Shown: positions 1 through 64,000 of the stretch, piece after piece
How positions within the stretch are numbered: the stretch's first letter is position 1
Layout of the letters: every line of letters begins with the position of its first letter
Assembly (NCBI RefSeq): GCF_013408335.1
Contig: NZ_JACBZR010000001.1
Location: forward strand, 1,612,001-1,676,000
DNA length: 64,000 bases
DNA from: Nocardioides panzhihuensis
Lineage (GTDB): Bacteria > Actinomycetota > Actinomycetes > Propionibacteriales > Nocardioidaceae
Direction: 5' to 3'
Notes under the pieces: model-generated
Database searches by the model: none
The model's input: only the letters and a program-made list of their open reading frames with translations
What the model was told of the DNA's origin: nothing
Made by a program: the position numbers and the translations under genes

Positions 1-49
1 CGAGGCGGCCGACACGGCTGTTCCTCAGGCGCGCACCCCGACGATCGGC

Positions 50-55
50 GATACT
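50..55 (+). promoter_or_regulatory. Possible -10 element of a leaderless transcript
   Basis: GATACT lies 7 bases before the ATG at 63 and no Shine-Dalgarno sequence is visible. This spacing fits a leaderless actinobacterial transcript. The remaining bases from 1 to 49 show nothing recognisable. Confidence 0.35.
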
Positions 56-62
56 GCGGGGC

Positions 63-668
63 ATGACCGCAGCCGCCGAGAGACCGGATCGAGTCGGACT
101 GTCCGTCGTGGCGGCGGTCATCGTCATCGCGGCCGAGATCGCGCGTCTGGTGGTCCTGAGCCAGATCCGCTGGGAGATCGGCTACCCCGGGGAGTTCGCG
201 GTCGAGGGCGTGCTGTTCACGCTGGTCTACCTGACGTACGCGGCGGTGCTGGTCTGGCGCGGGCGGAGCCTCGTACGCAAGCTCACCGCACCGCTCCTGC
301 TGGTCCCGGGTTGGCTCTACGCCTGCTACTGGCTGGTCGCCGCCTTCCTCCAGGCGCGGGGCTCGTTCGAGCTGCCGCACGGCGAATGGTTGCTGTGGGT
401 GGTCCGCTTCCTCGTCGTGTTCATCACGGTGTGCCTGGTGGCCGCGTGGGGCGTTGCTCGGCGCAGAGGCTTCCTGTGGCTGATCGGTCTGATCGTGCCG
501 GTCGTGCTGACGATCGCCTGGCTGAAGTGGTCGTGGCGTCTCTACGAGGCGATCGCCGGTGAGATCTTCGTGTACGACCTGGTGGCGGCCGTCCCGACCG
601 TGGTCATCACGCTGCTCGGCTGCCTCGCCTGCTGGGGCGTCGAGGCGTTGACCCGCAGGCGGGCCTGA
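63..668 (+). CDS. Six-helix integral membrane protein of unknown function
   Basis: The 201-residue protein is almost entirely membrane: hydrophobic segments sit near residues 12-33, 50-66, 78-96, 111-132, 137-156 and 173-193. Short charged loops separate them and the C-terminus is a basic tail (LTRRRA). No catalytic motif or family signature was recognised. It converges with the TetR gene and stops only 2 bases from it, so the two are probably unrelated. The ATG at 63 is the only sensible start. It is clearly coding because the hydrophobic pattern is regular, but the function is unknown. Confidence 0.7.
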   Translation: MTAAAERPDRVGLSVVAAVIVIAAEIARLVVLSQIRWEIGYPGEFAVEGVLFTLVYLTYAAVLVWRGRSLVRKLTAPLLLVPGWLYACYWLVAAFLQARGSFELPHGEWLLWVVRFLVVFITVCLVAAWGVARRRGFLWLIGLIVPVVLTIAWLKWSWRLYEAIAGEIFVYDLVAAVPTVVITLLGCLACWGVEALTRRRA

Positions 669-670
669 GG

Positions 671-1324
671 TCAGGGTCGTACGCCGGAGTTCTTTGCGTC
701 CTTCGGCAGGGAAGGGTCGATCGGGGTGACCCGGACGCCGAGTGCGGAGTGGGCGTAGCTGGCCAGCTGCTGCTCGGCCCGATCCAGGGTCAGGGACGAG
801 TTGTGGGCGAGCAGGTGGAGGCCGAAGGCGTCCTCGAGGGCCACGAAGTTGCGGGCGATCGCCTCGGCCGAGTCGGTGAGCGTGAAGACGTCTGTCGCGC
901 GGCCGACCTCGAGCACTGCGGTGTAGAGCGAGACCTCGCGGTCGAAGAGCAGTGTCATCAGCGTCGCGTGCATCGGGCTGCGGCTCGCGTTGACCGAGAT
1001 CTCATCGAGGACCTGGCTCAGTAAGAGGTCCTCACCTCGGGGAAGGCCCGAGTACATCAGGCGTCCGAGCTTCGCGGTGGGGGACAGGTCGCCCTCGATC
1101 GCCCGCTGCCGGGACCAGTAGTAGCGGTCGGTCGCGGCCTGGTGGGCGGCCTCGATGAGGCCGTCGAGCTCGGGGTAGTAGTAGGCGATCAGGCGCGGTG
1201 AGATGCCGGCCTCGGCGGCGATGTTCTTCATCGTGGCGCCGGCCAAGCCGTGGGTGGCGATCACGGTCAGCGTTGCCGCGGTCAGATGTTCGCGCCGAGC
1301 GGCCTGGTCCTTGCGTCGAGCCAT
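671..1324 (-). CDS. TetR-family regulator of the amine-use operon
   Basis: This is a 217-residue TetR-type repressor. An N-terminal helix-turn-helix covers about residues 10-55 (ATMKNIAAEAGISPRLIAYYY) and is followed by an all-helical ligand domain. The ATG at 1324 (MARRKDQAARREHL) gives the usual family length; an in-frame ATG at 1354 would add ten residues. A much longer reading frame runs on upstream but is the antisense of the aldehyde dehydrogenase. The gene is divergent from the aldehyde dehydrogenase-permease-amine dehydrogenase operon, and an 18-bp palindrome lies just after that operon's -10 box. I infer that it represses the operon until the amine or its aldehyde is present. Confidence 0.85.
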   Translation of the reverse strand: MARRKDQAARREHLTAATLTVIATHGLAGATMKNIAAEAGISPRLIAYYYPELDGLIEAAHQAATDRYYWSRQRAIEGDLSPTAKLGRLMYSGLPRGEDLLLSQVLDEISVNASRSPMHATLMTLLFDREVSLYTAVLEVGRATDVFTLTDSAEAIARNFVALEDAFGLHLLAHNSSLTLDRAEQQLASYAHSALGVRVTPIDPSLPKDAKNSGVRP

Positions 1325-1364
1325 GCTCAACCGTAACGCCTGTGTGAAATCCATGGGCGGACGA

Positions 1365-1393
1365 TTGACAACCGGTGTGGCGAGGCTCATATT
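1365..1393 (+). promoter_or_regulatory. Promoter of the histamine-type operon
   Basis: TTGACA at 1365-1370 is followed by a 17-base spacer and CATATT at 1388-1393. This is a good sigma-70-like promoter reading into the aldehyde dehydrogenase gene. It directly abuts the palindrome at 1392-1409. Confidence 0.65.
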
Positions 1394-1409
1394 TGCGGTC
1401 AAGCGCAAA
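1392..1409. promoter_or_regulatory. Putative TetR operator
   Basis: TTTGCG and CGCAAA are perfect 6-base arms around GTCAAG. The site sits between the -10 box and the ribosome binding site of the operon, where a bound repressor would block transcription. Its assignment to the divergent TetR protein is inferred from position. Confidence 0.5.
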
Positions 1410-1423
1410 GAAAGGAATTGCTT

Positions 1424-2908
1424 GTGCGTACTCACCAGGACTGGCTCGATACCGCCGCCGAGGCCCGCCTCCGGACGCGTCCGTTCGTCGGCGGTCGTTC
1501 CATCGACATCGCGGAGGGCTCCTTCGAGAACTGCAACCCCGCGTCCGGCGCCTTGCTCGCAGAGGTCGCCGACGCGGGCGAGGCCGGTGTCGACGCCGCC
1601 GTGCGGGCGGCACGGGCCGCGTACGACGACGGCGGCTGGTCGCGGGCGGGGGTGGCCTTCCGCCGCGAGCGGATGCTCCGCTTCGCCGACCTCCTCGCCG
1701 ACCATGCCGCCGAGCTGGCGGTGCTGGACTCGCTCGACATGGGCAAGCGGGTCGTGGACGCCTACGACCTCGACCTGCCGTTCTCGGCGAACCTGTTTCG
1801 CTACTACGCCGAGGCGATCGACAAGATCAACGACGAGGTCGCCCCGACCCCGCCAGGCACTCTCGGCCTGATCCGCCGCGTCCCGCTCGGCGTCGTCGGC
1901 GCGGTCGTGCCGTGGAACTACCCGGTCGACATGCTCGCCTGGAAGGTCGCTCCCGCGATGGCCGCGGGCAACAGCGTCGTCCTCAAGCCCGCCGAGCAGT
2001 CGCCCTCCTCGGCACTGCGGATCGCCGAGCTCGCGGCCGAGGCCGGGATCCCCGACGGTGTCCTCAACGTCGTCCCCGGCCTGGGAGAGACCACCGGTCG
2101 TGCTCTCGGGCTCCACCCCGACGTCGACGTGCTCGCCTTCACCGGCTCGACCGAGGTCGGCGCGTACTTCCTGCAGTACGCCGGCCAGTCGAACCTCAAG
2201 CAGGTCTGGCTCGAGTGCGGCGGGAAGAGCCCGCACCTCGTCTTCGCCGACGCCGAGGACCTCGCCACCACCGCGAAGCAGACAGCCCTCGGCATCTGGT
2301 TCAACCAGGGCGCGGTCTGCTCCGCCCACTCGCGCGTCCTCGTCCAGCGCGAGGTCCACGAGGAGTTCGTCGACCTCGTCGCCAAGGAGGCGGCGGCGTA
2401 CGCTCCCGGAGACCCGCTCGACCCGGCCGCCGGAATGGGCGCGATCGTCTCGCCCGAGCAGACCGACCGGATCATGGCTTTCGTCGACGAGGCGAAGACC
2501 TCAGGCGCCCGCCTGGTCACCGGCGGTGAGCGGATCACCCGCGACGGCAGCGACTGCTACGTCCAGCCGACCGTCTTCGACGACGTCGACCCGGCCTCCA
2601 CCCTCGCCCGGGAAGAGGTCTTCGGGCCGGTCCTTGCGATCACCGCCTTCGACACCGAGGACGAGGCCGTCGCGCTCGCCAACGACACGCCGTACGGACT
2701 GGCCGCCTCGGTCGCGACCAGCAACCTGAGCCGCGCGCACCGGCTCACCGAACGGATCCACGCCGGCACGGTGACCGTGAACGGTGTCGACGCCTTCAGC
2801 GCCTGGACCCCGTTCGGCGGGTTCAAGGGCTCCGGTTTCGGGCGTGATCTCTCGCTGCACGCGCTCGACAAGTACGTCGGTCTCAAGACCGTCTGGATCA
2901 ACCACTGA
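1424..2908 (+). CDS. NAD-dependent aldehyde dehydrogenase, probably for the amine-derived aldehyde
   Basis: This 494-residue ALDH-superfamily enzyme oxidises an aldehyde to the acid with NAD(P). The oxyanion Asn is in PWNYP (about residue 165), the general base Glu in LECGGKSP (about 264) and the nucleophile Cys in NQGAVCSAHSR (about 299). The NQGxVCSAxSR form resembles PuuC and betaine-aldehyde enzymes. The start is GTG 1424, because AAAGGA at 1411-1416 is correctly spaced for it but too close to the upstream TTG at 1418. It is first in an operon with an amine permease and a histamine dehydrogenase-like enzyme, so imidazole-4-acetaldehyde is a likely substrate (inference). Confidence 0.88.
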   Translation: MRTHQDWLDTAAEARLRTRPFVGGRSIDIAEGSFENCNPASGALLAEVADAGEAGVDAAVRAARAAYDDGGWSRAGVAFRRERMLRFADLLADHAAELAVLDSLDMGKRVVDAYDLDLPFSANLFRYYAEAIDKINDEVAPTPPGTLGLIRRVPLGVVGAVVPWNYPVDMLAWKVAPAMAAGNSVVLKPAEQSPSSALRIAELAAEAGIPDGVLNVVPGLGETTGRALGLHPDVDVLAFTGSTEVGAYFLQYAGQSNLKQVWLECGGKSPHLVFADAEDLATTAKQTALGIWFNQGAVCSAHSRVLVQREVHEEFVDLVAKEAAAYAPGDPLDPAAGMGAIVSPEQTDRIMAFVDEAKTSGARLVTGGERITRDGSDCYVQPTVFDDVDPASTLAREEVFGPVLAITAFDTEDEAVALANDTPYGLAASVATSNLSRAHRLTERIHAGTVTVNGVDAFSAWTPFGGFKGSGFGRDLSLHALDKYVGLKTVWINH

Positions 2909-2934
2909 CCCGTCCGACCAGCCAGGGACCCACC

Positions 2935-4449
2935 ATGACGCAGATCAACCAGCCGACCGCGCTCGCGGCCGAGCAACAGACGCATCTTCGCAAGACGCTG
3001 CGACGCTTCGACATCATCTTCCTGCTCATCGCGGCCGTCGTCGGCCTCGAAACCCTCGGGCAGGTCTCGGTCTACGGCGCCGAGGCGTTCACCTGGGCGC
3101 TCGTGCTCGCGATTTTCTTCCTCGTGCCGTACGGACTGATCTTCGCCGAGACCGGCGCCGCGTTCAGCGAGGAGGGCGGGGCCTACACCTGGGTCCGGGA
3201 CGCCTTCGGACGCCCGGCCGCCGCGGTGGCGGCGATCCTCACCTGGATCACCCAGCCGGTGTGGGTCGGTGGCTCGATGGCCTTCCTCGCCGCGGAGACC
3301 GTGAGCGTCTACATCACGCCGCTCGAGCACGGCTCGGCCGGTGACTACGTGTTCAAGATCGTGTTCATCTGGATCACGGTCGTCGCGGCGATCGCCAGCC
3401 TCAGCAAGGGCAAGTGGCTCCCGACCAGTGGCGCGATCCTCAAGGTCAGCCTGCTCGCCTTCTTCGTGCTGACGACGATCATCTACGCCGCGCAGAACGG
3501 CGTGGTCGAGCTCAGCGGCAGCGACTTCAGCCCGACCCTGCTCGGCCTGTTCGGGTCGGTGCCGATCCTGCTCTTCGCCTACCTCGGCTTCGAGTCCTCC
3601 AACAGCGCCGCCGGCGAGATGGAGAACCCCGCTCGCGACGTACCGGTCTCGATCTTCCGTTCCTGCCTGACCGCTGCGGTCTGCTACCTGGTGCCCATCT
3701 TCGCGATCCTGCTCGTCGTCCCCAGCGAGAACATCACCGGCATCGGTGGGCTCCTCGACGCCGTCGGCACCGTCTACTCGGTCTACGGTCCCGCGGCCGA
3801 GCCGCTGCTCACGCTCACCGCCGTCGTCTTCGTCTACATCCTGATGAGCCAGGGTGCCGCGTGGATGATCATCTCCGACCGGATGCAGGCGATGACCGCT
3901 GCCGACGGCTCCTTCTTCGGTGGGTTCTTCGGCCGTTTCCACGAGGGTCTCGGTACGCCGGTGCGGGTCAACATGCTCTCCGGCGTCGTCTCGACGGTGT
4001 TCATGATCGTCGCGATGCAGGTGACCGGGTCCGGTGCGTCGATCTTCGGCGTCGTGCTCACCATCTCGATCTCGACCTTCCTGCTCAGCTACCTGCTGGT
4101 CATCCCCGCCGCGATCCGGCTGCGTACCCGCTATCCCGACCGCCCGCGCCCGTTCCGCGTGCCCGTCTCCGACCGCGGCTTCGCGGTGCTCGGCTGGTCG
4201 GCCTTCGCCTGGGTCCTGCTCGGCTCGTGGGTCGCGGTCTTCCCCGGCACCCTCGAGCGGCTGTTCGGAGTGGCGTACCCGTTCGAGGAGATCTGGGGCG
4301 TGAGCCGCCTGACCTTCGAGGCCTTCACGCTCGGCACCCTCGGCTGCCTGCTCCTGCTTTGCGGCATCGGGTACGCCCGTGGTGCCCGCGTCCGCGCCGA
4401 GGTCGGCGCACCCGTCCCGTCCGTTCCCACCGAGGAGCCCACCCGATGA
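2935..4449 (+). CDS. APC-superfamily amine/amino acid permease
   Basis: The 504-residue protein has about twelve hydrophobic segments and belongs to the amino acid-polyamine-organocation superfamily. The first helices carry the usual small-residue-rich motif followed by an acidic loop (FAETGAAFSEEGGAYTW). The C-terminus is a soluble tail. An AGGGA sequence precedes the ATG at 2935. The gene lies 26 bases after the aldehyde dehydrogenase and overlaps the next gene by ATGA, so all three are co-transcribed and translationally coupled. The context suggests uptake of the primary amine, such as histamine, that the next enzyme oxidises. The sequence alone does not fix the substrate. Confidence 0.85.
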   Translation: MTQINQPTALAAEQQTHLRKTLRRFDIIFLLIAAVVGLETLGQVSVYGAEAFTWALVLAIFFLVPYGLIFAETGAAFSEEGGAYTWVRDAFGRPAAAVAAILTWITQPVWVGGSMAFLAAETVSVYITPLEHGSAGDYVFKIVFIWITVVAAIASLSKGKWLPTSGAILKVSLLAFFVLTTIIYAAQNGVVELSGSDFSPTLLGLFGSVPILLFAYLGFESSNSAAGEMENPARDVPVSIFRSCLTAAVCYLVPIFAILLVVPSENITGIGGLLDAVGTVYSVYGPAAEPLLTLTAVVFVYILMSQGAAWMIISDRMQAMTAADGSFFGGFFGRFHEGLGTPVRVNMLSGVVSTVFMIVAMQVTGSGASIFGVVLTISISTFLLSYLLVIPAAIRLRTRYPDRPRPFRVPVSDRGFAVLGWSAFAWVLLGSWVAVFPGTLERLFGVAYPFEEIWGVSRLTFEAFTLGTLGCLLLLCGIGYARGARVRAEVGAPVPSVPTEEPTR

Positions 4450-6512
4450 CCGACCAGACCCCCGCGCCGTACGACATCCTGTTCGAGCCCGTCCAGATCG
4501 GGCCGTTCACCACGAAGAACCGCTTCTACCAGGTGCCCCACTGCAACGGCATGGGCTACCGCGACCCCAGCGCCCAGGCGGCGATGCGCAAGATCAAGGC
4601 CGAGGGCGGCTGGTCGGTGGTGTGCACCGAGCAGGTGGAGATCCACCCGACCTCCGACATCGCGCCGTTCATCGAGCTGCGGATCTGGGACGACCAGGAC
4701 CTGCCCGCGCTCAGGCGGATCGCCGACGCGATCCACGAGGGCGGCGGCCTGGCCGGCATCGAGCTCGCCCACAACGGCATGAACGCCCCGAACCAGATCA
4801 GCCGCGAGACCCCGCTGGGCCCCGCCCACCTTCCGGTGGCCCCCGACACGATCGCGCCGGTCCAGGCCCGCGCCATGTCGCTGCAGGACATCGAGGACCT
4901 GCGGCGCTGGCACCGCAATGCCGTACGCCGCTCGCTCGAGGCCGGCTACGACGTCGTCTACGTCTACGGCGCCCACGGCTACGGCACCCCGCACCACTTC
5001 CTCTCGCGGCGCTACAACAACCGCACCGACGCGTACGGTGGCTCGCTCGAGAACCGGATGCGGCTGCTGCGCGAGCTCCTCGAGGACACCGTCGACGAGG
5101 TCGCCGGCCGGGCCGCGGTCGCCTGCCGGATCACGGTCGAGGAGGAGATCGACGGCGGCATCACGCGCGAGGACATCGAGGGCGTGCTGCGCGATCTCGG
5201 TGAGCTGCCGGACCTGTGGGACTTCGCGATGGGCAGCTGGGAGGGCGACTCGGTCACCTCGCGGTTCGCCCCCGAGGGCCGCCAGGAGGAGTTCGTCGCC
5301 GGGCTGAAGAAGCTCACCTCCAAGCCCGTCGTCGGCGTCGGCCGGTTCACCTCGCCGGACGCGATGGTGCGCCAGGTCAAGGCCGGCATCCTCGACCTGA
5401 TCGGCGCCGCGCGGCCGTCCATCGCGGACCCGTTCCTGCCGAACAAGATCCGCGACGGTCGGCTCAACCTGATCCGGGAGTGCATCGGCTGCAACATCTG
5501 CGTCTCCGGCGACCTCACCATGTCGCCGATCCGCTGCACCCAGAACCCGAGCATGGGGGAGGAGTGGCGCCGCGGCTGGCACCCGGAGCGGATCCGCACG
5601 AAGGAGAGCGACTCCCGCATCCTGGTCGTCGGCGCCGGTCCCTCCGGTCTGGAGGCCGCTCGCGCGCTCGGCGTACGCGGCTACGACGTCGTGCTGGCCG
5701 AGGCCGGCCGCGACCTCGGGGGCCGGGTCACCGCGGAGTCGAAGCTGCCGGGTCTGTCCGCGTGGGGCCGGGTCAAGGAGTACCGCGAGGCCGCCCTCGC
5801 CGAGCTCGCCAACGTCGAGATCTACCGGGAGAGCCCGATGACCGGCGAGGACATCGTCGAGTTCGGCTTCGAGCACGTCATCACCGCGACCGGCGCCACC
5901 TGGCGCACCGACGGTGTCGCGCGCTTCCACACCACCGCGATGCCGATCGCCGAGGGCATGCAGGTGCTCGGCCCGGACGACCTCTTCGCCGGCCGTCTGC
6001 CCGAGGGCAAGAAGGTCGTCGTCTACGACGACGACCATTACTACCTGGGTGGTGTCGTCGCCGAGCTGCTCGAGCAGTCGGGCTACGACGTCTCGATCGT
6101 CACCACCGGTTCGCAGGTGTCGTCCTGGACCAACAACACCTTCGAGGTCAACCGGATCCAGCGGCGCCTGATCGAGAGCGACATCGCCCGGGTGACCGAC
6201 CACGCGGTCGTCTCCGTCGGGGTCGGCGGCGTCCGGATCAAGGACGTCTACGCGGGCCTCGAGCGCGATCTCGACTGCGACGCCGTCGTCATGGTGACCG
6301 CCCGCCTCCCGCGCGAGGAGCTCTACGTCGACCTCGTCGCCCGTCGCGACGCCGGCGAGATCGCCTCCGTACGCGGCATCGGCGACTCCTGGGGGCCCGG
6401 CACCATCGCGGCCGCGGTGTGGTCCGGCCGGCGCGCGGCCGAGGAGTTCGACGCCGTCCTGCCCTCCAACGACGAGGTGCCGTTCCGGCGCGAGGTGACC
6501 CAGCTGGCCTGA
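4446..6512 (+). CDS. Histamine dehydrogenase-like 6-S-cysteinyl-FMN/4Fe-4S amine dehydrogenase
   Basis: The 688-residue enzyme has the trimethylamine dehydrogenase architecture: an FMN TIM barrel (1 to about 340), a 4Fe-4S cluster (C346, C349, C352, C364) and an ADP/FAD-like domain from about 390 (VVGAGPSGLEAARALG). C33 in VPHCNG matches the Cys that binds FMN covalently. From memory of the family, trimethylamine dehydrogenase uses an aromatic bowl of Tyr60, Trp264 and Trp355, while Nocardioides simplex histamine dehydrogenase has Gln65, Trp267 and Asp358. Here these are Q63, W265 and D356, a constant two-residue offset. That supports histamine, or a close primary amine, as substrate. No electron-transfer flavoprotein gene is nearby, so the electron acceptor is encoded elsewhere. 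Confidence 0.88.
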   Translation: MTDQTPAPYDILFEPVQIGPFTTKNRFYQVPHCNGMGYRDPSAQAAMRKIKAEGGWSVVCTEQVEIHPTSDIAPFIELRIWDDQDLPALRRIADAIHEGGGLAGIELAHNGMNAPNQISRETPLGPAHLPVAPDTIAPVQARAMSLQDIEDLRRWHRNAVRRSLEAGYDVVYVYGAHGYGTPHHFLSRRYNNRTDAYGGSLENRMRLLRELLEDTVDEVAGRAAVACRITVEEEIDGGITREDIEGVLRDLGELPDLWDFAMGSWEGDSVTSRFAPEGRQEEFVAGLKKLTSKPVVGVGRFTSPDAMVRQVKAGILDLIGAARPSIADPFLPNKIRDGRLNLIRECIGCNICVSGDLTMSPIRCTQNPSMGEEWRRGWHPERIRTKESDSRILVVGAGPSGLEAARALGVRGYDVVLAEAGRDLGGRVTAESKLPGLSAWGRVKEYREAALAELANVEIYRESPMTGEDIVEFGFEHVITATGATWRTDGVARFHTTAMPIAEGMQVLGPDDLFAGRLPEGKKVVVYDDDHYYLGGVVAELLEQSGYDVSIVTTGSQVSSWTNNTFEVNRIQRRLIESDIARVTDHAVVSVGVGGVRIKDVYAGLERDLDCDAVVMVTARLPREELYVDLVARRDAGEIASVRGIGDSWGPGTIAAAVWSGRRAAEEFDAVLPSNDEVPFRREVTQLA

Positions 6513-6545
6513 GGCCGGGCGGCGCGGTTGGGTGGGTGTGGAAAC

Positions 6546-6585
6546 GTTGAAGGCTCGGGCTTCCTCGTGGGTCCGAGCCTTCAAC
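6546..6585 (+). terminator. Hairpin terminator after the amine operon
   Basis: GTTGAAGGCTCGG and CCGAGCCTTCAAC are perfect 13-base arms around a 14-base loop. The hairpin starts 33 bases after the amine dehydrogenase stop. It has no U-tract, as is common in actinobacteria. Confidence 0.75.
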
Positions 6586-6618
6586 CAGGTGCCGTCCCCA
6601 GGGGACTGCTCGTAGTGC

Positions 6619-7152
6619 CTAGCGGACCACCTTGAGCGGTCCCTCCTCGGGCGTCGGCGGCTCGAACCTCGCGAAGTATTCAGTCGCCGTCTGCTCGGTG
6701 AGCGGCCAATCGTCCGCCTGCCTGCCGTGTCGGTCACCGACCCGGCCCAGGATGGTCTCAAGACTCGTCGCGATGTAGACAGTCTCCGGCACGATGCCTT
6801 CGGGTGCGAGCAGTGCGCGGAACTCATCGCGTTGTCGCCGGAACCAGAATCCGAAGTCGAGCACGACATCGTTCCCCGCCGCGACATGGTGCAGCAAGCG
6901 CGCCTTCAGGTCTGCTGCCACCTCGGCGACCACTTCGGCGGACGGCATCGTCGTGATTCCGCGATCCCAGAACTCCACCTCGAACGACAAACGCGTCCAG
7001 CTCTCGCGCTCCAAGCGCTTGGCATATGTGGTCTTTCCTGCACCACCTGGCCCGCACATCATCACGACGCGGGGGCCTGGACTCCTGTTCACTGCCACTA
7101 GGCGGAGATTACGCTCCGCCACCGACGTTGAGACTTGCAACGCTCCGCTCAT
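6619..7152 (-). CDS. P-loop AAA_33-type small kinase/ATPase
   Basis: The roughly 177-residue protein has a Walker A motif GPGGAGKTT near its start, followed by a lid region with Arg and Asp (RVGDRHGRQADDWPLT). This layout is typical of small nucleotide or antibiotic kinase-like P-loop proteins of the AAA_33/zeta type. No partner antitoxin is visible. The start is uncertain: ATG 7152 is used here, and GTG 7098 would begin just before the P-loop (VAVNRSPGPRVVMMCGPG). A 7-base inverted repeat (GGCGGAG/CTCCGCC, 7101-7120) lies between the two candidates. The substrate is unknown. Confidence 0.6.
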   Translation of the reverse strand: MSGALQVSTSVAERNLRLVAVNRSPGPRVVMMCGPGGAGKTTYAKRLERESWTRLSFEVEFWDRGITTMPSAEVVAEVAADLKARLLHHVAAGNDVVLDFGFWFRRQRDEFRALLAPEGIVPETVYIATSLETILGRVGDRHGRQADDWPLTEQTATEYFARFEPPTPEEGPLKVVR

Positions 7153-7210
7153 CGCTGATCTGGATGGTTCGAAGCCGACGGGTCGCAATGATTCTGCTCG
7201 GTGATTCGGC

Positions 7211-8461
7211 TTATCTGCGCCTGGTGAAGCGAACATCGCCGTTGGGTAGGCGTTCGTGGAGATATGCCGCGTCGTGGGCGCGGTGGTGGTGATGGGCACA
7301 GAGCAGTGACGCGTTGTCGATGTCTGTCAGGCCGCCTTGGGCCCAGGCGATCCAGTGGTGGGCTTCGGCCCAGGTGCCGGGGATGTCGCAGCCTTCGGCC
7401 TCACAGGTCGCCGAGCGGAGCAACAATGCTCGGCGTTGGGCGGCGGTGAAGAGGCGTTCCTTGCGGCCGAAGTCCAGGACCTCCGAGGCGCCGCCGAGAA
7501 CGGCGGGGATGATGTTGGCGGTGCAGGCCAGCCGCCGGGCCTCGGCCGCGGTGATCGGGGAGCCGCCCACGACCTGGGCTATGCCGGCTTCCTTGCGGAG
7601 CTGGTCGATATCGATGGTCACGATCACCGTGGTGGCATCGCCGCCGTGGATCGGAAGGCGGGTCGGGTCGAGGGTCTCCAGCATCTGGCAGAACGCCCGG
7701 CCCAGCCGCCGGTCATAGGGCAGGTAGTCGCCGGTCTCGGTGCGGGTGCCGTCGTCGCGTCGGGGTGAGGCGAAGGCCTCGAGGTTGGTGGCCAGCCGGT
7801 CCGCAGCCGCATCCGGGATGACCGCGGAGATCCGGGTGGTGCCGTCCCCGAGGCGCCGCATCGCCAGGCGGGTCTTCTTGCGGGCGTGGGCTTCCTCGGC
7901 CGCGAGCCGTTTGGCTTCCTCGGCCTCGGCGATCTCGGGGGCGATGACATCGAGGATCCGGCGTCCGAGGCGGCGGAGCCGGGTGGGGTCGAACTGACGC
8001 GCATAGGCGACCAGGGTCTCTTCGGCCTTGACCCGGATCTCTGGGTCGAGGCCGGCGGGGAGGTCGTCGAGGGCGTTGACGATCTCCTGAGCCTGGGCAG
8101 CGTTGCAGGCACCGGCGCGCATCGCCGCCGCGACCTGGTGGTAGGTCCGGTCCAGTGCCTCAGCGAGCCGGAGGTCGGTGCGCAGGGTCTCGGGGCGTTG
8201 GCGGGTGTGGTGATGCAGCCAGGCCGCGACATCGCGGGCGGCGCTCTCGGCCGCGACGTCATCCGCGGTCGCGAGCACGCGGAGCTCGAGCTCGGCCAGC
8301 TGGGCTTTGGCGCGGGCGATCTCGAGCAGGGTGGCGGCCTTCTGATCGGTGGCCATGAACGACGGGTTCGCCTCAGAGATCTCGCCAAGGGAGGCGGTGA
8401 CCGCGACCACGGCCGAAAGCACAGGGTGTTGCGGTTGTTGCAGCGTGGTCATCACGGTCAC
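7211..8461 (-). CDS. DUF222/HNH endonuclease (13E12 repeat family)
   Basis: The 416-residue protein has a long helical, Ala/Arg-rich DUF222 region (about 1-310) and a C-terminal HNH nuclease domain (CEAEGCDIPGTWAEAHHWIAW, then LLCAHHHHRAH). Such proteins occur in many copies in Nocardioides and mycobacterial genomes and are probably selfish or phage-derived nucleases. The His, Asn and Cys residues of the HNH core all appear intact. Starts at ATG 8461 (MTVMTT) or 8452 are equally possible. It is unlinked in function to its neighbours. Confidence 0.85.
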   Translation of the reverse strand: MTVMTTLQQPQHPVLSAVVAVTASLGEISEANPSFMATDQKAATLLEIARAKAQLAELELRVLATADDVAAESAARDVAAWLHHHTRQRPETLRTDLRLAEALDRTYHQVAAAMRAGACNAAQAQEIVNALDDLPAGLDPEIRVKAEETLVAYARQFDPTRLRRLGRRILDVIAPEIAEAEEAKRLAAEEAHARKKTRLAMRRLGDGTTRISAVIPDAAADRLATNLEAFASPRRDDGTRTETGDYLPYDRRLGRAFCQMLETLDPTRLPIHGGDATTVIVTIDIDQLRKEAGIAQVVGGSPITAAEARRLACTANIIPAVLGGASEVLDFGRKERLFTAAQRRALLLRSATCEAEGCDIPGTWAEAHHWIAWAQGGLTDIDNASLLCAHHHHRAHDAAYLHERLPNGDVRFTRRR

Positions 8462-8867
8462 CTCCCGACGTACGAACTCAAGGGTTTCTGCCTGTGCAGA
8501 ATCCCGGTTGGTTCGCTGGTCTCGGAGGCCCGGCAGTACGGGCTATTACTTACCCTCGCAGCTCAGCGTTCACGCCCCTGGTTCCCCTGGATTACCCCAC
8601 ACCCGTTGTGTCTCGGATGGATGAGGCACGCCTCTTTTGAGGTGGTCGGCCTTCACGTTTACGCCTGTGCCGAGCCTATCACACAACGCAAACCAATGAA
8701 CCCAATCAGGGACAGATATCCCAAACCCAAGCCAGACCGCTGCTGGAAGCCCGCAAGACAGCCAAATGGCACCTCACCCAGACGCCCAAGCCTCTAAATC
8801 TCCCAACCCAAGCCCGGTATCGGCCCCACCCACGCTGGAACTCAGGCACCACCACTAGCGCCGATGA
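8462..8867. other. Gene-free stretch upstream of the DUF222/HNH gene
   Basis: About 400 bases lie between the 5' end of the HNH gene and the 3' end of the monooxygenase gene. The right part (about 8660-8830) is visibly richer in A and C-A tracts than its surroundings. No reading frame with a recognisable domain, no RNA gene and no strong hairpin was found. It presumably contains the leftward promoter of the HNH gene. Confidence 0.4.
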
Positions 8868-10127
8868 TCAGCCGCGCGCCTGACGGTCGTACGCCGCGTA
8901 GCTGCGCTGGGTCGCGATGTGGCCGGCGACGTGCTTGGCGTCGTGCCACACGCCCCAGATGAAGGACGAGCCACGGCGGGAGAGCCAGGGGAGGCCGACG
9001 AAGTAGACACCGGGCTCGGTGGAGACGCCGCGGCGGTGGGCCGGGCGGCCGTTCTCGTCGAGCGCATCGACCTGCAGCCAGCTGTAGTCGGTTGCGAAGC
9101 CCGTCGCCCAGATCACCGTGGTGATGCCGGCCTCGGCCAGGTCGAGGGAGAGCAGCGGGGTGGTCGCGGCCTGCGGGGTGGGGCCGAGGTTGCGGGCCGA
9201 CGGCTCTTCGGGCAGGTCGATGCCGTTGCGGGCGGCGTACTCGTCGGCGGCGTCGAGGAGTGCGAGGTAGTTGGCGTCGCCCTGGGCGATGTTCTCGGCC
9301 AGATCCTCACGGAAGGTGAGCGTGCCGGCGTCGTAGGTGTCGGTCATACCGACGAGCTGGATCCCGCTCGCCTCGAGGGCGCGGAAGTCGACGGTGTGGC
9401 CGCCGCGGGCGCCGCTGACGGCGATCGTGACGTGCTCCGCGCCGGCGGCCGGGGTCTCGAGGTCCCACAGACCGAGGACGCCGAGCCACCAGCAGAAGTC
9501 GCGGCCGCGGTAGCTGCGCGGGGGACGGTCGTGCGGGCCGACGGAGAGGTGGACCTGACGGCCGGCGCGCTGCAGCTCGTCGGCGATCTGGACACCGGAG
9601 GAGCCGGCGCCGACGACGAGGACGTTGCCGTCGGGAAGCTGGTCGGGGTTGCGGTAGTCGCTCGAGTGCATCTGCACCGCGACGGCGCCGTCGGGGACGA
9701 TCGGCGGGTAGACCGGCCGCTGGAACGGGCCGGTCGCGGCGACGACGAACCGCGCGTCGATCACGCCGTCGGAGGTCTCGACCCGGAAGCCCGGCCGGCC
9801 CTGATTGCGGGTCACCGAGGTGACCTCGACACCGGTCCGGATCGGGGCGGCGATCTTCTCGGCGTACGCCTCGAAGTACGCTGCGACCTGGTCCTTGGTC
9901 GCGAACGCGTCCGCGTCGACGTCCTGGAACTCCAGGCCAGGGAATCGGTCGTGCCAGGCCGGGCCGTTCGCGACGAGCGAGTCCCAGCGCATCGTGCGCC
10001 AGCGCTCGGCGATCCGGTCACGCTCCAGCACGAGGTGGGGTACGCCGTTGTCGCTCAGGTGCTCGCTCATCGCCACGCCGGCCTGGCCGGCGCCTACGAC
10101 GAGGACCTCGATCTGTTCGTTGGACAT
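8868..10127 (-). CDS. FAD-dependent monooxygenase, CzcO/Baeyer-Villiger-like
   Basis: The 419-residue flavoprotein has two Rossmann dinucleotide-binding motifs, VVGAGQAGVAM near residue 10 for FAD and VVGAGSSGVQI near the middle for NADPH. It belongs to the single-component flavin monooxygenase group often annotated as a putative K+-transport flavoprotein (CzcO). The start is ATG 10127, with AGGA eight bases upstream; a longer frame to 10268 runs through the promoter and is rejected. It is divergent from the RidA operon, and the shared promoter carries a 16-bp inverted repeat, so it probably acts in the same pathway, perhaps oxygenating an N-containing substrate (inference). Confidence 0.85.
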   Translation of the reverse strand: MSNEQIEVLVVGAGQAGVAMSEHLSDNGVPHLVLERDRIAERWRTMRWDSLVANGPAWHDRFPGLEFQDVDADAFATKDQVAAYFEAYAEKIAAPIRTGVEVTSVTRNQGRPGFRVETSDGVIDARFVVAATGPFQRPVYPPIVPDGAVAVQMHSSDYRNPDQLPDGNVLVVGAGSSGVQIADELQRAGRQVHLSVGPHDRPPRSYRGRDFCWWLGVLGLWDLETPAAGAEHVTIAVSGARGGHTVDFRALEASGIQLVGMTDTYDAGTLTFREDLAENIAQGDANYLALLDAADEYAARNGIDLPEEPSARNLGPTPQAATTPLLSLDLAEAGITTVIWATGFATDYSWLQVDALDENGRPAHRRGVSTEPGVYFVGLPWLSRRGSSFIWGVWHDAKHVAGHIATQRSYAAYDRQARG

Positions 10128-10156
10128 ACTGGAAATCCTGGGCCGCCTCGTTGCTC

Positions 10157-10268
10157 GTGTCCAACAGATGTTGTTGGCCTTATCCATCGGATCGATCGAT
10201 GCAGTGCTCGCTGACGGACATTGCATCTGATTCATTGACGATAGTCCTTGGAAACATCTGTTGGACAC
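10157..10268. promoter_or_regulatory. Divergent promoter with a perfect 16-bp inverted repeat
   Basis: GTGTCCAACAGATGTT at 10157-10172 is repeated exactly in reverse complement at 10253-10268, 80 bases apart. One copy faces each divergent gene. The left copy extends into a second, shorter palindrome (CCAACA-GATGT-TGTTGG). The arms are too far apart for a simple hairpin and look like paired regulator-binding sites. The LysR protein encoded at 14020 is the nearest candidate regulator. Confidence 0.6.
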
Positions 10269-10297
10269 ATGCTCCGCGACGAGGTGGACTGGTCTTC

Positions 10298-10744
10298 GTG
10301 GAGACCAACAAGAGCATCGTCGTCGGCGGACACACCCGGATCCGCCCGTTCAACACCAGCGTCACCTATCCCGAGCAGAACCTCGACAACGACCTGTGCC
10401 AGGCCGTCGTCGCGGGCAACACCGTCTACGTGCGCGGCCAGATCGGGCAGGACCTGGACACCAGCGAATCGGTCGGCATCGGCGACGTCGAGGCGCAGAC
10501 CGAGCAGGCGATGGCCAACATCAAGATGCTGCTCGAGGAGGCCGGCGCTCAGATGGAGCACCTGGTCAAGCTCACCATCTACATCGTCGACCCGCGCTAC
10601 CGCGAGACGGTCTACCGGACGATCGGCCGCTGGACGAAGGGCGTGCACCCGATCTCCACCGGTCTGATCATCTCCGCCCTGGCCCGCCCGGAGTGGCTGG
10701 TCGAGGTCGACGCGATCGCCGTGATCCCGGGGGAGCAGCAGTGA
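10298..10744 (+). CDS. RidA/YjgF-family protein
   Basis: The 148-residue Rid-superfamily protein shares the fold of enzymes that hydrolyse reactive enamine/imine intermediates. The end of the domain carries the family pattern around LVKLTIYIVDPRYRE and the C-terminal acid VEVDAIAVIP. The start is GTG 10298 (VETNKSIVVGGHTRIRPFN), with GAGGTGG upstream; the frame runs further back but into the divergent promoter. The usual RidA catalytic Arg is not clear at its normal place, so this may be one of the divergent Rid subfamilies. It overlaps the next gene by GTGA and belongs to a four-gene operon. Confidence 0.8.
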   Translation: METNKSIVVGGHTRIRPFNTSVTYPEQNLDNDLCQAVVAGNTVYVRGQIGQDLDTSESVGIGDVEAQTEQAMANIKMLLEEAGAQMEHLVKLTIYIVDPRYRETVYRTIGRWTKGVHPISTGLIISALARPEWLVEVDAIAVIPGEQQ

Positions 10745-11409
10745 CCTTCTCTGTCCTCGCGACCGACGGCAAGGGTGCCGTCGGCATCGCCGTGACCTCC
10801 TCGAGCCCGGCCGTCGCGGCGCGCTGCATCCACCTGCGCCCCGGTGTCGGCGGCGCCTCCTCGCAGAACATCACCGACCCGCGGCTGGGCACCGAGCTGC
10901 TCGACGCGCTCGCCTCAGGGCTCGACGCCCGGGCCGCGATGGCCGCGGTCACCCAGGGCCGCGAGCACATCGAGCACCGCCAGCTGACCGTGCTGTCTCT
11001 CGACGGGCGGGGCGAGGCGTACAGCGGGTCCGGGTCGCTTGGGGTCCACCATCACGTGGTCGCCCAGCAGGTCGTCGCCGCCGGCAACCTGCTGGCCGGC
11101 ACCGAGGTCGTCGACGCCGTGGCCGCAGGGTTCCGGGCCGCGACCGGAGACCTCGAGGAGCGGCTGCTCGCCGCTCTCGAAGCCGGGCTGGCCGCCGGCG
11201 GCGAGGCCGGACCGCTGCACTCCGCGGGACTGTCCGTGGTGCGCGACGTCGCCTGGCGAGTCACCGACCTCCGGGTCGACTGGAGCGACCACCCGGTCGA
11301 GGACCTCCGCGACCTGCTGAAGGTCTGGCTGCCGCAGCGCGACGACTACGTGACCCGCGGCCTCGACCCCACCACCGCGCCGTCCTACGGCGTCCCCGGG
11401 GACGAGTGA
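10741..11409 (+). CDS. DUF1028 family protein, putative Ntn-type hydrolase
   Basis: The 222-residue protein matches the DUF1028 family: the N-terminus TFSVLATDGKGAVGIAVTSSSPAVAARC and the SQNITDPRLGTELLDAL block are characteristic. Family members look like N-terminal nucleophile hydrolases, and the Thr or Ser after the initiator could be the nucleophile, but I know of no established reaction. Its GTG start overlaps the RidA stop. The recurring company of RidA and an M20 hydrolase suggests a step in breaking down a nitrogen compound (inference). Confidence 0.8.
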   Translation: MTFSVLATDGKGAVGIAVTSSSPAVAARCIHLRPGVGGASSQNITDPRLGTELLDALASGLDARAAMAAVTQGREHIEHRQLTVLSLDGRGEAYSGSGSLGVHHHVVAQQVVAAGNLLAGTEVVDAVAAGFRAATGDLEERLLAALEAGLAAGGEAGPLHSAGLSVVRDVAWRVTDLRVDWSDHPVEDLRDLLKVWLPQRDDYVTRGLDPTTAPSYGVPGDE

Positions 11410-11413
11410 GCCG

Positions 11414-12553
11414 ATGACCACCTCGAAGCAGCACGCCGCGTCCACGGTCGGCAGCGATGCCGAGCGCCTCGTCCGGCTCTCCGAGCAGCTGCATGCCCAC
11501 CCCGAGACCGCGTGGGAGGAGCACAGCTCCTCGCGCTGGGTCGCGGAGTCGCTCGAGGAGGCCGGGTTCAGCGTGACTCCGGCCTACCTCGGCCTGGAGA
11601 CCGCGTTCCTGGCGACGTTCGGCAACGGACCGTTCCGCCTCGGCCTGTGCGCCGAGTACGACGCCCTCCCCGGCCTCGGGCACGCCTGCGGCCACAACCT
11701 GATCTCCGCGATCACCGTCGGTGCCGCCCGTGCGCTCGCCCCGCTGGCCGATGCCGCCGGCCTGACGATCGAGGTCTACGGCACCCCCGCCGAGGAGGGC
11801 GGCGGCGGCAAGATCGAGCTGCTCGAGCGCGGCGCCTTCGCCGGCCTGGACCTGGCGATGATGGCCCACCCGGCGCCGGTCGACGTCGCCGAGGCCGAGC
11901 CGTTCGCGGTGTCCCACTCGCACGTCGAGTACCGCGGAAAGGCGGCCCACGCGGCCGCCTATCCCGAGCAGGGCGTCAACGCCGCCGACGCCTTCACCAT
12001 CGCCCAGGTCGCGATCGGCCTGCTCCGACAGCAGCTTCCGCCGACCGTTCGCGTGCACGGCGTGATGACCAACGGGGGAGAGGCGCCCAACGCCATCCCC
12101 GCGCGGACCGAGGGTCGCTGGTACGTACGCGCCGAGAGCCTCGCCCAGCTCGCCGAGACGGAGGAGAAGGTCTGGCGCTGCTTCGAGGCCGGGGCGCTCG
12201 CCACCGGCGCGACGCTCGCTGTCGAGCCGGAAAGCAAGCCGTACGCCGAGTTCCGCACCTTCGAGCCCGCACTGGCGGCGTACCGGCGCAATGCCGAGGA
12301 GATCGGCCGGGTCTTCGACCCGGGGACTCCTGCTCGCCGGATGAACCGAGCCTCCACCGACATGGGCAACGTGTCGCAGGTCCTCCCGGCGATCCACCCC
12401 TACGTCGGCATCAACTCCGGGACCGCCCTCAACCACCAGCCCGAGTTCGCCGCGCACTGCGTCGGCGGGGACGCCGAGAAGGCGATCCTCGACGCCGCGA
12501 CCGCGCTGGCGTGGACCGCACTCGACGTGGCCGAGGAGGCGACGGCACGATGA
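11414..12553 (+). CDS. M20-family metallo-amidohydrolase
   Basis: The 379-residue zinc-dependent amidohydrolase or peptidase belongs to M20 (AbgB/HipO-like). The metal-binding stretch EYDALPGLGHACGHN lies near residues 79-94, the catalytic Glu pair is in TPAEEGGGGK, and a dimerisation or lid domain follows (GKAAHAAAYPEQGVNAADAF). It would release an amine or amino acid from an N-acyl or carbamoyl substrate. It is 4 bases after DUF1028 and overlaps the lyase by ATGA. Aspartate, or an aspartate-like product feeding the next enzyme, is a reasonable guess. Confidence 0.85.
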   Translation: MTTSKQHAASTVGSDAERLVRLSEQLHAHPETAWEEHSSSRWVAESLEEAGFSVTPAYLGLETAFLATFGNGPFRLGLCAEYDALPGLGHACGHNLISAITVGAARALAPLADAAGLTIEVYGTPAEEGGGGKIELLERGAFAGLDLAMMAHPAPVDVAEAEPFAVSHSHVEYRGKAAHAAAYPEQGVNAADAFTIAQVAIGLLRQQLPPTVRVHGVMTNGGEAPNAIPARTEGRWYVRAESLAQLAETEEKVWRCFEAGALATGATLAVEPESKPYAEFRTFEPALAAYRRNAEEIGRVFDPGTPARRMNRASTDMGNVSQVLPAIHPYVGINSGTALNHQPEFAAHCVGGDAEKAILDAATALAWTALDVAEEATAR

Positions 12554-13989
12554 CCACCCTCGACGCCCCGCCCACCCGCACCGAGCACGATTCGCTCGGC
12601 GCGTTCGAAGTGCCCGCGACGGCGTACTGGGGCGTGCACACCGCCCGCGCGCTGCGGAACTTCCCCGTCAGCGGCACCACGGTCGGAACCCACCGCTCGC
12701 TCGTCGCCGCGCTCGGGGCGGTCAAGCTCGCCGCGGCCCGCGCCAACCACGATCTCGGCCTGCTCGACGACCGCCGGTACGAGGCGATCGCAGCCGCCGC
12801 GCAGGAGGTCCGCGACGGTGGTCTCGACGACCAGTTCGTGGTCGACGTGATCCAGGGCGGCGCCGGCACCTCGACCAACATGAACGCCAACGAGGTCGTC
12901 GCCAACCGTGCCCTGGAGGCCCTGGGCCTGCCTTTCGGCAGCTACGACGAGATCCACCCCCTGGACCACGTGAACCGCTGCCAGTCGACCAACGACGTCT
13001 ACCCGACCGCGGTCCGGCTCGCCCTCGTCGGGGCGATCGACCGCCTGGCCGAGGCGACCGACGCCCTCGCCGACTCGTTCGCCCGCAAGGCGGCCGAGTT
13101 CCGCGCCGTCCCCAAGATCGGCCGTACGCAGCTCCAGGACGCCGTCCCGATGACGGTCGGCCAAGAGCTCGGTGCCTTCGCCACCACGCTGCGCGAGGAG
13201 CTGGCGCGGCTGGCCGACTCACGCATGCTGCTGTGCGAGATCAACCTCGGGGCCACTGCGATCGGCACGGGGATCACCGCCCACCCCGACTACCGGCGAC
13301 TCGCCGTCCAGCACCTCGCCGAGATCACCGGTCTGCCGGTCGTCGGCGCCGGTGACCTCGTCGAGGCGACCAGCGACACCGGCGCCTTCGTGCAGGTCTC
13401 CAGCGTGCTGAAGCGGATCGTCGTCAAGGCCTCCAAGATCTGCAACGACCTCCGGCTGCTCAGCTCCGGCCCGCAGGCCGGTCTCGGCGAGCTGCAGCTG
13501 CCGGCCCGCCAGGCCGGGTCGAGCATCATGCCCGGCAAGGTCAACCCGGTCATCCCGGAGATGGTCAACCAGGTCGCCTTCTGGGTGATCGGCAACGACC
13601 TGACCGTCACCATGGCGGCCGAGGCCGGCCAGCTCCAACTCAACGCGTTCGAGCCGGTCATGGGCCACGGCCTGCTCCAAGGCTTCAGCTGGACCGCGTC
13701 CGCGTTCGACTCGCTGCGCGAGATGTGCGTGGACGGGATCACCGTCGACGCCGCGGCGCTCGCGACCGCAGCCGCCACCAACGCCGGCCTCGCCACCGCG
13801 CTGACCCCGCTGCTCGGCTACGCGAGGTCCGCGGAGATCGCCAAGGCCGCGCTCAGTGGCGAGGGAGCGGTCAGGGACCTGGCCTTGGCCACCGGCGTGC
13901 TCGACCCGGTCGTGCTCGACGCTCTGCTGCGGCCCGAGACGCTGGCGAACCTCGACGTGCCCGGCACCAACGTGGCGACACGGGAGTAG
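12550..13989 (+). CDS. aspA: Aspartate ammonia-lyase-like enzyme
   Basis: The 479-residue member of the fumarase/aspartase superfamily would convert L-aspartate, or an analogue, to fumarate and ammonia. Signatures in order are the substrate loop GGAGTSTNMNANEV (about residue 103), QSTNDVYPTA (about 143), GRTQLQDAVPMT (about 190) and the flexible SS loop GSSIMPGKVNPV (about 320) with the catalytic Ser. The length is normal for AspA. It ends the RidA operon, so it probably serves a dedicated catabolic route; a fumarase function is less likely because of the context. Confidence 0.85.
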   Translation: MTTLDAPPTRTEHDSLGAFEVPATAYWGVHTARALRNFPVSGTTVGTHRSLVAALGAVKLAAARANHDLGLLDDRRYEAIAAAAQEVRDGGLDDQFVVDVIQGGAGTSTNMNANEVVANRALEALGLPFGSYDEIHPLDHVNRCQSTNDVYPTAVRLALVGAIDRLAEATDALADSFARKAAEFRAVPKIGRTQLQDAVPMTVGQELGAFATTLREELARLADSRMLLCEINLGATAIGTGITAHPDYRRLAVQHLAEITGLPVVGAGDLVEATSDTGAFVQVSSVLKRIVVKASKICNDLRLLSSGPQAGLGELQLPARQAGSSIMPGKVNPVIPEMVNQVAFWVIGNDLTVTMAAEAGQLQLNAFEPVMGHGLLQGFSWTASAFDSLREMCVDGITVDAAALATAAATNAGLATALTPLLGYARSAEIAKAALSGEGAVRDLALATGVLDPVVLDALLRPETLANLDVPGTNVATRE

Positions 13990-14019
13990 TCGATCGCGAG
14001 ATCCGATGGTTCGGGCAAG

Positions 14020-14946
14020 ATGGCTCGCATGGCCGAGCCGTCCTTCACCCTGACCCAGCTGCGCTACTTCGCCGCAGCCGCGGAGCTGGGCAGCATGACC
14101 GCCGCGTCGCGGCAGCTCGTGGTCTCGCAGTCGGCCGTCTCCACGGCGGTGGCGCAGTTGGAGAAGGAGCTGGGCGTCCAGCTGCTGCTGCGCCACCACG
14201 CCCGCGGCCTGACGCTGACGTCGGCCGGCGAGGAGTTCTACCGCGAGCTGCGCAGCTATCTCGTGCACACGAACGAGCTGGTCGAGGTCGCGCGTTCGGC
14301 CGGTCAGGCGCTCGTCGGCGATCTCACCATCGGCTGCTTCGCCACGCTGGGCCCCTTCGAGCTGCCGCGGCTGCTGGCCGCCTGCGAGCAGGACCATCCC
14401 GGCATCCACATCTCCGTTGTCGAGGACGAGCACGCGGCGCTCAAGCAGGCGCTGCGCTCGGGTCGCTGCGAGCTGGCGCTCATGTACGGCTACGACCTCG
14501 ACGACGACATCGACCACGTCCAGGTCGGGCTCGCCGCGCCGTACGTCCTCGTCGGCAAGGGTCATCGGCTGGCCCGCCGCAAGAAGGTCGCTCTCGCCGA
14601 GCTCGAGAAGGAGCCGATGGTGCTCCTCGACCTGCCGCACAGCGGCCAGTACTTCGAGCGCCTGGTCGAGTCGGCCGGCTTCCGTCCCGAGATCCGCCAC
14701 CGCAGCGCCGGCTTCGAGACCGTCCGGGCCATGGTCGCCAACGGTCAGGGATGGTCGGTCCTCAACCAGCGCCCGGCCAGCGACACGACGTACGACGGTG
14801 CGCAGATCGTGACCCTCGAGATCAGCGACCCCATCGAGCCGCTCGAGGTCGTGCTGGCCTCGATGAAGGGCGTGCGCCTCACCGCCCGCGCCCAGGCTTT
14901 CGTCCGCTCCTCGGGTCGCGCAGCGCGACGGCGGGAAGGCCGCTGA
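14020..14946 (+). CDS. LysR-family transcriptional regulator
   Basis: The 308-residue LysR-type regulator has an N-terminal winged helix-turn-helix (LTQLRYFAAAAELGSMTAASRQLVVSQSAVSTAV) and a periplasmic-binding-like effector domain from about residue 95. The start is ATG 14020, or the in-frame ATG 14029. It lies 30 bases after the lyase in the same direction and faces the permease gene, so it probably controls the whole 8.9-16.4 kb cluster. The 16-bp repeats at 10157-10268 are candidate binding sites. The C-terminus is basic. Confidence 0.88.
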   Translation: MARMAEPSFTLTQLRYFAAAAELGSMTAASRQLVVSQSAVSTAVAQLEKELGVQLLLRHHARGLTLTSAGEEFYRELRSYLVHTNELVEVARSAGQALVGDLTIGCFATLGPFELPRLLAACEQDHPGIHISVVEDEHAALKQALRSGRCELALMYGYDLDDDIDHVQVGLAAPYVLVGKGHRLARRKKVALAELEKEPMVLLDLPHSGQYFERLVESAGFRPEIRHRSAGFETVRAMVANGQGWSVLNQRPASDTTYDGAQIVTLEISDPIEPLEVVLASMKGVRLTARAQAFVRSSGRAARRREGR

Positions 14947-14961
14947 GGCGACCTTCCCGCC
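14930..14961. terminator. Bidirectional hairpin between lysR and the permease
   Basis: GGCGGGAAGG and CCTTCCCGCC form perfect 10-base arms that span the LysR stop codon. The converging permease gene ends at 14993, so the hairpin can serve both directions. Confidence 0.6.
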
Positions 14962-14992
14962 GGGGAAGTGCTGGTGGCTGGAGCGCTGTGTC

Positions 14993-16384
14993 TCAGGCGT
15001 GCGAGGTGAGGGCCATCTCGCTCGGAGCGAGCTTGCGGCCGCGCGCCAGCAGGTAGTAGACCGGCGCCGTGACGACCAGGCCCAGGATCCAGCTCAGGTC
15101 GGCGCCGCCCAGGCTTTCCGCGACCGGCCCGGTGTAGAGCGGGGTCGCCATGAACGGGATCTGGACGAGGATGCCGATCGCGTAGGCGAGGATCGCCTGG
15201 CCGTTGAACCGGCCGTAGATGCCGCCGTCGGCCGCGAAGATCGAGTCGAGGTCGTAGTTGCCGCGGTGGATCAGGTAGAAGTCGATCAGGTTGATCGCTG
15301 TCCACGGGACCAGCACCACGAGCAGCGCGAGCACGATGTCGACGAAGTACGAGATGAAGTTGCCCGAGACGCCGATGGCGAAGTACGTCGAGGCGGCCAT
15401 CACCACCAGCGACAGCACCACGCGGCTGCGGGCGGTCGGGATCCAGCTGGCGACGAACGTCTGGACACAGGTGATGATCGAGAGCACGGTGCCGTAGAGG
15501 TTGAGCGCGTTGTGACTGATCACCGACAGCAGGAAGAGGACCAGCAGCGGGGTCCCGAACGCACCGGTGGTGTCGCGGACCCCGGTCATGACCTCCACAC
15601 CCGAAGTCATCGCCAGCGCGACGATGGCGCCGAAGGTGAACGGCAGGATCGAGCCGAGGGTGCAGCCGAGGTAGGTGGCGGTGAAGGTCGCCTTCACCCC
15701 GACGCTCGCCGGCAGGTAGCGGGAGTAGTCCGAGACGTACGGAGCGAAGGCGATCTGCCACAGCGCACCGAGCGACACGGTGGCGAGGAAGCCGGCGGTG
15801 CTGTACTCGCCCTGCGTCCAGAAGCCCGCGGGCAGGCCGGAGACGAAGATGGCGACGGTGCCGAGAACGATGGCGATGCCGAGGACCCAGGTGGCGACCT
15901 TGTTGAGCGAGTGGATCACCTTGTAGCCGATCACCGCGATCAGGCCGGATCCGAGCGCACCGATGACGATGCCCGCCCCGACCGGGATCGGCTCGGCGAT
16001 GCCGTGCAGGGACTGACCGGCGAGAACGATGTTGGAGGCGAAGAACGCCAGGTACATCACGGCCGCGATCACGACGACGATCAGCGCGCCGTAGGAGCCG
16101 AACTGGCCGCGGCTCTGGATCATCTGCGGGATGCCCATCTGCGGGCCCTGGGCCGAGTGCAGTGCCATGAAGACGCCGCCCACGAGGTGGCCGACGACGA
16201 TGGCCACGACGCACCAGAAGAGGTCGAGTCCGAAGACGGTGACACCGGCGGCGCCGGTGACGACAGGCAAGGGGGCGATGTTCGTCCCGAACCACAGGGT
16301 GAACAGGTCGCGCACCTTGCCATGGCGGTCCTCGGGTGGGACGTAGCCGATGGTGTGCTTCTCGACGACTGGCTGGTCAGACAT
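14993..16384 (-). CDS. NCS1-family cytosine/purine/hydantoin-type permease
   Basis: The 463-residue membrane protein has about twelve helices and NCS1 features: an N-terminal DLFTLWFGTNIAPLPVVTGA stretch, then IAFAPYVSDYSRYLP, a typical central motif, and a PWTAINLIDFYLIHRGNYDL region. NCS1 carriers import nucleobases, hydantoins, allantoin or related ring compounds. The start is ATG 16384, because GGAGA is spaced 6 bases from it but touches the upstream ATG 16390. Together with the neighbouring amidohydrolase, RidA and lyase it suggests uptake of a nitrogen heterocycle or amide (inference). Confidence 0.85.
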   Translation of the reverse strand: MSDQPVVEKHTIGYVPPEDRHGKVRDLFTLWFGTNIAPLPVVTGAAGVTVFGLDLFWCVVAIVVGHLVGGVFMALHSAQGPQMGIPQMIQSRGQFGSYGALIVVVIAAVMYLAFFASNIVLAGQSLHGIAEPIPVGAGIVIGALGSGLIAVIGYKVIHSLNKVATWVLGIAIVLGTVAIFVSGLPAGFWTQGEYSTAGFLATVSLGALWQIAFAPYVSDYSRYLPASVGVKATFTATYLGCTLGSILPFTFGAIVALAMTSGVEVMTGVRDTTGAFGTPLLVLFLLSVISHNALNLYGTVLSIITCVQTFVASWIPTARSRVVLSLVVMAASTYFAIGVSGNFISYFVDIVLALLVVLVPWTAINLIDFYLIHRGNYDLDSIFAADGGIYGRFNGQAILAYAIGILVQIPFMATPLYTGPVAESLGGADLSWILGLVVTAPVYYLLARGRKLAPSEMALTSHA

Positions 16385-16467
16385 GGTCATTCTCCAATGG
16401 GTGTGAGGCGCCCCACCATGGTCGTGACTCGGCCGTTCCTCTGGCAAACGAATCCTTTTGGCATAGG

Positions 16468-16486
16468 GCATCGGCAAAGCCGATGC
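16468..16486. promoter_or_regulatory. Short perfect hairpin upstream of the permease gene
   Basis: GCATCGGC-AAA-GCCGATGC lies about 85-100 bases upstream of the permease ATG on its leader side. It could be an operator or a 5' leader hairpin; nothing decides between them. Confidence 0.35.
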
Positions 16487-16554
16487 ACGTCCGAGCGGCC
16501 TGGGTCGCCCGAGCCCACTCTCCAGCGCCCGGGTCGCTACATTGACCGCGTGAG

Positions 16555-16626
16555 GTCACGGTCGTACGCGGGGACATCACCGAACAGCAGGCCGATGCCG
16601 TGGTGAATGCCGAGACAGAGCGCTGA
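16555..16626 (+). pseudogene. Truncated remnant of a macrodomain (ADP-ribose-binding) gene
   Basis: The frame from 16555 reads VTVVRGDITEQQADAVVNAE before a few residues and a stop at 16624. GDIT..xxDAVVNA is the start signature of macrodomain proteins, which bind or hydrolyse ADP-ribose derivatives, but the rest (normally about 130-150 further residues) is missing. The nearest start, GTG 16550, is out of frame with it. I read it as the decayed 5' end of a deleted macrodomain gene. The remaining bases from 16385 to 16554 hold the permease leader only. Confidence 0.6.
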
Positions 16627-16664
16627 GCGGCGATGACCCACGTCTCGGACCGAAAGGAAGCATT

Positions 16665-17972
16665 GTGAGAACTCGCACTGTCGTCATGGCGCTCGCGATC
16701 GCGCTGATGGCGTCGTCGTGTGCCGCCAACCGGGGCGACCAGCTGGCCGGTGAGCTGAGCGAGCGGCTCGAGGGTGTCGATGGCATCGAGCGGGTGGAGC
16801 TCGACGGCAACAACGTGCTGCCGTTTGCGGGCGACGCCAGCGGAACCATCGTCCTGGAGGACGGGATCAGCACGGCGCGGGCCGCTGAGATCGCCGCGAT
16901 CCTCGAGCCGTACGTGTCCGGGGAGAGTCCCGACTACGCGCTCACTCTCGGGATAGACGGCGTCGATCTCCAGGTGAGCCCATCCGAGGAGCGCAACGCG
17001 AGCGGGTTGCGGTTGCTCGACGAGGTGCGGCAGCGCACCGATCTGAGCAGTGCGACGATCGTCTACGGTGCCGGGTCGCAGGCCTGCGTCGTGGCGGCAG
17101 AGGCGGAGGCGAGTGCGGATCCGGTGACGGTCTATGACGGCCTCGTTGCGCTCCGGGCCGCGACGCCGGGCTGTGAGCGCGCCGGTGTGCGGGTGACCCA
17201 CGGAGAAGATCAGAGCATCACCGATGCAGCCGACCACTGGGAGCACGTCGACACGTTGCCCGAAGCGGTTTCGATGACGGAGCCGCTCGCCGGCCTCCGC
17301 GAGATCCGGAATCGGTTCGACGTCGTGAGCTATGCGATCAGGCCGGGGGCGCTGGTGCTGGAGATGAGGCGCGGCAAGGACGTGGTTGCGGCCGACGAGC
17401 TCGCGCGCAAGACGCCCGGTCAACAGGTCAGCGTCAGCGGCGGCAAGATCAGCGCTTGGAGCCAGGATGTCCCCGCTGCTCAGCTCGTCCTCGATCTCGC
17501 TGCGCTCTCGTCGGTGGGGTCGGTCAGCAGCGATGATCGCGGCCTCCAGATCGATGGCGTCGACCTGGACGACATCCTCGCCATCTACCAGCAGGTCGCA
17601 CAGGACCCGGAGGCCGCAGGTATCAGCCGGATCTTGATCTCCGGCACCGCCGCCGGTGAGAAATACCAGATCGCCGGACCCCCGGACGTGGTCGCTGAGC
17701 GAGTTGCCGCGGCGCCGCGGCTGGCTGCGTACGCGCCGTTCGCTCTAGCTGATGACGACCTCTCGGTGCATGTGGCCGTCGACGAGATTTCCGACATGGT
17801 GGGGGTGATCAAGCCGCTCGCTGGTGTCGGGAGGCTGGTCACCGTCCGTGACGACCAGGGGCGGGAGGTCACCTTCCGCAGCGCCGGGGACGAGATCGAG
17901 GTCTCCGAAGGCGAACAGCGCGAGGAGGTCCGGCCGTTGCTCGACGCGATCTGGAGGGCGTGGCAGGGGTGA
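16665..17972 (+). CDS. Putative lipoprotein of unknown function
   Basis: The 435-residue protein has a short signal peptide ending in a lipobox-like MASSC (Cys19), so it is probably a secreted lipoprotein, although the residue at -3 is Ala rather than Leu. The rest is a mixed alpha/beta protein with no recognised catalytic motif. Several segments repeat a similar pattern of acidic helix then strand, suggesting tandem BON-like or ferredoxin-like units, but this is only an impression. GTG 16665 is preceded by AAAGGAAG at good spacing. No operon partner is obvious. Confidence 0.7.
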   Translation: MRTRTVVMALAIALMASSCAANRGDQLAGELSERLEGVDGIERVELDGNNVLPFAGDASGTIVLEDGISTARAAEIAAILEPYVSGESPDYALTLGIDGVDLQVSPSEERNASGLRLLDEVRQRTDLSSATIVYGAGSQACVVAAEAEASADPVTVYDGLVALRAATPGCERAGVRVTHGEDQSITDAADHWEHVDTLPEAVSMTEPLAGLREIRNRFDVVSYAIRPGALVLEMRRGKDVVAADELARKTPGQQVSVSGGKISAWSQDVPAAQLVLDLAALSSVGSVSSDDRGLQIDGVDLDDILAIYQQVAQDPEAAGISRILISGTAAGEKYQIAGPPDVVAERVAAAPRLAAYAPFALADDDLSVHVAVDEISDMVGVIKPLAGVGRLVTVRDDQGREVTFRSAGDEIEVSEGEQREEVRPLLDAIWRAWQG

Positions 17973-18067
17973 TCGCGCGAGGGAGTCGATCCGGTTCACC
18001 CGTCGTCCGTGACTGCGCCGTCGGATACCCGCCGGAAGTCGCCGGTGAGGCGCCCTAGTTTCAAGGC

Positions 18068-18691
18068 ATGAGTACGCATGTCGACATCGATCCGGCCATC
18101 CTCTACTTCGGCACACCCGTGGTGCTGCTCTCGACGCTCAACGAGGACGGCACCACCAACCTGATGCCGATGTCGTCGGTCTTCTGGCTGGGACGTACGG
18201 CGGTCCTCGGGGTCGGCGCTTCGTCGCGGACGGCGCTCAACGTGATGGATCGGCCCGAGATCGTCCTCAACCTTCCCGGCGTCGACCTGGTCACCGAGGT
18301 CGACCGGCTCGCACTGACCACGGGCAATGCGGCGATATCGGCGGCGAAGGCCGAGCGCGGCTATGTGCACGTGCCCGACAAGTACGCCCATGCCGGGCTG
18401 ACCGCGTACGGCTCCGACACGGTGCTGCCGACGTCGGTCGCGGAGTGCCCCGTGCACCTCGAGGGAACGGTCACGGCGCTGCATCACCTCGGCGCGCCGA
18501 AGCTGCTTGCCGTCGAGGTCGGTGTGACAGCGGTGCGGGTGGCCCCTGAGCTGCGCCTGGCCGGCCACCCCAACCGGATCGACCCGGACCGTTGGCGGCC
18601 GTTGGTGATGAGCTTCCAGCACTTCTACGGACTCGGGGATCGCGTCCATCCGTCCCGGTTGGCGAGCATCGACGAGGAGCTCTATCGCTGA
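18068..18691 (+). CDS. Flavin-reductase-like split-barrel protein
   Basis: The 207-residue protein resembles the flavin reductase/FMN-binding split barrel. The N-terminal strand pair PVVLLSTLNEDGTTNLMPMSSVFWLG and later VLNLPGVDLV are typical of domains that bind FMN in a dimer interface. It could be a flavin reductase or a cofactor-binding protein of unknown reaction. TAGTTT lies 7 bases before the ATG at 18068, so the message may be leaderless. A strong hairpin follows the gene. Confidence 0.75.
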   Translation: MSTHVDIDPAILYFGTPVVLLSTLNEDGTTNLMPMSSVFWLGRTAVLGVGASSRTALNVMDRPEIVLNLPGVDLVTEVDRLALTTGNAAISAAKAERGYVHVPDKYAHAGLTAYGSDTVLPTSVAECPVHLEGTVTALHHLGAPKLLAVEVGVTAVRVAPELRLAGHPNRIDPDRWRPLVMSFQHFYGLGDRVHPSRLASIDEELYR

Positions 18692-18733
18692 CCGGATCCA
18701 CGGCTCCGGCGATACCGTCGTCACCCCCTGAAT

Positions 18734-18753
18734 ATCGTGCGCAAAAGCACGAT
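18734..18753 (+). terminator. Rho-independent-like terminator
   Basis: ATCGTGC-GCAAAA-GCACGAT is a perfect 7-base-pair hairpin followed by TCTTCCTATCTC, a weakly T-rich tail. It lies 42 bases after the flavin-reductase-like gene and before the ABC operon. Confidence 0.7.
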
Positions 18754-18917
18754 TCTTCCTATCTCGAGTCCGATCTGTGCTGCCGGTTTTCTGCCGTCTG
18801 ACCAGCGGATATGTTCGCTTCCCAATGACCCGCCGGTCGAATGACGGTAAAGATGTGGTTGGGTGGTTGCGGATTTTCGAACGTGAGACGAAATGGTCGT
18901 GGAGGTGTTTCGAGGAC

Positions 18918-19558
18918 GTGTGGGACTTCATCGCGGAACGACATAGACAGATCCTTTACGACGGTTTTCAACACGTCTATCTGGTGGTGCTCGCCGTCGT
19001 CGCGGCCACCGTCATCGCGGTTCTTCTCGCGATGCTGGTCACCAAGGTCCCGCGGCTGGGTGGTGTCACCAACATGCTCAGCGCCATCGGTCTGACCATC
19101 CCGGGCTTCGCCCTGGTCGGGCTGCTGATGCCGGCCACGGGCATCGGGAGCACCACCGCCTTCATCTGCGTCTGCTTCTACGCCGTGCTGCCGATCCTGC
19201 GTAATGCGGTGGTCGGCCTCCAGGGGGTTGAGCCGGTGCTGCTCGAGTCGGCCCGCGGCATGGGCATGGGGGAGGCCGCGGTCATGGCCCGCGTACGCCT
19301 CCCGCTCGCCTGGCCGGTGATCCTCGCCGGCATCCGGGTGTCGCTGCAGATGTCGATGGGCATCGCGGCGATCGCGGCGTACGTTCTCGGCCCCGGACTG
19401 GGGAGTTACATCTTCAGCGGCCTTGCCCAGATCGGTGGCAAGAACGCCCTCAACTATGCGCTGGTCGGGACGCTCGGCGTCGTCGTGCTGGCGCTGATCC
19501 TCGACCTGCTGCTCGTGCTCGTCGGGCGCGTGACCATTCCGAAGGGAATCCGAGTCTG

Positions 19559-19559
<1 letters not shown>
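18918..19559 (+). CDS. OpuC-type osmoprotectant ABC transporter permease
   Basis: The 213-residue inner-membrane permease belongs to the glycine betaine/choline/carnitine importer family. VWDFIAERHRQILYDGFQH is the usual N-terminus of OpuCB-type subunits, which is why GTG 18918 is preferred over the longer ATG 18825 or 18777 options. Five or six helices follow, and the EAA loop with conserved Gly (ESARGMGMGEAAVMARVRLPLAWPVILAG) contacts the ATPase. It overlaps the ATPase gene by ATGA. This is the first gene of a four-gene operon reaching 22562. Confidence 0.85.
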
Positions 19560-20781
<1,222 letters not shown>

Positions 20782-20785
<4 letters not shown>

Positions 20786-21576
20786 CGACGCTGGACCCGA
20801 CCGTCGTCGCCCCCGAGAAGTCCGTACGCCGCTCCCGGCTGCGGCCTGCCGGCGGGGAGAGCGCCGCGATGCTGATGGTGCTGCCGATCATGGTCGCCGT
20901 CCTCTTCGTCGGCTACGTGATCTGGCGCCAGACGGCGGACCTGGACTCGATCGAGGAGTCCACGCTGGCCTGGGGCGCGATCTGGGAGCAGCTTCGCGAC
21001 CACATCGCGATCACCCTGGTCTCCTCGGCGATCGTGGTCGTCATCGCGGTTCCGTTGGGCATCCTGCTGACCCGCGGCCGGGCCAGGGCGATCGCCCCGG
21101 CCGTCGTCGCCTTCGCCAACGCCGGCCAGGCGGCGCCCGCGATCGGGCTGATCGTGCTGCTGGCGATCTGGCTGGGCTTCGGCTTCTGGACGGGCGTGCT
21201 CGGGCTGGTGATCTACGGGCTGCTGCCGGTGCTGCGCAACACGATCACTGGGCTGCAGGGCGTGGATCCGACCCTGGTCGAGGCGGGCCGGGGCATCGGG
21301 ATGTCCGCACCCCAGGTCCTGCTGCGCGTCGAGCTCCCGCTCGCGCTGCCGGTGATCATGGCCGGCATCCGCACCGCGCTGGTGCTCGTCGTGGGCACCG
21401 CGGCGCTGGTGACCTTCATCGGCGCCGGCGGCCTCGGCGGCGCGCTGACCTCGGGGATCAACCTCTTCCGGTTCCCGGTCATGGTCTCCGCGGCCCTGCT
21501 GATCGCACTGCTGGCGCTCCTGATCGAGTGGGTGGGCCGCGTGCTCGAGACCGTCCTTCGACCGAAGGGGATCTGA
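20782..21576 (+). CDS. Second OpuC-type permease
   Basis: The 264-residue permease is paralogous to the first, with the same EAA-type loop (EAGRGIGMSAPQVLLRVELPLALPVIMAG). It has an extra N-terminal part: a soluble stretch, one helix (MLMVLPIMVAVLFVGYVIW) and a periplasmic segment before the conserved core. The two permeases would form a heterodimer. Its ATG overlaps the ATPase stop, and its own stop shares one base with the start of the binding protein (TGATG). Confidence 0.88.
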
Positions 21577-22562
21577 TGAGACTCAAGCGACTCACCCTGG
21601 CGATGACCGCCGCAGTCGTCTCCATCGCGCTGTCCGGGTGCAGCATCGGACTGGGCACCGCGGGCGGTCTCACGAAGTCCGGCACGCTGGCCGGCCCCAT
21701 CGAGGGAGTCGAGCTCGCTGACGCCAGCTTCTCGGTCGGCTCGAAGAACTTCACCGAGCAGATCCTGCTCGGCAAGATGGCGGTGATCCTGCTCAAGTCG
21801 GCCGGCGCCGAGGTCAAGGATCTGACCAACATCCCTGGCAGCGCGGCCGCCCGCGAGGCGCAGCTGGCCGGACAGGTGGAGCTCAGCTGGGAATACACGG
21901 GCACCGCCTGGCTGACCTACCTCAACAACGCCAAGCCGATCCCGGACGAGCGCAAGCAGTACATCGCCACCCGTGACGCCGATCTGCGTGAGAACAACCT
22001 GGTCTGGCTGCCGCCGACGCCGATGAACGACACCTACACGATGGCGATCAGCGCGGAGAGCGCGAAGAAGTACGGCATCACGAAGCTCTCGGAGATGAGC
22101 AAGGTGCCCCCGGCCGAGCGGACGTTCTGCGTCGAGGCGGAGTTCACCAACCGCCCCGACGGGCTCAAGGGCATGCTCGAGACCTACGGCATGCCGCTGG
22201 GAAGCCCCAAGGGGATCCCGAGGAGCAACCTGCGGACGCTGCAGACCGGCGCGATCTACGACGCGACCGCCAGGGGGCGGTGCACCTTCGGCGAGGTCTT
22301 CACCACGGACGGCCGGATCGAGGCGCTGGACCTGACGGCGCTCGAGGACGACCGCAGCTTCTTCCCGAAGTACAACGCCTCCATGGTCGTACGAGGAGAG
22401 GTGCTCGAGAAGCACCCCCAGATCGCGGAGCTGTTCGAGCCGCTGTCGGCGGCGCTGACCAACGAGGTGATCTCCGGGCTCAACGCGGAGGTCGACGTCG
22501 AGGGACGTGACCCGGCCGAGGTCGCCTGGGACTACCTGCGCCAGGAGGGGTTCGTCCGCTGA
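21576..22562 (+). CDS. OpuC-type quaternary-amine-binding lipoprotein
   Basis: The 328-residue substrate-binding lipoprotein has a signal peptide with lipobox ALSGC (Cys near residue 22). The mature part opens with VGSKNFTEQILLGKM, a hallmark of the OpuCC/OsmF/ProX family, and SWEYTGTAWLTYL is also conserved. It would capture glycine betaine, choline, carnitine or a similar osmolyte outside the membrane. It completes the operon (permease, ATPase, permease, binding protein), which probably supports osmotic adaptation. Confidence 0.88.
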   Translation: MRLKRLTLAMTAAVVSIALSGCSIGLGTAGGLTKSGTLAGPIEGVELADASFSVGSKNFTEQILLGKMAVILLKSAGAEVKDLTNIPGSAAAREAQLAGQVELSWEYTGTAWLTYLNNAKPIPDERKQYIATRDADLRENNLVWLPPTPMNDTYTMAISAESAKKYGITKLSEMSKVPPAERTFCVEAEFTNRPDGLKGMLETYGMPLGSPKGIPRSNLRTLQTGAIYDATARGRCTFGEVFTTDGRIEALDLTALEDDRSFFPKYNASMVVRGEVLEKHPQIAELFEPLSAALTNEVISGLNAEVDVEGRDPAEVAWDYLRQEGFVR

Positions 22563-22582
22563 CGCCTCAGTCTGCTGAGGCG
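22563..22582. terminator. Hairpin between converging genes
   Basis: CGCCTCAG-TCTG-CTGAGGCG is a perfect 8-base-pair stem right after the binding-protein stop. It overlaps the end of the converging SnoaL-like gene, so it can terminate in both directions. Confidence 0.65.
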
Positions 22583-22953
22583 GCCGCCTTGATCTCCTCG
22601 AACTGCGAGCCCATCCGGGCGGCGAGAGCCTCGGCGGCACGCAGCGGGCGGACCATCACCTTGAAGTCGACGATCCGCCCGTCCTCGTCATAGGTGAGGA
22701 AGTCGCAGCCGTTGAGCTCGAGGCCGTCGACCTTGGCAGTGAACTCGTAGGCGTGGTGTGCGCCGTCGTGGATCTCGCGGACGTAGGTGAGGTCCTCGAA
22801 CACCTTCACGACGGCGCGCAGGATCGAGGCGGTGATCGCCCGGCCGGGGTAGGGCTTGAACGCGACCGGGCTGGTGAACACGACGTTGTCGGCGAGCATC
22901 GCCTCCACGGCGTCCATGTCCTTGGCCTCGATCGCCTCACGGAAGGTGGTCAT
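22567..22953 (-). CDS. SnoaL/NTF2-like protein
   Basis: The 128-residue protein has the nuclear-transport-factor-2/SnoaL fold pattern: FREAIEAKDMDAVEAMLADNVVFTSPVAFKPYPGR at the N-terminus and DGRIVDFKVMVRP near the end. Family members are small cone-shaped isomerases, cyclases or ligand-binding proteins, and no specific reaction can be assigned. ATG 22953 is chosen because GGAGGAAG sits 5-10 bases upstream; the frame to 23139 is antisense noise. Confidence 0.8.
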   Translation of the reverse strand: MTTFREAIEAKDMDAVEAMLADNVVFTSPVAFKPYPGRAITASILRAVVKVFEDLTYVREIHDGAHHAYEFTAKVDGLELNGCDFLTYDEDGRIVDFKVMVRPLRAAEALAARMGSQFEEIKAAASAD

Positions 22954-22990
22954 CTGGGCTTCCTCCTGGGTCGGCTGCTTTCGGGAGAGC

Positions 22991-23407
22991 CTAGAGGGGC
23001 GGGTGCTGCGGCGTACTCCTCGGAAGTTCCCGGTCCGATGAGCCGACGGCTTTGCCGATGGCGATCCCCGCCGCCGCGGGCGCGAGCACCAGCCCCGCCA
23101 CGAAGGGCGTGAGGAACGCCAGGTCGCTCCACAGGACATCGAAGTCGACGCCCTCCACCGACCAGATACGGATCGGAAATACGAGACCGGTCACGATGGC
23201 CACCACCGTCCAGCGCAAGAACACGGGCGAGAGGGCCTCCGCGTGGCGGCCGTCCCACAGACCCCAGAGCCCCGATACGACGAACAGGAGCCCGAAGTAG
23301 AGCAGGCCGGCGCCGATGTTGGCGTCCTCGCTCGGGAAGAGGTTGAGCACGATCGGGTAGAGGAGGCTGCCGCCGACGATCACGGCGAGGCGTACGAGGA
23401 GCTTCAT
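22991..23407 (-). CDS. Small integral membrane protein
   Basis: The 138-residue protein has four hydrophobic segments (about residues 4-24, 33-50, 64-83 and 96-118) and a polar, Pro-rich tail. No family was recognised. It ends 38 bases before the SnoaL-like gene, in the same direction, and is divergent from the FAD monooxygenase with a gap of under 80 bases. Confidence 0.65.
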   Translation of the reverse strand: MKLLVRLAVIVGGSLLYPIVLNLFPSEDANIGAGLLYFGLLFVVSGLWGLWDGRHAEALSPVFLRWTVVAIVTGLVFPIRIWSVEGVDFDVLWSDLAFLTPFVAGLVLAPAAAGIAIGKAVGSSDRELPRSTPQHPPL

Positions 23408-23485
23408 GTCTTCAGACTGCCGGATCGGGGTCCGGGAGACATGAGTGCGAGTACTCAGATCAGCAGGTTCGCTAGGTTTCGAGGT

Positions 23486-24595
23486 GTGAACAGCTCAGCG
23501 GGACGGCGTGCTCTGGTGGTCGGTGCGGGGATCGGCGGGCTCACTGCGGCGCTCGCGCTGTCGCGGGTCGGGTGGCAGGTGACCGTGCTGGAGCGCGCGC
23601 CGGAGCTGGGCGAGGTCGGTGCCGGCCTCTCGATCTGGCCGCAGGCGTGGCGGATCCTCACCGACCTCGGGGTCGCGGATCGCCTTGTGGACGGCACTCG
23701 GCCGGCGATCCAGGCCGGGCTACGACGGCCCGACGGGCGCTGGCTGGCGAAGGTGGGCCTCGACGCCGTCGAGCGGACCCCGGTCATGGTGCACCGGGCC
23801 AGGCTGCACGAGGCACTCGTGGGTGCGCTGGCAGAGCGTGCCGGGGTCGAGATACGCACCGGGGTGACCGTCACCGGCCTGGCTGATCTCGACGAGGCCG
23901 GCCCCCACGGCCCGGCCGACCTGGTGGTCGCCGCCGACGGGATCCGCAGCACGCTCAGGAACGAGCTGCACGGACGCGAAGACGTACGCTACGCCGGCTA
24001 CACCGCCTACCGCGGGGTCACCGCGGAGCCGGTGCCGGGGGAGGCCTCGAGCACGGGTGGGGAGACCTGGGGGGCCGGGGTGCGCGCCGGCTATGTCCCG
24101 CTGGTGGACGGCCGGACCTACTGGTTCGCGACTGCCAACCGGCCGGCGGGGGAGAGCGGCGGAGACCATCACGCCGAGGTCACCGCGCTGGTCGGCGACT
24201 GGCACGATCCGATCCCGCAGCTGTTGGCGGCGACGCCGCCGAGCGCCGTTCTCCGCGGCGACATCTGTGACCTGCGGCTGCCGCTGAAACGGTTCGACCA
24301 CGGTCGCGTCGTGCTCCTCGGGGATGCCGCGCACGCGACGACCCCCAACCTCGGCCAAGGTGCCTGCGCGGCGATCGAGGACGCGGCCGTGCTGGCCGCC
24401 CAGGTCGCCGGTCACGCCCGGATCGAGAGCGCGGTGGTCGCCTACGACCGCACTCGGCGTCCAGTCACCCAGCGCCTGGTGATGGCCTCACGGATGGTCG
24501 GCGCGCTCGGCCAGGTCGACAACGGGCCCGTGGTCGCGGTCCGCGACACCGGCCTCGCCGGGCTCGGTGCGATCGCGCGGCTGCTGAGCAGGTAG
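23486..24595 (+). CDS. FAD-dependent aromatic monooxygenase-like protein
   Basis: The 369-residue flavoprotein belongs to the PHBH-like group A hydroxylases. The FAD Rossmann motif VVGAGIGGLTAALALSRVGW is at the N-terminus, the DG motif LVVAADGIRSTLR in the middle, and the GD motif VLLGDAAHATTPNLGQGA near residue 275. It would insert oxygen into an aromatic or other electron-rich ring using NAD(P)H. GTG 23486 gives the typical short N-terminus; ATG 23441 would add 15 residues with a weak RBS. Neighbours give no hint of substrate. Confidence 0.82.
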   Translation: MNSSAGRRALVVGAGIGGLTAALALSRVGWQVTVLERAPELGEVGAGLSIWPQAWRILTDLGVADRLVDGTRPAIQAGLRRPDGRWLAKVGLDAVERTPVMVHRARLHEALVGALAERAGVEIRTGVTVTGLADLDEAGPHGPADLVVAADGIRSTLRNELHGREDVRYAGYTAYRGVTAEPVPGEASSTGGETWGAGVRAGYVPLVDGRTYWFATANRPAGESGGDHHAEVTALVGDWHDPIPQLLAATPPSAVLRGDICDLRLPLKRFDHGRVVLLGDAAHATTPNLGQGACAAIEDAAVLAAQVAGHARIESAVVAYDRTRRPVTQRLVMASRMVGALGQVDNGPVVAVRDTGLAGLGAIARLLSR

Positions 24596-24636
24596 GTCCG
24601 CCACCGCGTCACAGTCGTGCGGGCGCCGGTGTCTGG

Positions 24637-25413
24637 ATGACCATGACGGCTACCTATCTCACCGTGACCCTCATCGCCTCGATCGCCGCGCTCGGCGGGG
24701 CGGTGCTCAACCTGACCGGCCACCGGATACCCGTGACCGAGGCGCGGCGGCTCTCGGTGCCGACGGAGTGGCTGCGGTTCCCGATCGGGGTGTCGTACGG
24801 GCTCGGCTTCATCGGCCTGCTGGTCGGGGTGGCGGTCCCGGCGGTCGGCATCGTCGCCGCGGCCGGGTTCGTGGTGTTCTTCGTGCTCGCGATCGGAGCG
24901 CACCTGCGGGTGGGGGACCGGAGCCTGGGGCGTGCAGTCGGTGGTCTCGTGCTCGCGCTGGCCACGCTGGTCGTCACCGGGGTGTACGCGGCGGGGCAGG
25001 ACGACCCTTCGACAAGCTCAGGACACCGCCTCGGCGGGGTCGTCGCGGCGTACGTCGCTGATCTTCCGGACCCATGGTGGCCGGTCGTGCTGCTCGCGGT
25101 GATCCAGCTCGGTGACGCAGCGATGTGCGCCAAGCCGGTCGGCTTCATCGCCCGGTGCTTCACCGATGTCGGGCTGCCGCGCGCGCTGTGGCCGGTGATG
25201 CCGTGGGTCAAGGTGGCCGCCGCTACCGGCCTGGTCGCCGGACTCTGGGTGCCGTACGTCGGGGCGCTGGCCAGCGCGGCGCTGGTGGTCTACTTCGTGC
25301 TCGCCGTCGCGGCCCACATCCGGGCCCGCGACTTCGGCCGCAACCTCGCCCTCAACGCCACGCTGTCGCTGATCGCCTGCGTGGCGGTCCTCGTCTTCTG
25401 CTTCCTGCGTTGA
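24637..25413 (+). CDS. Tandem DoxX-like membrane protein
   Basis: The 258-residue protein looks like two DoxX-like four-helix units in one chain. The first (about 38-118) and the second (about 145-258) share the pattern GLxVGxxVPxVGxxAxAxxVVxFVLAxxAHxRxxD before the last helices. The linker AGQDDPSTSSGHRLGG is encoded partly by the 17-base sequence at 25006-25022, a repeat-like element. The ATG at 24637 has no strong RBS, and the function is unknown. Confidence 0.7.
   Translation: MTMTATYLTVTLIASIAALGGAVLNLTGHRIPVTEARRLSVPTEWLRFPIGVSYGLGFIGLLVGVAVPAVGIVAAAGFVVFFVLAIGAHLRVGDRSLGRAVGGLVLALATLVVTGVYAAGQDDPSTSSGHRLGGVVAAYVADLPDPWWPVVLLAVIQLGDAAMCAKPVGFIARCFTDVGLPRALWPVMPWVKVAAATGLVAGLWVPYVGALASAALVVYFVLAVAAHIRARDFGRNLALNATLSLIACVAVLVFCFLR
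25006..25022 (+). repeat. Short dispersed-repeat-like element inside a gene
   Basis: CCTTCGACAAGCTCAGG is an imperfect palindrome of a kind I recall as dispersed in many high-GC bacterial genomes, usually between genes. Here it is in frame in the linker between two similar membrane halves and encodes PSTSSG. Confidence 0.4.
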
Positions 25414-25419
25414 AACGGG

Positions 25420-26067
25420 CTAGGCGACCCCGAACATGGTCAGGCACGGCTCCAAACCGCTGACCTCGACGCCGGTGCGGTCGTTGCGCTCCCATCGCTC
25501 CCGGTCGAGCCGGAGCCGGTGGGAGACGAGCACCTCACCGTCGCGTACGTCGCGGGAGATCCCGTCGGGCTGGTAGCCGAGCCTGGTGGAGACCCCCACG
25601 GAGGCGGCGTTGTCCGGAAACACCTCGGAGGTGGCGTAGGCGGCGCCGAGGTGGTCGAAGGCCACGGTGAGGGCGCCGAGGCGGGCCTCGGTGCCGAAGC
25701 CACGGCGGTGGTGAGGCAGGCCGAGCCAGGAGGCGGTGCTCACCTCGCGCCGGGTGGCGAACTCGGTCGCCGAGACCCAGACGACGCCGAGCGGGTCGCC
25801 GTCGACGAAGACGGTCAGGCCCAGGCTCCAGTCCTCCGGCCCCCACTCGCCCCGGCTCGTCCAGGCGCTACGCAGCACGTGGCGCGCCCGCTCCAGCGGT
25901 GGCCGTTCGGCCCATGGGGTCAGGAACGGCCGATCTCTCGGCTCGTGCACCCCGTCCGCGGCGACCTCGGCCAAGCGCGCGAGCTCGTCATCGGTCGGCA
26001 GCCGAAGCTCCAGCCGAGGGGTCCGGATCACCAGGCCGAACAGCGGCCACACCTCGGTCAGCGTCAT
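25420..26067 (-). CDS. GNAT-family N-acetyltransferase (RimJ/RimL-like)
   Basis: The 215-residue acetyltransferase has the N-terminal IRTPRLELRLPTDDELARLAE typical of the RimJ/RimL type. The acetyl-CoA-binding motif A is around SWLGLPHHRRGFGTEARLGALTVAFDHLG, followed by NAASVGVSTRLGYQPDG. The target is unknown. ATG 26067 starts it close to the first strand; TTG 26103 would add 12 residues, and no RBS supports either. It converges with the DoxX-like gene with a 6-base gap. Confidence 0.8.
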   Translation of the reverse strand: MTLTEVWPLFGLVIRTPRLELRLPTDDELARLAEVAADGVHEPRDRPFLTPWAERPPLERARHVLRSAWTSRGEWGPEDWSLGLTVFVDGDPLGVVWVSATEFATRREVSTASWLGLPHHRRGFGTEARLGALTVAFDHLGAAYATSEVFPDNAASVGVSTRLGYQPDGISRDVRDGEVLVSHRLRLDRERWERNDRTGVEVSGLEPCLTMFGVA

Positions 26068-26110
26068 CGGCCCATCATCGAGAGGGTCGGGGGTGACGGA
26101 CAACTGGTTA

Positions 26111-26302
26111 TCACCGCTCGTCCCGGCTCGGGCCTCTCACGTAGTCGAGGAGGTCGGCGGCCGCCGAGGTGTAGCGGTCGACCTCCTCGCCGCTGTCGCA
26201 GGTGCACAGCACGATGGTCACCTCGCCGGCGCGGGGCCAGATCGGCTCCCAGGTCGCGCCGGCCTCCTCCCAGCGGAGGAGTCGCTCGAGGTCGTCGCTC
26301 AT
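26111..26302 (-). CDS. Small hypothetical protein
   Basis: The 63-residue acidic protein begins MSDDLERLLRWEEAGATWEP and contains two Cys in LCTCDSGEE. Its codon use fits the neighbourhood. No family was recognised. Its ATG is 20 bases from the GntR-type palindrome at 26322-26335, so it may be co-regulated with the divergent aldehyde dehydrogenase. Confidence 0.6.
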   Translation of the reverse strand: MSDDLERLLRWEEAGATWEPIWPRAGEVTIVLCTCDSGEEVDRYTSAAADLLDYVRGPSRDER

Positions 26303-26321
26303 GGTGGTCCGCGCTCCTGTT

Positions 26322-26335
26322 GATTGTCGACAATC
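26322..26335. promoter_or_regulatory. GntR (FCD-type) operator 1
   Basis: GATTGTCGACAATC is a perfect 14-base palindrome of the TTGTNNACAA type bound by FadR-like GntR proteins. It overlaps a candidate -35 (TTGTCG at 26325-26330) that is 16 bases from TACAGT at 26347-26352, in front of the aldehyde dehydrogenase gene. Confidence 0.75.
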
Positions 26336-26358
26336 CGACCGGCTACTACAGTAGGCGA

Positions 26359-26392
26359 GCGTTCGACGACTGTCAGTAGGACAGTCGAACGC
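26359..26392 (+). promoter_or_regulatory. Imperfect hairpin in the aldehyde dehydrogenase leader
   Basis: The left arm GCGTTCGACGACTGTC and right arm GACAGTCGAACGC pair along 13 bases with a 3-base bulge. The element lies between the putative -10 box and the GGAGG at 26401, and could be a leader hairpin or a second operator. Confidence 0.5.
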
Positions 26393-26415
26393 TGACCTTT
26401 GGAGGCTGATGCGCG

Positions 26416-27882
26416 ATGAGCGGAAACCCGAACGAGGCGAGGGTCGTGGCCGAGGTGCCGAAGGGGCTCCTGATCGCTGGTCAGTGGGCGGATGCGAGCG
26501 ACGGTGGCACCTTCGACGTGTCCGACCCCTCGACCGGGGAGGTGCTGTGCGCGGTCGCCGACGCCACCCCCGAGGACGGCCGGCGTGCGCTCGAGGCCGC
26601 GGCAGCCGCCCAGAAGGAGTTCGCCGCGACCGCGCCGCGAGCCCGGGCGGACATGCTCATGTCCGCTTTCGACCTCCTGCACGAGCGCATCGAGGACCTC
26701 GCGCTGCTGATGACGCTGGAGATGGGCAAGCCGCTGGCCGAGTCGAAGGGCGAGATCGCGTACGCCGCTGAGTTCTTCCGCCACTTCGCCGAGGAGGCGG
26801 TGCGGATCGACGGCGGCTACCAGACTGCCCCAGCCGGTGGCTCCCGATTCCTGATCACGAAGCAGCCGGTCGGTCCCGCGCTGCTGATCACGCCCTGGAA
26901 CTTCCCGATGGCGATGGGGACCCGCAAGCTCGGTCCCGCGATCGCGGCCGGTTGCACGAGCATCACCAAGCCCGCCCAGCAGACGCCGCTCTCGATGCTG
27001 GCGCTGGGCGAGGTCCTGCGCGAGGCCGGCGTGCCCGAGGGCGTCGTCAACATCCTGCCGACCACCCGGCCGGGCGAGATCACCGAGCCGCTGCTGACCT
27101 CCGGGGTGATCCGCAAGCTCTCCTTCACCGGCTCCACCGGCGTCGGCCGGACGCTGCTCGCCCAGAGCGCCGAGCAGGTGCTGCGTACGTCCATGGAGCT
27201 CGGCGGCAACGCCGGCTTCGTCGTCTTCGAGGACGCTGACATCGACGAGGCGGTCGCGGGTGCGATGGCGGCGAAGATGCGCAACACGGGTGAGGCGTGC
27301 ACGGCCGCCAACCGGATCTTCGTGCAGCGCTCGGTCATCGACGAGTTCGGGGAGCGGCTCGCCAAGGCGATGTCGGAGCTGCCCATCGGTCGCGGGGTCG
27401 AGGAGGGCGTACGCGTCGGACCCCTCATCGACGAGAAGGCCCGGCAGAAGGTGCAGAGCCTCGTGGACGACGCGGTGGCCGGCGGTGCGCGGGTGCTGAC
27501 CGGCGGCACGGCTCCCGACGGGCCGGGCTTCTTCTACCCGCCGACCGTGCTCACCGGTGTACCCGTCACCGCGCGGATGGGCACCGAGGAGATCTTCGGC
27601 CCGGTCGCACCGCTGACGCCGTTCGACACCGAGGACGAGGTGGTCACGGCCGTCAACGACACCGAGTACGGCCTGGTGAACTACGTCTTCACCAACGACC
27701 TGCGCCGTGGGCTGCGGGTCGCCGAGGCGCTCGAGTCCGGGATGGTCGGGCTCAACCAGGGCGTCGTCTCCAACCCGGCCGCGCCCTTCGGCGGCGTGAA
27801 GGCCTCGGGGCTGGGGCGGGAGGGCGGGCGTGCCGGGATCGAGGAGTACCTCGAGACCAAGTACGTCGGGATCGCGATGTGA
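26416..27882 (+). CDS. NAD(P)-dependent aldehyde dehydrogenase, succinate-semialdehyde type
   Basis: The 488-residue ALDH resembles GabD-type succinate-semialdehyde dehydrogenases. The Asn is in PWNFPM (residue 162), the general base Glu in ELGGNAGF (261) and the catalytic Cys in NTGEACTAANR (295). GGAGG at 26401 is 10 bases before ATG 26416. An upstream GntR palindrome and matching sites at neighbouring genes place it in a regulon with an MHS transporter and a 2-hydroxyacid dehydrogenase, so its true substrate may be another acid semialdehyde. It converges with gntR with a 13-base gap. Confidence 0.87.
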   Translation: MSGNPNEARVVAEVPKGLLIAGQWADASDGGTFDVSDPSTGEVLCAVADATPEDGRRALEAAAAAQKEFAATAPRARADMLMSAFDLLHERIEDLALLMTLEMGKPLAESKGEIAYAAEFFRHFAEEAVRIDGGYQTAPAGGSRFLITKQPVGPALLITPWNFPMAMGTRKLGPAIAAGCTSITKPAQQTPLSMLALGEVLREAGVPEGVVNILPTTRPGEITEPLLTSGVIRKLSFTGSTGVGRTLLAQSAEQVLRTSMELGGNAGFVVFEDADIDEAVAGAMAAKMRNTGEACTAANRIFVQRSVIDEFGERLAKAMSELPIGRGVEEGVRVGPLIDEKARQKVQSLVDDAVAGGARVLTGGTAPDGPGFFYPPTVLTGVPVTARMGTEEIFGPVAPLTPFDTEDEVVTAVNDTEYGLVNYVFTNDLRRGLRVAEALESGMVGLNQGVVSNPAAPFGGVKASGLGREGGRAGIEEYLETKYVGIAM

Positions 27883-27895
27883 CGCGAGGCGTGAT

Positions 27896-28573
27896 CTAGA
27901 CGTAGCCCGGGTCGTCGTCCTCGGCATGGACGAGGCGCCGTAGCGCCTCGTCCAGGTGCTGCTCGACGCGTCTTCGGGTCAGCCCCACATCGCCCGCCTC
28001 GATGGCGTCGACGATCTGGCGGTGCTCCTCGACCAGCTCGAGCGGCTGCCGGTAGGCGCCCTCCAGGGCGGCCAGGCACATCCTCGTCTCGACGATCAGG
28101 GTCTGCTGCATCCGGGCCAGGCGTCGGCTGCCGGAGCACTGCACCAGCACGTCGTGGAAGTGGAGGTCGGCGTCGCTCAGCGCCGTCGGGTCACCCAGCT
28201 CGAGGGAGTGGGCCATCGCGTCGCACGCTGCGCGGAGCTCGCGCAGCGCAGCCGGGACCCGCGCGCGGGCGATCATCGAGGCGGCGGCCCCCTCGACGGC
28301 GGCCCGGGCCAGATAGACGTCGCGGATGTCGGCCTCGTCGAGCTCGATCACGAAGAGACCGCGGTTGGGCTCGCTGCGGAGCAGACCCTCCTGGACCAGG
28401 CGCTGCATGGCCTCGCGCAACGGGCCGCGGCTGACCCCGAACTGGGCCGACAGAGCGGCCTCGCTCAGCTGTGCCCCGGGCGGCAGGCTGCGCTTCATGA
28501 TCGCCGTGCGGAGCTGGCGAGCGATGAGCGAGGCCGTCGACTCCCGGTGCACGGGTTCGAAGCTCGATGTCAC
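27896..28573 (-). CDS. GntR-family (FCD) transcriptional regulator
   Basis: The 225-residue regulator has a winged helix-turn-helix (LRTAIMKRSLPPGAQLSEAALSAQFGVSRGPLREAMQRL) and a C-terminal FCD domain with metal-type residues (DLHFHDVLVQCSGS; EEHRQIVDAI). GTG 28573 is chosen; the frame continues to a TTG at 28624, but that codon lies inside the operator. A palindrome in its own promoter indicates autoregulation, and three similar palindromes mark its likely regulon. Ligands of such proteins are usually small carboxylates. Confidence 0.85.
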   Translation of the reverse strand: MTSSFEPVHRESTASLIARQLRTAIMKRSLPPGAQLSEAALSAQFGVSRGPLREAMQRLVQEGLLRSEPNRGLFVIELDEADIRDVYLARAAVEGAAASMIARARVPAALRELRAACDAMAHSLELGDPTALSDADLHFHDVLVQCSGSRRLARMQQTLIVETRMCLAALEGAYRQPLELVEEHRQIVDAIEAGDVGLTRRRVEQHLDEALRRLVHAEDDDPGYV

Positions 28574-28612
28574 TGTCAACGTGGTCTCCGATGGGCGGCC
28601 GAGAAAGAGCTT

Positions 28613-28626
28613 GATTGTTGACAATC
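28613..28626. promoter_or_regulatory. GntR operator 2 (own promoter)
   Basis: GATTGTTGACAATC has perfect 6-base arms around TG and matches operator 1 at 13 of 14 positions. It lies 40 bases upstream of the gntR start. Confidence 0.7.
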
Positions 28627-28716
28627 ATTGTATGTGTCGGTCGGCAGCGAGCGGACCGACTTCGGGCGGGCCCGGGCACGTGTGACGCGCCCGGGCCGCC
28701 CGTCCGTGTCCGTCGG

Positions 28717-30081
28717 TCAGACGGTCTTGTCCAGCTCGGCGAGCTCCGCCTCGGACTCCGGCGTACCCGGGATCTCGGTGCCCCGGATCGACTTGCCCGC
28801 CGTCTCGACGACGAAGAACAGCGCGATCAGGCCGACCACGGATCCCGCGATCATGTAGTAGGCCGGCATCAGCACATCGCCGGTGGCGCCGATCAGGGCG
28901 TTGTTGACGTACAACGCCGTGCCACCGAAGGCAGCGGTGGAGATGTTGTAGCCGATCGCCATGCCGCCGTAGCGAACCTGCGAGGGGAACATCGCCGGGA
29001 AGGTCGCCGAGATGGTCGCCAGCTGGGCGACGTAGACGATGCCCAGCACCGTGAACCCGATGACCGCCGGCCAGAAGCCCTGCCCGATCAGCAGGAACAT
29101 CGGGACCGAGAGCACGATCAACCCGATGAAGGAGCCGCCCCACATCGGCTTGCGGCCGACCCTGTCCGAGAGCGCCCCGGCGATCGGCAGGAACACCAGC
29201 ATCGCGATCTGTCCGAAGATGACCAGCAGGTCGGCGTCGGTGCTGTTGAAGCCGGCTTCCTCCTGCAGGTAGGTCGCCATGTAGGCGAGCAGGGTGTAGT
29301 TGGCGATGTTGAGCGCGGCGACCAGGCCGATCAGCGTGAGGATCGGCTTGTAGAACAGCGCGAAGAGATCCTTCAGCGCGGCCCCCGCGCCGCCCTCGAC
29401 GGCGTCGTGCGACTCGAGCTCCTGGAAGACGGGCGTCTCCTCGAGCTTGGTCCGGATGTAGAGGCCGATGAGGCCGATCGGACCGCCGATGAGGAACGGG
29501 ATGCGCCAACCCCACTCGGTCATGGCGTCCTGGCCGATGAGCGACTCGGTGGTGAAGACGACGGCGATGGCGGCGGTGAAGCCGACGATGGTGCCGAACT
29601 CCAGGAAGCTGCCGTAGAACCCACGCTTCTTGTCGGGCGCGCACTCGGCCATGTAGGTCGCGGCGCCGCCGTACTCACCGCCGGTCGAGAATCCCTGGAT
29701 CACTCGGAGCAGCACGAGCAGGACCACGGCCCAGATGCCGATCGAGTCGTAGGTCGGGAGCAGGCCGACACAGAACGTGGCAGCCGCCATCAGGATGATG
29801 GTCATCGCGAGGACGCGTTGGCGCCCGATGCGGTCGCCGAGGGGGCCCCAGAAGATGCCGCCGAGCGGACGCAGGATGAACGAGATCGCGAAGGTCAGAG
29901 CCGTGCCGGCGAAGCCCTGCTCGGGGAAGAAGTTGGCGGTGATCTCGGTCGCCACATAGGCGAAGGCGCCGTAGTCGAACCACTCTGTCGCATTGCCGAC
30001 CGCTGAACCGGTTATCGCTCTGCGGAGCTTTGATTTATCGGGTTGTGCCTCGTCGGAGGTGATGGTTGGGGTTCCTGACAT
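28717..30081 (-). CDS. MHS-family (MFS) carboxylate/osmolyte transporter
   Basis: The 454-residue major facilitator protein has twelve helices and metabolite:H+ symporter signatures: GNATEWFDYGAFAYVA in helix 1, GDRIGRQRVLAMTI in loop 2-3 and STGGEYGGAATYMAE in helix 5. Relatives carry citrate, alpha-ketoglutarate, proline/betaine or shikimate. It is under a GntR palindrome at 30148-30161, so it is probably the uptake system for the ligand or substrate handled by the 2-hydroxyacid dehydrogenase and aldehyde dehydrogenase. Confidence 0.87.
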   Translation of the reverse strand: MSGTPTITSDEAQPDKSKLRRAITGSAVGNATEWFDYGAFAYVATEITANFFPEQGFAGTALTFAISFILRPLGGIFWGPLGDRIGRQRVLAMTIILMAAATFCVGLLPTYDSIGIWAVVLLVLLRVIQGFSTGGEYGGAATYMAECAPDKKRGFYGSFLEFGTIVGFTAAIAVVFTTESLIGQDAMTEWGWRIPFLIGGPIGLIGLYIRTKLEETPVFQELESHDAVEGGAGAALKDLFALFYKPILTLIGLVAALNIANYTLLAYMATYLQEEAGFNSTDADLLVIFGQIAMLVFLPIAGALSDRVGRKPMWGGSFIGLIVLSVPMFLLIGQGFWPAVIGFTVLGIVYVAQLATISATFPAMFPSQVRYGGMAIGYNISTAAFGGTALYVNNALIGATGDVLMPAYYMIAGSVVGLIALFFVVETAGKSIRGTEIPGTPESEAELAELDKTV

Positions 30082-30147
30082 TTCTTCTCACCTATTCGGT
30101 GTGATTGATGGCTGGGGACCGCGTTTGACCCACTGTGTCGACTGTAG

Positions 30148-30161
30148 GGTTGTCAACAATT
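30148..30161. promoter_or_regulatory. GntR operator 3
   Basis: GGTTGTCAACAATT contains the TTGTCAACAA core and lies 67 bases upstream of the MHS transporter start. Confidence 0.65.
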
Positions 30162-30317
30162 TGCGCCACGTCAGCGCTGTCTTTGCGCTCTGGCAGGGAG
30201 CGCTGAAGGTGGCACAGGGTGTGACGGATGGTTTATGTAAAGCCAGCACGCTACCCGAAGAGGGCTCGGGGAAGGGATAGGGGGAGGGGCACCCCGGCGA
30301 GTCGCACGGCTCGTCAG

Positions 30318-30331
30318 GATTGTTGACGATC
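30318..30331. promoter_or_regulatory. GntR operator 4
   Basis: GATTGTTGACGATC matches operator 2 at 13 of 14 positions and lies 64 bases upstream of the 2-hydroxyacid dehydrogenase start. Confidence 0.65.
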
Positions 30332-30394
30332 TCCAACCAGCCTCCTACCGTGGCCCGAACCATTGCCGAGATATCGAGCGCGACGGAGGATTTC

Positions 30395-31372
30395 TTGGAG
30401 ACGTCCCGGCGCCCTGCGATCACGATTCTCTGCCCGCCCGACGGTGACAGACCCCGCGGGATGGAGCTGCTCGAGGCCGACGCCGAGCTCACTTACGCCG
30501 ATGCCGCAGGTCTCGCCGACGCGCTCGACGGGGCCGACGCGCTGCTGCTGTGGGACTACTTCTCCGATGCCGTCCGCGATGCCTGGCCCAGCGGCGGCTC
30601 GCTGCGTTGGATCCACGTCGCCGCAGCCGGGGTCGACAAGCTGCTCTTCCCGGAGCTGGTCGACTCCGAGGTGGTCGTCACCAACGCCCGCGGGATCTTC
30701 GACCGGGCGATGGCAGAGTTCGTGCTCGGCTCGATCCTGGCCGTGGCCAAGGGCATCCACGTCAGCCACAACCTCCAGGCGGCCCGCCGGTGGCATCGCC
30801 GCGAGACCCGGCTGATCAGCGCCCAGACCGTGCTGGTGGTCGGCGTCGGCTCGATCGGCCGCGAGACGGCTCGGTTGTTGCGTGCGGTCGGGATGGACGT
30901 ACGCGGTGCCGGCCGCACCGCCCGCGGCGGCGACCCCGACTTCGGCGAGATCGTCGCGAGCGCCGACCTGGTCTCACACGTGGGCTGGGCGGACCATGTG
31001 GTCGTGGCCGCCCCGTTGACGCCTGAGACCCAGGGTCTGATCAGCAAGGACGTGCTCGCGGCGATGAAGCCGGGAAGTCACCTGGTCAACGTCGGGCGCG
31101 GGGCGATCATCGACGAGAGGGCGCTCGTCGCCGCGCTCGGCGACGGCCCGCTCGAGGCCGCCTCGCTCGACGTCTTCGAGGTCGAGCCGCTCCCAGCCGA
31201 GAGTCCGCTGTGGACGATGCCGGGGGTCGCGATCTCGGCGCACATGTCCGGTGACTACACGGGCTGGCGAGGGGCGCTGGCGGACCAGCTCGTCGACAAC
31301 GCCCAGCGCTGGCTGAGCGGTCGACCGCTGCTGAACGTCGTCGACAAGCGGCGCGGCTTCGTCGTCGGGTAG
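30395..31372 (+). CDS. D-2-hydroxyacid dehydrogenase (GhrA-like)
   Basis: The 325-residue NAD(P)-dependent enzyme interconverts 2-keto and D-2-hydroxy acids. The Rossmann motif VVGVGSIGRETARLLRAVG is near residue 150, the catalytic Arg in VNVGRGAIID, the Glu in DVFEVEPLP, and the usual His appears in ISAHMSGD. The start is TTG 30395, decided by GGAGGA at 30385-30390; a longer frame starts at a TTG inside the operator and is rejected. Its GntR-type operator ties it to the MHS transporter and aldehyde dehydrogenase. Confidence 0.85.
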   Translation: METSRRPAITILCPPDGDRPRGMELLEADAELTYADAAGLADALDGADALLLWDYFSDAVRDAWPSGGSLRWIHVAAAGVDKLLFPELVDSEVVVTNARGIFDRAMAEFVLGSILAVAKGIHVSHNLQAARRWHRRETRLISAQTVLVVGVGSIGRETARLLRAVGMDVRGAGRTARGGDPDFGEIVASADLVSHVGWADHVVVAAPLTPETQGLISKDVLAAMKPGSHLVNVGRGAIIDERALVAALGDGPLEAASLDVFEVEPLPAESPLWTMPGVAISAHMSGDYTGWRGALADQLVDNAQRWLSGRPLLNVVDKRRGFVVG

Positions 31373-31472
31373 AGGGCGGAGGCACACCCCGGCTGCGACC
31401 GGAAGGCGGCCTGATGGACGACTGGAAGCCGTACGGACCGGGTATCGGTCGGATGTCCGGGTTATCCGTCGA

Positions 31473-31478
31473 TAGGGT
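31473..31478 (+). promoter_or_regulatory. Possible -10 box of leaderless gpgS message
   Basis: TAGGGT lies 6 bases before ATG 31485 and no Shine-Dalgarno sequence is visible, as expected for a leaderless transcript. Confidence 0.35.
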
Positions 31479-31484
31479 TTGGTC

Positions 31485-32399
31485 ATGTCTTGGTTCGAGC
31501 GCAACACCCATCACTGGGACGACTGGTCGCTCGACGAGCTCGTCGAGGCCAAGCAGGGGCAGCGGGTCAGCCTCGTGGTCCCGGCGCGCAACGAGGCCGC
31601 GACCGTGGGTGACCTGGTCAGCACGCTGCGCACCAGTCTGATGGAGACCGCCGACCTGGTCGACGAGCTCGTCGTCATCGACTCCGACTCCTCCGACGAC
31701 ACCGCCCGGATCGCCTCGGACGCCGGCGCCGACGTCTACGCCTCGGCCGCGATCAGGCCCGATCTCGGCTCCTACCCCGGCAAGGGCGAGGCGATGTGGA
31801 AGTCGCAGTTCGTCACGACCGGCGAGCTCATCGTCTTCATGGACGCCGACCTGACCGAGTGGGACACCCACTTCGTACGAGGTCTTGTGGGTCCTCTTGT
31901 CAACGATCCTGCGATCGAGCTGGTCAAGGGCTTCTACCGGCGGCCGGGCGAGCACGGTCTCGACGGCGGTCGAGTCACCGAGCTCGTCGCCCGCCCGCTG
32001 CTCGCCCTGCATCGCCGGCCGCTGCGGGACCTGATCCAGCCGCTGGCGGGGGAGTGGTCGATCCGGCGCTCGCTGTTCGAGAGGCTGCGGGTCCCGGTGG
32101 GCTACGGAGTCGAGCTCGCCGCCCTCGTCGACACGCTGGACACGCGTGGGATGGACGCGATCGCCCAGGTCGACCTCGGCCAGCGCGACCACAGCCACCA
32201 GGACCTCTTCGATCTCGGCCTGATGGCGACTCAGATCGTGGGCATGATGTCGCGCCGCCTCGGGACCGGCCCGGCGGGTGATGACGTCGAGATGCGGCAG
32301 TACATCCCGATCGACGGCTCCACCAAGGTCATGGAGCGGTCCGTGAGCCTCCTGGAGCGGCCGCCGCTGCGCGACGGGTCGGGCGGTATGGTCTCCTGA
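31485..32399 (+). CDS. gpgS: Glucosyl-3-phosphoglycerate synthase
   Basis: The 304-residue GT-A glycosyltransferase (GT81) would transfer glucose from an NDP-glucose to 3-phosphoglycerate, the first step to glucosylglycerate and, in mycobacteria, methylglucose lipopolysaccharides. SLVVPARNEAATVGDLV opens the nucleotide-sugar domain, the metal motif is FMDADLTEW, and GEWSIRRSLFERLRVPVGYGVE is a family-typical acceptor region. Its stop shares one base with the folP2 start. The gpgS-folP2 pairing resembles the mycobacterial folP2-Rv1208 neighbourhood, which supports the assignment. Confidence 0.87.
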   Translation: MSWFERNTHHWDDWSLDELVEAKQGQRVSLVVPARNEAATVGDLVSTLRTSLMETADLVDELVVIDSDSSDDTARIASDAGADVYASAAIRPDLGSYPGKGEAMWKSQFVTTGELIVFMDADLTEWDTHFVRGLVGPLVNDPAIELVKGFYRRPGEHGLDGGRVTELVARPLLALHRRPLRDLIQPLAGEWSIRRSLFERLRVPVGYGVELAALVDTLDTRGMDAIAQVDLGQRDHSHQDLFDLGLMATQIVGMMSRRLGTGPAGDDVEMRQYIPIDGSTKVMERSVSLLERPPLRDGSGGMVS

Positions 32400-33259
32400 T
32401 GCTGCGCCTCGGACGACACGACTTCGGTGATGGCGAAGCGCTGATGATGGCGATCGTCAACCGCACCCCGGACTCGTTCTTCGACAAGGGAGCGACCTGG
32501 GCCGAGGACGCGGCCTTCGAGCGCGTACGTCTGGTGGCGTCGCAAGGAGCGGAGATCGTCGACATCGGCGGGATCAAGGCGGCGCCGGGGGCCGAGATCG
32601 GCGCCGCGGAGGAGAAGGCCCGGGTGGTCGACTTCGTCGCCCGCGTACGGGAGGAGTTCCCGGCGCTGGTCATCTCTGTGGACACCTGGCGTGCCGAGGT
32701 CGGCGATGCGGTGTGTGCGGCCGGCGCCGACCTGATCAACGACGCCTGGGGTGGTGCGGATCCGGAGCTCGTCGACGTCGCGGCGGCCCACGGCGCCGCG
32801 ATCGTGTGCACCCACACGGGCGGCGTGACGCCGCGGACCCGCCCCTATCGGATCGAGTACGACGACGTCGTCCGCGACGCGATCGACTCGACTCTCGGCT
32901 ACGCCCAGCGTGCCCTCGACGCCGGGGTCGCCAAGGAGTCGATCGTGATCGACCCGGCCCACGACTTCGGGAAGAACACCTTCCACTCCCTCGAGATCAC
33001 CCGCCGGCTCGGGGAGATGGTCGAGACCGGCTGGCCGGTGCTGGTCTCCCTCTCCAACAAGGACTTCGTCGGGGAGACCCTCGACCAACCGGTCGGCGAG
33101 CGACTCCTCGGCACCCTGGCCGCCACGTCGGTCTGCGCGCTGGCCGGCGCCCGCATCTACCGGGTCCATCAGGTGCCGGAGACCCGTCAGACCGTCGACA
33201 TGGTCTGGACGATCGCCGGACGCCGGCGTCCGGCGCGAGCGATCAGGGGGCTGCAATGA
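32399..33259 (+). CDS. folP2: Dihydropteroate synthase paralogue (FolP2-like)
   Basis: The 286-residue protein has the DHPS TIM-barrel fold (AIVNRTPDSFFDKG near the start; NDAWGG; a C-terminal RVHQVPETRQTVDM). The pterin/phosphate loop that reads DIGGESTRPG in true DHPS is DIGGIKAAPG here, and DPGxGFGK is DPAHDFGKN. Mycobacterial FolP2 shows the same kind of departures and is reported not to be a working DHPS. It is therefore probably a gpgS-linked paralogue of unknown role. Its ATG shares a base with the gpgS stop, and it overlaps the next gene by 4 bases. Confidence 0.82.
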   Translation: MLRLGRHDFGDGEALMMAIVNRTPDSFFDKGATWAEDAAFERVRLVASQGAEIVDIGGIKAAPGAEIGAAEEKARVVDFVARVREEFPALVISVDTWRAEVGDAVCAAGADLINDAWGGADPELVDVAAAHGAAIVCTHTGGVTPRTRPYRIEYDDVVRDAIDSTLGYAQRALDAGVAKESIVIDPAHDFGKNTFHSLEITRRLGEMVETGWPVLVSLSNKDFVGETLDQPVGERLLGTLAATSVCALAGARIYRVHQVPETRQTVDMVWTIAGRRRPARAIRGLQ

Positions 33260-33759
33260 CACGGGTGGCGCTCGTTCCGGGATGCCTGGCCCTGCTGCCT
33301 GAGAACGCCTCGCTCGAAGACCCCGTCGAGGAGCTCCGCTCCGCCTGCTTGGCGGCCGTGGCGTGGCTGGGCGAGGAGGTACGCGTGGTCGCAGGCGCGC
33401 AGGGTGCCCGGGTGGCGTCCGCGCTGCTGGCCGAGGTCGGTGCGGCTCCGACGAGCGACGCGGAGGCGGCGTACCTCATCGTCGGCAACGGCTCGGCCCG
33501 TCGCAGCGAGAAGGCGCCCGGTCACCTCGACCCGCGGGCCGCCGGGTTCGACGAGACACTCGGCAGATCGTTGGCGAAGCCCGACGCCGCCGCGCTCGGC
33601 GCGCTGGATCGTGGGCTGGCCGCTGACCTGTGGGCCGACGTCGATCCGATCGTGGAGTCGGCCGATCTGCTCCGCGGGTTCGACACGGTGGCGATCGACT
33701 ACGACGCCGACCCGTACGGGGTGCGCTACTGGGTCGCCCGCTGGGCTCGACGGGTGTAG
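33256..33759 (+). CDS. Conserved actinobacterial hypothetical protein
   Basis: The 167-residue protein begins TRVALVPGCLALLPENASLEDPVEELR and has an alternating strand/helix pattern. It resembles the class III extradiol dioxygenase LigB-like hypothetical proteins of actinobacteria, but the metal ligands of active enzymes are not evident, so no reaction is assigned. Its ATG overlaps the folP2 stop (ATGA), making it the third gene of the gpgS operon. Confidence 0.7.
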   Translation: MTRVALVPGCLALLPENASLEDPVEELRSACLAAVAWLGEEVRVVAGAQGARVASALLAEVGAAPTSDAEAAYLIVGNGSARRSEKAPGHLDPRAAGFDETLGRSLAKPDAAALGALDRGLAADLWADVDPIVESADLLRGFDTVAIDYDADPYGVRYWVARWARRV

Positions 33760-33814
33760 CCCGCCCGCCAGCGGGCCCTGTTGATCTGCCCGGTGGACCT
33801 GCCCGCCCGGCGAT

Positions 33815-34423
33815 CTACCGGCCAAGCAGGTGGGTGAGCCCCGCCGCGTACGCCTTCGGGGTCACGTCGCCGATCACGACCAGCTGCAGGATGTAGCCGG
33901 GCAGCAGGCCGGTGAGCACCATCGCGATCTTCTCGGGGTCCGCGTCCTTGCGGAACTGCCCCGCTTCGATGGCGGCCTCGGCGTAGCCCCGCCATGCCGC
34001 GCGGATGCCGCGCGCCTCGGGGGCCATCAGCGCGAGGAACTCGGGGTCGCGGGCAGCCTCGGCCCAGGTCTGCAGGGCGATGCGAGGCAGGTTGATGCCG
34101 AGCTCCTCGGAGAGGTTCAGGAGGTGCTGGGTGGCGGTCTCGATCGCCCGTTCGGGTGGGGGAGGGGCGCCGCCCGAGCCGGCCTCGACGACGAGGTCGT
34201 TGATCGCGTCCTTGATACCGGTCACCCCGGAGGAGGCGATCGCGTGGATGATCTCGTGCTTCCCGCGGAAGTAGGTGTAGACCGAGCCGGCGGAGAGACC
34301 GGACTCCCGGACCACGTCGGCCATCGTCGTCTTGTGGAACCCGTCGCGCTCCACGCAGCGCAGCGTCGCCGCGATGATCTGCTGACGTTTCTCGGTGCGG
34401 TGCTCATCGCTGACCTTGGGCAT
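33815..34423 (-). CDS. TetR-family regulator
   Basis: The 202-residue TetR protein has an N-terminal helix-turn-helix (TTMADVVRESGLSAGSVYTYFRGKHEI) and a helical effector domain with a Pro/Gly-rich insert (GSGGAPPPPE) near residue 82. It is divergent from the membrane-protein gene at 34533. The shared 109-base promoter holds two nearly identical inverted sites, which are its likely operators. Confidence 0.87.
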   Translation of the reverse strand: MPKVSDEHRTEKRQQIIAATLRCVERDGFHKTTMADVVRESGLSAGSVYTYFRGKHEIIHAIASSGVTGIKDAINDLVVEAGSGGAPPPPERAIETATQHLLNLSEELGINLPRIALQTWAEAARDPEFLALMAPEARGIRAAWRGYAEAAIEAGQFRKDADPEKIAMVLTGLLPGYILQLVVIGDVTPKAYAAGLTHLLGR

Positions 34424-34444
34424 GCGACGAAGCGTACCTCAAAA

Positions 34445-34464
34445 GAAAACGAATGCTCGTTCTT
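34445..34464. promoter_or_regulatory. TetR operator A
   Basis: GAAAACGAATGCTCGTTCTT holds a palindromic core (GAATG/CGTTC type). Read in the opposite direction, it matches site B in 17 of 19 aligned bases. It lies 21 bases upstream of the tetR start. Confidence 0.6.
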
Positions 34465-34502
34465 GATAAATCGGCGCGGGAGGAGGAGAGTGCTCCTCAA
34501 AG

Positions 34503-34521
34503 AGAATGAACATTCGTTTTT
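34503..34521. promoter_or_regulatory. TetR operator B
   Basis: AGAATGAACATTCGTTTTT is the inverted counterpart of site A, 11 bases before the ATG at 34533. Between the two sites, GAGGAG-AGTG-CTCCTC (34483-34498) forms an extra small palindrome. Confidence 0.6.
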
Positions 34522-34532
34522 AAGGAATCGCC

Positions 34533-35552
34533 ATGTCCAAGTCAGTGAAAGCCGTGATCGGGATCAGCCTCGGCCTGGTCACCCTGCTCACCTTGCTCAT
34601 CTCCGCGTTCGCCTGGCCCGCCAGCGAGATGGAGCCCAGATCGCTACCGCTGGTCGTGGCCGGCCCCGAGGCCGTGGTCACCCAGATCGAGACCCAGCTC
34701 GCCACCAGCGTGGGGGAGGACGCCTTCGAGGTCACCGCGGTCGCGGACCGCGAAGCAGCGGTCGAGGCGATCGAGAACCGGGAGGCGTACGGCGCGATCC
34801 TCGTAGGTCCTGAGGGTCAAGAGGTCCTGGTCGCCTCCGCGGCCAGCGCCAACGTCGCTCAGCAGCTCACCCAGATGGCCACCGCCATGGGTGGTGAGTC
34901 CGGAGGCCAGCCCGGCGCCCAGCCCACGGTCACCGACGTCATGCCGAGCGCGGAGGACGACCCGCGCGGCATCGTCTTCGGCGCGTCCGCCCTGCCGCTG
35001 GTCATCGGCGGCATCATGGCCGGCGCCATCACCTCGCTGGTGCTGACCCGCACCCGAGACCGGGTCGCGGCCGCGTTCCTGATCGCGATCGGTGGCGGCC
35101 TGGCGATGATCGGCGTCGTCCAGGGCTGGCTCGGCGCCCTGGAGGGCAGCTACCTGGCCAACGCCGGCGTCGTCGCCCTCGGCATCCTGGCGGTCGCGCT
35201 CCCGATCATCGGCCTGCGCCATCTCATCGGACCGGCCGGTGTCGGCATCGTGGCGCTGCTCGTCCTGCTGGTCGGCAACCCGATCTCCGGGATCACCTCA
35301 GCGCCGGAGATGGTGCCGTTCGGATGGCTCGGCCAGCTGATGCCCCCGGGAGCGGCCGGATCGGCGCTGCGCGGCTTCTCCTTCTTCGACGGTGCCGGGA
35401 CCGCCATGCCGCTGATCGTCCTCGCCTGCTGGGCCGGCGCAGGCCTGCTCCTCACCGTGCTCCCGCACCGCGAGAAGCCCAGCGAGAAGCCCAGAGTCGA
35501 GGCGGAGGCAGCCGAGCGAACCACGCGTGACGCGGAGGCCGTAGCACGGTAG
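34533..35552 (+). CDS. Multi-span membrane protein, YhgE/Pip or ABC-2-like
   Basis: The 339-residue protein has one N-terminal helix (about 8-28), an extracytoplasmic domain of about 120 residues (RSLPLVVAGPEAVVTQIETQLATSVGEDAFEVTAVADREAAVEAI), then five or six helices from about 150 and a charged C-terminal tail. This layout resembles YhgE/Pip-type and ABC-2 permease-like proteins, but no ATPase is nearby. Strict control by the divergent TetR suggests a role in drug or lipid efflux (inference). Confidence 0.7.
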   Translation: MSKSVKAVIGISLGLVTLLTLLISAFAWPASEMEPRSLPLVVAGPEAVVTQIETQLATSVGEDAFEVTAVADREAAVEAIENREAYGAILVGPEGQEVLVASAASANVAQQLTQMATAMGGESGGQPGAQPTVTDVMPSAEDDPRGIVFGASALPLVIGGIMAGAITSLVLTRTRDRVAAAFLIAIGGGLAMIGVVQGWLGALEGSYLANAGVVALGILAVALPIIGLRHLIGPAGVGIVALLVLLVGNPISGITSAPEMVPFGWLGQLMPPGAAGSALRGFSFFDGAGTAMPLIVLACWAGAGLLLTVLPHREKPSEKPRVEAEAAERTTRDAEAVAR

Positions 35553-35562
35553 AACTGTAGGG

Positions 35563-36429
35563 ATGACTCATCCACACGAGCCGGTCGGCGAGTGGTGGCG
35601 CGACCAGGTGGCCGCCCTCCACCGCTGGGGCCGGCTCGTGCTGCGCGACGAGGACGACTCGGTCCACCAGATGCGGGTGACCGTACGCAGGCTGCGCAGC
35701 GCCCTGGTGACCTACCGCCCGCTCCTCGACTCGGAGCGGACCGAGCCCCTCCGGTCCGAGCTGAAGTGGCTCGCCGCCCTCCTCGGAGACGTACGCGACG
35801 CAGAGGTGCTCCGCAAGCGGCTCCGACGCTGGGCGGCCGAGCACGGTCCAGGACCGTCCGGCATCGACGCACTCCGAGCGGCGATCGCCGAGCAGCACGC
35901 AGTAGGTCGCGCCCGGCTGCTGCCGGAGCTCGACGGGGAGCGCTACCGTGCGCTGATCGCCGGTCTCGCCGCGACCGACGGTCTCCCGTGGTCCGCAGGC
36001 GGCCCGGACAAGAAGCCGCTGCGCAAGCGCCTCCGCCGCGACTGGAGGCGGCTGGCGGCCGCTGTCGACAAGGCCGACCGCGCTACCAGCGCCGGTCGGC
36101 GGCGCGAGCAGCTCCACGAGGTGCGCAAGAAGGCCAAGCGCACCCGCTACACGGCGGAGTCGCTGCGGGAGGTCTTCGGCAAGGACGCCGAGCGCTGCGC
36201 GGATGCCGCCAGATCGATCCAGTCGGCGCTCGGCGACCTCAACGACTCCGTGGTCATGATCCGGGCGATCGAGGAGCTCCCTGAGCACGACGATGCCCTT
36301 CGTGAGTTCCTCGAGGCCGAGGAGGCCGCCGCCGATGCCGCCGAGGAGCGGTTCGCCTCCGTCTGGAAGAAGGCGAACCGCCCGAAGGTCCACGGCTGGC
36401 TGAGTCAGACCACAGGGAAGTCGAAGTAG
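35563..36429 (+). CDS. CHAD domain protein
   Basis: The 288-residue helical protein carries the conserved-histidine CHAD domain: DDSVHQMRVTVRRLRSALVTYRPLL near residue 30, LLGDVRDAEVLRKRL, then QLHEVRKKAKRTRYTAESL and ALGDLNDSVVM. CHAD domains bind polyphosphate and are often fused or linked to CYTH phosphatases; no CYTH partner is seen here. It begins 10 bases after the membrane protein, and its end overlaps the converging vanX gene by 25 bases. Confidence 0.87.
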   Translation: MTHPHEPVGEWWRDQVAALHRWGRLVLRDEDDSVHQMRVTVRRLRSALVTYRPLLDSERTEPLRSELKWLAALLGDVRDAEVLRKRLRRWAAEHGPGPSGIDALRAAIAEQHAVGRARLLPELDGERYRALIAGLAATDGLPWSAGGPDKKPLRKRLRRDWRRLAAAVDKADRATSAGRRREQLHEVRKKAKRTRYTAESLREVFGKDAERCADAARSIQSALGDLNDSVVMIRAIEELPEHDDALREFLEAEEAAADAAEERFASVWKKANRPKVHGWLSQTTGKSK

Positions 36430-37019
36430 GTGTCGGGAAAGGGCTCCTCGATCAGCGAGTAGTGCCACCACTCGCTCTCGTAGCGGCTGAACCCGCACGA
36501 CTCCATCACCGAGCACAGCTGTGACCGGTTGCGCGCCGCGACCTCGGAGACCCCGGCGGCGCCGTGGTGGGAGATCTCGTCCATCAGGTCGTGGTCGCCG
36601 GCCATGTCCAGCAGCTCGCCGGAGGCCAGATCGAAGAGGGTCAGGTCGACGGTGCTGCCGCGGCTGTGACCGGACTTCGTGGCGACGTACCCCTTCTCGA
36701 ACATCTCCGGGCGGGTGATCGCGGGGTAGTGGGCGCGCTTGCGCGCGTCGTCCGCGGGTGGGGGCTCCTCGGCCCAGCGCAGGAAGGCGTCGACGGCGCG
36801 CTGGGGGCGGTAGCCGTCCCACAGCAGGATGCCGAACCCGAGGGCTGCCGCATCGTCCCGTGCCTGGGTGAGCGCTGCGCAGAGCTCGCGGGTTCCGACG
36901 ATCCGGTTCACCAGATAGCCGTCGACGGGCTTTCCGGTGAAGTTGTCCCAGGTGGCGTACTTGGCGTCCCAGCGGATGCCGGGCACCAGTTCGTCGACGA
37001 AGGCGAACCCGTCCCTCAT
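36405..37019 (-). CDS. vanX: D-Ala-D-Ala dipeptidase VanX
   Basis: The 204-residue zinc dipeptidase removes D-Ala-D-Ala so that only D-Ala-D-Lac precursors are made. The zinc ligands are His118 and Asp125 in SGHSRGSTVD and His186 in EWWHY; catalytic Glu183 and Arg71 (WDGYRPQ) are also present, matching the VanX set. The length equals that of known VanX (about 202). Its ATG overlaps the ligase stop by 4 bases. It is the last gene of vanH-vanA-vanX. Confidence 0.92.
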   Translation of the reverse strand: MRDGFAFVDELVPGIRWDAKYATWDNFTGKPVDGYLVNRIVGTRELCAALTQARDDAAALGFGILLWDGYRPQRAVDAFLRWAEEPPPADDARKRAHYPAITRPEMFEKGYVATKSGHSRGSTVDLTLFDLASGELLDMAGDHDLMDEISHHGAAGVSEVAARNRSQLCSVMESCGFSRYESEWWHYSLIEEPFPDTYFDFPVV

Positions 37020-38092
37020 CGAGCCGTCTCCTCCAGCGCCAGGGCGACCGCGCGGTCGAGGAGCTCGGTCATCGAGATCCCGGCCGCGGCCATCATCCGC
37101 GGGTAGCGGCTGTAGGAGGTGAGCCCGGGCAAGGTGTTGACCTCGTTGAGCACCACGGTGCCGTCAGCCTTGAGGAACATGTCGACCCGCGCCAGTCCGC
37201 GGCAGCCCAGCGCGCGGTAGACCCGCTGCGCCTCGGCCTTGACCAGCGCCTGCGCCTCGGCAGGGATGTCGGCCGGCACGATGAAGGTCGCGTTCTCCGA
37301 GCCGGTCTCGGGGGCGTCCTCCTGATGGATCTTGAAGAAGCCGTGCGAGAGCGCGACGTGGTCGACCTCTCCGGTGACCAGGTCGGTGCCGTTGCCGAGG
37401 ATCGAGCAGCCGATCTCCTCGGCGACGACCCCTTCCTCGACGAGCACCTTCTGGTCGTACTGCCGCGCCGTCGCCACCGCCTCGGCCAGCTCGTCCGCCG
37501 AGGTCACCTTGCTGACGCCGAAGGACGATCCGGAGCGGGCGGGCTTCACGAAGACCGGGTAGGGGAGAGCGCCGGCGTCGCCAATGGTCTGCACAGTGTC
37601 ATCGGGGCCGAGGATCCAGAAGTTCGGCGTCGGGATGCCTGCCTCGCCGACGACCGTGTAGGCCAGCGACTTGTCCATGCACAGCGCCGAGCTCTGCACG
37701 TCGCAGCCGACGTAGGGGATCCCGGAGAGCTCGAAGAGCCCCTGGATCGCGCCGTCCTCGCCGAGCTTGCCGTGCAGGACCGGCAGCACGACGTCGAGCC
37801 GGACCGGCTCGTACTTGCCCTCGTCGAGGACGAGCAGCCCGTGGACGCTGCGGTCGGGGGAGAGCACCACCGGGCGGTGCGCGCCGTCCTCCCAGCTCGC
37901 CTCCGGCCCGTCGCACAGGCGCCAGTCGCCGCTCTTGGTGATGCCGATCCAGTACGCCTCGTACTTGTCGGCGTCGAGGTGCCTCGCCACCTCCTGGGCC
38001 GACTTCACCGAGACGGGGTGCTCCTCGAAGACGCCACCGAAGATGACGCCGACCTTGAGCCTGGGCGACTTGGACATCTTGGACTCAGACAT
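37016..38092 (-). CDS. vanA: D-alanine--D-lactate ligase (VanA type)
   Basis: The 358-residue ATP-grasp ligase makes D-Ala-D-Lac for glycopeptide-resistant peptidoglycan. VGVIFGGVFEEHPVSVKSAQE at the start and LNEVNTLPGLTSYSRYPRMM at the end are family hallmarks. The omega-loop reads SHGFFKIHQE with His256, the position where D-Lac ligases have His and D-Ala-D-Ala ligases have Tyr. ATG 38092 is used, overlapping vanH by 8 bases; ATG 38077 is an alternative. The gene lies between vanH and vanX in one operon. Confidence 0.92.
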   Translation of the reverse strand: MSESKMSKSPRLKVGVIFGGVFEEHPVSVKSAQEVARHLDADKYEAYWIGITKSGDWRLCDGPEASWEDGAHRPVVLSPDRSVHGLLVLDEGKYEPVRLDVVLPVLHGKLGEDGAIQGLFELSGIPYVGCDVQSSALCMDKSLAYTVVGEAGIPTPNFWILGPDDTVQTIGDAGALPYPVFVKPARSGSSFGVSKVTSADELAEAVATARQYDQKVLVEEGVVAEEIGCSILGNGTDLVTGEVDHVALSHGFFKIHQEDAPETGSENATFIVPADIPAEAQALVKAEAQRVYRALGCRGLARVDMFLKADGTVVLNEVNTLPGLTSYSRYPRMMAAAGISMTELLDRAVALALEETAR

Positions 38093-39131
38093 GCTGGAAC
38101 CTGCTTTCGAATTCACGACAGTTCATGATGGAGTTCTCGACCGTGTCCTGGAGGGCATGGTCGGTGAGATAGGCGATATGCGGGCTGACCAGCACGTTCG
38201 GCATCTCTTGGAGCCGCGCCAGCCAGCCGTTGGGGATCTCGCGTCCCCTCAGATCGGCATAGAAGATGCCTTCCTCGCCCTCGACGACGTCCAGGGCCGC
38301 GCCGCCCAACCGGCCCTCCTCGAGGGCCACAACGAGCGCCGGCGTCTCGATGAGCGCCCCGCGGCCGGTGTTGATGACGTACGCGCCGGGGCGCATCCGG
38401 GCGATGCGCCGCCGGTCGAGGAGATGGTGCGACTCCTCGCTGAGCGGCGCGTGGAGAGTGACCACGTCGCTGCGCTCGACGAGGGTGTCGAGGTCGACGT
38501 GCTCGACCCCCGCGGTCGCCGGGCGGGGCCGGATGTCGTAGGCGAGCACCTCGCAGCCGAAGCCCCGCAGCCGGTCGATGACCGCAGCGCCGATCCGCCC
38601 GGTCCCGACCACGCCGACGGTCAGGTCGCGCAGCTCGCGGCCCCGAGCGGTCGCCGGGCGGTAGTCGTGGGCGTCGGTGCGCCGGATCGTCGCCTTGGCC
38701 TCGCGCACCGACATCAGCATCAGCATCAGCGTGTAGTCGGCCACCGAGTCGGGTGAATAGGCGACGTTCCCGACCGTCATCCCGATGTTCGCCGCGAATT
38801 CGACGTCGATATGGTTGAATCCCACGCTTCGCGTCGAGACATATCGCACCCCTGCCCTTTTCAGGGCCAGGAGCGTCGCATTCGATATCGGCGTCTTATG
38901 GCTCACACTGACGCACCGGTTTCCGCGGGCCAGCTCGGCATTGTCCGCATCGACCGCCTCGGGCGTGGTGGTCAGGGAGACGCCGAGCGTGGGTGCCAGC
39001 GACTCGAAGAGTCCCTTCTCGTCGGGTGCGCAGCCGTAGACCGCGATCTGGAAGGCCGACGAGATCGAGGTCGGATGTGTCGGATGTGTCGGTTCTGTCA
39101 GTGCCGTCAGGGTCGGTTCGTGGTTGATCAT
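38085..39131 (-). CDS. vanH: D-lactate dehydrogenase VanH
   Basis: The 348-residue D-2-hydroxyacid dehydrogenase reduces pyruvate to D-lactate for the ligase. The core begins FQIAVYGCAPDEKGLFESLAP, as in VanH, after an unusual Thr/Pro-rich N-terminal extension of about 25 residues (TALTEPTHPTHPTSISS). The Rossmann motif is GVVGTGRIGAAVI, the catalytic Arg is in INTGRGALIE and the His in VSPHIAYLTDHA. ATG 39131 is the assigned start; the true start may be further in. It opens the leftward van operon and is divergent from murF. Confidence 0.92.
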   Translation of the reverse strand: MINHEPTLTALTEPTHPTHPTSISSAFQIAVYGCAPDEKGLFESLAPTLGVSLTTTPEAVDADNAELARGNRCVSVSHKTPISNATLLALKRAGVRYVSTRSVGFNHIDVEFAANIGMTVGNVAYSPDSVADYTLMLMLMSVREAKATIRRTDAHDYRPATARGRELRDLTVGVVGTGRIGAAVIDRLRGFGCEVLAYDIRPRPATAGVEHVDLDTLVERSDVVTLHAPLSEESHHLLDRRRIARMRPGAYVINTGRGALIETPALVVALEEGRLGGAALDVVEGEEGIFYADLRGREIPNGWLARLQEMPNVLVSPHIAYLTDHALQDTVENSIMNCREFESRFQHV

Positions 39132-39178
39132 CGCCGCCAGCAAACTCCATGAGCAGTTGCGGGCCCGTATGGATTTTC

Positions 39179-39236
39179 CGATATGCCGGCGATAGGTGGT
39201 TCGGCGATCTCGGGCGCGGTTATCGTCCGCATATCG
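39179..39236. promoter_or_regulatory. Putative VanR-box pair between vanH and murF
   Basis: CGATATGCCGGCGATAGG at 39179-39196 recurs in inverted orientation at 39219-39236 (reverse complement CGATATGCGGACGATAAC), with 14 of 18 bases identical. A related motif (TACATCGGCGATATGT) precedes vanR. The conserved core is GATA....CGGCGATA. The shared sequence is seen; VanR binding is inferred. Confidence 0.5.
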
Positions 39237-39282
39237 TTTAGCGCATACGCGCCGACAACACCGGATCTCGAAGACTGATGGG

Positions 39283-40626
39283 ATGATTCCCCTCAGCTTG
39301 GACGAAATAGCCTCGTTGGTCGGCGGGAAGGTCGTCGGCGACGGCTCCGTGACGGTGAACGCCCCGGCCGTGATCGACGGCCGCGCGGCGGATCCCGGCG
39401 GCCTCTTCGTCGCGTTCGCCGGTGAGCACGCCGACGGCCACGAGTACGCGCCACAGGCGGCCGCGGCCGGCGCCGTCGCCGCGCTCGGCTCGCGCCCGAC
39501 AGCCCTCCCGACCGTCGTCGTCGAGGATGCGCAGGCCGCGCTGCAACGCCTGGCCGCCCATGTCGTCTCGATGCTGCGCGAGGAGATGACCGTGGTCGCG
39601 GTCACCGGCTCCCAGGGCAAGACCAGCACCAAGGACATGATCGAGGCCGTGCTGTCGACCGCTGCGCCGACCGTGGCGACCTCAGGGTCGTTCAACAACG
39701 AGCTCGGCGTACCTCTCACCATGCTGCGCGCCGACAGGACCACGAGGTTCCTCGTGCTCGAGATGGGGGCCCGGCACATCGGCGACATCGCCGAGCTGAC
39801 CGGCCTGGTCGCGCCGGACATCGCCGTCGTCACGAACGTCGGTCAGGCACACCTGGGCGAGTTCGGGTCGCGCGAGGCGATCGCTGTGGCCAAGAGCGAG
39901 CTGGTGCGCGGGCTCGCTGCCGGCGGCACGGCCGTGCTCCACGCCGACGACCCCAGAGTGCTCGCGATGTCCGAACTCACCGACGGTCCGGTGCTGGCCT
40001 TCGGCGCCGGTGACTGCGCGAGCGTACGCGTGTGCGGCCTGTCCCTGGACCGGCTCGGCCGGCCCTCGTTCACGTTGCGTTACGACGGCGACAGCGCTGT
40101 CGTCAGGCTCCCGTTCGTCGGCGCCCACTGGACGCTCAACGCCGCGGCCGCCGCGGCAGCGGGCCTGACCGCCGGGGTCCCCCTCGAACAGGCCGCGACC
40201 GCCCTGAACACCGCCTCGATCTCGAAGTGGCGCATGGAGCTGCGCGCCCTCGACAGCGGCGCGACCCTCCTCGACGACTCCTACAACGCCAACCCCGAGT
40301 CCACCCGTGCCGGCCTGGACGCGCTCGCCTCGATCGACGCCAAGCGCCGCATCGCCGTCCTCGGCGAGATGCTCGAGCTCGGCGAGGCGAGCCGCGACGC
40401 CCATCACGAGATCGGGACGTACGCAGCGACCCGGGCCGACCTCGTCATCACCATCGGCGAGGCCGCCGCCGTCATCGCCGACGGCGCGGGGGAGAGGGCC
40501 CTCGCGCTGCCCGACAACGCCGCCGCCATTGCTTGGCTGCGGAGCCACGTTGCTTCCGGCGACGTGGTCCTCGTCAAGGCCTCACGCGGCGCCCGCCTCG
40601 ACGAGGTCGCCGCGGCACTAGGCTGA
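39283..40626 (+). CDS. murF: MurF-type UDP-MurNAc-tripeptide--D-alanyl-D-X ligase, second copy
   Basis: The 447-residue Mur ligase adds the terminal dipeptide or depsipeptide to UDP-MurNAc-tripeptide. The ATP loop is [12 protein letters not shown] (about 107), [12 protein letters not shown] is a MurF-type specificity loop, and [18 protein letters not shown] is diagnostic of MurF. Its position beside vanHAX, with a shared candidate VanR-box, indicates a dedicated copy that would accept D-Ala-D-Lac, as in some glycopeptide-producer clusters. The RBS is weak. A small hairpin (TAGGC-TGAT-GCCTA, 40619-40632) overlaps its stop. Confidence 0.87.
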
Positions 40627-40903
40627 TGCCTAAGGCTCTGACGGCACTATCAGGGTGCGACGCGGTAAGCAGGTGGTCGAACGCCGCGCGCTCTCGACCT
40701 GCTTGGCGTAGTCTCCTCAACGTTGCTCCGCGGATGTCGAACACCCGACCACGGGGCCGAAACTTGAGATTTTACGTTTATATACGGCGCTCGCGGGTAT
40801 GAGCACATCGTGAACAAACCTGTGACGACAATTCTCGGGAGACTGCTGTGGTAGAGACTGTTAGCAGTTTTGCACACCCAGTCTCGGGTGGAGGCTGGGC
40901 GCG
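40627..40903. other. Intergenic junction between murF and the type VII substrate genes
   Basis: This 277-base gap has an A+T-rich patch (about 40765-40790, containing TTTATATAC) unlike the surrounding DNA. No gene, terminal inverted repeats or target duplication was seen, so no mobile-element end can be claimed. It marks the point where composition changes towards the type VII genes. Confidence 0.4.
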
Positions 40904-41422
40904 ATGAGCGAGCCGACTCTTCAAACGGACATCGAAAGGCTCTACACGGCAGGCAAGGAACTCATGCCTGCCGCCGCAGATCGCCTGTCCAAGCTTGCCG
41001 GAGATGTTTCAGGTCAGCTTGAGGTGCTCAACCAGCAAGCAGCGCTGGCGGGAGATCCCGCGATTCTCCGTACGATGCTCGGCGTAGGCAACGACGTCTA
41101 TGACGTCGTCCGCCAGGGTGTGATCTCGCTCAACCACGCCGCCACAGCGATGATCAAGACGGCTGACGACTACCGGAGGACGGACCAAGCCGCCCGCGAT
41201 GACTTCAACCGACTGGAGAACAATCTTCAGAACGCGCCGCAACCACGCGCCGCCGACACTCCACCTTGGCTGGCCAAACTTGAGGGCCCCGGCGCCGGTG
41301 CTGGAGACGAAAACACCCCCTCCACTCCAGACCCCGATGCGCCTAGCGTAGATGCCGACCAGCGCGAGGAGAACGAAGAGAACAGCGAGTTCGAGCACGA
41401 GCGCCAGAAGCGGAGGGGGTGA
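40904..41422 (+). CDS. WXG100/EspC-like type VII secretion substrate
   Basis: The 172-residue protein has a helical N-terminal half that ends in ADDYRRTDQAARDDF, in which Y-R-R-T-D is the YxxxD export signal of ESX/type VII substrates. The C-terminal 60 residues are low-complexity, Pro/Gly- then Glu-rich (QREENEENSEFEHERQKRRG). This matches the EspC/ESX-associated group. Codons are less GC-biased than in flanking van genes. The next gene follows 4 bases later, so the two are co-transcribed and could be secreted as partners. The function is otherwise unknown. Confidence 0.75.
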   Translation: MSEPTLQTDIERLYTAGKELMPAAADRLSKLAGDVSGQLEVLNQQAALAGDPAILRTMLGVGNDVYDVVRQGVISLNHAATAMIKTADDYRRTDQAARDDFNRLENNLQNAPQPRAADTPPWLAKLEGPGAGAGDENTPSTPDPDAPSVDADQREENEENSEFEHERQKRRG

Positions 41423-41426
41423 GACC

Positions 41427-42602
41427 ATGGCATTCTCGCGCGACACATTCGAGCAGACCTTGCGGGATATCGAGACTCACCTCGGCTACCTTCGCGGCAA
41501 CGAGAACGCGTGGAAGTACCTCCGCGAGATTCAACAGGATTCTGTCGGGAGCGAACACCCGCTTCTCACCGTGATGCGACTCGACGACGGATACTCGTTT
41601 CCCTGCCCTGAGGGGCGGTTCAAAGTCGAGCCGTCACGGACCTGGTGGCTCGATATCCGCACACCCGCTGACACCACGTTCGACGTGGAAAACTACCGCA
41701 AGCTCATCCAGCGGGGAGCCGACATGGCTTGGCAGGACGGCGCTGCGTGGGCATCCGGGGTTGCAGGCTACGCCACGAGTGTGTGTAACCAGTTCCTGCA
41801 ACCCGACGTGCCTGCGATGGTCAGCACCATTCTCGAGATGCAACGCAACGCAGTGGTCCCGCTGACCCAGGCAACGGTCGACGACTGGGCGAAGCTCGGT
41901 ACATTGCCAACGCAATGGCACGGCGAAGCTGGCAACGCCTTCTACGAGTTCTACAGCAATTACAACGAGTCGATCGGAATCTGCGGCACGTTCCTGGGCA
42001 TGGTCACGTTTGGGTTCTCTGCTGCCGCGAAGATCATCAGTGGCACCCAGTTCGGCGCCCAGTTCTTTTTGGACTCCGTTCTTGAGGGTCTCAAAGCCCA
42101 ACTCGATCAATGGGCGCACTACGACCTCGAGCCACCCGAACCCGCAGATGTCCCCACCTGGGTCGCGGACATTCAACAGATCGGCAGTTCCGCTCTGGAC
42201 CTGCTCGCTGACACTGTCCCGGTTGTCGGCGACGCGGTTCAAAAGGTGACTGACTTTCAGGGTCATGTCGACAAGGCCCGGGCGCTGATCAAGGACATCG
42301 AAGATGTGTCGGGCAAGGATTTCCTTCCTGAGAAGCACACACGCATCGAGGTGAAGACGGCCGAGCAGATCTACACCGGCCTCACTGAAACCCTTTACAA
42401 CGACTACTACAGCGCCTACAACGACGCGCTCGACAGCCTGCAAGCCGGGGGAACAGGCAGCAGCGTGCCGGATCCCAACGACCTCGCCGGCAGCGCTTAC
42501 AGCGGTGATGGCGTTGAGACCCAGATGCACGTCCTGCGGGACCAGATCCAGCTCCCGCAGGTTCCGGACAGAAGCCTTCGCGGAGAGGATTCGTACAATT
42601 AG
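41427..42602 (+). CDS. Large WxG-containing type VII-associated protein
   Basis: The 391-residue protein has a central helical region containing QWHGEAGNAFYEFYSNY, where W164-H-G166 is a WxG turn between two helices, then a hydrophobic stretch (LGMVTFGFSAAAKIISGTQFG) and a helical C-terminus. The N-terminal 90 residues (AFSRDTFEQTLRDIETHLGYLRG ...) are not recognised. ATG 41427 follows CGGAGGGGG at good spacing. The pattern fits a type VII effector or chaperone-substrate of unknown activity; no toxin motif is visible at its end. Confidence 0.72.
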   Translation: MAFSRDTFEQTLRDIETHLGYLRGNENAWKYLREIQQDSVGSEHPLLTVMRLDDGYSFPCPEGRFKVEPSRTWWLDIRTPADTTFDVENYRKLIQRGADMAWQDGAAWASGVAGYATSVCNQFLQPDVPAMVSTILEMQRNAVVPLTQATVDDWAKLGTLPTQWHGEAGNAFYEFYSNYNESIGICGTFLGMVTFGFSAAAKIISGTQFGAQFFLDSVLEGLKAQLDQWAHYDLEPPEPADVPTWVADIQQIGSSALDLLADTVPVVGDAVQKVTDFQGHVDKARALIKDIEDVSGKDFLPEKHTRIEVKTAEQIYTGLTETLYNDYYSAYNDALDSLQAGGTGSSVPDPNDLAGSAYSGDGVETQMHVLRDQIQLPQVPDRSLRGEDSYN

Positions 42603-43860
42603 GTTCAACAGGCCATCCGCGCTCACCCGCCTTGCACGGCCGGGACGTTCCTCTCTCGGTGCCTGCGGCGCGCTTCTCGTGGGTGGGCTTGTTCTCGCCG
42701 CGTGTGGGACACAAGCTGACCCGGATCCAGAACCCACAGCAGGGAAGTCGCTCTCGCTGAGTTGGCAGGTGGCACTCGATCAGCCGAACGCGTTCACTCT
42801 CAACGACTTGTCTACGCGTGGCCGATTCGATCTCGGACCAACCCGCTGGGTGACCGACGACTCAGTGATCTCACTCGGAGCGACAGAACTGGTCTCGTAC
42901 GATCTAGCGAGCGGGGACAAACGGTGGACGGCCGGAATCCCCGGCGGTGAGATCTGCGCCGCGTCGTTCGATCTCACCTCTGACGGGACTGGCGCCGTGC
43001 TGTCAGGCGAGCGCTGCACAAAGGTCACCACCTTCGACACGAGCACTGGGAAGCAAGTCTGGTCGGCCGATTCAGGGCTGAACAACCCCTCGGGTGGCAA
43101 CCCACATCCCGCTGGCACGAACGGCATCTCGGTGACCGACGAAGCGGTCACCGTCACCAGCCAGTGCAGTGGCGCGGCAACCCTCGACATGGGGTTCGGA
43201 GCAGTCCGCCATACGTTCCCTGGCGCCGACTGCACAGCAACGGCGTCGTACGAGAATGTCGTGGTCTCGGGCACCCGTGGTCAGAACGCGTACGAGACCT
43301 ATGGCGCCGAGACGGGTGACCAGTTGGCTTCGTTCAGTGGCGCGCCGGTACCCGCAACGCCATGGCGGGTGGTCAGCGCAGACCCCCTCGTCGTAGCTGG
43401 CACCGGTGGGAACGTCTTCGGGCTATGGTCGCTGCGCGGGGGAAAGGTGACCCAGGTGGGGGAGACGGTGAACTCGCTCCCGCCCGAGACGATCCGCTTC
43501 GCGCAAGTCGTCGGCGAGCGCCTTTACGTCATGCTGAACGAGAGCACGTTGCTCAAGGTGTATGACTTGACGGATGGACGAGAAGTGGCGACCAGCAAAC
43601 TGGCTGAGGGCGAGTCTGTCGCGGGCGTGGATGGCGCCACGGTCATCACTGTCGGGCCAACCTCCGGGGACGCGCCGACCAACGCGGTCGTGCATGCCTG
43701 GAATCCGGACGACCCCGACCACGTCACCACGCTCGCGACGATCCCCGGGGGTGCGACCGAGCCGGACGGTCTGAGTACGCTCGACGGCACGTTGAGTCTC
43801 CACGACAGGTGGCTGCTGATCGGATACAAGGAATTGCGCGCCTATAGGTTGCCTGGATGA
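42508..43860 (+). CDS. PQQ-like beta-propeller lipoprotein with uncertain start
   Basis: The protein has a lipoprotein signal (LLVGGLVLAACGTQ) followed by a repeat-rich beta region with PQQ/quinoprotein-like blades, such as LVSYDLASGDKRWTAGIPG and VTTFDTSTGKQVWSAD. It is probably surface anchored. The start is unusual: the first in-frame ATG/GTG codons (42508/42505) lie 95 bases inside the preceding gene and put the signal peptide far from the N-terminus. A properly spaced GGAGAGG (42582-42588) instead points to an ATT codon at 42598, overlapping the previous stop. It probably belongs to the type VII operon. Confidence 0.68.
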   Translation: MALRPRCTSCGTRSSSRRFRTEAFAERIRTIRFNRPSALTRLARPGRSSLGACGALLVGGLVLAACGTQADPDPEPTAGKSLSLSWQVALDQPNAFTLNDLSTRGRFDLGPTRWVTDDSVISLGATELVSYDLASGDKRWTAGIPGGEICAASFDLTSDGTGAVLSGERCTKVTTFDTSTGKQVWSADSGLNNPSGGNPHPAGTNGISVTDEAVTVTSQCSGAATLDMGFGAVRHTFPGADCTATASYENVVVSGTRGQNAYETYGAETGDQLASFSGAPVPATPWRVVSADPLVVAGTGGNVFGLWSLRGGKVTQVGETVNSLPPETIRFAQVVGERLYVMLNESTLLKVYDLTDGREVATSKLAEGESVAGVDGATVITVGPTSGDAPTNAVVHAWNPDDPDHVTTLATIPGGATEPDGLSTLDGTLSLHDRWLLIGYKELRAYRLPG

Positions 43861-43945
43861 GGTGACGACCGGGCGCCTGTTTGCGCACCGATGCGCGGCC
43901 ACGGGGCGCGAGACGGACCAGTTGCGACGGCGGGTCTGCGTCCGA

Positions 43946-44557
43946 TCAGGAGGCAGGTTCGAAGGTCGACATCACCTGATTGATCATCTCATCAATCTGC
44001 TTGCGATCGACCATGCCGCGGTTGAACATCCATAGGACACCGACAAGTTGTCCATTGTGGACCGTCCCGTACTCGTCGACCCACTGGGCGTCATTCTCGC
44101 CGCGGACGTGGTAAAAGCGGACCCCGCCGAGAGTCACGTCTGGAAGGCGCTCGACCTTGTCTTGGCCAGCTTTCTTCGAGAACTTCAGCGATACCTCGGC
44201 GGCGCTATCGATAGCATCGTCCGAGTCAAGTGTCGGGTTTGACGTGAAAGTCCCGCCACCTACACGAGCCCCGCCTTCCCGCTGGGGCGGCGCCTGCAAC
44301 TCGAGCCCGGTGGGTCCCTCCTCGACGTCCCAGTCTGGCGGGACGAAGAACTGGCCCCCGTCGTCCTTGGCTGGGTGCCATCCGGCATTCGGCTCAGAAG
44401 GACTCGCCGATGCCGGGCTGGTCGGGCTTGCGGACGTGGCGCCCTCGCCAGCGTCCTCGGTCGAGCCGCATGCGCTCAACGTCATGCCTAGAAGCGTGAT
44501 GGCAACAACAGCAGAGACTGAAACCATGTGGCGGGTCCGCGCCCGAGTTGTCGGCAT
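43946..44557 (-). CDS. Secreted lipoprotein of unknown function
   Basis: The 203-residue lipoprotein has a signal peptide ending in lipobox TLSACGS and then a Ser/Pro/Ala-rich linker (ATSASPTSPASASPSEPN). The folded part (about 70-203, FFVPPDWDVEEGPTGLELQAPP ... MINQVMSTFEPAS) resembles LpqN/Mog1-like lipoproteins, which in mycobacteria are linked to envelope biology, but this is tentative. ATG 44557 is preferred because the signal peptide then begins properly. It is the only leftward gene within the type VII block and converges with the propeller gene. Confidence 0.7.
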   Translation of the reverse strand: MPTTRARTRHMVSVSAVVAITLLGMTLSACGSTEDAGEGATSASPTSPASASPSEPNAGWHPAKDDGGQFFVPPDWDVEEGPTGLELQAPPQREGGARVGGGTFTSNPTLDSDDAIDSAAEVSLKFSKKAGQDKVERLPDVTLGGVRFYHVRGENDAQWVDEYGTVHNGQLVGVLWMFNRGMVDRKQIDEMINQVMSTFEPAS

Positions 44558-44744
44558 GGTGGCGAGCGTAGCGAGCCGCAGTCGAGGCCGCGAGATGCAA
44601 CGCTGAACCAGGACGTACAACGTCGTGGACAGGATGATGACCGTCCTGCAAAATGCGTAATTGAAGGTTGATGGGTCCCGGGTCACCGCCTCGACAGCGC
44701 GTTCGGTCGACGCTTCAACACATGCGCCATCTGAGGGGGATTCC

Positions 44745-45218
44745 GTGGGGAGCGGGAAAGAGACCAAGGTCGATCAAGAGATTGTCGACAGTATGAAGAA
44801 CATGCTTGTCGACATGAAGGTCGACGTCGACAAACTGCGGGTGGAGGCGCCACGTCCGGGACTTCTCGGGCAAGGCGCGACTGGCGAGTCACTCAAGACT
44901 CAGCTCGATCTCGCGACCGAGCGGATCAGCAGCACGCTGTCACACCTTTCGGACGCTCTGATCAAGTTCTACGACGGAACTGACCGCGCAGCCAAAGAAA
45001 TCACAGGCGCAGATGGAGACGCCGGCGATTGGGGCAAAGCATTGAGCGCGGGCGTTGCGATGGTGAGCCAGCCGCTCCATATGGGCTTGGGCGAGGACGA
45101 TCGTCCTGATGCACTGCCTCTTCCGATCCCCTTCCTGCCGATACCGCCTGGACTGCTCCAGGAGATGCAATCGCGCGCCGAGATCATGGGCTCCTCGTCC
45201 GTAGAGGACGGTGCCTGA
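44745..45218 (+). CDS. YxxxD-motif type VII secretion substrate
   Basis: The 157-residue protein is helical with FYDGTDRAAKE near residue 83; Y-D-G-T-D matches YxxxD, the type VII export signal, after a helix-turn-helix-like hairpin. The C-terminal part is hydrophobic/Pro-rich (PLPIPFLPIPPGLL). GTG 44745 follows GAGGGGG at 44733; the longer frame upstream is rejected. Its stop overlaps the ATG of the next gene by one base. It is probably the small partner of the large protein that follows. Confidence 0.72.
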   Translation: MGSGKETKVDQEIVDSMKNMLVDMKVDVDKLRVEAPRPGLLGQGATGESLKTQLDLATERISSTLSHLSDALIKFYDGTDRAAKEITGADGDAGDWGKALSAGVAMVSQPLHMGLGEDDRPDALPLPIPFLPIPPGLLQEMQSRAEIMGSSSVEDGA

Positions 45219-46621
45219 TGGGGGCCGTTGATGGTGGAGGCGGTGTCGGCCGGGTCAAGGGCCCGCACATGATTCGCCTGCAGCAATACCTCCTGGCAGC
45301 CGATGCGCAAGACATCGACGCACACGTCACCAACTGGCGCAGGTCCGAAAGGCTGTTTCGGGCTGCTGCTACGCAGTTCACGACCCTGGCAAAGGGATGT
45401 GGGGACGCTTTTGCCGAGTCCTCCTTTACGGCTCAGAGGGCCGCGAGCTCGTACAACGAGGCGTCGGAGCAGATGCTCGAGAAGGCGGCTACGATTGCGG
45501 CAGCCTGCGCCGCGATGTCGCGCGTTGCGGAACGATACGACCGAGCCAAGCAGAAGTATGACTTCCACGAGGCCAACTTGCCGACCTCCCACGGCGCGGC
45601 GCCGAGCGCATCCGACCCGGCGTACACGACCGAGGGTCACACCGGGGCCGAGAAGGCGAGTCGCGAGAGTGCGCTGAGCGAGGCGAAGGCAAAGCACGCG
45701 GCGGAGGCGCAGGCGATCGCGGATGCCGAGCGGGAGGCGGCCATCCAGTGCCAGCAGATCGATGACGGCAATCAGGAAGCCGAGCCGAAGGTGCGGGCGA
45801 TCACGGAGCCGCCGTCGTCGACGGCGCCCGGGTCGAACGGCAGCGGTGGCTCGGGCAGTTCGTCCGGGGGCTATTCCAGCCCGGGCTCGCGCAGCGCGGT
45901 CGCCGCGGCTCAGGCGAAGTACGACTCGGTGAACCCGGGCACGCTCTACGCCGAGGGCGAGGGACACCAGATCCGGGCAGAGCAGAAGGAGATCATCAGG
46001 CAGGCCCACGCCGAGAACATCCCGGAGTGGGACAACGCCGCCGGAGTGTGGGTCAACGCTGATGGCTCTCCTGCACCGGCAACGAACTACGCCAGCATCG
46101 AGACCGCGGAAGGTCTGGCACCGCTCGGCGGTGGCGCCGGCGGAGCGGCTGCGCTTGGGATCGGGCTCGGCGGCGCCGGGCTCGCGGTCGGCGCCGCCGC
46201 GGCGCTGAGGGCCAAGTTCGGTGCCGGAGCGGCAGCAGCCGCCGGCAAGGTCGGTGCCGCCAGCAGCCCGGCGAGGGCCGCCGCCGGAAGGGCGGCCAGC
46301 ACGGCGCCGAGGGTCGGAGCCCCCGGCCAGGCTGCACGATCGGGTGCCGCTGGCGCGCGCGGCGCAGGAGGCCGAGCCGGAGCCGGCGCCGGCGGTCGGG
46401 CTGCGGCCGGTGCGGGCAGCCGTGGCCAGATGCGTGGCGCAGGTGCCGGAGCGGCCGGTCGCGGAGGTAGGGGCAAGGACAAGCAGAGCGGCGATCCGGA
46501 CCTCGACTTCGTGGCCGACTACTCGGCGGACTACAGCGACGAAGAGTACGAACGCCTTCTTGCGCTGAAACGCTTCGACGACGAGCAGAAGCGGCAGCTC
46601 CGCAACCGACCAGACGCGTAG
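45218..46621 (+). CDS. Large PPE/EspE-like, Gly/Ala-rich type VII-associated protein
   Basis: The 467-residue protein has a long helical N-terminal domain (about 1-180) with WRRSERLFRAAATQF and a YDFHE motif (YxxxE) at about residue 113. A Ser/Gly linker follows (GSNGSGGSGSSSGGYSSPGS), then a Gly/Ala/Arg-rich low-complexity region (about 295-430) with a possible membrane segment (GGAAALGIGLGGAGLAVGAAAAL), and an acidic tail (DYSADYSDEEYERLL). It resembles PPE/EspE-like ESX substrates in layout, not in closely matched sequence. It is coupled to the preceding YxxxD gene. Confidence 0.68.
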   Translation: MGAVDGGGGVGRVKGPHMIRLQQYLLAADAQDIDAHVTNWRRSERLFRAAATQFTTLAKGCGDAFAESSFTAQRAASSYNEASEQMLEKAATIAAACAAMSRVAERYDRAKQKYDFHEANLPTSHGAAPSASDPAYTTEGHTGAEKASRESALSEAKAKHAAEAQAIADAEREAAIQCQQIDDGNQEAEPKVRAITEPPSSTAPGSNGSGGSGSSSGGYSSPGSRSAVAAAQAKYDSVNPGTLYAEGEGHQIRAEQKEIIRQAHAENIPEWDNAAGVWVNADGSPAPATNYASIETAEGLAPLGGGAGGAAALGIGLGGAGLAVGAAAALRAKFGAGAAAAAGKVGAASSPARAAAGRAASTAPRVGAPGQAARSGAAGARGAGGRAGAGAGGRAAAGAGSRGQMRGAGAGAAGRGGRGKDKQSGDPDLDFVADYSADYSDEEYERLLALKRFDDEQKRQLRNRPDA

Positions 46622-46635
46622 CCAGCACGGCCGTA

Positions 46636-46670
46636 CGGTCTGGTGCGGTCAGACCGACCGCACCAGACCG
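46636..46670. terminator. Strong bidirectional terminator between the type VII block and vanZ
   Basis: CGGTCTGGTGCGGT and ACCGCACCAGACCG are perfect 14-base arms around 7 bases. The hairpin overlaps the vanZ stop and follows the type VII gene by 15 bases. It marks the boundary between the island and the second van segment. Confidence 0.8.
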
Positions 46671-47221
46671 TTGCTGTTCGCCGTGCTCGGTGCGGTCGCG
46701 GTGCACTGCCGCCACCAGGGCCACGACAAGATCGCGGCGACGGTGGCGCCGCCGGCGTTGAGGAGCACATCGTCGATGGAAGAGACCCGGTCCAGGCGCA
46801 GGGTGTGCTGCAGGGTCTCGATCGTCACCGACCCGGCGATGCCCAGGACGAGGACCCGCCCCACCGAGCGCAGCACCCGGAATCGGATCGGGCCGAAGAA
46901 GCCGGCCGCGGCGAAGATCAGCAGGTTGCCGACGACGCCGATGGGCGTCATGGTCGGCAGATCCTCGAGCGGCACCAGGCTCACGCTGCCGTCGACCTGA
47001 CCGGCCATCGGGCCGGGGACCATCGTCAGCAGTACGAACGGCACGGTGCCGTAGACGATCGCGACCTCGGCCAGCGACGTACGCCATGCCCGGCCCGGCG
47101 CCAGACCGAACCCCCGGCGCAACAGCGCCAGGAGCGGCACCGCCGCCATCGCCACGGGCAGCGCCAGGATGGTGAGCAGGGCGATGCCCATGAAGGTGAG
47201 TGAGCCCGATTCGTTCATCAT
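46649..47221 (-). CDS. vanZ: VanZ-family membrane protein
   Basis: The 190-residue membrane protein has four or five helices and the VanZ core: VGNLLIFAAAGFFGPIRF, then SVTIETLQHTLRLDRVSSIDDVLLNAGGATVAA. VanZ proteins raise low-level teicoplanin/lipoglycopeptide resistance by an incompletely known mechanism. Its first ATG shares one base with the vanK stop, so vanK and vanZ form a leftward operon. It ends within the strong hairpin shared with the island. Confidence 0.82.
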   Translation of the reverse strand: MMNESGSLTFMGIALLTILALPVAMAAVPLLALLRRGFGLAPGRAWRTSLAEVAIVYGTVPFVLLTMVPGPMAGQVDGSVSLVPLEDLPTMTPIGVVGNLLIFAAAGFFGPIRFRVLRSVGRVLVLGIAGSVTIETLQHTLRLDRVSSIDDVLLNAGGATVAAILSWPWWRQCTATAPSTANSNGLVRSV

Positions 47222-48351
47222 CACTGGTTCCGCCGTCTCATGTAGAGGTCGAAGGCCCGATAGACGATCGGGCGCAGCGGCAGGTCCCACTCGCCGACGT
47301 ACCTCACCGCCTGCCCGCCGGTGCCGACCTTGAACTGGATCAGTCCGACGTGGGAGTCGTCGGTGGACAGGGTCGGGGTGATGCCGCGCAGGTCGTAGAC
47401 GTCGCAGCCGGCGGCCAGCGAGTCGCGGATCATCGCCCACTGACAGGCGTTGGAGCCGCGTACGTCCCGTTTCGTCGTCGACGAGGCGCCGTAGACGTAC
47501 CAGGCGTGGCCGCCGACGCGGACGTAGATCGTCGCTGCGACCAGGTCACCGTCGTGATGGGCGAGGTAGAGGCTGATCCGTGCGGGGTCTTCGGCTCTCA
47601 GCGCCGTGAACATCTTCTCGAAGTAGGCCAGCGGCCTCGGCGTGAACCGGTCGCGCTCGGCGGTGTGGACGTAGAGGTCGTGGAACGCCTTCAGGTCCTC
47701 CCCACCGGTCGAGGCGGTGACCTCGACGCAGGCCTTGGCGGCCTTCTTGATGTTGCGCCGCCAGAGCTGGTTCATCCCGGTGAGCACGTCGTCCTCGGAA
47801 CGCGCCGTCCCGTCCGGGCGGCGCAGCGGGATCTCGTACGTGAACTGCGGCTGCCCCGCCCCGAACCCGCTCTCGGGGTTCTGCGGGATCCAGCCGGAGT
47901 CGCACAGATACCGGGCCACGTCGTTGCCGACCGGGTCGGCGCGCCCGGGCAGATCGGTGAGGCGGACGACCCCCGGGTCTGCGATGCCCTCCTTGACCTC
48001 CGCGGCGCTCCAGATGTCGGTCCGCACCGGGGGAGCGACCCGGATCGCGAACGCGCCCTGCGAGCGCAGGTAGGAGACCAGCGGCGGCATCCAGACGGTG
48101 AGCCCACCGGCCCAGTCGATGTCCGGCCCCCACGGAAGGTACGCCAGCGTGTAGCCCAGCCGCGGCACCGGCCGGTGAAGCACCAGCCCGGTTCCGGCGA
48201 GCCGCTCGCCGGCGTACCAACCCAGCGACTCGGCACGCCACTCGGTCTTCACCGCGGCCCAGGCCGGGGTCTGCTGGAAGCTGACCGAGCGCCGCGACCT
48301 GATGTGGTCGAGGTGCTCGGTGGAACTGATCGGTCTGACGGTGAAGGTCAC
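47221..48351 (-). CDS. vanK: FemXAB-family peptidyltransferase VanK
   Basis: The 376-residue FemX/FemAB-like enzyme would add the branch amino acid, glycine in Streptomyces coelicolor VanK, to precursors ending in D-Ala-D-Lac. Motifs are RRSVSFQQTPAWAAVK at the start, LAYLPWGPDIDW, WRRNIKKAAKACVEV in the middle, VYGASSTTKRDVRGSNACQWAMI and VGLIQFKVGTGGQAVRYVGEWDLPL at the end. GTG 48351 is used; TTG 48363 is an alternative. It is divergent from vanR across about 85 bases that contain the candidate VanR-box. A glycine bridge would suit the LL-diaminopimelate peptidoglycan of Nocardioides. Confidence 0.87.
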   Translation of the reverse strand: MTFTVRPISSTEHLDHIRSRRSVSFQQTPAWAAVKTEWRAESLGWYAGERLAGTGLVLHRPVPRLGYTLAYLPWGPDIDWAGGLTVWMPPLVSYLRSQGAFAIRVAPPVRTDIWSAAEVKEGIADPGVVRLTDLPGRADPVGNDVARYLCDSGWIPQNPESGFGAGQPQFTYEIPLRRPDGTARSEDDVLTGMNQLWRRNIKKAAKACVEVTASTGGEDLKAFHDLYVHTAERDRFTPRPLAYFEKMFTALRAEDPARISLYLAHHDGDLVAATIYVRVGGHAWYVYGASSTTKRDVRGSNACQWAMIRDSLAAGCDVYDLRGITPTLSTDDSHVGLIQFKVGTGGQAVRYVGEWDLPLRPIVYRAFDLYMRRRNQ

Positions 48352-48398
48352 CCTGCCAGTCAACCTGGATGGGTGTCGTCAGGGCATATGCCGTTTCG

Positions 48399-48430
48399 GA
48401 TACATCGGCGATATGTCATCGACCTAGGAT
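48399..48430 (+). promoter_or_regulatory. vanR promoter with putative VanR-box
   Basis: TACATCGGCGATATGT at 48401-48416 shares 12 of 16 bases with TATGCCGGCGATAGGT (39182-39197) at vanH/murF. It ends 8 bases before TAGGAT at 48425-48430, a -10-like box 7 bases before the vanR ATG. The message is probably leaderless and the box sits where an OmpR-type activator would contact the -35 region. Confidence 0.5.
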
Positions 48431-48437
48431 CATTGGC

Positions 48438-49103
48438 ATGCGGGTGCTGGTGGTCGAGGACGAGCCGTTGATGGCTGAGGCCATCCGGGACGGATTGCGG
48501 CTGGAGGCGATCGCCGCCGACATCGCCGGTGACGGCGACACGGCTCTGGAGATGCTGAGCGTGAACGCCTACGACATCGCCGTGCTCGACCGCGACATCC
48601 CCGGTCCCTCGGGCGACGAGATCGCCAAGCGGATCGTCGCCTCCGGGACCGGGATGCCCATCCTGATGCTCACCGCCGCCGACCGGCTCGACGACAAGGC
48701 CTCTGGGTTCGAGCTGGGTGCCGACGACTACCTGACCAAGCCGTTCGAGCTGCGCGAGCTGGTGCTGCGGCTGCGGGCCCTCGACCGGCGGCGCGCCCAC
48801 AACCGGCCGCCGGTGCGGGAGATCGCCGGCCTGCGGATCGACCCGTTCCGGCGGGAGGTCTATCGCGACGGCCGCTACGTCGCGCTGACCCGCAAGCAGT
48901 TCGCCGTGCTCGAGGTGCTCGCCGCGGCCGAAGGCGGCGTCGTCAGCGCCGAAGAGCTGCTGGAGCGGGCGTGGGACGAGAACGCCGACCCGTTCACCAA
49001 CGCCGTTCGCATCACCGTCTCCGCCCTGCGCAAGCGGCTCGGCGAGCCGGCGATCATCGCGACCGTGCCGGGCGTGGGATACCGCATCGATGTCGACGCC
49101 TAG
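48438..49103 (+). CDS. vanR: Response regulator VanR
   Basis: The 221-residue OmpR-family regulator has receiver domain 1-115 with phospho-acceptor Asp51 (AVLDRDIPGPSGDE) and Thr/Lys residues further along (MLTAAD; LTKPFE), then a winged-helix DNA-binding domain. From memory, stretches such as DGLRLEAIAADIAGDGDTAL and LLERAWDENADPFTNAVR closely match Streptomyces coelicolor VanR. It would activate the van operons when VanS senses a glycopeptide. It overlaps vanS by 14 bases. Confidence 0.9.
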   Translation: MRVLVVEDEPLMAEAIRDGLRLEAIAADIAGDGDTALEMLSVNAYDIAVLDRDIPGPSGDEIAKRIVASGTGMPILMLTAADRLDDKASGFELGADDYLTKPFELRELVLRLRALDRRRAHNRPPVREIAGLRIDPFRREVYRDGRYVALTRKQFAVLEVLAAAEGGVVSAEELLERAWDENADPFTNAVRITVSALRKRLGEPAIIATVPGVGYRIDVDA

Positions 49104-50214
49104 CGAAACGGGTCGCCGACGCCCGGGGATGAGCGTCAGGCTCAAGCTGACGTTGAGCTACGCCGGCGTCATCGTGGTCACCGGTGTCCTGCTGCTCGCG
49201 GTGGTGTGGGTCTTCCTGCTGCGCTACGTACCTGACGGAGTATGGGTGCAGTGGCCGCAGGAGCCTGGACGGCCGAGCGCACCCTTCGTCCCCAACCGCT
49301 CCGACCTGGAGCGTGCCTTCGTGCCGCGGGCGGCCATGATGATGGCCGGCCTGCTCGTGTTCGGGCTGGTGGGAGGCTGGATCCTCGCCGGACGGATGCT
49401 CGCCCCGTTGACCAGGATCACCGAGGCGACGCGTACGGCCGCCGACGGGTCGCTCTCGCACCGAATCGAGCTCGAAGGTCCCGGCGACGAGTTCCGTGAG
49501 CTCGCCGACGGATTCGATGACATGCTCGCCAAGCTCGAGGCGCAGGTGGCCGAGCAGCAGCGGTTCGCCGCCAACGCCTCCCACGAGCTGCGTACGCCGC
49601 TGGCGATCACGCAGACGCTGCTCGACGTCGCCGGCAAGGACCCCGACCGCAACGTCGAGGCGCTCGTCGACCGGCTGCGCCTGATCAACTCCCGCGCGAT
49701 CGACCTGACCGAGGCTCTCCTCGTGCTCAGCCGCGCCGACCAGCGCTCCTTCGCCCGTGAGCCGGTCGATCTGTCACTGGTGGCGGAGGAGGCGGTCGAG
49801 ACACTGCTGCCGCTCGCCGAGCACCGCGGGGTGCGGATCGAGACCTCTGGCGACCAGGCTTCGGTCATCGGCTCTCCGGCACTCCTGCTGCAGGTCGCGA
49901 CCAACCTGATCCACAACGCGATCGTCCACAACCTGACCGAGGACGGGTCGGTGTCGGTCACCGTCGTCGCCACCGAGAAGAGCGTGGTCCTCTCCGTCGC
50001 GAACACCGGCGAGGAGCTCGCTCGTGAGCTCGTCGCCACGCTCACCGAGCCGTTCCAACGAGGCACCCAGCGCATTCACGGGGACCAGGCCGGCGTCGGT
50101 CTGGGGCTGGCGATCGTCAAGAGCATCACCCGCGCCCACGACGGCAACCTCGCCGTGCTCGCCCGCTCCGGTGGTGGGCTGCGGGTCTCGGTCGAGCTGC
50201 CCCGGGCTGCCTGA
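49090..50214 (+). CDS. vanS: Sensor histidine kinase VanS
   Basis: The 374-residue kinase has two membrane helices (about 22-44 and 82-101) flanking a short extracellular loop of about 35 residues, a HAMP region, the H-box RFAANASHELRTPLA with His165, and an ATPase domain (LIHNAIVHN; GVGLGLAIVKSI). The layout and much of the core resemble Streptomyces coelicolor VanS, while the extracellular loop (WVQWPQEPGRPSAPF) looks different, so its inducer range may differ. ATG 49090 is used; ATG 49129 is an alternative. Confidence 0.9.
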   Translation: MSTPSETGRRRPGMSVRLKLTLSYAGVIVVTGVLLLAVVWVFLLRYVPDGVWVQWPQEPGRPSAPFVPNRSDLERAFVPRAAMMMAGLLVFGLVGGWILAGRMLAPLTRITEATRTAADGSLSHRIELEGPGDEFRELADGFDDMLAKLEAQVAEQQRFAANASHELRTPLAITQTLLDVAGKDPDRNVEALVDRLRLINSRAIDLTEALLVLSRADQRSFAREPVDLSLVAEEAVETLLPLAEHRGVRIETSGDQASVIGSPALLLQVATNLIHNAIVHNLTEDGSVSVTVVATEKSVVLSVANTGEELARELVATLTEPFQRGTQRIHGDQAGVGLGLAIVKSITRAHDGNLAVLARSGGGLRVSVELPRAA

Positions 50215-50236
50215 TCCGGCCGCGGCCACGCCCGCG

Positions 50237-50998
50237 CTAGGCCGGCGGCTTGCGGGCTTCGAGGAGATGGCGGGTGGAGTGTGCGACGAACGGCCCGTCC
50301 CGCTGGATGAGGTCGTGGAGGTCGCGAAGTCGGTCACGGTGCTTCTCGACGGTGAATCCCGGCACCCACCAGATCACCTTCCGCAGCAGGTACACGACGG
50401 CCGCGACGTCACGGATCTCGATCCGCAGCCTCGCGGTCTGCAGGTCGACGATCTCCAGCCCGGCGGCCTCTGCCGCTGCTGCCTCGTCTTCGGGACGGCG
50501 TCCTCGCCGGGCCTCGGGCTGGGGGCCGAGGAAGAACTCGATCAGCTCGAACACGCTCGCCGGGCCCACGTGCTGGGCGAAGTAGATCCCGCCCGGCCGG
50601 AGAACCCGGGCGATCTCGTCCCACCAGATCGACGCGGGATGCCTGCTGGTCACCAGGTCGAAGCCCTCGTCTGCGAACGGCAGCGGCGGCTCGTCCGGGT
50701 CGGCGACGACGACCACGCCGCGCGGATGCAGCAGTCGGGTCGCCTCGAGGACGTTGGGCGGCCACGACTCCGTCGCCACCGCGGTGGCGGGAAAGGTCCT
50801 CGCTTCGGCAAGGACCTCCCCGCCGCCGGTCTGGATGTCCAGCGACGCCGCTGCCCGCCTGAGCCGGTCGGCGAGCTGCCGGGCGTACCCCCAGCTGGGG
50901 CGCTCCTCGGTGGCCCGACCGTCCAGCCACGAGAAGTCCCACCCGGTCACGTCGGCGGCTGCCCCTGCTGCGATCAACGACTCGAAGGTGTCGGTCAT
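50237..50998 (-). CDS. Class I SAM-dependent methyltransferase
   Basis: The 253-residue protein has the Methyltransf_11-like order: a QTGGGEVLAE motif I-like turn (about 57), PFADEGFDLVTSRHPASIWWDEIARVLRPGG (motifs II-III, about 110-140) and a helical C-terminus. The substrate is unknown. ATG 50998 is preferred with GGGGAG about 9 bases upstream. It converges with vanS with a 22-base gap, and no van-related role is implied. Confidence 0.82.
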   Translation of the reverse strand: MTDTFESLIAAGAAADVTGWDFSWLDGRATEERPSWGYARQLADRLRRAAASLDIQTGGGEVLAEARTFPATAVATESWPPNVLEATRLLHPRGVVVVADPDEPPLPFADEGFDLVTSRHPASIWWDEIARVLRPGGIYFAQHVGPASVFELIEFFLGPQPEARRGRRPEDEAAAAEAAGLEIVDLQTARLRIEIRDVAAVVYLLRKVIWWVPGFTVEKHRDRLRDLHDLIQRDGPFVAHSTRHLLEARKPPA

Positions 50999-51019
50999 GG
51001 CCACATTCTCCCCTCTCGG

Positions 51020-51490
51020 TCACCGAGTGGTGGCCCCGGTCCGCAGCAGGTCCAGGGTGCGCGGCTCGATGAGGGTCGAGAGGGTGACCACGCTGGTCGA
51101 GCGGACGACGGCGTGGGACTGGTCGATGCGGACGAGCACCTCCTGCAGCTTCGCGTGCGACCCGGTCGCGACCTTGCAGAAGACGTCGAAGGAGCCGGTG
51201 GTGACGTACGCCTCGAGGACCTCGGGGATCTCGGCGAGGTCGCGGCGTACGTCCTCGAGCGCGCCCTGGGAGATCTCCAGGGTCACGAACGCCTGCACGG
51301 TGTGGCCGGCGGCGGCCGGGTCGATCGTGGGTGCCCAGTCGCGGATCACGCCGGCCTCGGCCAGCTTGCGCAGCCGGCTCTGCACGGTGGCGCGGGCGAC
51401 GCCGGCGACCCTGGAGAGCTCGAGGTCTCCGACGCGTGGGTGGGCGTGCAGCGTCTCCAGGAGAGTGAGGTCGAGGTCGTCGAGGTTCAT
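51020..51490 (-). CDS. Lrp/AsnC-family regulator
   Basis: The 156-residue protein has an N-terminal AsnC helix-turn-helix (LDDLDLTLLETLHAHPRVGDLELSRVAGVARATVQSRLRKL) and a C-terminal RAM ligand-binding domain (AFVTLEISQGALEDVRRDL; VTTGSFDVFCKVAT). It is divergent from the HPPD gene, an arrangement common in actinobacteria, and probably senses tyrosine, phenylalanine or a catabolite. An inverted repeat in the shared promoter is the candidate site. Confidence 0.87.
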   Translation of the reverse strand: MNLDDLDLTLLETLHAHPRVGDLELSRVAGVARATVQSRLRKLAEAGVIRDWAPTIDPAAAGHTVQAFVTLEISQGALEDVRRDLAEIPEVLEAYVTTGSFDVFCKVATGSHAKLQEVLVRIDQSHAVVRSTSVVTLSTLIEPRTLDLLRTGATTR

Positions 51491-51531
51491 GGCTCGATGA
51501 TAGACAGATTGCCTAGCGTCGTACGGCGATA

Positions 51532-52814
<1,283 letters not shown>

Positions 52815-52868
52815 TCCCCGCTGGTCGAAGGCCACTTCGTTCAGACCTCGGAGCCGCTAGGCGGAGGC

Positions 52869-52915
52869 GTGTCGAGACCAACACAGTCGCGTACGAACTG
52901 TGTTGGTTTCGACAC
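52869..52915. terminator. Large bidirectional hairpin between hpd and the QuiC1-like gene
   Basis: GTGTCGAGACCAACACAGT and ACTGTGTTGGTTTCGACAC are 19-base arms with one mismatch around a 9-base loop. The genes on both sides converge here. The flanks (CTGGTCGAAGG, CTCGACGAGCTCAACCA) look like the TCGA-rich intergenic repeats typical of Nocardioides. Confidence 0.7.
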
Positions 52916-52938
52916 CGGCTCGCTGGCGCTCGACGAGC

Positions 52939-54747
52939 TCAACCAACGGTGGCCTGGCGGGCGAGGCGGACGGGAGCGTTGCCGGCGCCGTAGCCGTCGT
53001 AGCTCTCGCGCCGCTCGACGAGCTCGAAGAAGACCTCGCCGACGGTCTCGGTATAGCAGTGCAGGTACTCGCCGTCGGCGTCGCGGTCGTAGAGCAGGTC
53101 GAGGTCGCGCAGCGTGTCGACGAGGTCCTCGGCCAGACCGAAGCGGGCGACCAGGTCGTCGTAGTAGTTGCCCGGCACCGCGAGCGGCCGCAGACCGCGC
53201 TCCCGGGCGGCCGCCACGACGTCGATGATGTCGGGGCAGGCGAGCGCGATGTGCTGGGCGTGGCCCTGCTGATCGGTCGGGAGATGCCCGGACGGGAGCA
53301 GGTTGAGCGGAAGACGTACGCCGCCGGCAGGCGAGCTCATCACCTGGCTACGGACGAGGCCGGCGGGGCCGGCGACCTCCTGGCTCGGCTGCGGGGCCAG
53401 CGACAGCACGCTGGTGTAGAAGAGGACGGCCTCGTCGAAGCTGTGCCAGGGCTGGACCAGGTTGACGTGGTCGATGCGCGTGCCGCCGTCCACCGCGCCT
53501 GCGACGCCACCGCCGAACTCGCCGATCCAGTCTGCCGCGTGGGAGCAGAAGACCTCGGTGCCGTCGGGGGAGGTGAAGGCGCGCAGGGCCTGCTCGCCGG
53601 CGTACGTCCGGCGGTGGACGGGTGGCGCCATCAGTCGTGCGGCACGCTCCGCGGCCGGGTCTGAGTCGGGGACGTCGAAGCCGACGGCCGCGATGCGTGG
53701 TGAGGGCGAGCTGCTGGGCTGGTCGTTGCACACGATCCGGGCCTGGCCCCAGGTCCACAGGCGCACCTGCTTGCTGCGGTGACGGCCGCCGAAGTCGAAG
53801 CCGAGCTGCTCGAGCAGCACCTCGACGCCGGAGGTGTCGGCCGCCTTGATCTCGACGAAGTCGAAGGCCTCCGGTGCGGCGACGTCGGGCAGCCGGGGGA
53901 GGAGGCCGCCGTCATGTCCGGCCTCGTCGCCGAGCAGGTCGGCGGTGCGGTCGGCGAGCCAGCGCAGCGAGCGCTGTGCCTGGCGGGCGGTGCGCACCGG
54001 GTCGGTCTGGCGGAAGGTGTCGTTGAAGACCTCCAGCGACAGCGGCCCGTCGTAGCCGGCGCGGATCACGTGCGCGAGGAAGGCCGGCAGATCGAAGCTG
54101 CCCTCGCCGGGGAAGAGCCGATGGTGGCGGCTCCAGGAGAGCACGTCCATGCTGAGGGCGGGTGCGTCGGCGAGCTGCAGGAAGAAGATCTTCTCGGCCG
54201 GGATCTCCTCGATCTGCTTCGGGTCGTGGCCGCGCGAGAGGATGTGGAAGCTGTCCAGGCAGATCCCGACGTTGGGGTGGTCGGCGAGCTCGACGATGCG
54301 CCACGAGCGCCGGTAGTCGTCGACGAACCGTCCCCAGGCGAGTGCCTCGTAGGCGAGCCGGATGTCGTACGCCGCCGCGAGCTCGCCCAGCCGGCGCAGC
54401 TGTCGCGCGGAGACCTCGTCGTCGTCGACGGTCGCGGTGCCGACGTTGCTGCAGACCAGCATCAGGTCGATCCCGAGACGTCGCATGAGCTGGAACTTAG
54501 CCTCGGCGCGGCGCAGGACATCGGCGAAGACCGACTCGTCGACGCCCTCGGCGTCGCGGAACGGCTGGTAGAGGTCCAGCGTGAGCCCGAGCCGGTCAGC
54601 CAGTGCCCGGATCTCCTCGGGGGACTGGGGTGCGGCGACGAGATCGGGCTCGAAGATCTCGATCGCGTCGAAGCCGGCTTCGGCCGCGGCGTACATCTTC
54701 TGGACCAGGCCGCCGCTGAGGCAGACGGTGGCGATCGAGGTGCGCAT
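52939..54747 (-). CDS. quiC1: Bifunctional 3-dehydroshikimate dehydratase/HPPD-like fusion (QuiC1 type)
   Basis: The 602-residue fusion has an N-terminal sugar-phosphate-isomerase-like TIM barrel (about 1-265; MRTSIATVCLSGGLVQKM, EIFEPDLV, LAYEALAWGRFV, CLDSFHILSRG, LEVFNDTFRQ) and a C-terminal HPPD-like domain (about 290-602). The first half matches 3-dehydroshikimate dehydratase, which yields protocatechuate. The second half retains a full metal triad, His427, His499 and Glu575, so it may bind metal and not be merely structural. A matching operator and the divergent TetR link it to the shikimate/quinate genes at 55.7-58 kb. Confidence 0.88.
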   Translation of the reverse strand: MRTSIATVCLSGGLVQKMYAAAEAGFDAIEIFEPDLVAAPQSPEEIRALADRLGLTLDLYQPFRDAEGVDESVFADVLRRAEAKFQLMRRLGIDLMLVCSNVGTATVDDDEVSARQLRRLGELAAAYDIRLAYEALAWGRFVDDYRRSWRIVELADHPNVGICLDSFHILSRGHDPKQIEEIPAEKIFFLQLADAPALSMDVLSWSRHHRLFPGEGSFDLPAFLAHVIRAGYDGPLSLEVFNDTFRQTDPVRTARQAQRSLRWLADRTADLLGDEAGHDGGLLPRLPDVAAPEAFDFVEIKAADTSGVEVLLEQLGFDFGGRHRSKQVRLWTWGQARIVCNDQPSSSPSPRIAAVGFDVPDSDPAAERAARLMAPPVHRRTYAGEQALRAFTSPDGTEVFCSHAADWIGEFGGGVAGAVDGGTRIDHVNLVQPWHSFDEAVLFYTSVLSLAPQPSQEVAGPAGLVRSQVMSSPAGGVRLPLNLLPSGHLPTDQQGHAQHIALACPDIIDVVAAARERGLRPLAVPGNYYDDLVARFGLAEDLVDTLRDLDLLYDRDADGEYLHCYTETVGEVFFELVERRESYDGYGAGNAPVRLARQATVG

Positions 54748-54766
54748 GGGTCTCCGTTCGTGGCTA

Positions 54767-54784
54767 ATGTACGAAACGGTACAT
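54767..54784. promoter_or_regulatory. TetR operator at quiC1/tetR
   Basis: ATGTACGAAACGGTACAT has 6-base arms (ATGTAC/GTACAT) and sits between the divergent quiC1 and tetR genes. A close relative precedes the shikimate dehydrogenase gene at 55664-55681. Confidence 0.65.
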
Positions 54785-54829
54785 ACAATGGTCCGGCTTG
54801 GGAAGTGGGCTGTGCTCTAGGCTCGGGAC

Positions 54830-55483
54830 ATGGTCGACACGCAACATTCCGCCGAGAAGTCGGAAGAGCGGCTCCGAGACGCCGAACGCACCCGGGCCGA
54901 GCTGCTCGAGGTCGCGACCGAGGTGTTCTCCGAGCAGGGCTACTCGGGTGCGAGGGTCGACGAGATCGCGGAGCGCACCCGCACGACCAAGCGGATGATC
55001 TACTACTACTTCGGCGGCAAGGAGGGCCTCTACCTCGCCGTCCTCGAGGCCGCCTATCGTCGCATCCGGGAGGCCGAGCAGGGGTTGCATGCCGACCACC
55101 TGGCTCCGGTGGACGCGGTGCGCAGGATCGCCGAGCTCACCTTCGACCATCACCACGACCACCCGGGCTTCATCCGGCTCGTCTCGGTCGAGAACATCCA
55201 CAACGGCCAGCACCTTGGGAAGGTCGAGTCGCTGCGCGACCTCGGCACTCCGGCAGTCTCCCTCCTCGACGACGTTCTGGCCCGCGGCCGCGCCTCGGGT
55301 GAGCTCCGCGGCGACGTCGACGCGGTCGACGTGCACATGCTGATCAGCTCCTACTGCGTCTTCCAGGTCGCCAACGCCGCGACCTTCGGGTTCCTCTTCG
55401 GCCGCGACATGCTCGCCCCCGACGTACGCGAGCGCCACCGCCGCATCCTCGGCGACATCGTCGTCGGCTGGCTCTCGGCCTAG
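54830..55483 (+). CDS. TetR-family regulator of shikimate/quinate use
   Basis: The 217-residue TetR protein has a helix-turn-helix (ARVDEIAERTRTTKRMIYYYFGGKEGLYLAVLEAAY) and a helical effector domain typical of the TetR_C_33/QuiR-like kind. It lies between quiC1 and the dehydrogenase-transporter pair, and related palindromes precede both, so it probably represses the whole catabolic set until shikimate, quinate or protocatechuate appears. ATG 54830 is the evident start. Confidence 0.88.
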   Translation: MVDTQHSAEKSEERLRDAERTRAELLEVATEVFSEQGYSGARVDEIAERTRTTKRMIYYYFGGKEGLYLAVLEAAYRRIREAEQGLHADHLAPVDAVRRIAELTFDHHHDHPGFIRLVSVENIHNGQHLGKVESLRDLGTPAVSLLDDVLARGRASGELRGDVDAVDVHMLISSYCVFQVANAATFGFLFGRDMLAPDVRERHRRILGDIVVGWLSA

Positions 55484-55501
55484 CCAGAGCTGCCCCCTCC
55501 C

Positions 55502-55612
55502 TCGCCCGAGGCGTCACATACGTCGCCCGAGGCGTCACATACGTCGGCCGAGTTGGCACCGCGCTGCCAACTCGGCCGACGCGAGTGACGCCTCGGCCGA
55601 CGCGAGTGACGT
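55502..55612. repeat. Symmetrical cluster of 21-base tandem repeats
   Basis: Two exact 21-base units lie at 55502-55522 and 55523-55543 (TCGCCCGAGGCGTCACATAC + G). Two near-identical 21-base units (CTCGGCCGACGCGAGTGACG + C/T) lie at 55571-55591 and 55592-55612. The right units are largely the reverse complement of the left ones, and the centre GGCCGAGTTGGCA/TGCCAACTCGGCC is a perfect 13-base stem. The cluster forms one long, stepped hairpin after the TetR stop. Confidence 0.75.
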
Positions 55613-55663
55613 CTCGGCGGGGGTTGACGAGCCGAGGCCGGGTGTGATCCCCTTCACTACGTA

Positions 55664-55681
55664 ACGTACTAGTTCGTACAT
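55664..55681. promoter_or_regulatory. TetR operator before the shikimate dehydrogenase gene
   Basis: ACGTACTAGTTCGTACAT reads in reverse complement as ATGTACGAACTAGTACGT and matches the quiC1 operator at 14 of 18 positions. It ends 14 bases before the ATG at 55696. Confidence 0.6.
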
Positions 55682-55695
55682 TAAGGATCGCCCAG

Positions 55696-56556
55696 ATGAA
55701 GTCTTCGTTTCTCGTCGGCCTGATCGGCGCGGGAGTCGGACCCTCGCTCAGCCCGGCGCTGCACATGCGCGAGGCGGCAGAGCATGGGTTGTCCTACGTC
55801 TACAAGACGCTCGACATCACGGCTCTGGGGATCCCCGCCGAGGGCGTGGGCGACCTGATGAACGATGCCCGGCGTCTCGGCTTCGACGCGCTCAACATCA
55901 CCCACCCGTGCAAGGAGCTCGTGATCGAGCACCTCGATCGGCTCGACGAGACCGCGGCCCGCCTCGGCGCGGTCAACACCGTGGTCTTCACCGATGAGGG
56001 CGCGGTCGGCTACAACACCGACACGACCGGGTTCGGCCACGCACTGCGTACCGGGATGCCGGGTGCTCCGCTCGGCACCGTCGTGCAGCTCGGCGCGGGA
56101 GGGGCGGGCTCGGCCGTCGCCCACGCGCTCGTGACTCAGGGGGTCGAGAGGCTGGTCATCGCCGACATGGACCTCGACCGCGCCCAGGCGCGCGTCGAGG
56201 AGATCCGCCGTCACCACCCGGAGAGCACCGTCGAGGCCACCCACGTCGACAAGCTGGTCGCGCTTCTCCCCGAGGCCGACGGACTGGTCAACTGCACCCC
56301 GGTCGGCATGGCCGACCACCCCGGTACGCCGCTGGAGACGAGCCTCCTCCGCCCTGACCTGTGGGTGGCGGACATCGTCTACCGGCCGCTGGACACCGCG
56401 CTGCTCCAAGCCGCGCGTGAGGTCGGCTGCCGGACGCTCCACGGAGGCCACATGGCGGTCTACCAGGCCGTCGACGCCTTCCGGCTGATCACCGGCATCG
56501 ACCCCGATGCCGAGCGGATGCTCGCCCACCTGCGCGAGCTCGCCGCAGCCGGCTGA
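55696..56556 (+). CDS. Shikimate/quinate 5-dehydrogenase
   Basis: The 286-residue AroE/YdiB-family NAD(P) enzyme has a substrate domain with SPALHMREAAEHG, DALNITHPCKELVIEHLD (catalytic Lys in HPCK) and NTVVFTDEGAVGYNTDTTGFGHAL. The Rossmann domain carries QLGAGGAGSAVAHAL near residue 131. In the catabolic direction it would oxidise quinate or shikimate to the dehydro acids used by quiC1. NITHPCK resembles the corynebacterial quinate/shikimate type. AAGGA lies 8-9 bases before the ATG, and the transporter gene follows after 76 bases. Confidence 0.88.
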   Translation: MKSSFLVGLIGAGVGPSLSPALHMREAAEHGLSYVYKTLDITALGIPAEGVGDLMNDARRLGFDALNITHPCKELVIEHLDRLDETAARLGAVNTVVFTDEGAVGYNTDTTGFGHALRTGMPGAPLGTVVQLGAGGAGSAVAHALVTQGVERLVIADMDLDRAQARVEEIRRHHPESTVEATHVDKLVALLPEADGLVNCTPVGMADHPGTPLETSLLRPDLWVADIVYRPLDTALLQAAREVGCRTLHGGHMAVYQAVDAFRLITGIDPDAERMLAHLRELAAAG

Positions 56557-56632
56557 CCCCGAACCTGAACAAACATCCACCCCCCCCACCCGCCCGCGGT
56601 CAGGAACCGCGGACCTACCCGAGGAGGACCCG

Positions 56633-57961
56633 ATGGCGGGACCTGACATCGAGAACAGCGAAGGCAAGACCCCGATCAGAGCCGCGCTGGCCAGCTTCAT
56701 GGGCAGCGCCGTGGAGTACTACGACTTCTTCATCTTCGGCTCCGCCGCAGCCCTGATCTTTCCGCATGTCTTCTTCCCGACCGCCGGCGATGCCTCGCTG
56801 GTGATGTCGTTCGCGACCTTCGCGTTCGCGTACGTCGCCCGGCCGGTCGGCGCGGTCTTCGTCGGTCACTTCGGCGACCGCATCGGCCGCCGCAAGGTGC
56901 TGCTGTTCACGCTCCTGCTGATGGGTGGTGGCACGTTCCTGATCGGCTGTCTGCCGACCTTCGACCAGGTCGGCTGGCTCGCGCCCGGACTGCTGGTGTT
57001 CTGCCGGCTGCTCCAGGGCCTCTCGGCTGCCGGCGAGCAGGCCGGCGCCAGCTCGCTGACGCTCGAGCACGCGCCCGACGACAAGCGCTCCTTCTACACC
57101 TCCTGGACCCTGACCGGCACCCAGGGCGGCCAGATCCTGGCCGCGCTCGTCTTCATCCCGGTGGTCGCGCTGCCTGACGACATCAAGTACGGCATCGGCT
57201 GGCGGATCCCGTTCTGGCTCTCCGCGATCGTGGTGCTGGTCGCGTTCTTCATCCGCGCCCGCCTCAACGAGACGCCCGAGTTCGAGGAGGCCAAGGCCAA
57301 CAACGAGGTCGCCAAGCTGCCCCTCGCGGTGCTGCTGCGCGACCACTGGGTCGACGTTCTGCGGGTCATCTGCTGCGCCTTCATCGCGGCCGTCTCCACG
57401 GTGTTCGGAAACCTCGCCATCGCCTATGGAGTCGAGATCGGCATGGTCGACTCGATCACGCTGTGGCTGGTCGTGGCCGCCAACGTCGTCGCGCTGTTCA
57501 CCCAGCCGCTGTTCGGCCGCCTCGCCGACCGGGTCGGGCGCAAGCCCGTCTTCATCTACGGTGCGGTCGCCAGCGCGGTCATGATGCCGTTCTACCTGCT
57601 CTCGATGAGCCAGAGCAACGAGCTGCTCGTCTTCGCCCTCGCGATCATCACCTTCTCCTTCGGCTACGCGGCCGCCAACGCGGTCTGGCCCTCGTTCTAT
57701 GGCGAGATGTTCTCGACCCCGGTGCGTTTCTCCGGTGTCGCGATCGGCACCCAGATCGGCTTCATGCTGGCCGGGTTCACGCCGTCGATCGTCACCGCCC
57801 TGGGCGGCGTGAAGGAGGGCGGCTGGGTCGTCACCGCGGGCTACACCGCAGTGGTCTGCCTGGTCGCGATCGTTGCCGCCAGCACGGCACGGGAGACCAA
57901 GGATGTACGCACCGCCGACCTCGGCGCTCGGCCGGTGACCCCGCGGGGCGCGGTGGTCTGA
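56633..57961 (+). CDS. MHS-family shikimate/quinate-type transporter
   Basis: The 442-residue major facilitator of the metabolite:H+ symporter group (ShiA-like) has GSAVEYYDFFIFGSAAALIFPHVFFP in helix 1, GHFGDRIGRRKVLLFTL in loop 2-3 and LLQGLSAAGEQAGASSLTLEHA in helix 5. GAGGAGGA is 4-8 bases from ATG 56633. It is co-directional with the dehydrogenase under the same candidate operator, so uptake of shikimate, quinate or dehydroshikimate is the best guess. Confidence 0.87.
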   Translation: MAGPDIENSEGKTPIRAALASFMGSAVEYYDFFIFGSAAALIFPHVFFPTAGDASLVMSFATFAFAYVARPVGAVFVGHFGDRIGRRKVLLFTLLLMGGGTFLIGCLPTFDQVGWLAPGLLVFCRLLQGLSAAGEQAGASSLTLEHAPDDKRSFYTSWTLTGTQGGQILAALVFIPVVALPDDIKYGIGWRIPFWLSAIVVLVAFFIRARLNETPEFEEAKANNEVAKLPLAVLLRDHWVDVLRVICCAFIAAVSTVFGNLAIAYGVEIGMVDSITLWLVVAANVVALFTQPLFGRLADRVGRKPVFIYGAVASAVMMPFYLLSMSQSNELLVFALAIITFSFGYAAANAVWPSFYGEMFSTPVRFSGVAIGTQIGFMLAGFTPSIVTALGGVKEGGWVVTAGYTAVVCLVAIVAASTARETKDVRTADLGARPVTPRGAVV

Positions 57962-58034
57962 CGCCTGGCGGCCCCGCCGGTCGACACGCTCGGCCGCAGG
58001 CGGCCTCGCGGCTCGACCAGCGGGGCGGGCGTCA
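57959..58034. terminator. Imperfect palindromic terminator/repeat
   Basis: TGACGCC (57959-57965) pairs with GGCGTCA (58028-58034), and CCCCGCCGGTCGAC with a near match to GCTCGACCAGCGGGG. It lies between the converging transporter and sigma-factor genes and resembles other TCGA-rich intergenic repeats here. Confidence 0.55.
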
Positions 58035-58973
58035 GAGGCCGTGACGGTGGCGGTTGCGGCGGCGTACGACTTCCTTCAGATCCGCCACCGGACCCAGGTG
58101 GCCCAGCTTCTCGGGGTTGGTGACCGAGCGGATCCGCTGGATCTGGCCGTCGAGGATGTCGAGGGTCCAGGTGCCGAGGACGGAGCCGTCGGCGTCGCGC
58201 AGGATGGCGCCCGGCTCGCCGTTGAGCTCGCGCTCCTCCAGGCGGGCACCGATGGCGAGCAGCGGCGGCACCGCCGCGACCAGGATGCGTGCCGCCTTCT
58301 CCGCGCCGAACCGGCCGCCGGCGCCACCAGCCACGCCACCACCGTCGTTGACGGTCTCGACATCGGCCGCCAGCAGCGCCTGGAGCTGATCGAGATCGCC
58401 GTCGCGCAGCGCGTCGAAGAAGCGACTGGAGAGCTCGACCCGTTTGCGCCGGTCGGCCTCGAACCGTGGCTTGCCCTCGTCCATGTGGCGACGCGCGCGC
58501 GAGGCGAGCTGGCGGCAGGCGGCCTCGGAGCGATCGACCGCCGCGGCGATGTCGGCGAAGCCGAAGTGGAAGACCTCGCGCAGCACGAAGACCGCCCGCT
58601 CCAGCGGGCTGAGCCGCTCGAGGAGCAGCAGCGCGGCCATCGAGACCGAGTCGGCCAGCTCGGTCGCCCGCTCCGGGCTCGCGTAGATGTCCGCGCGCTC
58701 GTCCGCGTGGGTGTCGGTGGGCAGCGGATCGGGGAACCACGGACCGACGTACGTCTCCCGGCGCACCCGTGCCGAGCGCAGCACGTCGAGCGAGATGCGG
58801 GTGACCACGGTGGACATGAACGCCTTCAGCGAGTCGGGCTCGGTCGGGCTCGAGGCCAGCCGGATCCAGCTCTCCTGCACCGCGTCCTCCGCCTCGCTCA
58901 CGCTGCCGAGGATCCGGTAGGCGATCGAGAACAGCAGCGGGCGCAGCTCCTCGAACTCGGCTTCAGGTGTCAT
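58032..58973 (-). CDS. ECF41/SigJ-like RNA polymerase sigma factor
   Basis: The 313-residue protein has sigma-2 (FEELRPLLFSIAYRILGSVSEAEDAVQESWIRL, about 7-40) and sigma-4 (LSPLERAVFVLREVFHFGFADIAAAVDRSEAACRQLASRAR, about 115-165) regions, followed by a SnoaL-like C-terminal extension typical of ECF41 that tunes activity. ATG 58973 follows GAGGAGGA at good spacing. ECF41 genes usually neighbour a carboxymuconolactone decarboxylase- or oxidoreductase-like partner, which is absent here; the neighbours are a transporter and a GNAT enzyme. Confidence 0.87.
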   Translation of the reverse strand: MTPEAEFEELRPLLFSIAYRILGSVSEAEDAVQESWIRLASSPTEPDSLKAFMSTVVTRISLDVLRSARVRRETYVGPWFPDPLPTDTHADERADIYASPERATELADSVSMAALLLLERLSPLERAVFVLREVFHFGFADIAAAVDRSEAACRQLASRARRHMDEGKPRFEADRRKRVELSSRFFDALRDGDLDQLQALLAADVETVNDGGGVAGGAGGRFGAEKAARILVAAVPPLLAIGARLEERELNGEPGAILRDADGSVLGTWTLDILDGQIQRIRSVTNPEKLGHLGPVADLKEVVRRRNRHRHGL

Positions 58974-59118
58974 GAAATGTCCTCCTCGGTCCATCTTGCC
59001 CTCTAGGACGAGGCAGCGCGGACGACTGTGACATGGCGCCAGACACCGCGCCCCGTCGGGTCGTACGCCTGCTGGAAAAGGTTCGACGCAGGTCAGGGTG
59101 CGCTGGGAGGATGGCGCC

Positions 59119-59721
59119 ATGACCGTCGAGGAGGGTGAAGCGCCGGCTTCCTGCACCGTGCGCCGGGCGCATGCCGAGGAGTGGCAGAGCATCCGGGAGC
59201 TGCGTCTCGAAGCGCTGCGTGACCCGATCGCCCACCTCGCCTATCTCGAGCGACTCGAGGACGCCCTCCAGCGGCCGGACAGCTACTGGCGGGAGCAGGC
59301 GCAGACGGCCGCCGCCGGCACGTCCGTGGGGAAGTTCGTCGCGGTCGGCGAGCACGCCGAGTTCGTGGGGACGGTGACGGCACTCGTGACGGCGCCGGGC
59401 GAGCCCGACTACATCGGTGAGACGAGTGCACACGTGCGTGCCGCCATCGTGGGCGTCTACGTGCGACCGGACCAGCGCGGCGGCGGTGTCCTGCAGGCGC
59501 TTCTGTCGGAGACGGAGGCGTGGCTGCAGGACATCGGTGTCCAGCAGGTGCGCCTCCACGTCAACGAGGACAACGTCCGCGCGCAGGGCGCGTATCGCAA
59601 GTGCGGTTACGTCGACACCGGCACGCGGGTCGAGATGGTCGACGGGGTGAATCACGAGATGGTCCGCGAACTTCGAGCTACGCAGAGCGAACGCGGTCTC
59701 GACGAACAGACCACGGCCTGA
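59119..59721 (+). CDS. GNAT-family N-acetyltransferase
   Basis: The 200-residue acetyltransferase has the motif A region AAIVGVYVRPDQRGGGVLQALLSETEAWLQDIG (about 110-143) with the R/Q-x-x-G-x-G/A-type acetyl-CoA loop, followed by LHVNEDNVRAQGAYRKCGYVDTG. The target is unknown. GGGAGG is 8 bases before ATG 59119. It is divergent from the sigma-factor gene and might be a target of it (inference only). Confidence 0.83.
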   Translation: MTVEEGEAPASCTVRRAHAEEWQSIRELRLEALRDPIAHLAYLERLEDALQRPDSYWREQAQTAAAGTSVGKFVAVGEHAEFVGTVTALVTAPGEPDYIGETSAHVRAAIVGVYVRPDQRGGGVLQALLSETEAWLQDIGVQQVRLHVNEDNVRAQGAYRKCGYVDTGTRVEMVDGVNHEMVRELRATQSERGLDEQTTA

Positions 59722-59738
59722 TCGGTCATGCTGCTGTC

Positions 59739-60575
59739 ATGGGGCACCTGATCGCGGCCGGGCCGCGCCACTCGCTGGGGTTGTGCGCGGACGGGACGGT
59801 CCTCGCCACCGGTTCGGGAACGGCGGGGGAGTGCCGCACCGCTGACTGGACCGAGGTCGTCGAGGTAGCGGCGGGCAACGTGCACACCGCCTCGAACACG
59901 GGGCGGTCCCACAGCGTCGGTCTCCGAACCGACGGCACCGTGGTGGCGACGGGCTGGAACAACGAGGGTCAGTGCGAGGTGACCTCCTGGCGCGAGGTGA
60001 CCGCTGTCGCCGCCGGTTGGCGCCGCACGCTGGGACTGCGGGCCGACGGCACCGTGCTCGCCGCGGGCAGGCGCACCGAAGGCGCCGGCGAGGTGGACTC
60101 GTGGCGCGAGATCGTCGCGCTGGCCTGCGGTGACTGGCACTCGGTCGGCCTCAGGGCTGACGGAACTGCGACGGCGGTGGGTAACGATCGCCGCGGGCAG
60201 TGCAACGTCGGTGCATGGGGCGACCTAGTCGCCGTGGCGGCGGGCTACCTTCACACAATCGGCCTGACCAGCTCCGGGCGCGTGCTCACGGCCGGCGATC
60301 GCAGCGCCGGGGCGGGTGGTGTCGAGACCTGGCGCGATGTCGCGGGAGTGGCCGCTGGCAGCTACCACACCGTCGCCGTCACCGCCGACGGCCGAGCATT
60401 GGCCGTCGGCGGCAACGACGCCGGCCAGTGCGATGTCGCCGACTGGCGCGAGATCGTCGCGGTGGCCGCAGGGTCCCGGCACACGCTCGGACTGCGGGCA
60501 GACGGGACCGTCCTCGCAGCCGGGAGCAACGAGCACGGTCAGTGCGACGTCGCTGGGTGGCCGCCGATCTGGTGA
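59739..60575 (+). CDS. Seven-repeat RCC1-like beta-propeller protein
   Basis: The 278-residue protein is built of seven repeats of about 38 residues with consensus HSVGLRADGTVLAAGxNxxGQC and then xVxxWREIVAVAAG. The count fits one complete seven-bladed propeller. The first repeat has an insert (GNVHTASNTGRS), and no signal peptide or extra domain is present. ATG 59739 follows the GNAT gene by 17 bases, so the two may be co-transcribed. Bacterial RCC1-like proteins are scaffolds or binding proteins of unknown partner. Confidence 0.8.
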   Translation: MGHLIAAGPRHSLGLCADGTVLATGSGTAGECRTADWTEVVEVAAGNVHTASNTGRSHSVGLRTDGTVVATGWNNEGQCEVTSWREVTAVAAGWRRTLGLRADGTVLAAGRRTEGAGEVDSWREIVALACGDWHSVGLRADGTATAVGNDRRGQCNVGAWGDLVAVAAGYLHTIGLTSSGRVLTAGDRSAGAGGVETWRDVAGVAAGSYHTVAVTADGRALAVGGNDAGQCDVADWREIVAVAAGSRHTLGLRADGTVLAAGSNEHGQCDVAGWPPIW

Positions 60576-60685
60576 GCTCCCCGCTGTCGGTCCGCGGTCA
60601 GGAAGTCGTCGAGGGCGCGGCAACCGCCGCATGACGGCTGCCTGACCTCCTCCCGAAACCGCTGGACGAGACTTCAGCCGATATC

Positions 60686-61057
60686 TCAGCCGAGGAGGAC
60701 GAAGACCGCCAGACCGGCGTACGCGAGGTTCACGACGCCCCGAGTGACGACGCCGCCGGTGGTGTCGCCGAAACGGGTCGCGCCCGAGGTGTGGCGGAGG
60801 TCGTCGAGGTGGACGAGCGTGTAGGCGAGAAATATCAGCACCGCCACGCCAGCCGCCCAGGGGCGGGTGACCGGGACCAGCAGACCGATCCCGATCGCCA
60901 CCTCGGCGAGCCCGGAGACGTACACCGTCAGTCGCTTGGACGGCCACCACTCGGGGACGAGCGGCTCGACCTTGCCAGGGGCGGCCAGATGGGCCACTCC
61001 CACGACGAGCAGCAGCGCGGCCAGGATCCAGGCGACGACCGTGACGGCCAGGCTCAC
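60686..61057 (-). CDS. DoxX-family membrane protein
   Basis: The 123-residue protein has four helices, AWILAALLLVVGVAHLAAPGK at the start and GLAEVAIGIGLLVPVTRPWAAGVAVLIFLAYTLVHLDDLR in the middle, as in DoxX/DoxD-like proteins. GTG 61057 overlaps the stop of the NAD(P)H oxidoreductase gene by 4 bases (GTGA), so the two are translated together. This coupling to a flavoprotein suggests a role in redox or thiosulfate/quinone-linked metabolism, but no direct evidence is present. Confidence 0.8.
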   Translation of the reverse strand: MSLAVTVVAWILAALLLVVGVAHLAAPGKVEPLVPEWWPSKRLTVYVSGLAEVAIGIGLLVPVTRPWAAGVAVLIFLAYTLVHLDDLRHTSGATRFGDTTGGVVTRGVVNLAYAGLAVFVLLG

Positions 61058-62253
61058 AGACTCGGCTCCTTCGCCGGCGGAACGACCGCTGCCGTCCGGA
61101 CGCGACCGGCCCGCGATCGGTCCTTGAAGCCGATGGCGGACCCGGGTCGACGGGCCTCCATCGACAGGGCCCAGATCGTGCTGCGGCAGACCAGCTCCTT
61201 GACCTTCGCCGCGGGCACGCCGCGAAGCCGGGCGGCCACGGCCGAGTCGTCCCGGCGGGCGAAGTTCAGCATCCCCAGACCGCGACCGATGCTGATGCAC
61301 TGCCCCACGAAGCCGATGCTGACCACCTCAGGGGTTGCGCCCGCGAGCCGGGCGAGCACCGTCTCCGCGGCCAGGGGCCCGAGCTGGTTGGCTGCCTGGC
61401 AGCTCATCCGGTAAGCCAGGCCCGACGGCGCCGCGGCGTCGCCAGTGGCGATGATTCGGTCGTCGTCGACGCTGGTCAGGGTCTCGTCGGTGATCAGTCG
61501 GCCGATCTCGTCGGTGGAGAGCCCGCTCGCGCGGGCCAGGTCCGGCGCAGCGAACCCGGCGGTCCAGATCGTCACCGTGCTCGGCAGTTCGCGACCGTTG
61601 TCGAGGCGTACGCTGCCGGCCAGCACCTCGGCCACCCGCGCCCCCTCGATGATGCCGACGCCCAAGCGCCGCAGATCGCGCTCGGCGTCAGCCCGGCCCT
61701 TCTCGTGCAACCACGGGCCCAGACTGTCTCCGCAGATCAGCGCAACATTGCGGCCGGCCTCGGCGAGCTCAGAGGAGACCTCGATGCCGGTCGGGCCGCC
61801 ACCGACGACGACCACCGGTGCATCGGCGGGCGTCTTGTCCAGGGCGGCCCGCAGGCGGGTCGCCTCCTCGAAGGTCGCGACGCCGAAGGCGTGCTCGTGT
61901 GCGCCCGCCACCCGCGTGTCGCCGGTGCTGCCGACGGCGTAGATCAGGTAGTCGTACGCCACCTCCTGCCCGTCCTCGAGTGCGACCGTCCGGGCACCGG
62001 CATCGACGGCGCAGACCGTGCCGACGAGCAGACGGACCCGCGGACTCAGGATGTCGGCGTAGGCCACGACCGCATCGGACGATCCGGCCAGGAGCTGGTG
62101 CAGCCGGATCCGCTCGACGAAACGGTCGCGCGGGTTGACCAGGGTGATCTCGATGTCCTCGCGCTTGGTGAGCCGGTTCGCGGCCATCACACCCGCGTAT
62201 CCGCCGCCGATGACCACGACCCGGCTCCTGCTGAAGGCTTCTTGGTTGCTCAT
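61054..62253 (-). CDS. NDH-2-like NAD(P)H oxidoreductase
   Basis: The 399-residue pyridine-nucleotide oxidoreductase has FAD motif VVVIGGGYAGVMAANRL near residue 11, NADH motif VVVVGGGPTGIEVSSELAEAG near residue 150 and RIIATGDAAAPSG near residue 275. It resembles type II NADH dehydrogenases and sulfide:quinone-oxidoreductase-like proteins; the C-terminal membrane helix of classic Ndh is not evident. ATG 62253 fits the FAD motif. The DoxX gene overlaps its stop. Confidence 0.83.
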   Translation of the reverse strand: MSNQEAFSRSRVVVIGGGYAGVMAANRLTKREDIEITLVNPRDRFVERIRLHQLLAGSSDAVVAYADILSPRVRLLVGTVCAVDAGARTVALEDGQEVAYDYLIYAVGSTGDTRVAGAHEHAFGVATFEEATRLRAALDKTPADAPVVVVGGGPTGIEVSSELAEAGRNVALICGDSLGPWLHEKGRADAERDLRRLGVGIIEGARVAEVLAGSVRLDNGRELPSTVTIWTAGFAAPDLARASGLSTDEIGRLITDETLTSVDDDRIIATGDAAAPSGLAYRMSCQAANQLGPLAAETVLARLAGATPEVVSIGFVGQCISIGRGLGMLNFARRDDSAVAARLRGVPAAKVKELVCRSTIWALSMEARRPGSAIGFKDRSRAGRVRTAAVVPPAKEPSL

Positions 62254-62291
62254 ACCCCAAGGACACCTGCGCCGCGAGATCTGTGACATCG

Positions 62292-62345
62292 GGAGGTTGT
62301 GAAGTTGAGAGTGAGCCATAGGCCGCTCTCAGCTTCACAACCTCC
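62292..62345 (-). terminator. Strong hairpin after the hexosaminidase gene
   Basis: GGAGGTTGTGAAGTTGAGAG and CTCTCAGCTTCACAACCTCC are 20-base arms with one mismatch around a 14-base loop. It lies immediately after the leftward GH20 gene and before the NDH-2-like gene, so it probably terminates the former. Confidence 0.75.
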
Positions 62346-62351
62346 GCTCGA

Positions 62352-64000
62352 TCAGGAGACCGTGATGGTGAACCTTGTCGTTGACCCGTCGGAGGCCCTG
62401 ATCTTGCCGCGATACTTCCCCGGGGATTCGTACGCATGAGCAGCCGTCACCGCATAGACCCCGGCAGCGTGGAGCGAATCCCGGGGTTCAGACGCGGTGA
62501 ACCGTGCGGAGGCCGGAGGCGACCCGTCCCCGAAGTCGACTGTCGCGGTGAGCGGTGCGGACAGTGTCGAGCCACCGGTGCCGTCCGCGTCGTCGACCTC
62601 GTCGACGGTGACCGTGGTCCCGTCCGTCTTGGTCCCGGGGGCGGCGAGCAGTCCGACCGACACCGATTCGACCGACCCTGCCGACACCGCAGCATCGGTC
62701 CCGGCCAGCTCCGTCGACCAGGCGATCTGCGGCCCGTCGTAGAAGTTGGTGCCGGCGGCAGCAAGTCGCGGACCGACCGAGGCGAGCCGCGCCGCGAAGT
62801 CCGACGGCGAGCGCCGCGACTCGGCGGTCCAGCCGTTCTCCCCGTGCGCGAGGACGCGTGGGAAGATCATGAACTCGGCCTGGTCGACGCCCCGGATCGT
62901 CTCGGACCACAGCGGCGCCTCGGTGCCGAGGATGTGCTCGTCCCCGACGCCCGCGACGACCTCCTGCGGGCTCCAGTCGTAGTAGTGCGCGACGTCGCAG
63001 TCGCCCGAGCACGCCCAGGAGAGTCCGATCGGCGTCTTCGCGTGATACTTCATGTCGAGGTAGGAGGTGTTGCCCGGCGAGACGAGCAGCTTGGCGCCGT
63101 CCTCGATGACGGCGCGCTTCGCGTGCTCGGTCGTGCCGGCCCAGTACTGGACACCATCACCGGCGGTGAGCCCGGCCTCGGCGTACTCGTTCCAGCCGAT
63201 CGTCTTCTTCCCGAGTCCGTGGACGATCGCGAGCGCCCGCTCGACGAACGCCACGTAGCCCTCGTGGCCATATCGCTGCGTCATCGCATGCGACTCGTCG
63301 CCGCCGACGTGCAGGAACTCGGACGGCGTCAGCGCAGCGAGCTGTGAGAAGACGTGCTGGATGAACGTATAGGTCACCTCGGAGGTCGGATCGAGATAGG
63401 AGTAGCCGACGTCGATGGTCCCGTTGTGTGGTGCCACCGGCTCGTCCTCGGTCGCCGGGTGACTCGACCCGGCGGTGTTGAGCTGCGGGATCGCGGCCAG
63501 GGCGGCATTCGTGTGGCCGGGGATGTCGATCTCGGGGATGATCTCGATCTCGCGCTCGGCGGCATACCGCACCAGCGAGCGATAGTCGTCCTGGGTGTAG
63601 AACCCGGTGTGGCCGTCGGCGCTCTGATACGGGTTGCCGAGCACCGCGGTCGCACCCGAGACCCGCGTCAGCGCCGTGTAGTCGATGTCGTCGTCGGCCG
63701 CCCGACCGGAGTTGGTGATGTCGATCCGCCACCCTTGGTCGTCGGCCAGGTGCATGTGCAGCACCGAGATCTTGGCCGCCGCTGCGGCGTCGATGACCTG
63801 CTTGACCTCGTCGACCTCGAGGAACGAGCGGGCGACATCGAGCATGATCCCGCGATAGCTGAACCGCGGCGCGTCCAGGATCGAGACGGCCGGCACCGTC
63901 CAGTCGGTGTTCACCTGGACGGTGGATGAGGCAAACGCCGGCAGCAGCTGACGCAGCGTCTGGGTGCCGTTGAACAGCCCGTGGCGACTCGCCCCGGTGA
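62352..64000 (-). CDS. Beta-N-acetylhexosaminidase (GH20), 5' end beyond the window
   Basis: At least 549 residues are visible; the frame stays open to the right edge, where HGLFNGTQTLRQLLP (a GH20 hallmark) is encoded, so the start and signal peptide lie outside. The TIM barrel carries YRGIMLDVARSF, the catalytic pair Asp-Glu in FLHVGGDESH, and the Trp-rich pocket QYWAGTTEHA. The C-terminal 70 residues (ATVDFGDGSPPASARFTASEP ... HAYESPGKYRGKIRASDGST) look like a PKD-type domain. It would remove terminal N-acetylglucosamine from chitin or peptidoglycan fragments outside the cell. Confidence 0.88.
   Translation of the reverse strand, partial: TGASRHGLFNGTQTLRQLLPAFASSTVQVNTDWTVPAVSILDAPRFSYRGIMLDVARSFLEVDEVKQVIDAAAAAKISVLHMHLADDQGWRIDITNSGRAADDDIDYTALTRVSGATAVLGNPYQSADGHTGFYTQDDYRSLVRYAAEREIEIIPEIDIPGHTNAALAAIPQLNTAGSSHPATEDEPVAPHNGTIDVGYSYLDPTSEVTYTFIQHVFSQLAALTPSEFLHVGGDESHAMTQRYGHEGYVAFVERALAIVHGLGKKTIGWNEYAEAGLTAGDGVQYWAGTTEHAKRAVIEDGAKLLVSPGNTSYLDMKYHAKTPIGLSWACSGDCDVAHYYDWSPQEVVAGVGDEHILGTEAPLWSETIRGVDQAEFMIFPRVLAHGENGWTAESRRSPSDFAARLASVGPRLAAAGTNFYDGPQIAWSTELAGTDAAVSAGSVESVSVGLLAAPGTKTDGTTVTVDEVDDADGTGGSTLSAPLTATVDFGDGSPPASARFTASEPRDSLHAAGVYAVTAAHAYESPGKYRGKIRASDGSTTRFTITVS

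What the first reader, a model, noticed from the sequence alone, without database searches (positions are those of the whole stretch)
40904..46621. Type VII (ESX-like) substrate island inside the van locus, without secretion machinery
Two small proteins carry YxxxD signals (DDYRRTDQ and FYDGTDRA), each followed by a large coupled partner: one with a WxG turn, one PPE/EspE-like with a Gly/Ala-rich tail. Two lipoproteins accompany them. No EccC, EccB, EccD or mycosin gene is present. Composition is visibly less GC-biased than the flanks. This could be an undescribed secreted or surface system acquired into a cell-wall resistance locus.
Basis: partly seen in the sequence, partly recalled or inferred. 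Interest (0 to 1): 0.7.

Follow-up and report, generated by a model that had tools for sequence, protein, structure and literature searches.

The report
Swappable type VII secretion cargo islet
Between two genes of a soil bacterium's vancomycin-resistance cluster sits a small, foreign-looking block of genes that appears to encode cargo for the type VII protein-export machine encoded elsewhere in the same genome; relatives have nothing, or different genes, at the same spot, so the place looks like an insertion site rather than part of the resistance system.

Summary
A and B (40904-42602) look like a type VII cargo pair: A directly precedes B in 26 of 26 loci examined (of 42 matched places); A's [FY]xxxD keeps D in 25 of 25 rows and the aromatic in 24; B's WxG tryptophan is kept in 26 of 26; a B profile finds Esx-type structures in WxG register, best E 5e-4. 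E-F is weaker: E's YxxxD is in 3 of 17 relatives and F's fold search is inconclusive. A lipoprotein gene (D) accompanies F at 22 of 22 loci in nine genomes. The genome holds an ESX cluster about 3.85 Mb away. A link to vancomycin resistance is not supported: among nine genomes with this van locus the murF-vanZ junction is empty in 3 and differently filled in 6, and a conserved van-promoter element is absent from the islet. Best reading: exchangeable type VII cargo modules inserted at a hot spot and exported by the resident ESX machine, with lipoproteins as envelope partners, possibly immunity proteins. No experiment supports export or function.

The parts
40904..41422 (+). A: 172-aa small helical protein with [FY]xxxD export-type motif (Y90, D94)
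   Evidence: D94 in 25 of 25 rows, F/Y at -4 in 24 of 25; weak EsxB match E 0.43, below designed helical proteins; dN/dS 0.09 against N. luteus
41427..42602 (+). B: 391-aa partner with a WXG100-like core (about residues 125-210, W164) inside a larger protein
   Evidence: W164 in 26 of 26 rows, G166 in 22; Esx-type structures matched in register; model mean pLDDT 77.2, pTM 0.73; dN/dS 0.10
42590..43860 (+). C: lipoprotein (LVLAAC lipobox) with a BamB/PQQ_2-like stretch; start uncertain, possibly ATT at 42590
   Evidence: PQQ_2 E 1.9e-5, below cut-off; relative in N. luteus contig 73; dN/dS 0.18
43946..44557 (-). D: lipoprotein (LSAC lipobox), divergent from E-F
   Evidence: Lipobox cysteine invariant in 22 rows; at least one D beside 22 of 22 full-length F genes in nine genomes; sub-threshold TIGR03931 match in 18 of 22 rows
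44745..45218 (+). E: 157-aa small helical partner of F; its YxxxD is not a family feature
   Evidence: 17-row alignment; Y in 3 of 17 rows, D90 invariant
45218..46621 (+). F: 467-aa protein: long-helix N-terminal part, conserved middle, Gly/Ala hydrophobic segment (about 312-330), basic Gly/Ala-rich tail
   Evidence: 24-row alignment, model, hydrophobicity
39283..40626 (+). murF of the van locus: left flank of the insertion site
   Evidence: TIGR01143 over cut-off
46649..47221 (-). vanZ-like gene: right flank of the insertion site
   Evidence: PF04892 over cut-off; converges directly with murF in G146, G218 and G001
39176..39194 (+). Conserved van-promoter element (vanH-murF gap)
   Evidence: identity as VanR site is inferred
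48395..48413 (+). Second copy of the element (vanK-vanR gap), 3 mismatches to the pattern

Best explanation
The block is an exchangeable islet with two cargo modules, placed in the convergent 3'-3' gap between murF and vanZ of a Nocardioides van locus. Module 1: A and B pair as a WXG100-type helical heterodimer; A's [FY]xxxD and B's WxG form a composite export signal read by the resident EccC (shown: conservation of both motifs and gene coupling; inferred: pairing and export). Module 2: E and F pair, F bringing a long-helix domain and a Gly/Ala-rich hydrophobic segment; probably also type VII cargo (inferred, weaker). Lipoproteins C and D sit on the outer membrane face and act with, or protect against, the exported proteins (inferred). 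The machine is the ESX cluster about 3.85 Mb away on the same contig. The van location is incidental: a site where gene cassettes have been inserted and replaced (shown by comparison).
For: A directly before B in 26 of 26 loci, gaps -4 to +25 nt; both motifs conserved. Seven of 11 solved sequences matched by the B profile at E up to 10 are Esx-type or align to the same stretch, best E 5e-4; WxG on WxG in the four such alignments printed. ESX genes in the genome: EccC over cut-off, EccB and one EccD over cut-off, WXG100 pair, subtilase. D beside F at 22 of 22 loci. Empty junction in 3 of 9, different contents in 6 of 9. Foreign composition. Purifying selection.
Against: No secretion or binding data. 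E's YxxxD is not conserved. Fold searches for F and B found nothing at E up to 0.001; BAR-type proteins rank above PPE for F. A's profile reaches EsxB only at E 0.43, below designed helical proteins, and the second-best match of the B profile is a phage tape-measure protein. Mycosin (TIGR03921) is below cut-off everywhere in the genome, the first EccD is below its cut-off, and EccE was not looked for. EccC presence is uninformative because 198 of 215 genus genomes have it over cut-off.
Confidence: 0.55

Rival explanations
1. Antibacterial effector-immunity cassettes (a sharper form of the best explanation): B and/or F are exported and act on competitors' envelopes; C and D are immunity lipoproteins, as TilA protects from TslA in S. 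aureus.
For: D next to each of 22 F genes, two full copies at 5 loci plus degenerate copies; in G061 a D persists beside a truncated E copy; lipoproteins evolve faster than A-B; the site also takes a restriction enzyme in G015; lipoprotein immunity has a precedent (PMC10730906, passages).
Against: No toxin domain found; F's C-terminal part is the conserved part, the opposite of polymorphic toxins; no full-length D away from an F in nine genomes, so no orphan immunity genes; by a strict rule only 6 of 26 A-B loci have a lipoprotein neighbour.
Confidence: 0.25
2. Part of the glycopeptide response: the proteins work on the cell wall under VanRS control.
For: Position between murF and vanZ; D-E-F kept there in three genomes of the group.
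Against: Junction empty in 3 of 9 genomes with an otherwise intact van locus; the van-promoter element (up to 3 mismatches) lies only at 39176 and 48395; no shared 8- to 11-mer of the two van promoters in the islet gaps tested; D-E-F and A-B relatives lie at many non-van sites.
Confidence: 0.05
3. E-F-D is an envelope-remodelling module unrelated to type VII secretion; only A-B is type VII cargo.
For: No conserved YxxxD in E; BAR-type proteins lead F's fold list; no family or convincing solved-structure match for E and F.
Against: Small-plus-large overlapping gene pair as in type VII partners; PPE41 and PPE4 are also in the fold list; sub-threshold type VII-associated match of D.
Confidence: 0.35
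4. Chance ORFs or decaying genes.
For: Low coding score with the window's own codon model.
Against: A-F intact; dN/dS 0.09-0.27 in nine comparisons, like murF (0.19) and vanK (0.25).
Confidence: 0.02

Closest known systems
WXG100/Esx heterodimers (EsxA-EsxB)
   Same: Adjacent gene pair; one partner with WxG, the other with [FY]xxxD after a helical hairpin; B profile matches EsxA-type structures in register.
   Different: B is 391 aa with the WXG core in the middle; Pfam WXG100 matches only 6 of 26 B relatives at E up to 0.1, best 0.0023, and not the window's B.
LXG toxins with Lap partners; TslA with TlaA and TilA (T7SSb)
   Same: Small helical partner plus large cargo plus, for TslA, a lipoprotein gene often in several copies (PMC10730906, passages).
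   Different: Actinomycete with an ESX-type EccC; no toxin domain recognised; gene order and families differ.
PE-PPE and EspE/EspF-type pairs (mycobacterial ESX)
   Same: Small-large pair, long-helix N-terminal part and Gly/Ala-rich tail in F.
   Different: No family match for E or F; fold comparison inconclusive.
Rv3446c-type (TIGR03931) and LpqN-type lipoproteins
   Same: D relatives match TIGR03931 in 18 of 22 rows, best E 5.4e-5.
   Different: The window's D scores 16 bits against a cut-off of 47.6, over its first half; identity with this family is not shown.

Membership tests
WXG100-type type VII substrate pair (A-B) | WxG turn in one partner | tested here: met
   W164 in 26 of 26, G in 22 (S in 4); register with Esx structures
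WXG100-type type VII substrate pair (A-B) | [FY]xxxD in the partner | tested here: met
   D 25 of 25, F/Y 24 of 25
WXG100-type type VII substrate pair (A-B) | Curated WXG100 model over cut-off | tested here: not met
   No Pfam/NCBIfam match over cut-off for A or B
WXG100-type type VII substrate pair (A-B) | Export dependent on EccC | not testable with these tools
   needs a mutant
Type VII substrate pair (E-F) | Conserved YxxxD in the small partner | tested here: not met
   3 of 17 rows
PPE/EspE-type (F) | PPE-like fold or family match | tested here: inconclusive
   PPE41 rank 27, E 0.55, TM 0.44 by target length; BAR-type proteins rank higher; no sequence match
Polymorphic toxin system | Variable C-terminal toxin domain | tested here: not met
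   F's C-terminal part is conserved; no toxin domain in B or F
Immunity lipoprotein (C, D) | Signal peptide with lipobox | tested here: met
   Read in C; cysteine invariant in 22 D rows
Immunity lipoprotein (C, D) | Binds and neutralises the cognate effector | not testable with these tools
   needs binding and toxicity assays
VanRS regulon | Promoter element shared with vanH/murF and vanK/vanR | tested here: not met
   Element absent from the islet at up to 3 mismatches; that it is the VanR site is inferred

The most novel reading that the evidence does not exclude
Nocardioides uses its ESX-type system in contests between bacteria: A-B and E-F are two undescribed substrate families, carried as effector plus immunity-lipoprotein cassettes that are traded at a fixed chromosomal offence/defence site which happens to lie in a vancomycin-resistance locus.
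Probability: 0.25. Interest if true: 0.8.

Novelty: new variant of a known kind. Interest (0 to 1): 0.5.

Why it matters
Type VII substrates outside mycobacteria and Bacillota are poorly catalogued (recalled). Here a pair family without a curated model (B profile in 36 of 215 genus genomes at E up to 1e-3; 4 of 396 across the phylum, one of them the own genome and three weak) can be recognised by gene order and two motifs. If it is exported, it gives cargo for ESX systems whose EccC is over cut-off in 198 of 215 genomes of the genus. It also warns against reading function from position in a resistance locus: the murF-vanZ junction is an insertion site.

Tried and rejected
Tie to vancomycin response: rejected on empty sites and the missing promoter element. 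The first pattern matched only at vanK-vanR; the second was read from the vanH-murF alignment, so its match there is by construction, and the informative match is the one at vanK-vanR with 3 mismatches (0 of 100 shuffles reached two matches).

Co-occurrence with EccC: uninformative (198 of 215 over cut-off).

Structure comparison: Foldseek gave nothing at E up to 0.001 for F or B; only the 50 best rows were seen. The second aligner was not available.

Plasmid or phage origin: no match of B in plasmids or phages, nor of F's N-terminal part in plasmids; A, C, D, E were not tried and F was not tried in phages. No tRNA at 36000-52000 and no direct repeat of 16 or more bases at 40400-47000.

Lipoproteins beside A-B: a strict rule gave 6 of 51 neighbours against 6 of 261 other genes (one-sided p 0.006), 6 of 26 loci. 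The rule missed C itself; by eye I count 13 of 26 loci, which is unsystematic.

Rows dropped: of 42 matched places, 26 entered alignment A4; 16 were left out (weak, split between frames, near-duplicates, or not fetched). A5 has 25 A rows; A6 has 17 E rows; A3 has 24 F rows; A7 has 22 D rows, all picked from fetched loci.

Literature: eight searches; no listed title describes these families or this site. PMC10730906, PMC12744356, PMC8698665: passages; PMC10434224: abstract and outline; all others: listing only.
Full report
Setting. The window is G000:C1:1612001-1676000 of a 6.3-Mb genome. Its closest named relative found is Nocardioides luteus BAFB, so the genus is taken to be Nocardioides. Families confirm a van locus: VanX, D-Ala-D-Lac ligase, VanH-like, MurF, VanZ, FemAB/VanK-like, VanR-O-like and VanS-O-like (the VanH, VanR and VanS names are below NCBIfam cut-offs). 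Between murF (ends 40626) and vanZ (ends 46649, minus strand) lie six genes, A to F.

Real genes, foreign composition. dN/dS is 0.09 (A), 0.10 (B), 0.18 (C), 0.27 and 0.27 (D), 0.20 and 0.14 (E), 0.24 and 0.16 (F), against 0.19 for murF and 0.25 for vanK. Three of the islet's one-kb blocks are the lowest in GC of all 64, and GC3 of all six genes is below that of each of the 56 other called genes (the caller was trained on GC3-rich ORFs, which raises the comparison set). E, F and D paralogues elsewhere in the genome are also low in GC3 (0.71-0.79), while the eccC and esx genes are at 0.90-0.92 and eccB at 0.83; B genes of four other Nocardioides genomes are at 0.96-0.99, so low GC3 is not a property of the B family.

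A-B is a type VII pair by anatomy. A profile of six B relatives matched 36 of 215 genus genomes at E up to 1e-3. In the 26 loci aligned in A4 (of 42 matched places) an A-family gene lies directly upstream of B in 26 of 26, with gaps of -4 to +25 nt. A's D94 is invariant in 25 of 25 rows and the residue four before it is F (15), Y (9) or L (1). B's W164 is invariant in 26 of 26; G166 is G in 22 and S in 4. Of 11 solved sequences matched by the B profile at E up to 10, seven align to the WXG stretch: 4lws (listed as uncharacterised; an Esx protein by recall, 5e-4), two S. aureus EsxA entries (0.017, 0.018), 3zbh EsxA (0.03), SAG1039 (0.15), gbs1074 (0.21) and MAB_3112 (0.52); the four of these printed show WxG on WxG. 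The second-best match, a phage tape-measure protein, covers the part after that stretch. A's profile reaches secreted EsxB at E 0.43, below designed helical proteins. In 396 genomes across the phylum the B profile matched four: the own genome and three weakly over the WXG stretch. Pfam WXG100 touches 6 of 26 B relatives, best E 0.0023.

D-E-F is a stable module of less certain kind. F's N-terminal part matched 13 of 215 genus genomes, among them all nine that share this van locus. In those nine there are 22 full-length F genes and two fragments, and 27 full-length D genes; each F has at least one D beside it, five loci have two, and no full-length D lies away from an F (the other 40 D-profile matches are degenerate copies, mostly N-terminal signal-like stretches, and one C-terminal-half match at G217:C1:632809, E 3e-9). 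The own genome has three such modules. E's YxxxD occurs in 3 of 17 rows; D90 is invariant, with V, I, M, A or L four before it. F's model has long helices with block pLDDT of 71-93 over residues 11-200 and disorder over 288-436. Foldseek found no match at E up to 0.001; BAR-type proteins rank above PPE41 and PPE4. Along F the N-terminal part varies and the middle and tail are conserved.

Machinery. EccC (TIGR03924) is over cut-off at C1:5510487-5512547; a second EccC-like, FHA-bearing gene lies at about 5491115. Near the first are two EccD-like proteins (one below cut-off), EccB, a WXG100 pair and a subtilase. No mycosin match is over the TIGR03921 cut-off, and EccE was not looked for. The islet is about 3.85 Mb away along the contig.

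The site is a hot spot. Nine genomes carry the VanK-like protein at 85% identity or more; the next is at 73%. In G146, G218 and G001 murF and vanZ converge directly, the called genes overlapping by 45 bp. G175 and G061 have D-E-F at the same place (85% and 78% nucleotide identity); G175 also has an unrelated PQQ_2-like gene and G061 a second D, a truncated E copy and an alkyl-sulfatase gene. In N. luteus the gap holds a distant A-B pair (B about 22% identical) and a lipoprotein gene in the opposite orientation, while its close A-B-C relative (83% nucleotide identity over 2.9 kb) is on a 3.4-kb contig of unknown place. G015 has a type ISP restriction enzyme, a 105-aa protein, a 386-aa protein with a weak N-terminal WXG100 match (E 0.021, below cut-off) and a 219-aa protein; G217 has a MerR-type and a DUF6194 gene. 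So 3 of 9 are empty and 6 filled. Of the six I class five as type VII cargo-like: A-B type in two (window, N. luteus), D-E-F in three (window, G175, G061), and the weak WXG100-like protein in G015.

No sign of van control. The vanK-vanR and vanH-murF gaps of the nine genomes show conserved blocks. A pattern from the second matches the window only there (39176-39194) and, with 3 mismatches, at 48395-48413; 0 of 100 shuffles reached that. No 8- to 11-mer shared by the two van gaps occurs in the three islet gaps tested. That this element binds VanR is inferred.

Mechanism. Most likely A and B form a helical pair whose WxG and [FY]xxxD make a composite signal for EccC; E and F probably do something similar; C and D act on the outer face as partners or immunity proteins. 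Precedents: the lipoprotein TilA neutralises the type VII toxin TslA (PMC10730906, passages); membrane proteins ExiCD protect from the glycine-zipper toxin EsxX (PMC12744356, passages); TelE is another glycine-zipper effector (PMC10434224, abstract). F and some B relatives carry Gly/Ala-rich hydrophobic stretches, but the window's B and F show no long glycine zipper there. Against a simple toxin reading stand the lack of a toxin domain, the conserved F tail and the lack of orphan D genes. Export, pairing and activity are untested.

Verdict. A known kind of system, undescribed substrate families, and a documented insertion site.

Noticed in passing
39176-39194 and 48395-48413: A conserved element shared by the vanH-murF and vanK-vanR gaps of nine genomes; a candidate VanR binding site.
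   Followed up: partly
42574-42602: No ordinary start codon gives C a normal signal peptide; an ATT overlapping B's stop (ATTAG), after a GGAGAGG, is kept in window and N. luteus and may be C's start.
   Followed up: partly
L119:4558-11956: In G015 the same junction holds a type ISP restriction enzyme beside a 105-aa and a WXG100-like 386-aa protein and a 219-aa protein: defence and possible cargo side by side.
   Followed up: partly
L026:13036-13848: Two WXG100 genes with the same length, score and sequence ends lie in tandem next to a second, FHA-bearing EccC-like gene of the own genome.
   Followed up: no
L088:6006-7690: G061 keeps two D genes with a truncated E copy between them: a trace of module duplication and loss.
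   Followed up: partly
L120:4825-5598: In G217 a MerR-type gene at the junction ends in residues like those of vanZ of its relatives, as if the insertion lay in the vanZ end.
   Followed up: no
L021:1-3362: The close A-B-C relative of N. luteus is alone on a 3.4-kb contig, so its place in that genome is unknown.
   Followed up: no
L090 and L091: The own genome holds two further D-E-F modules away from the van locus, also low in GC3.
   Followed up: partly
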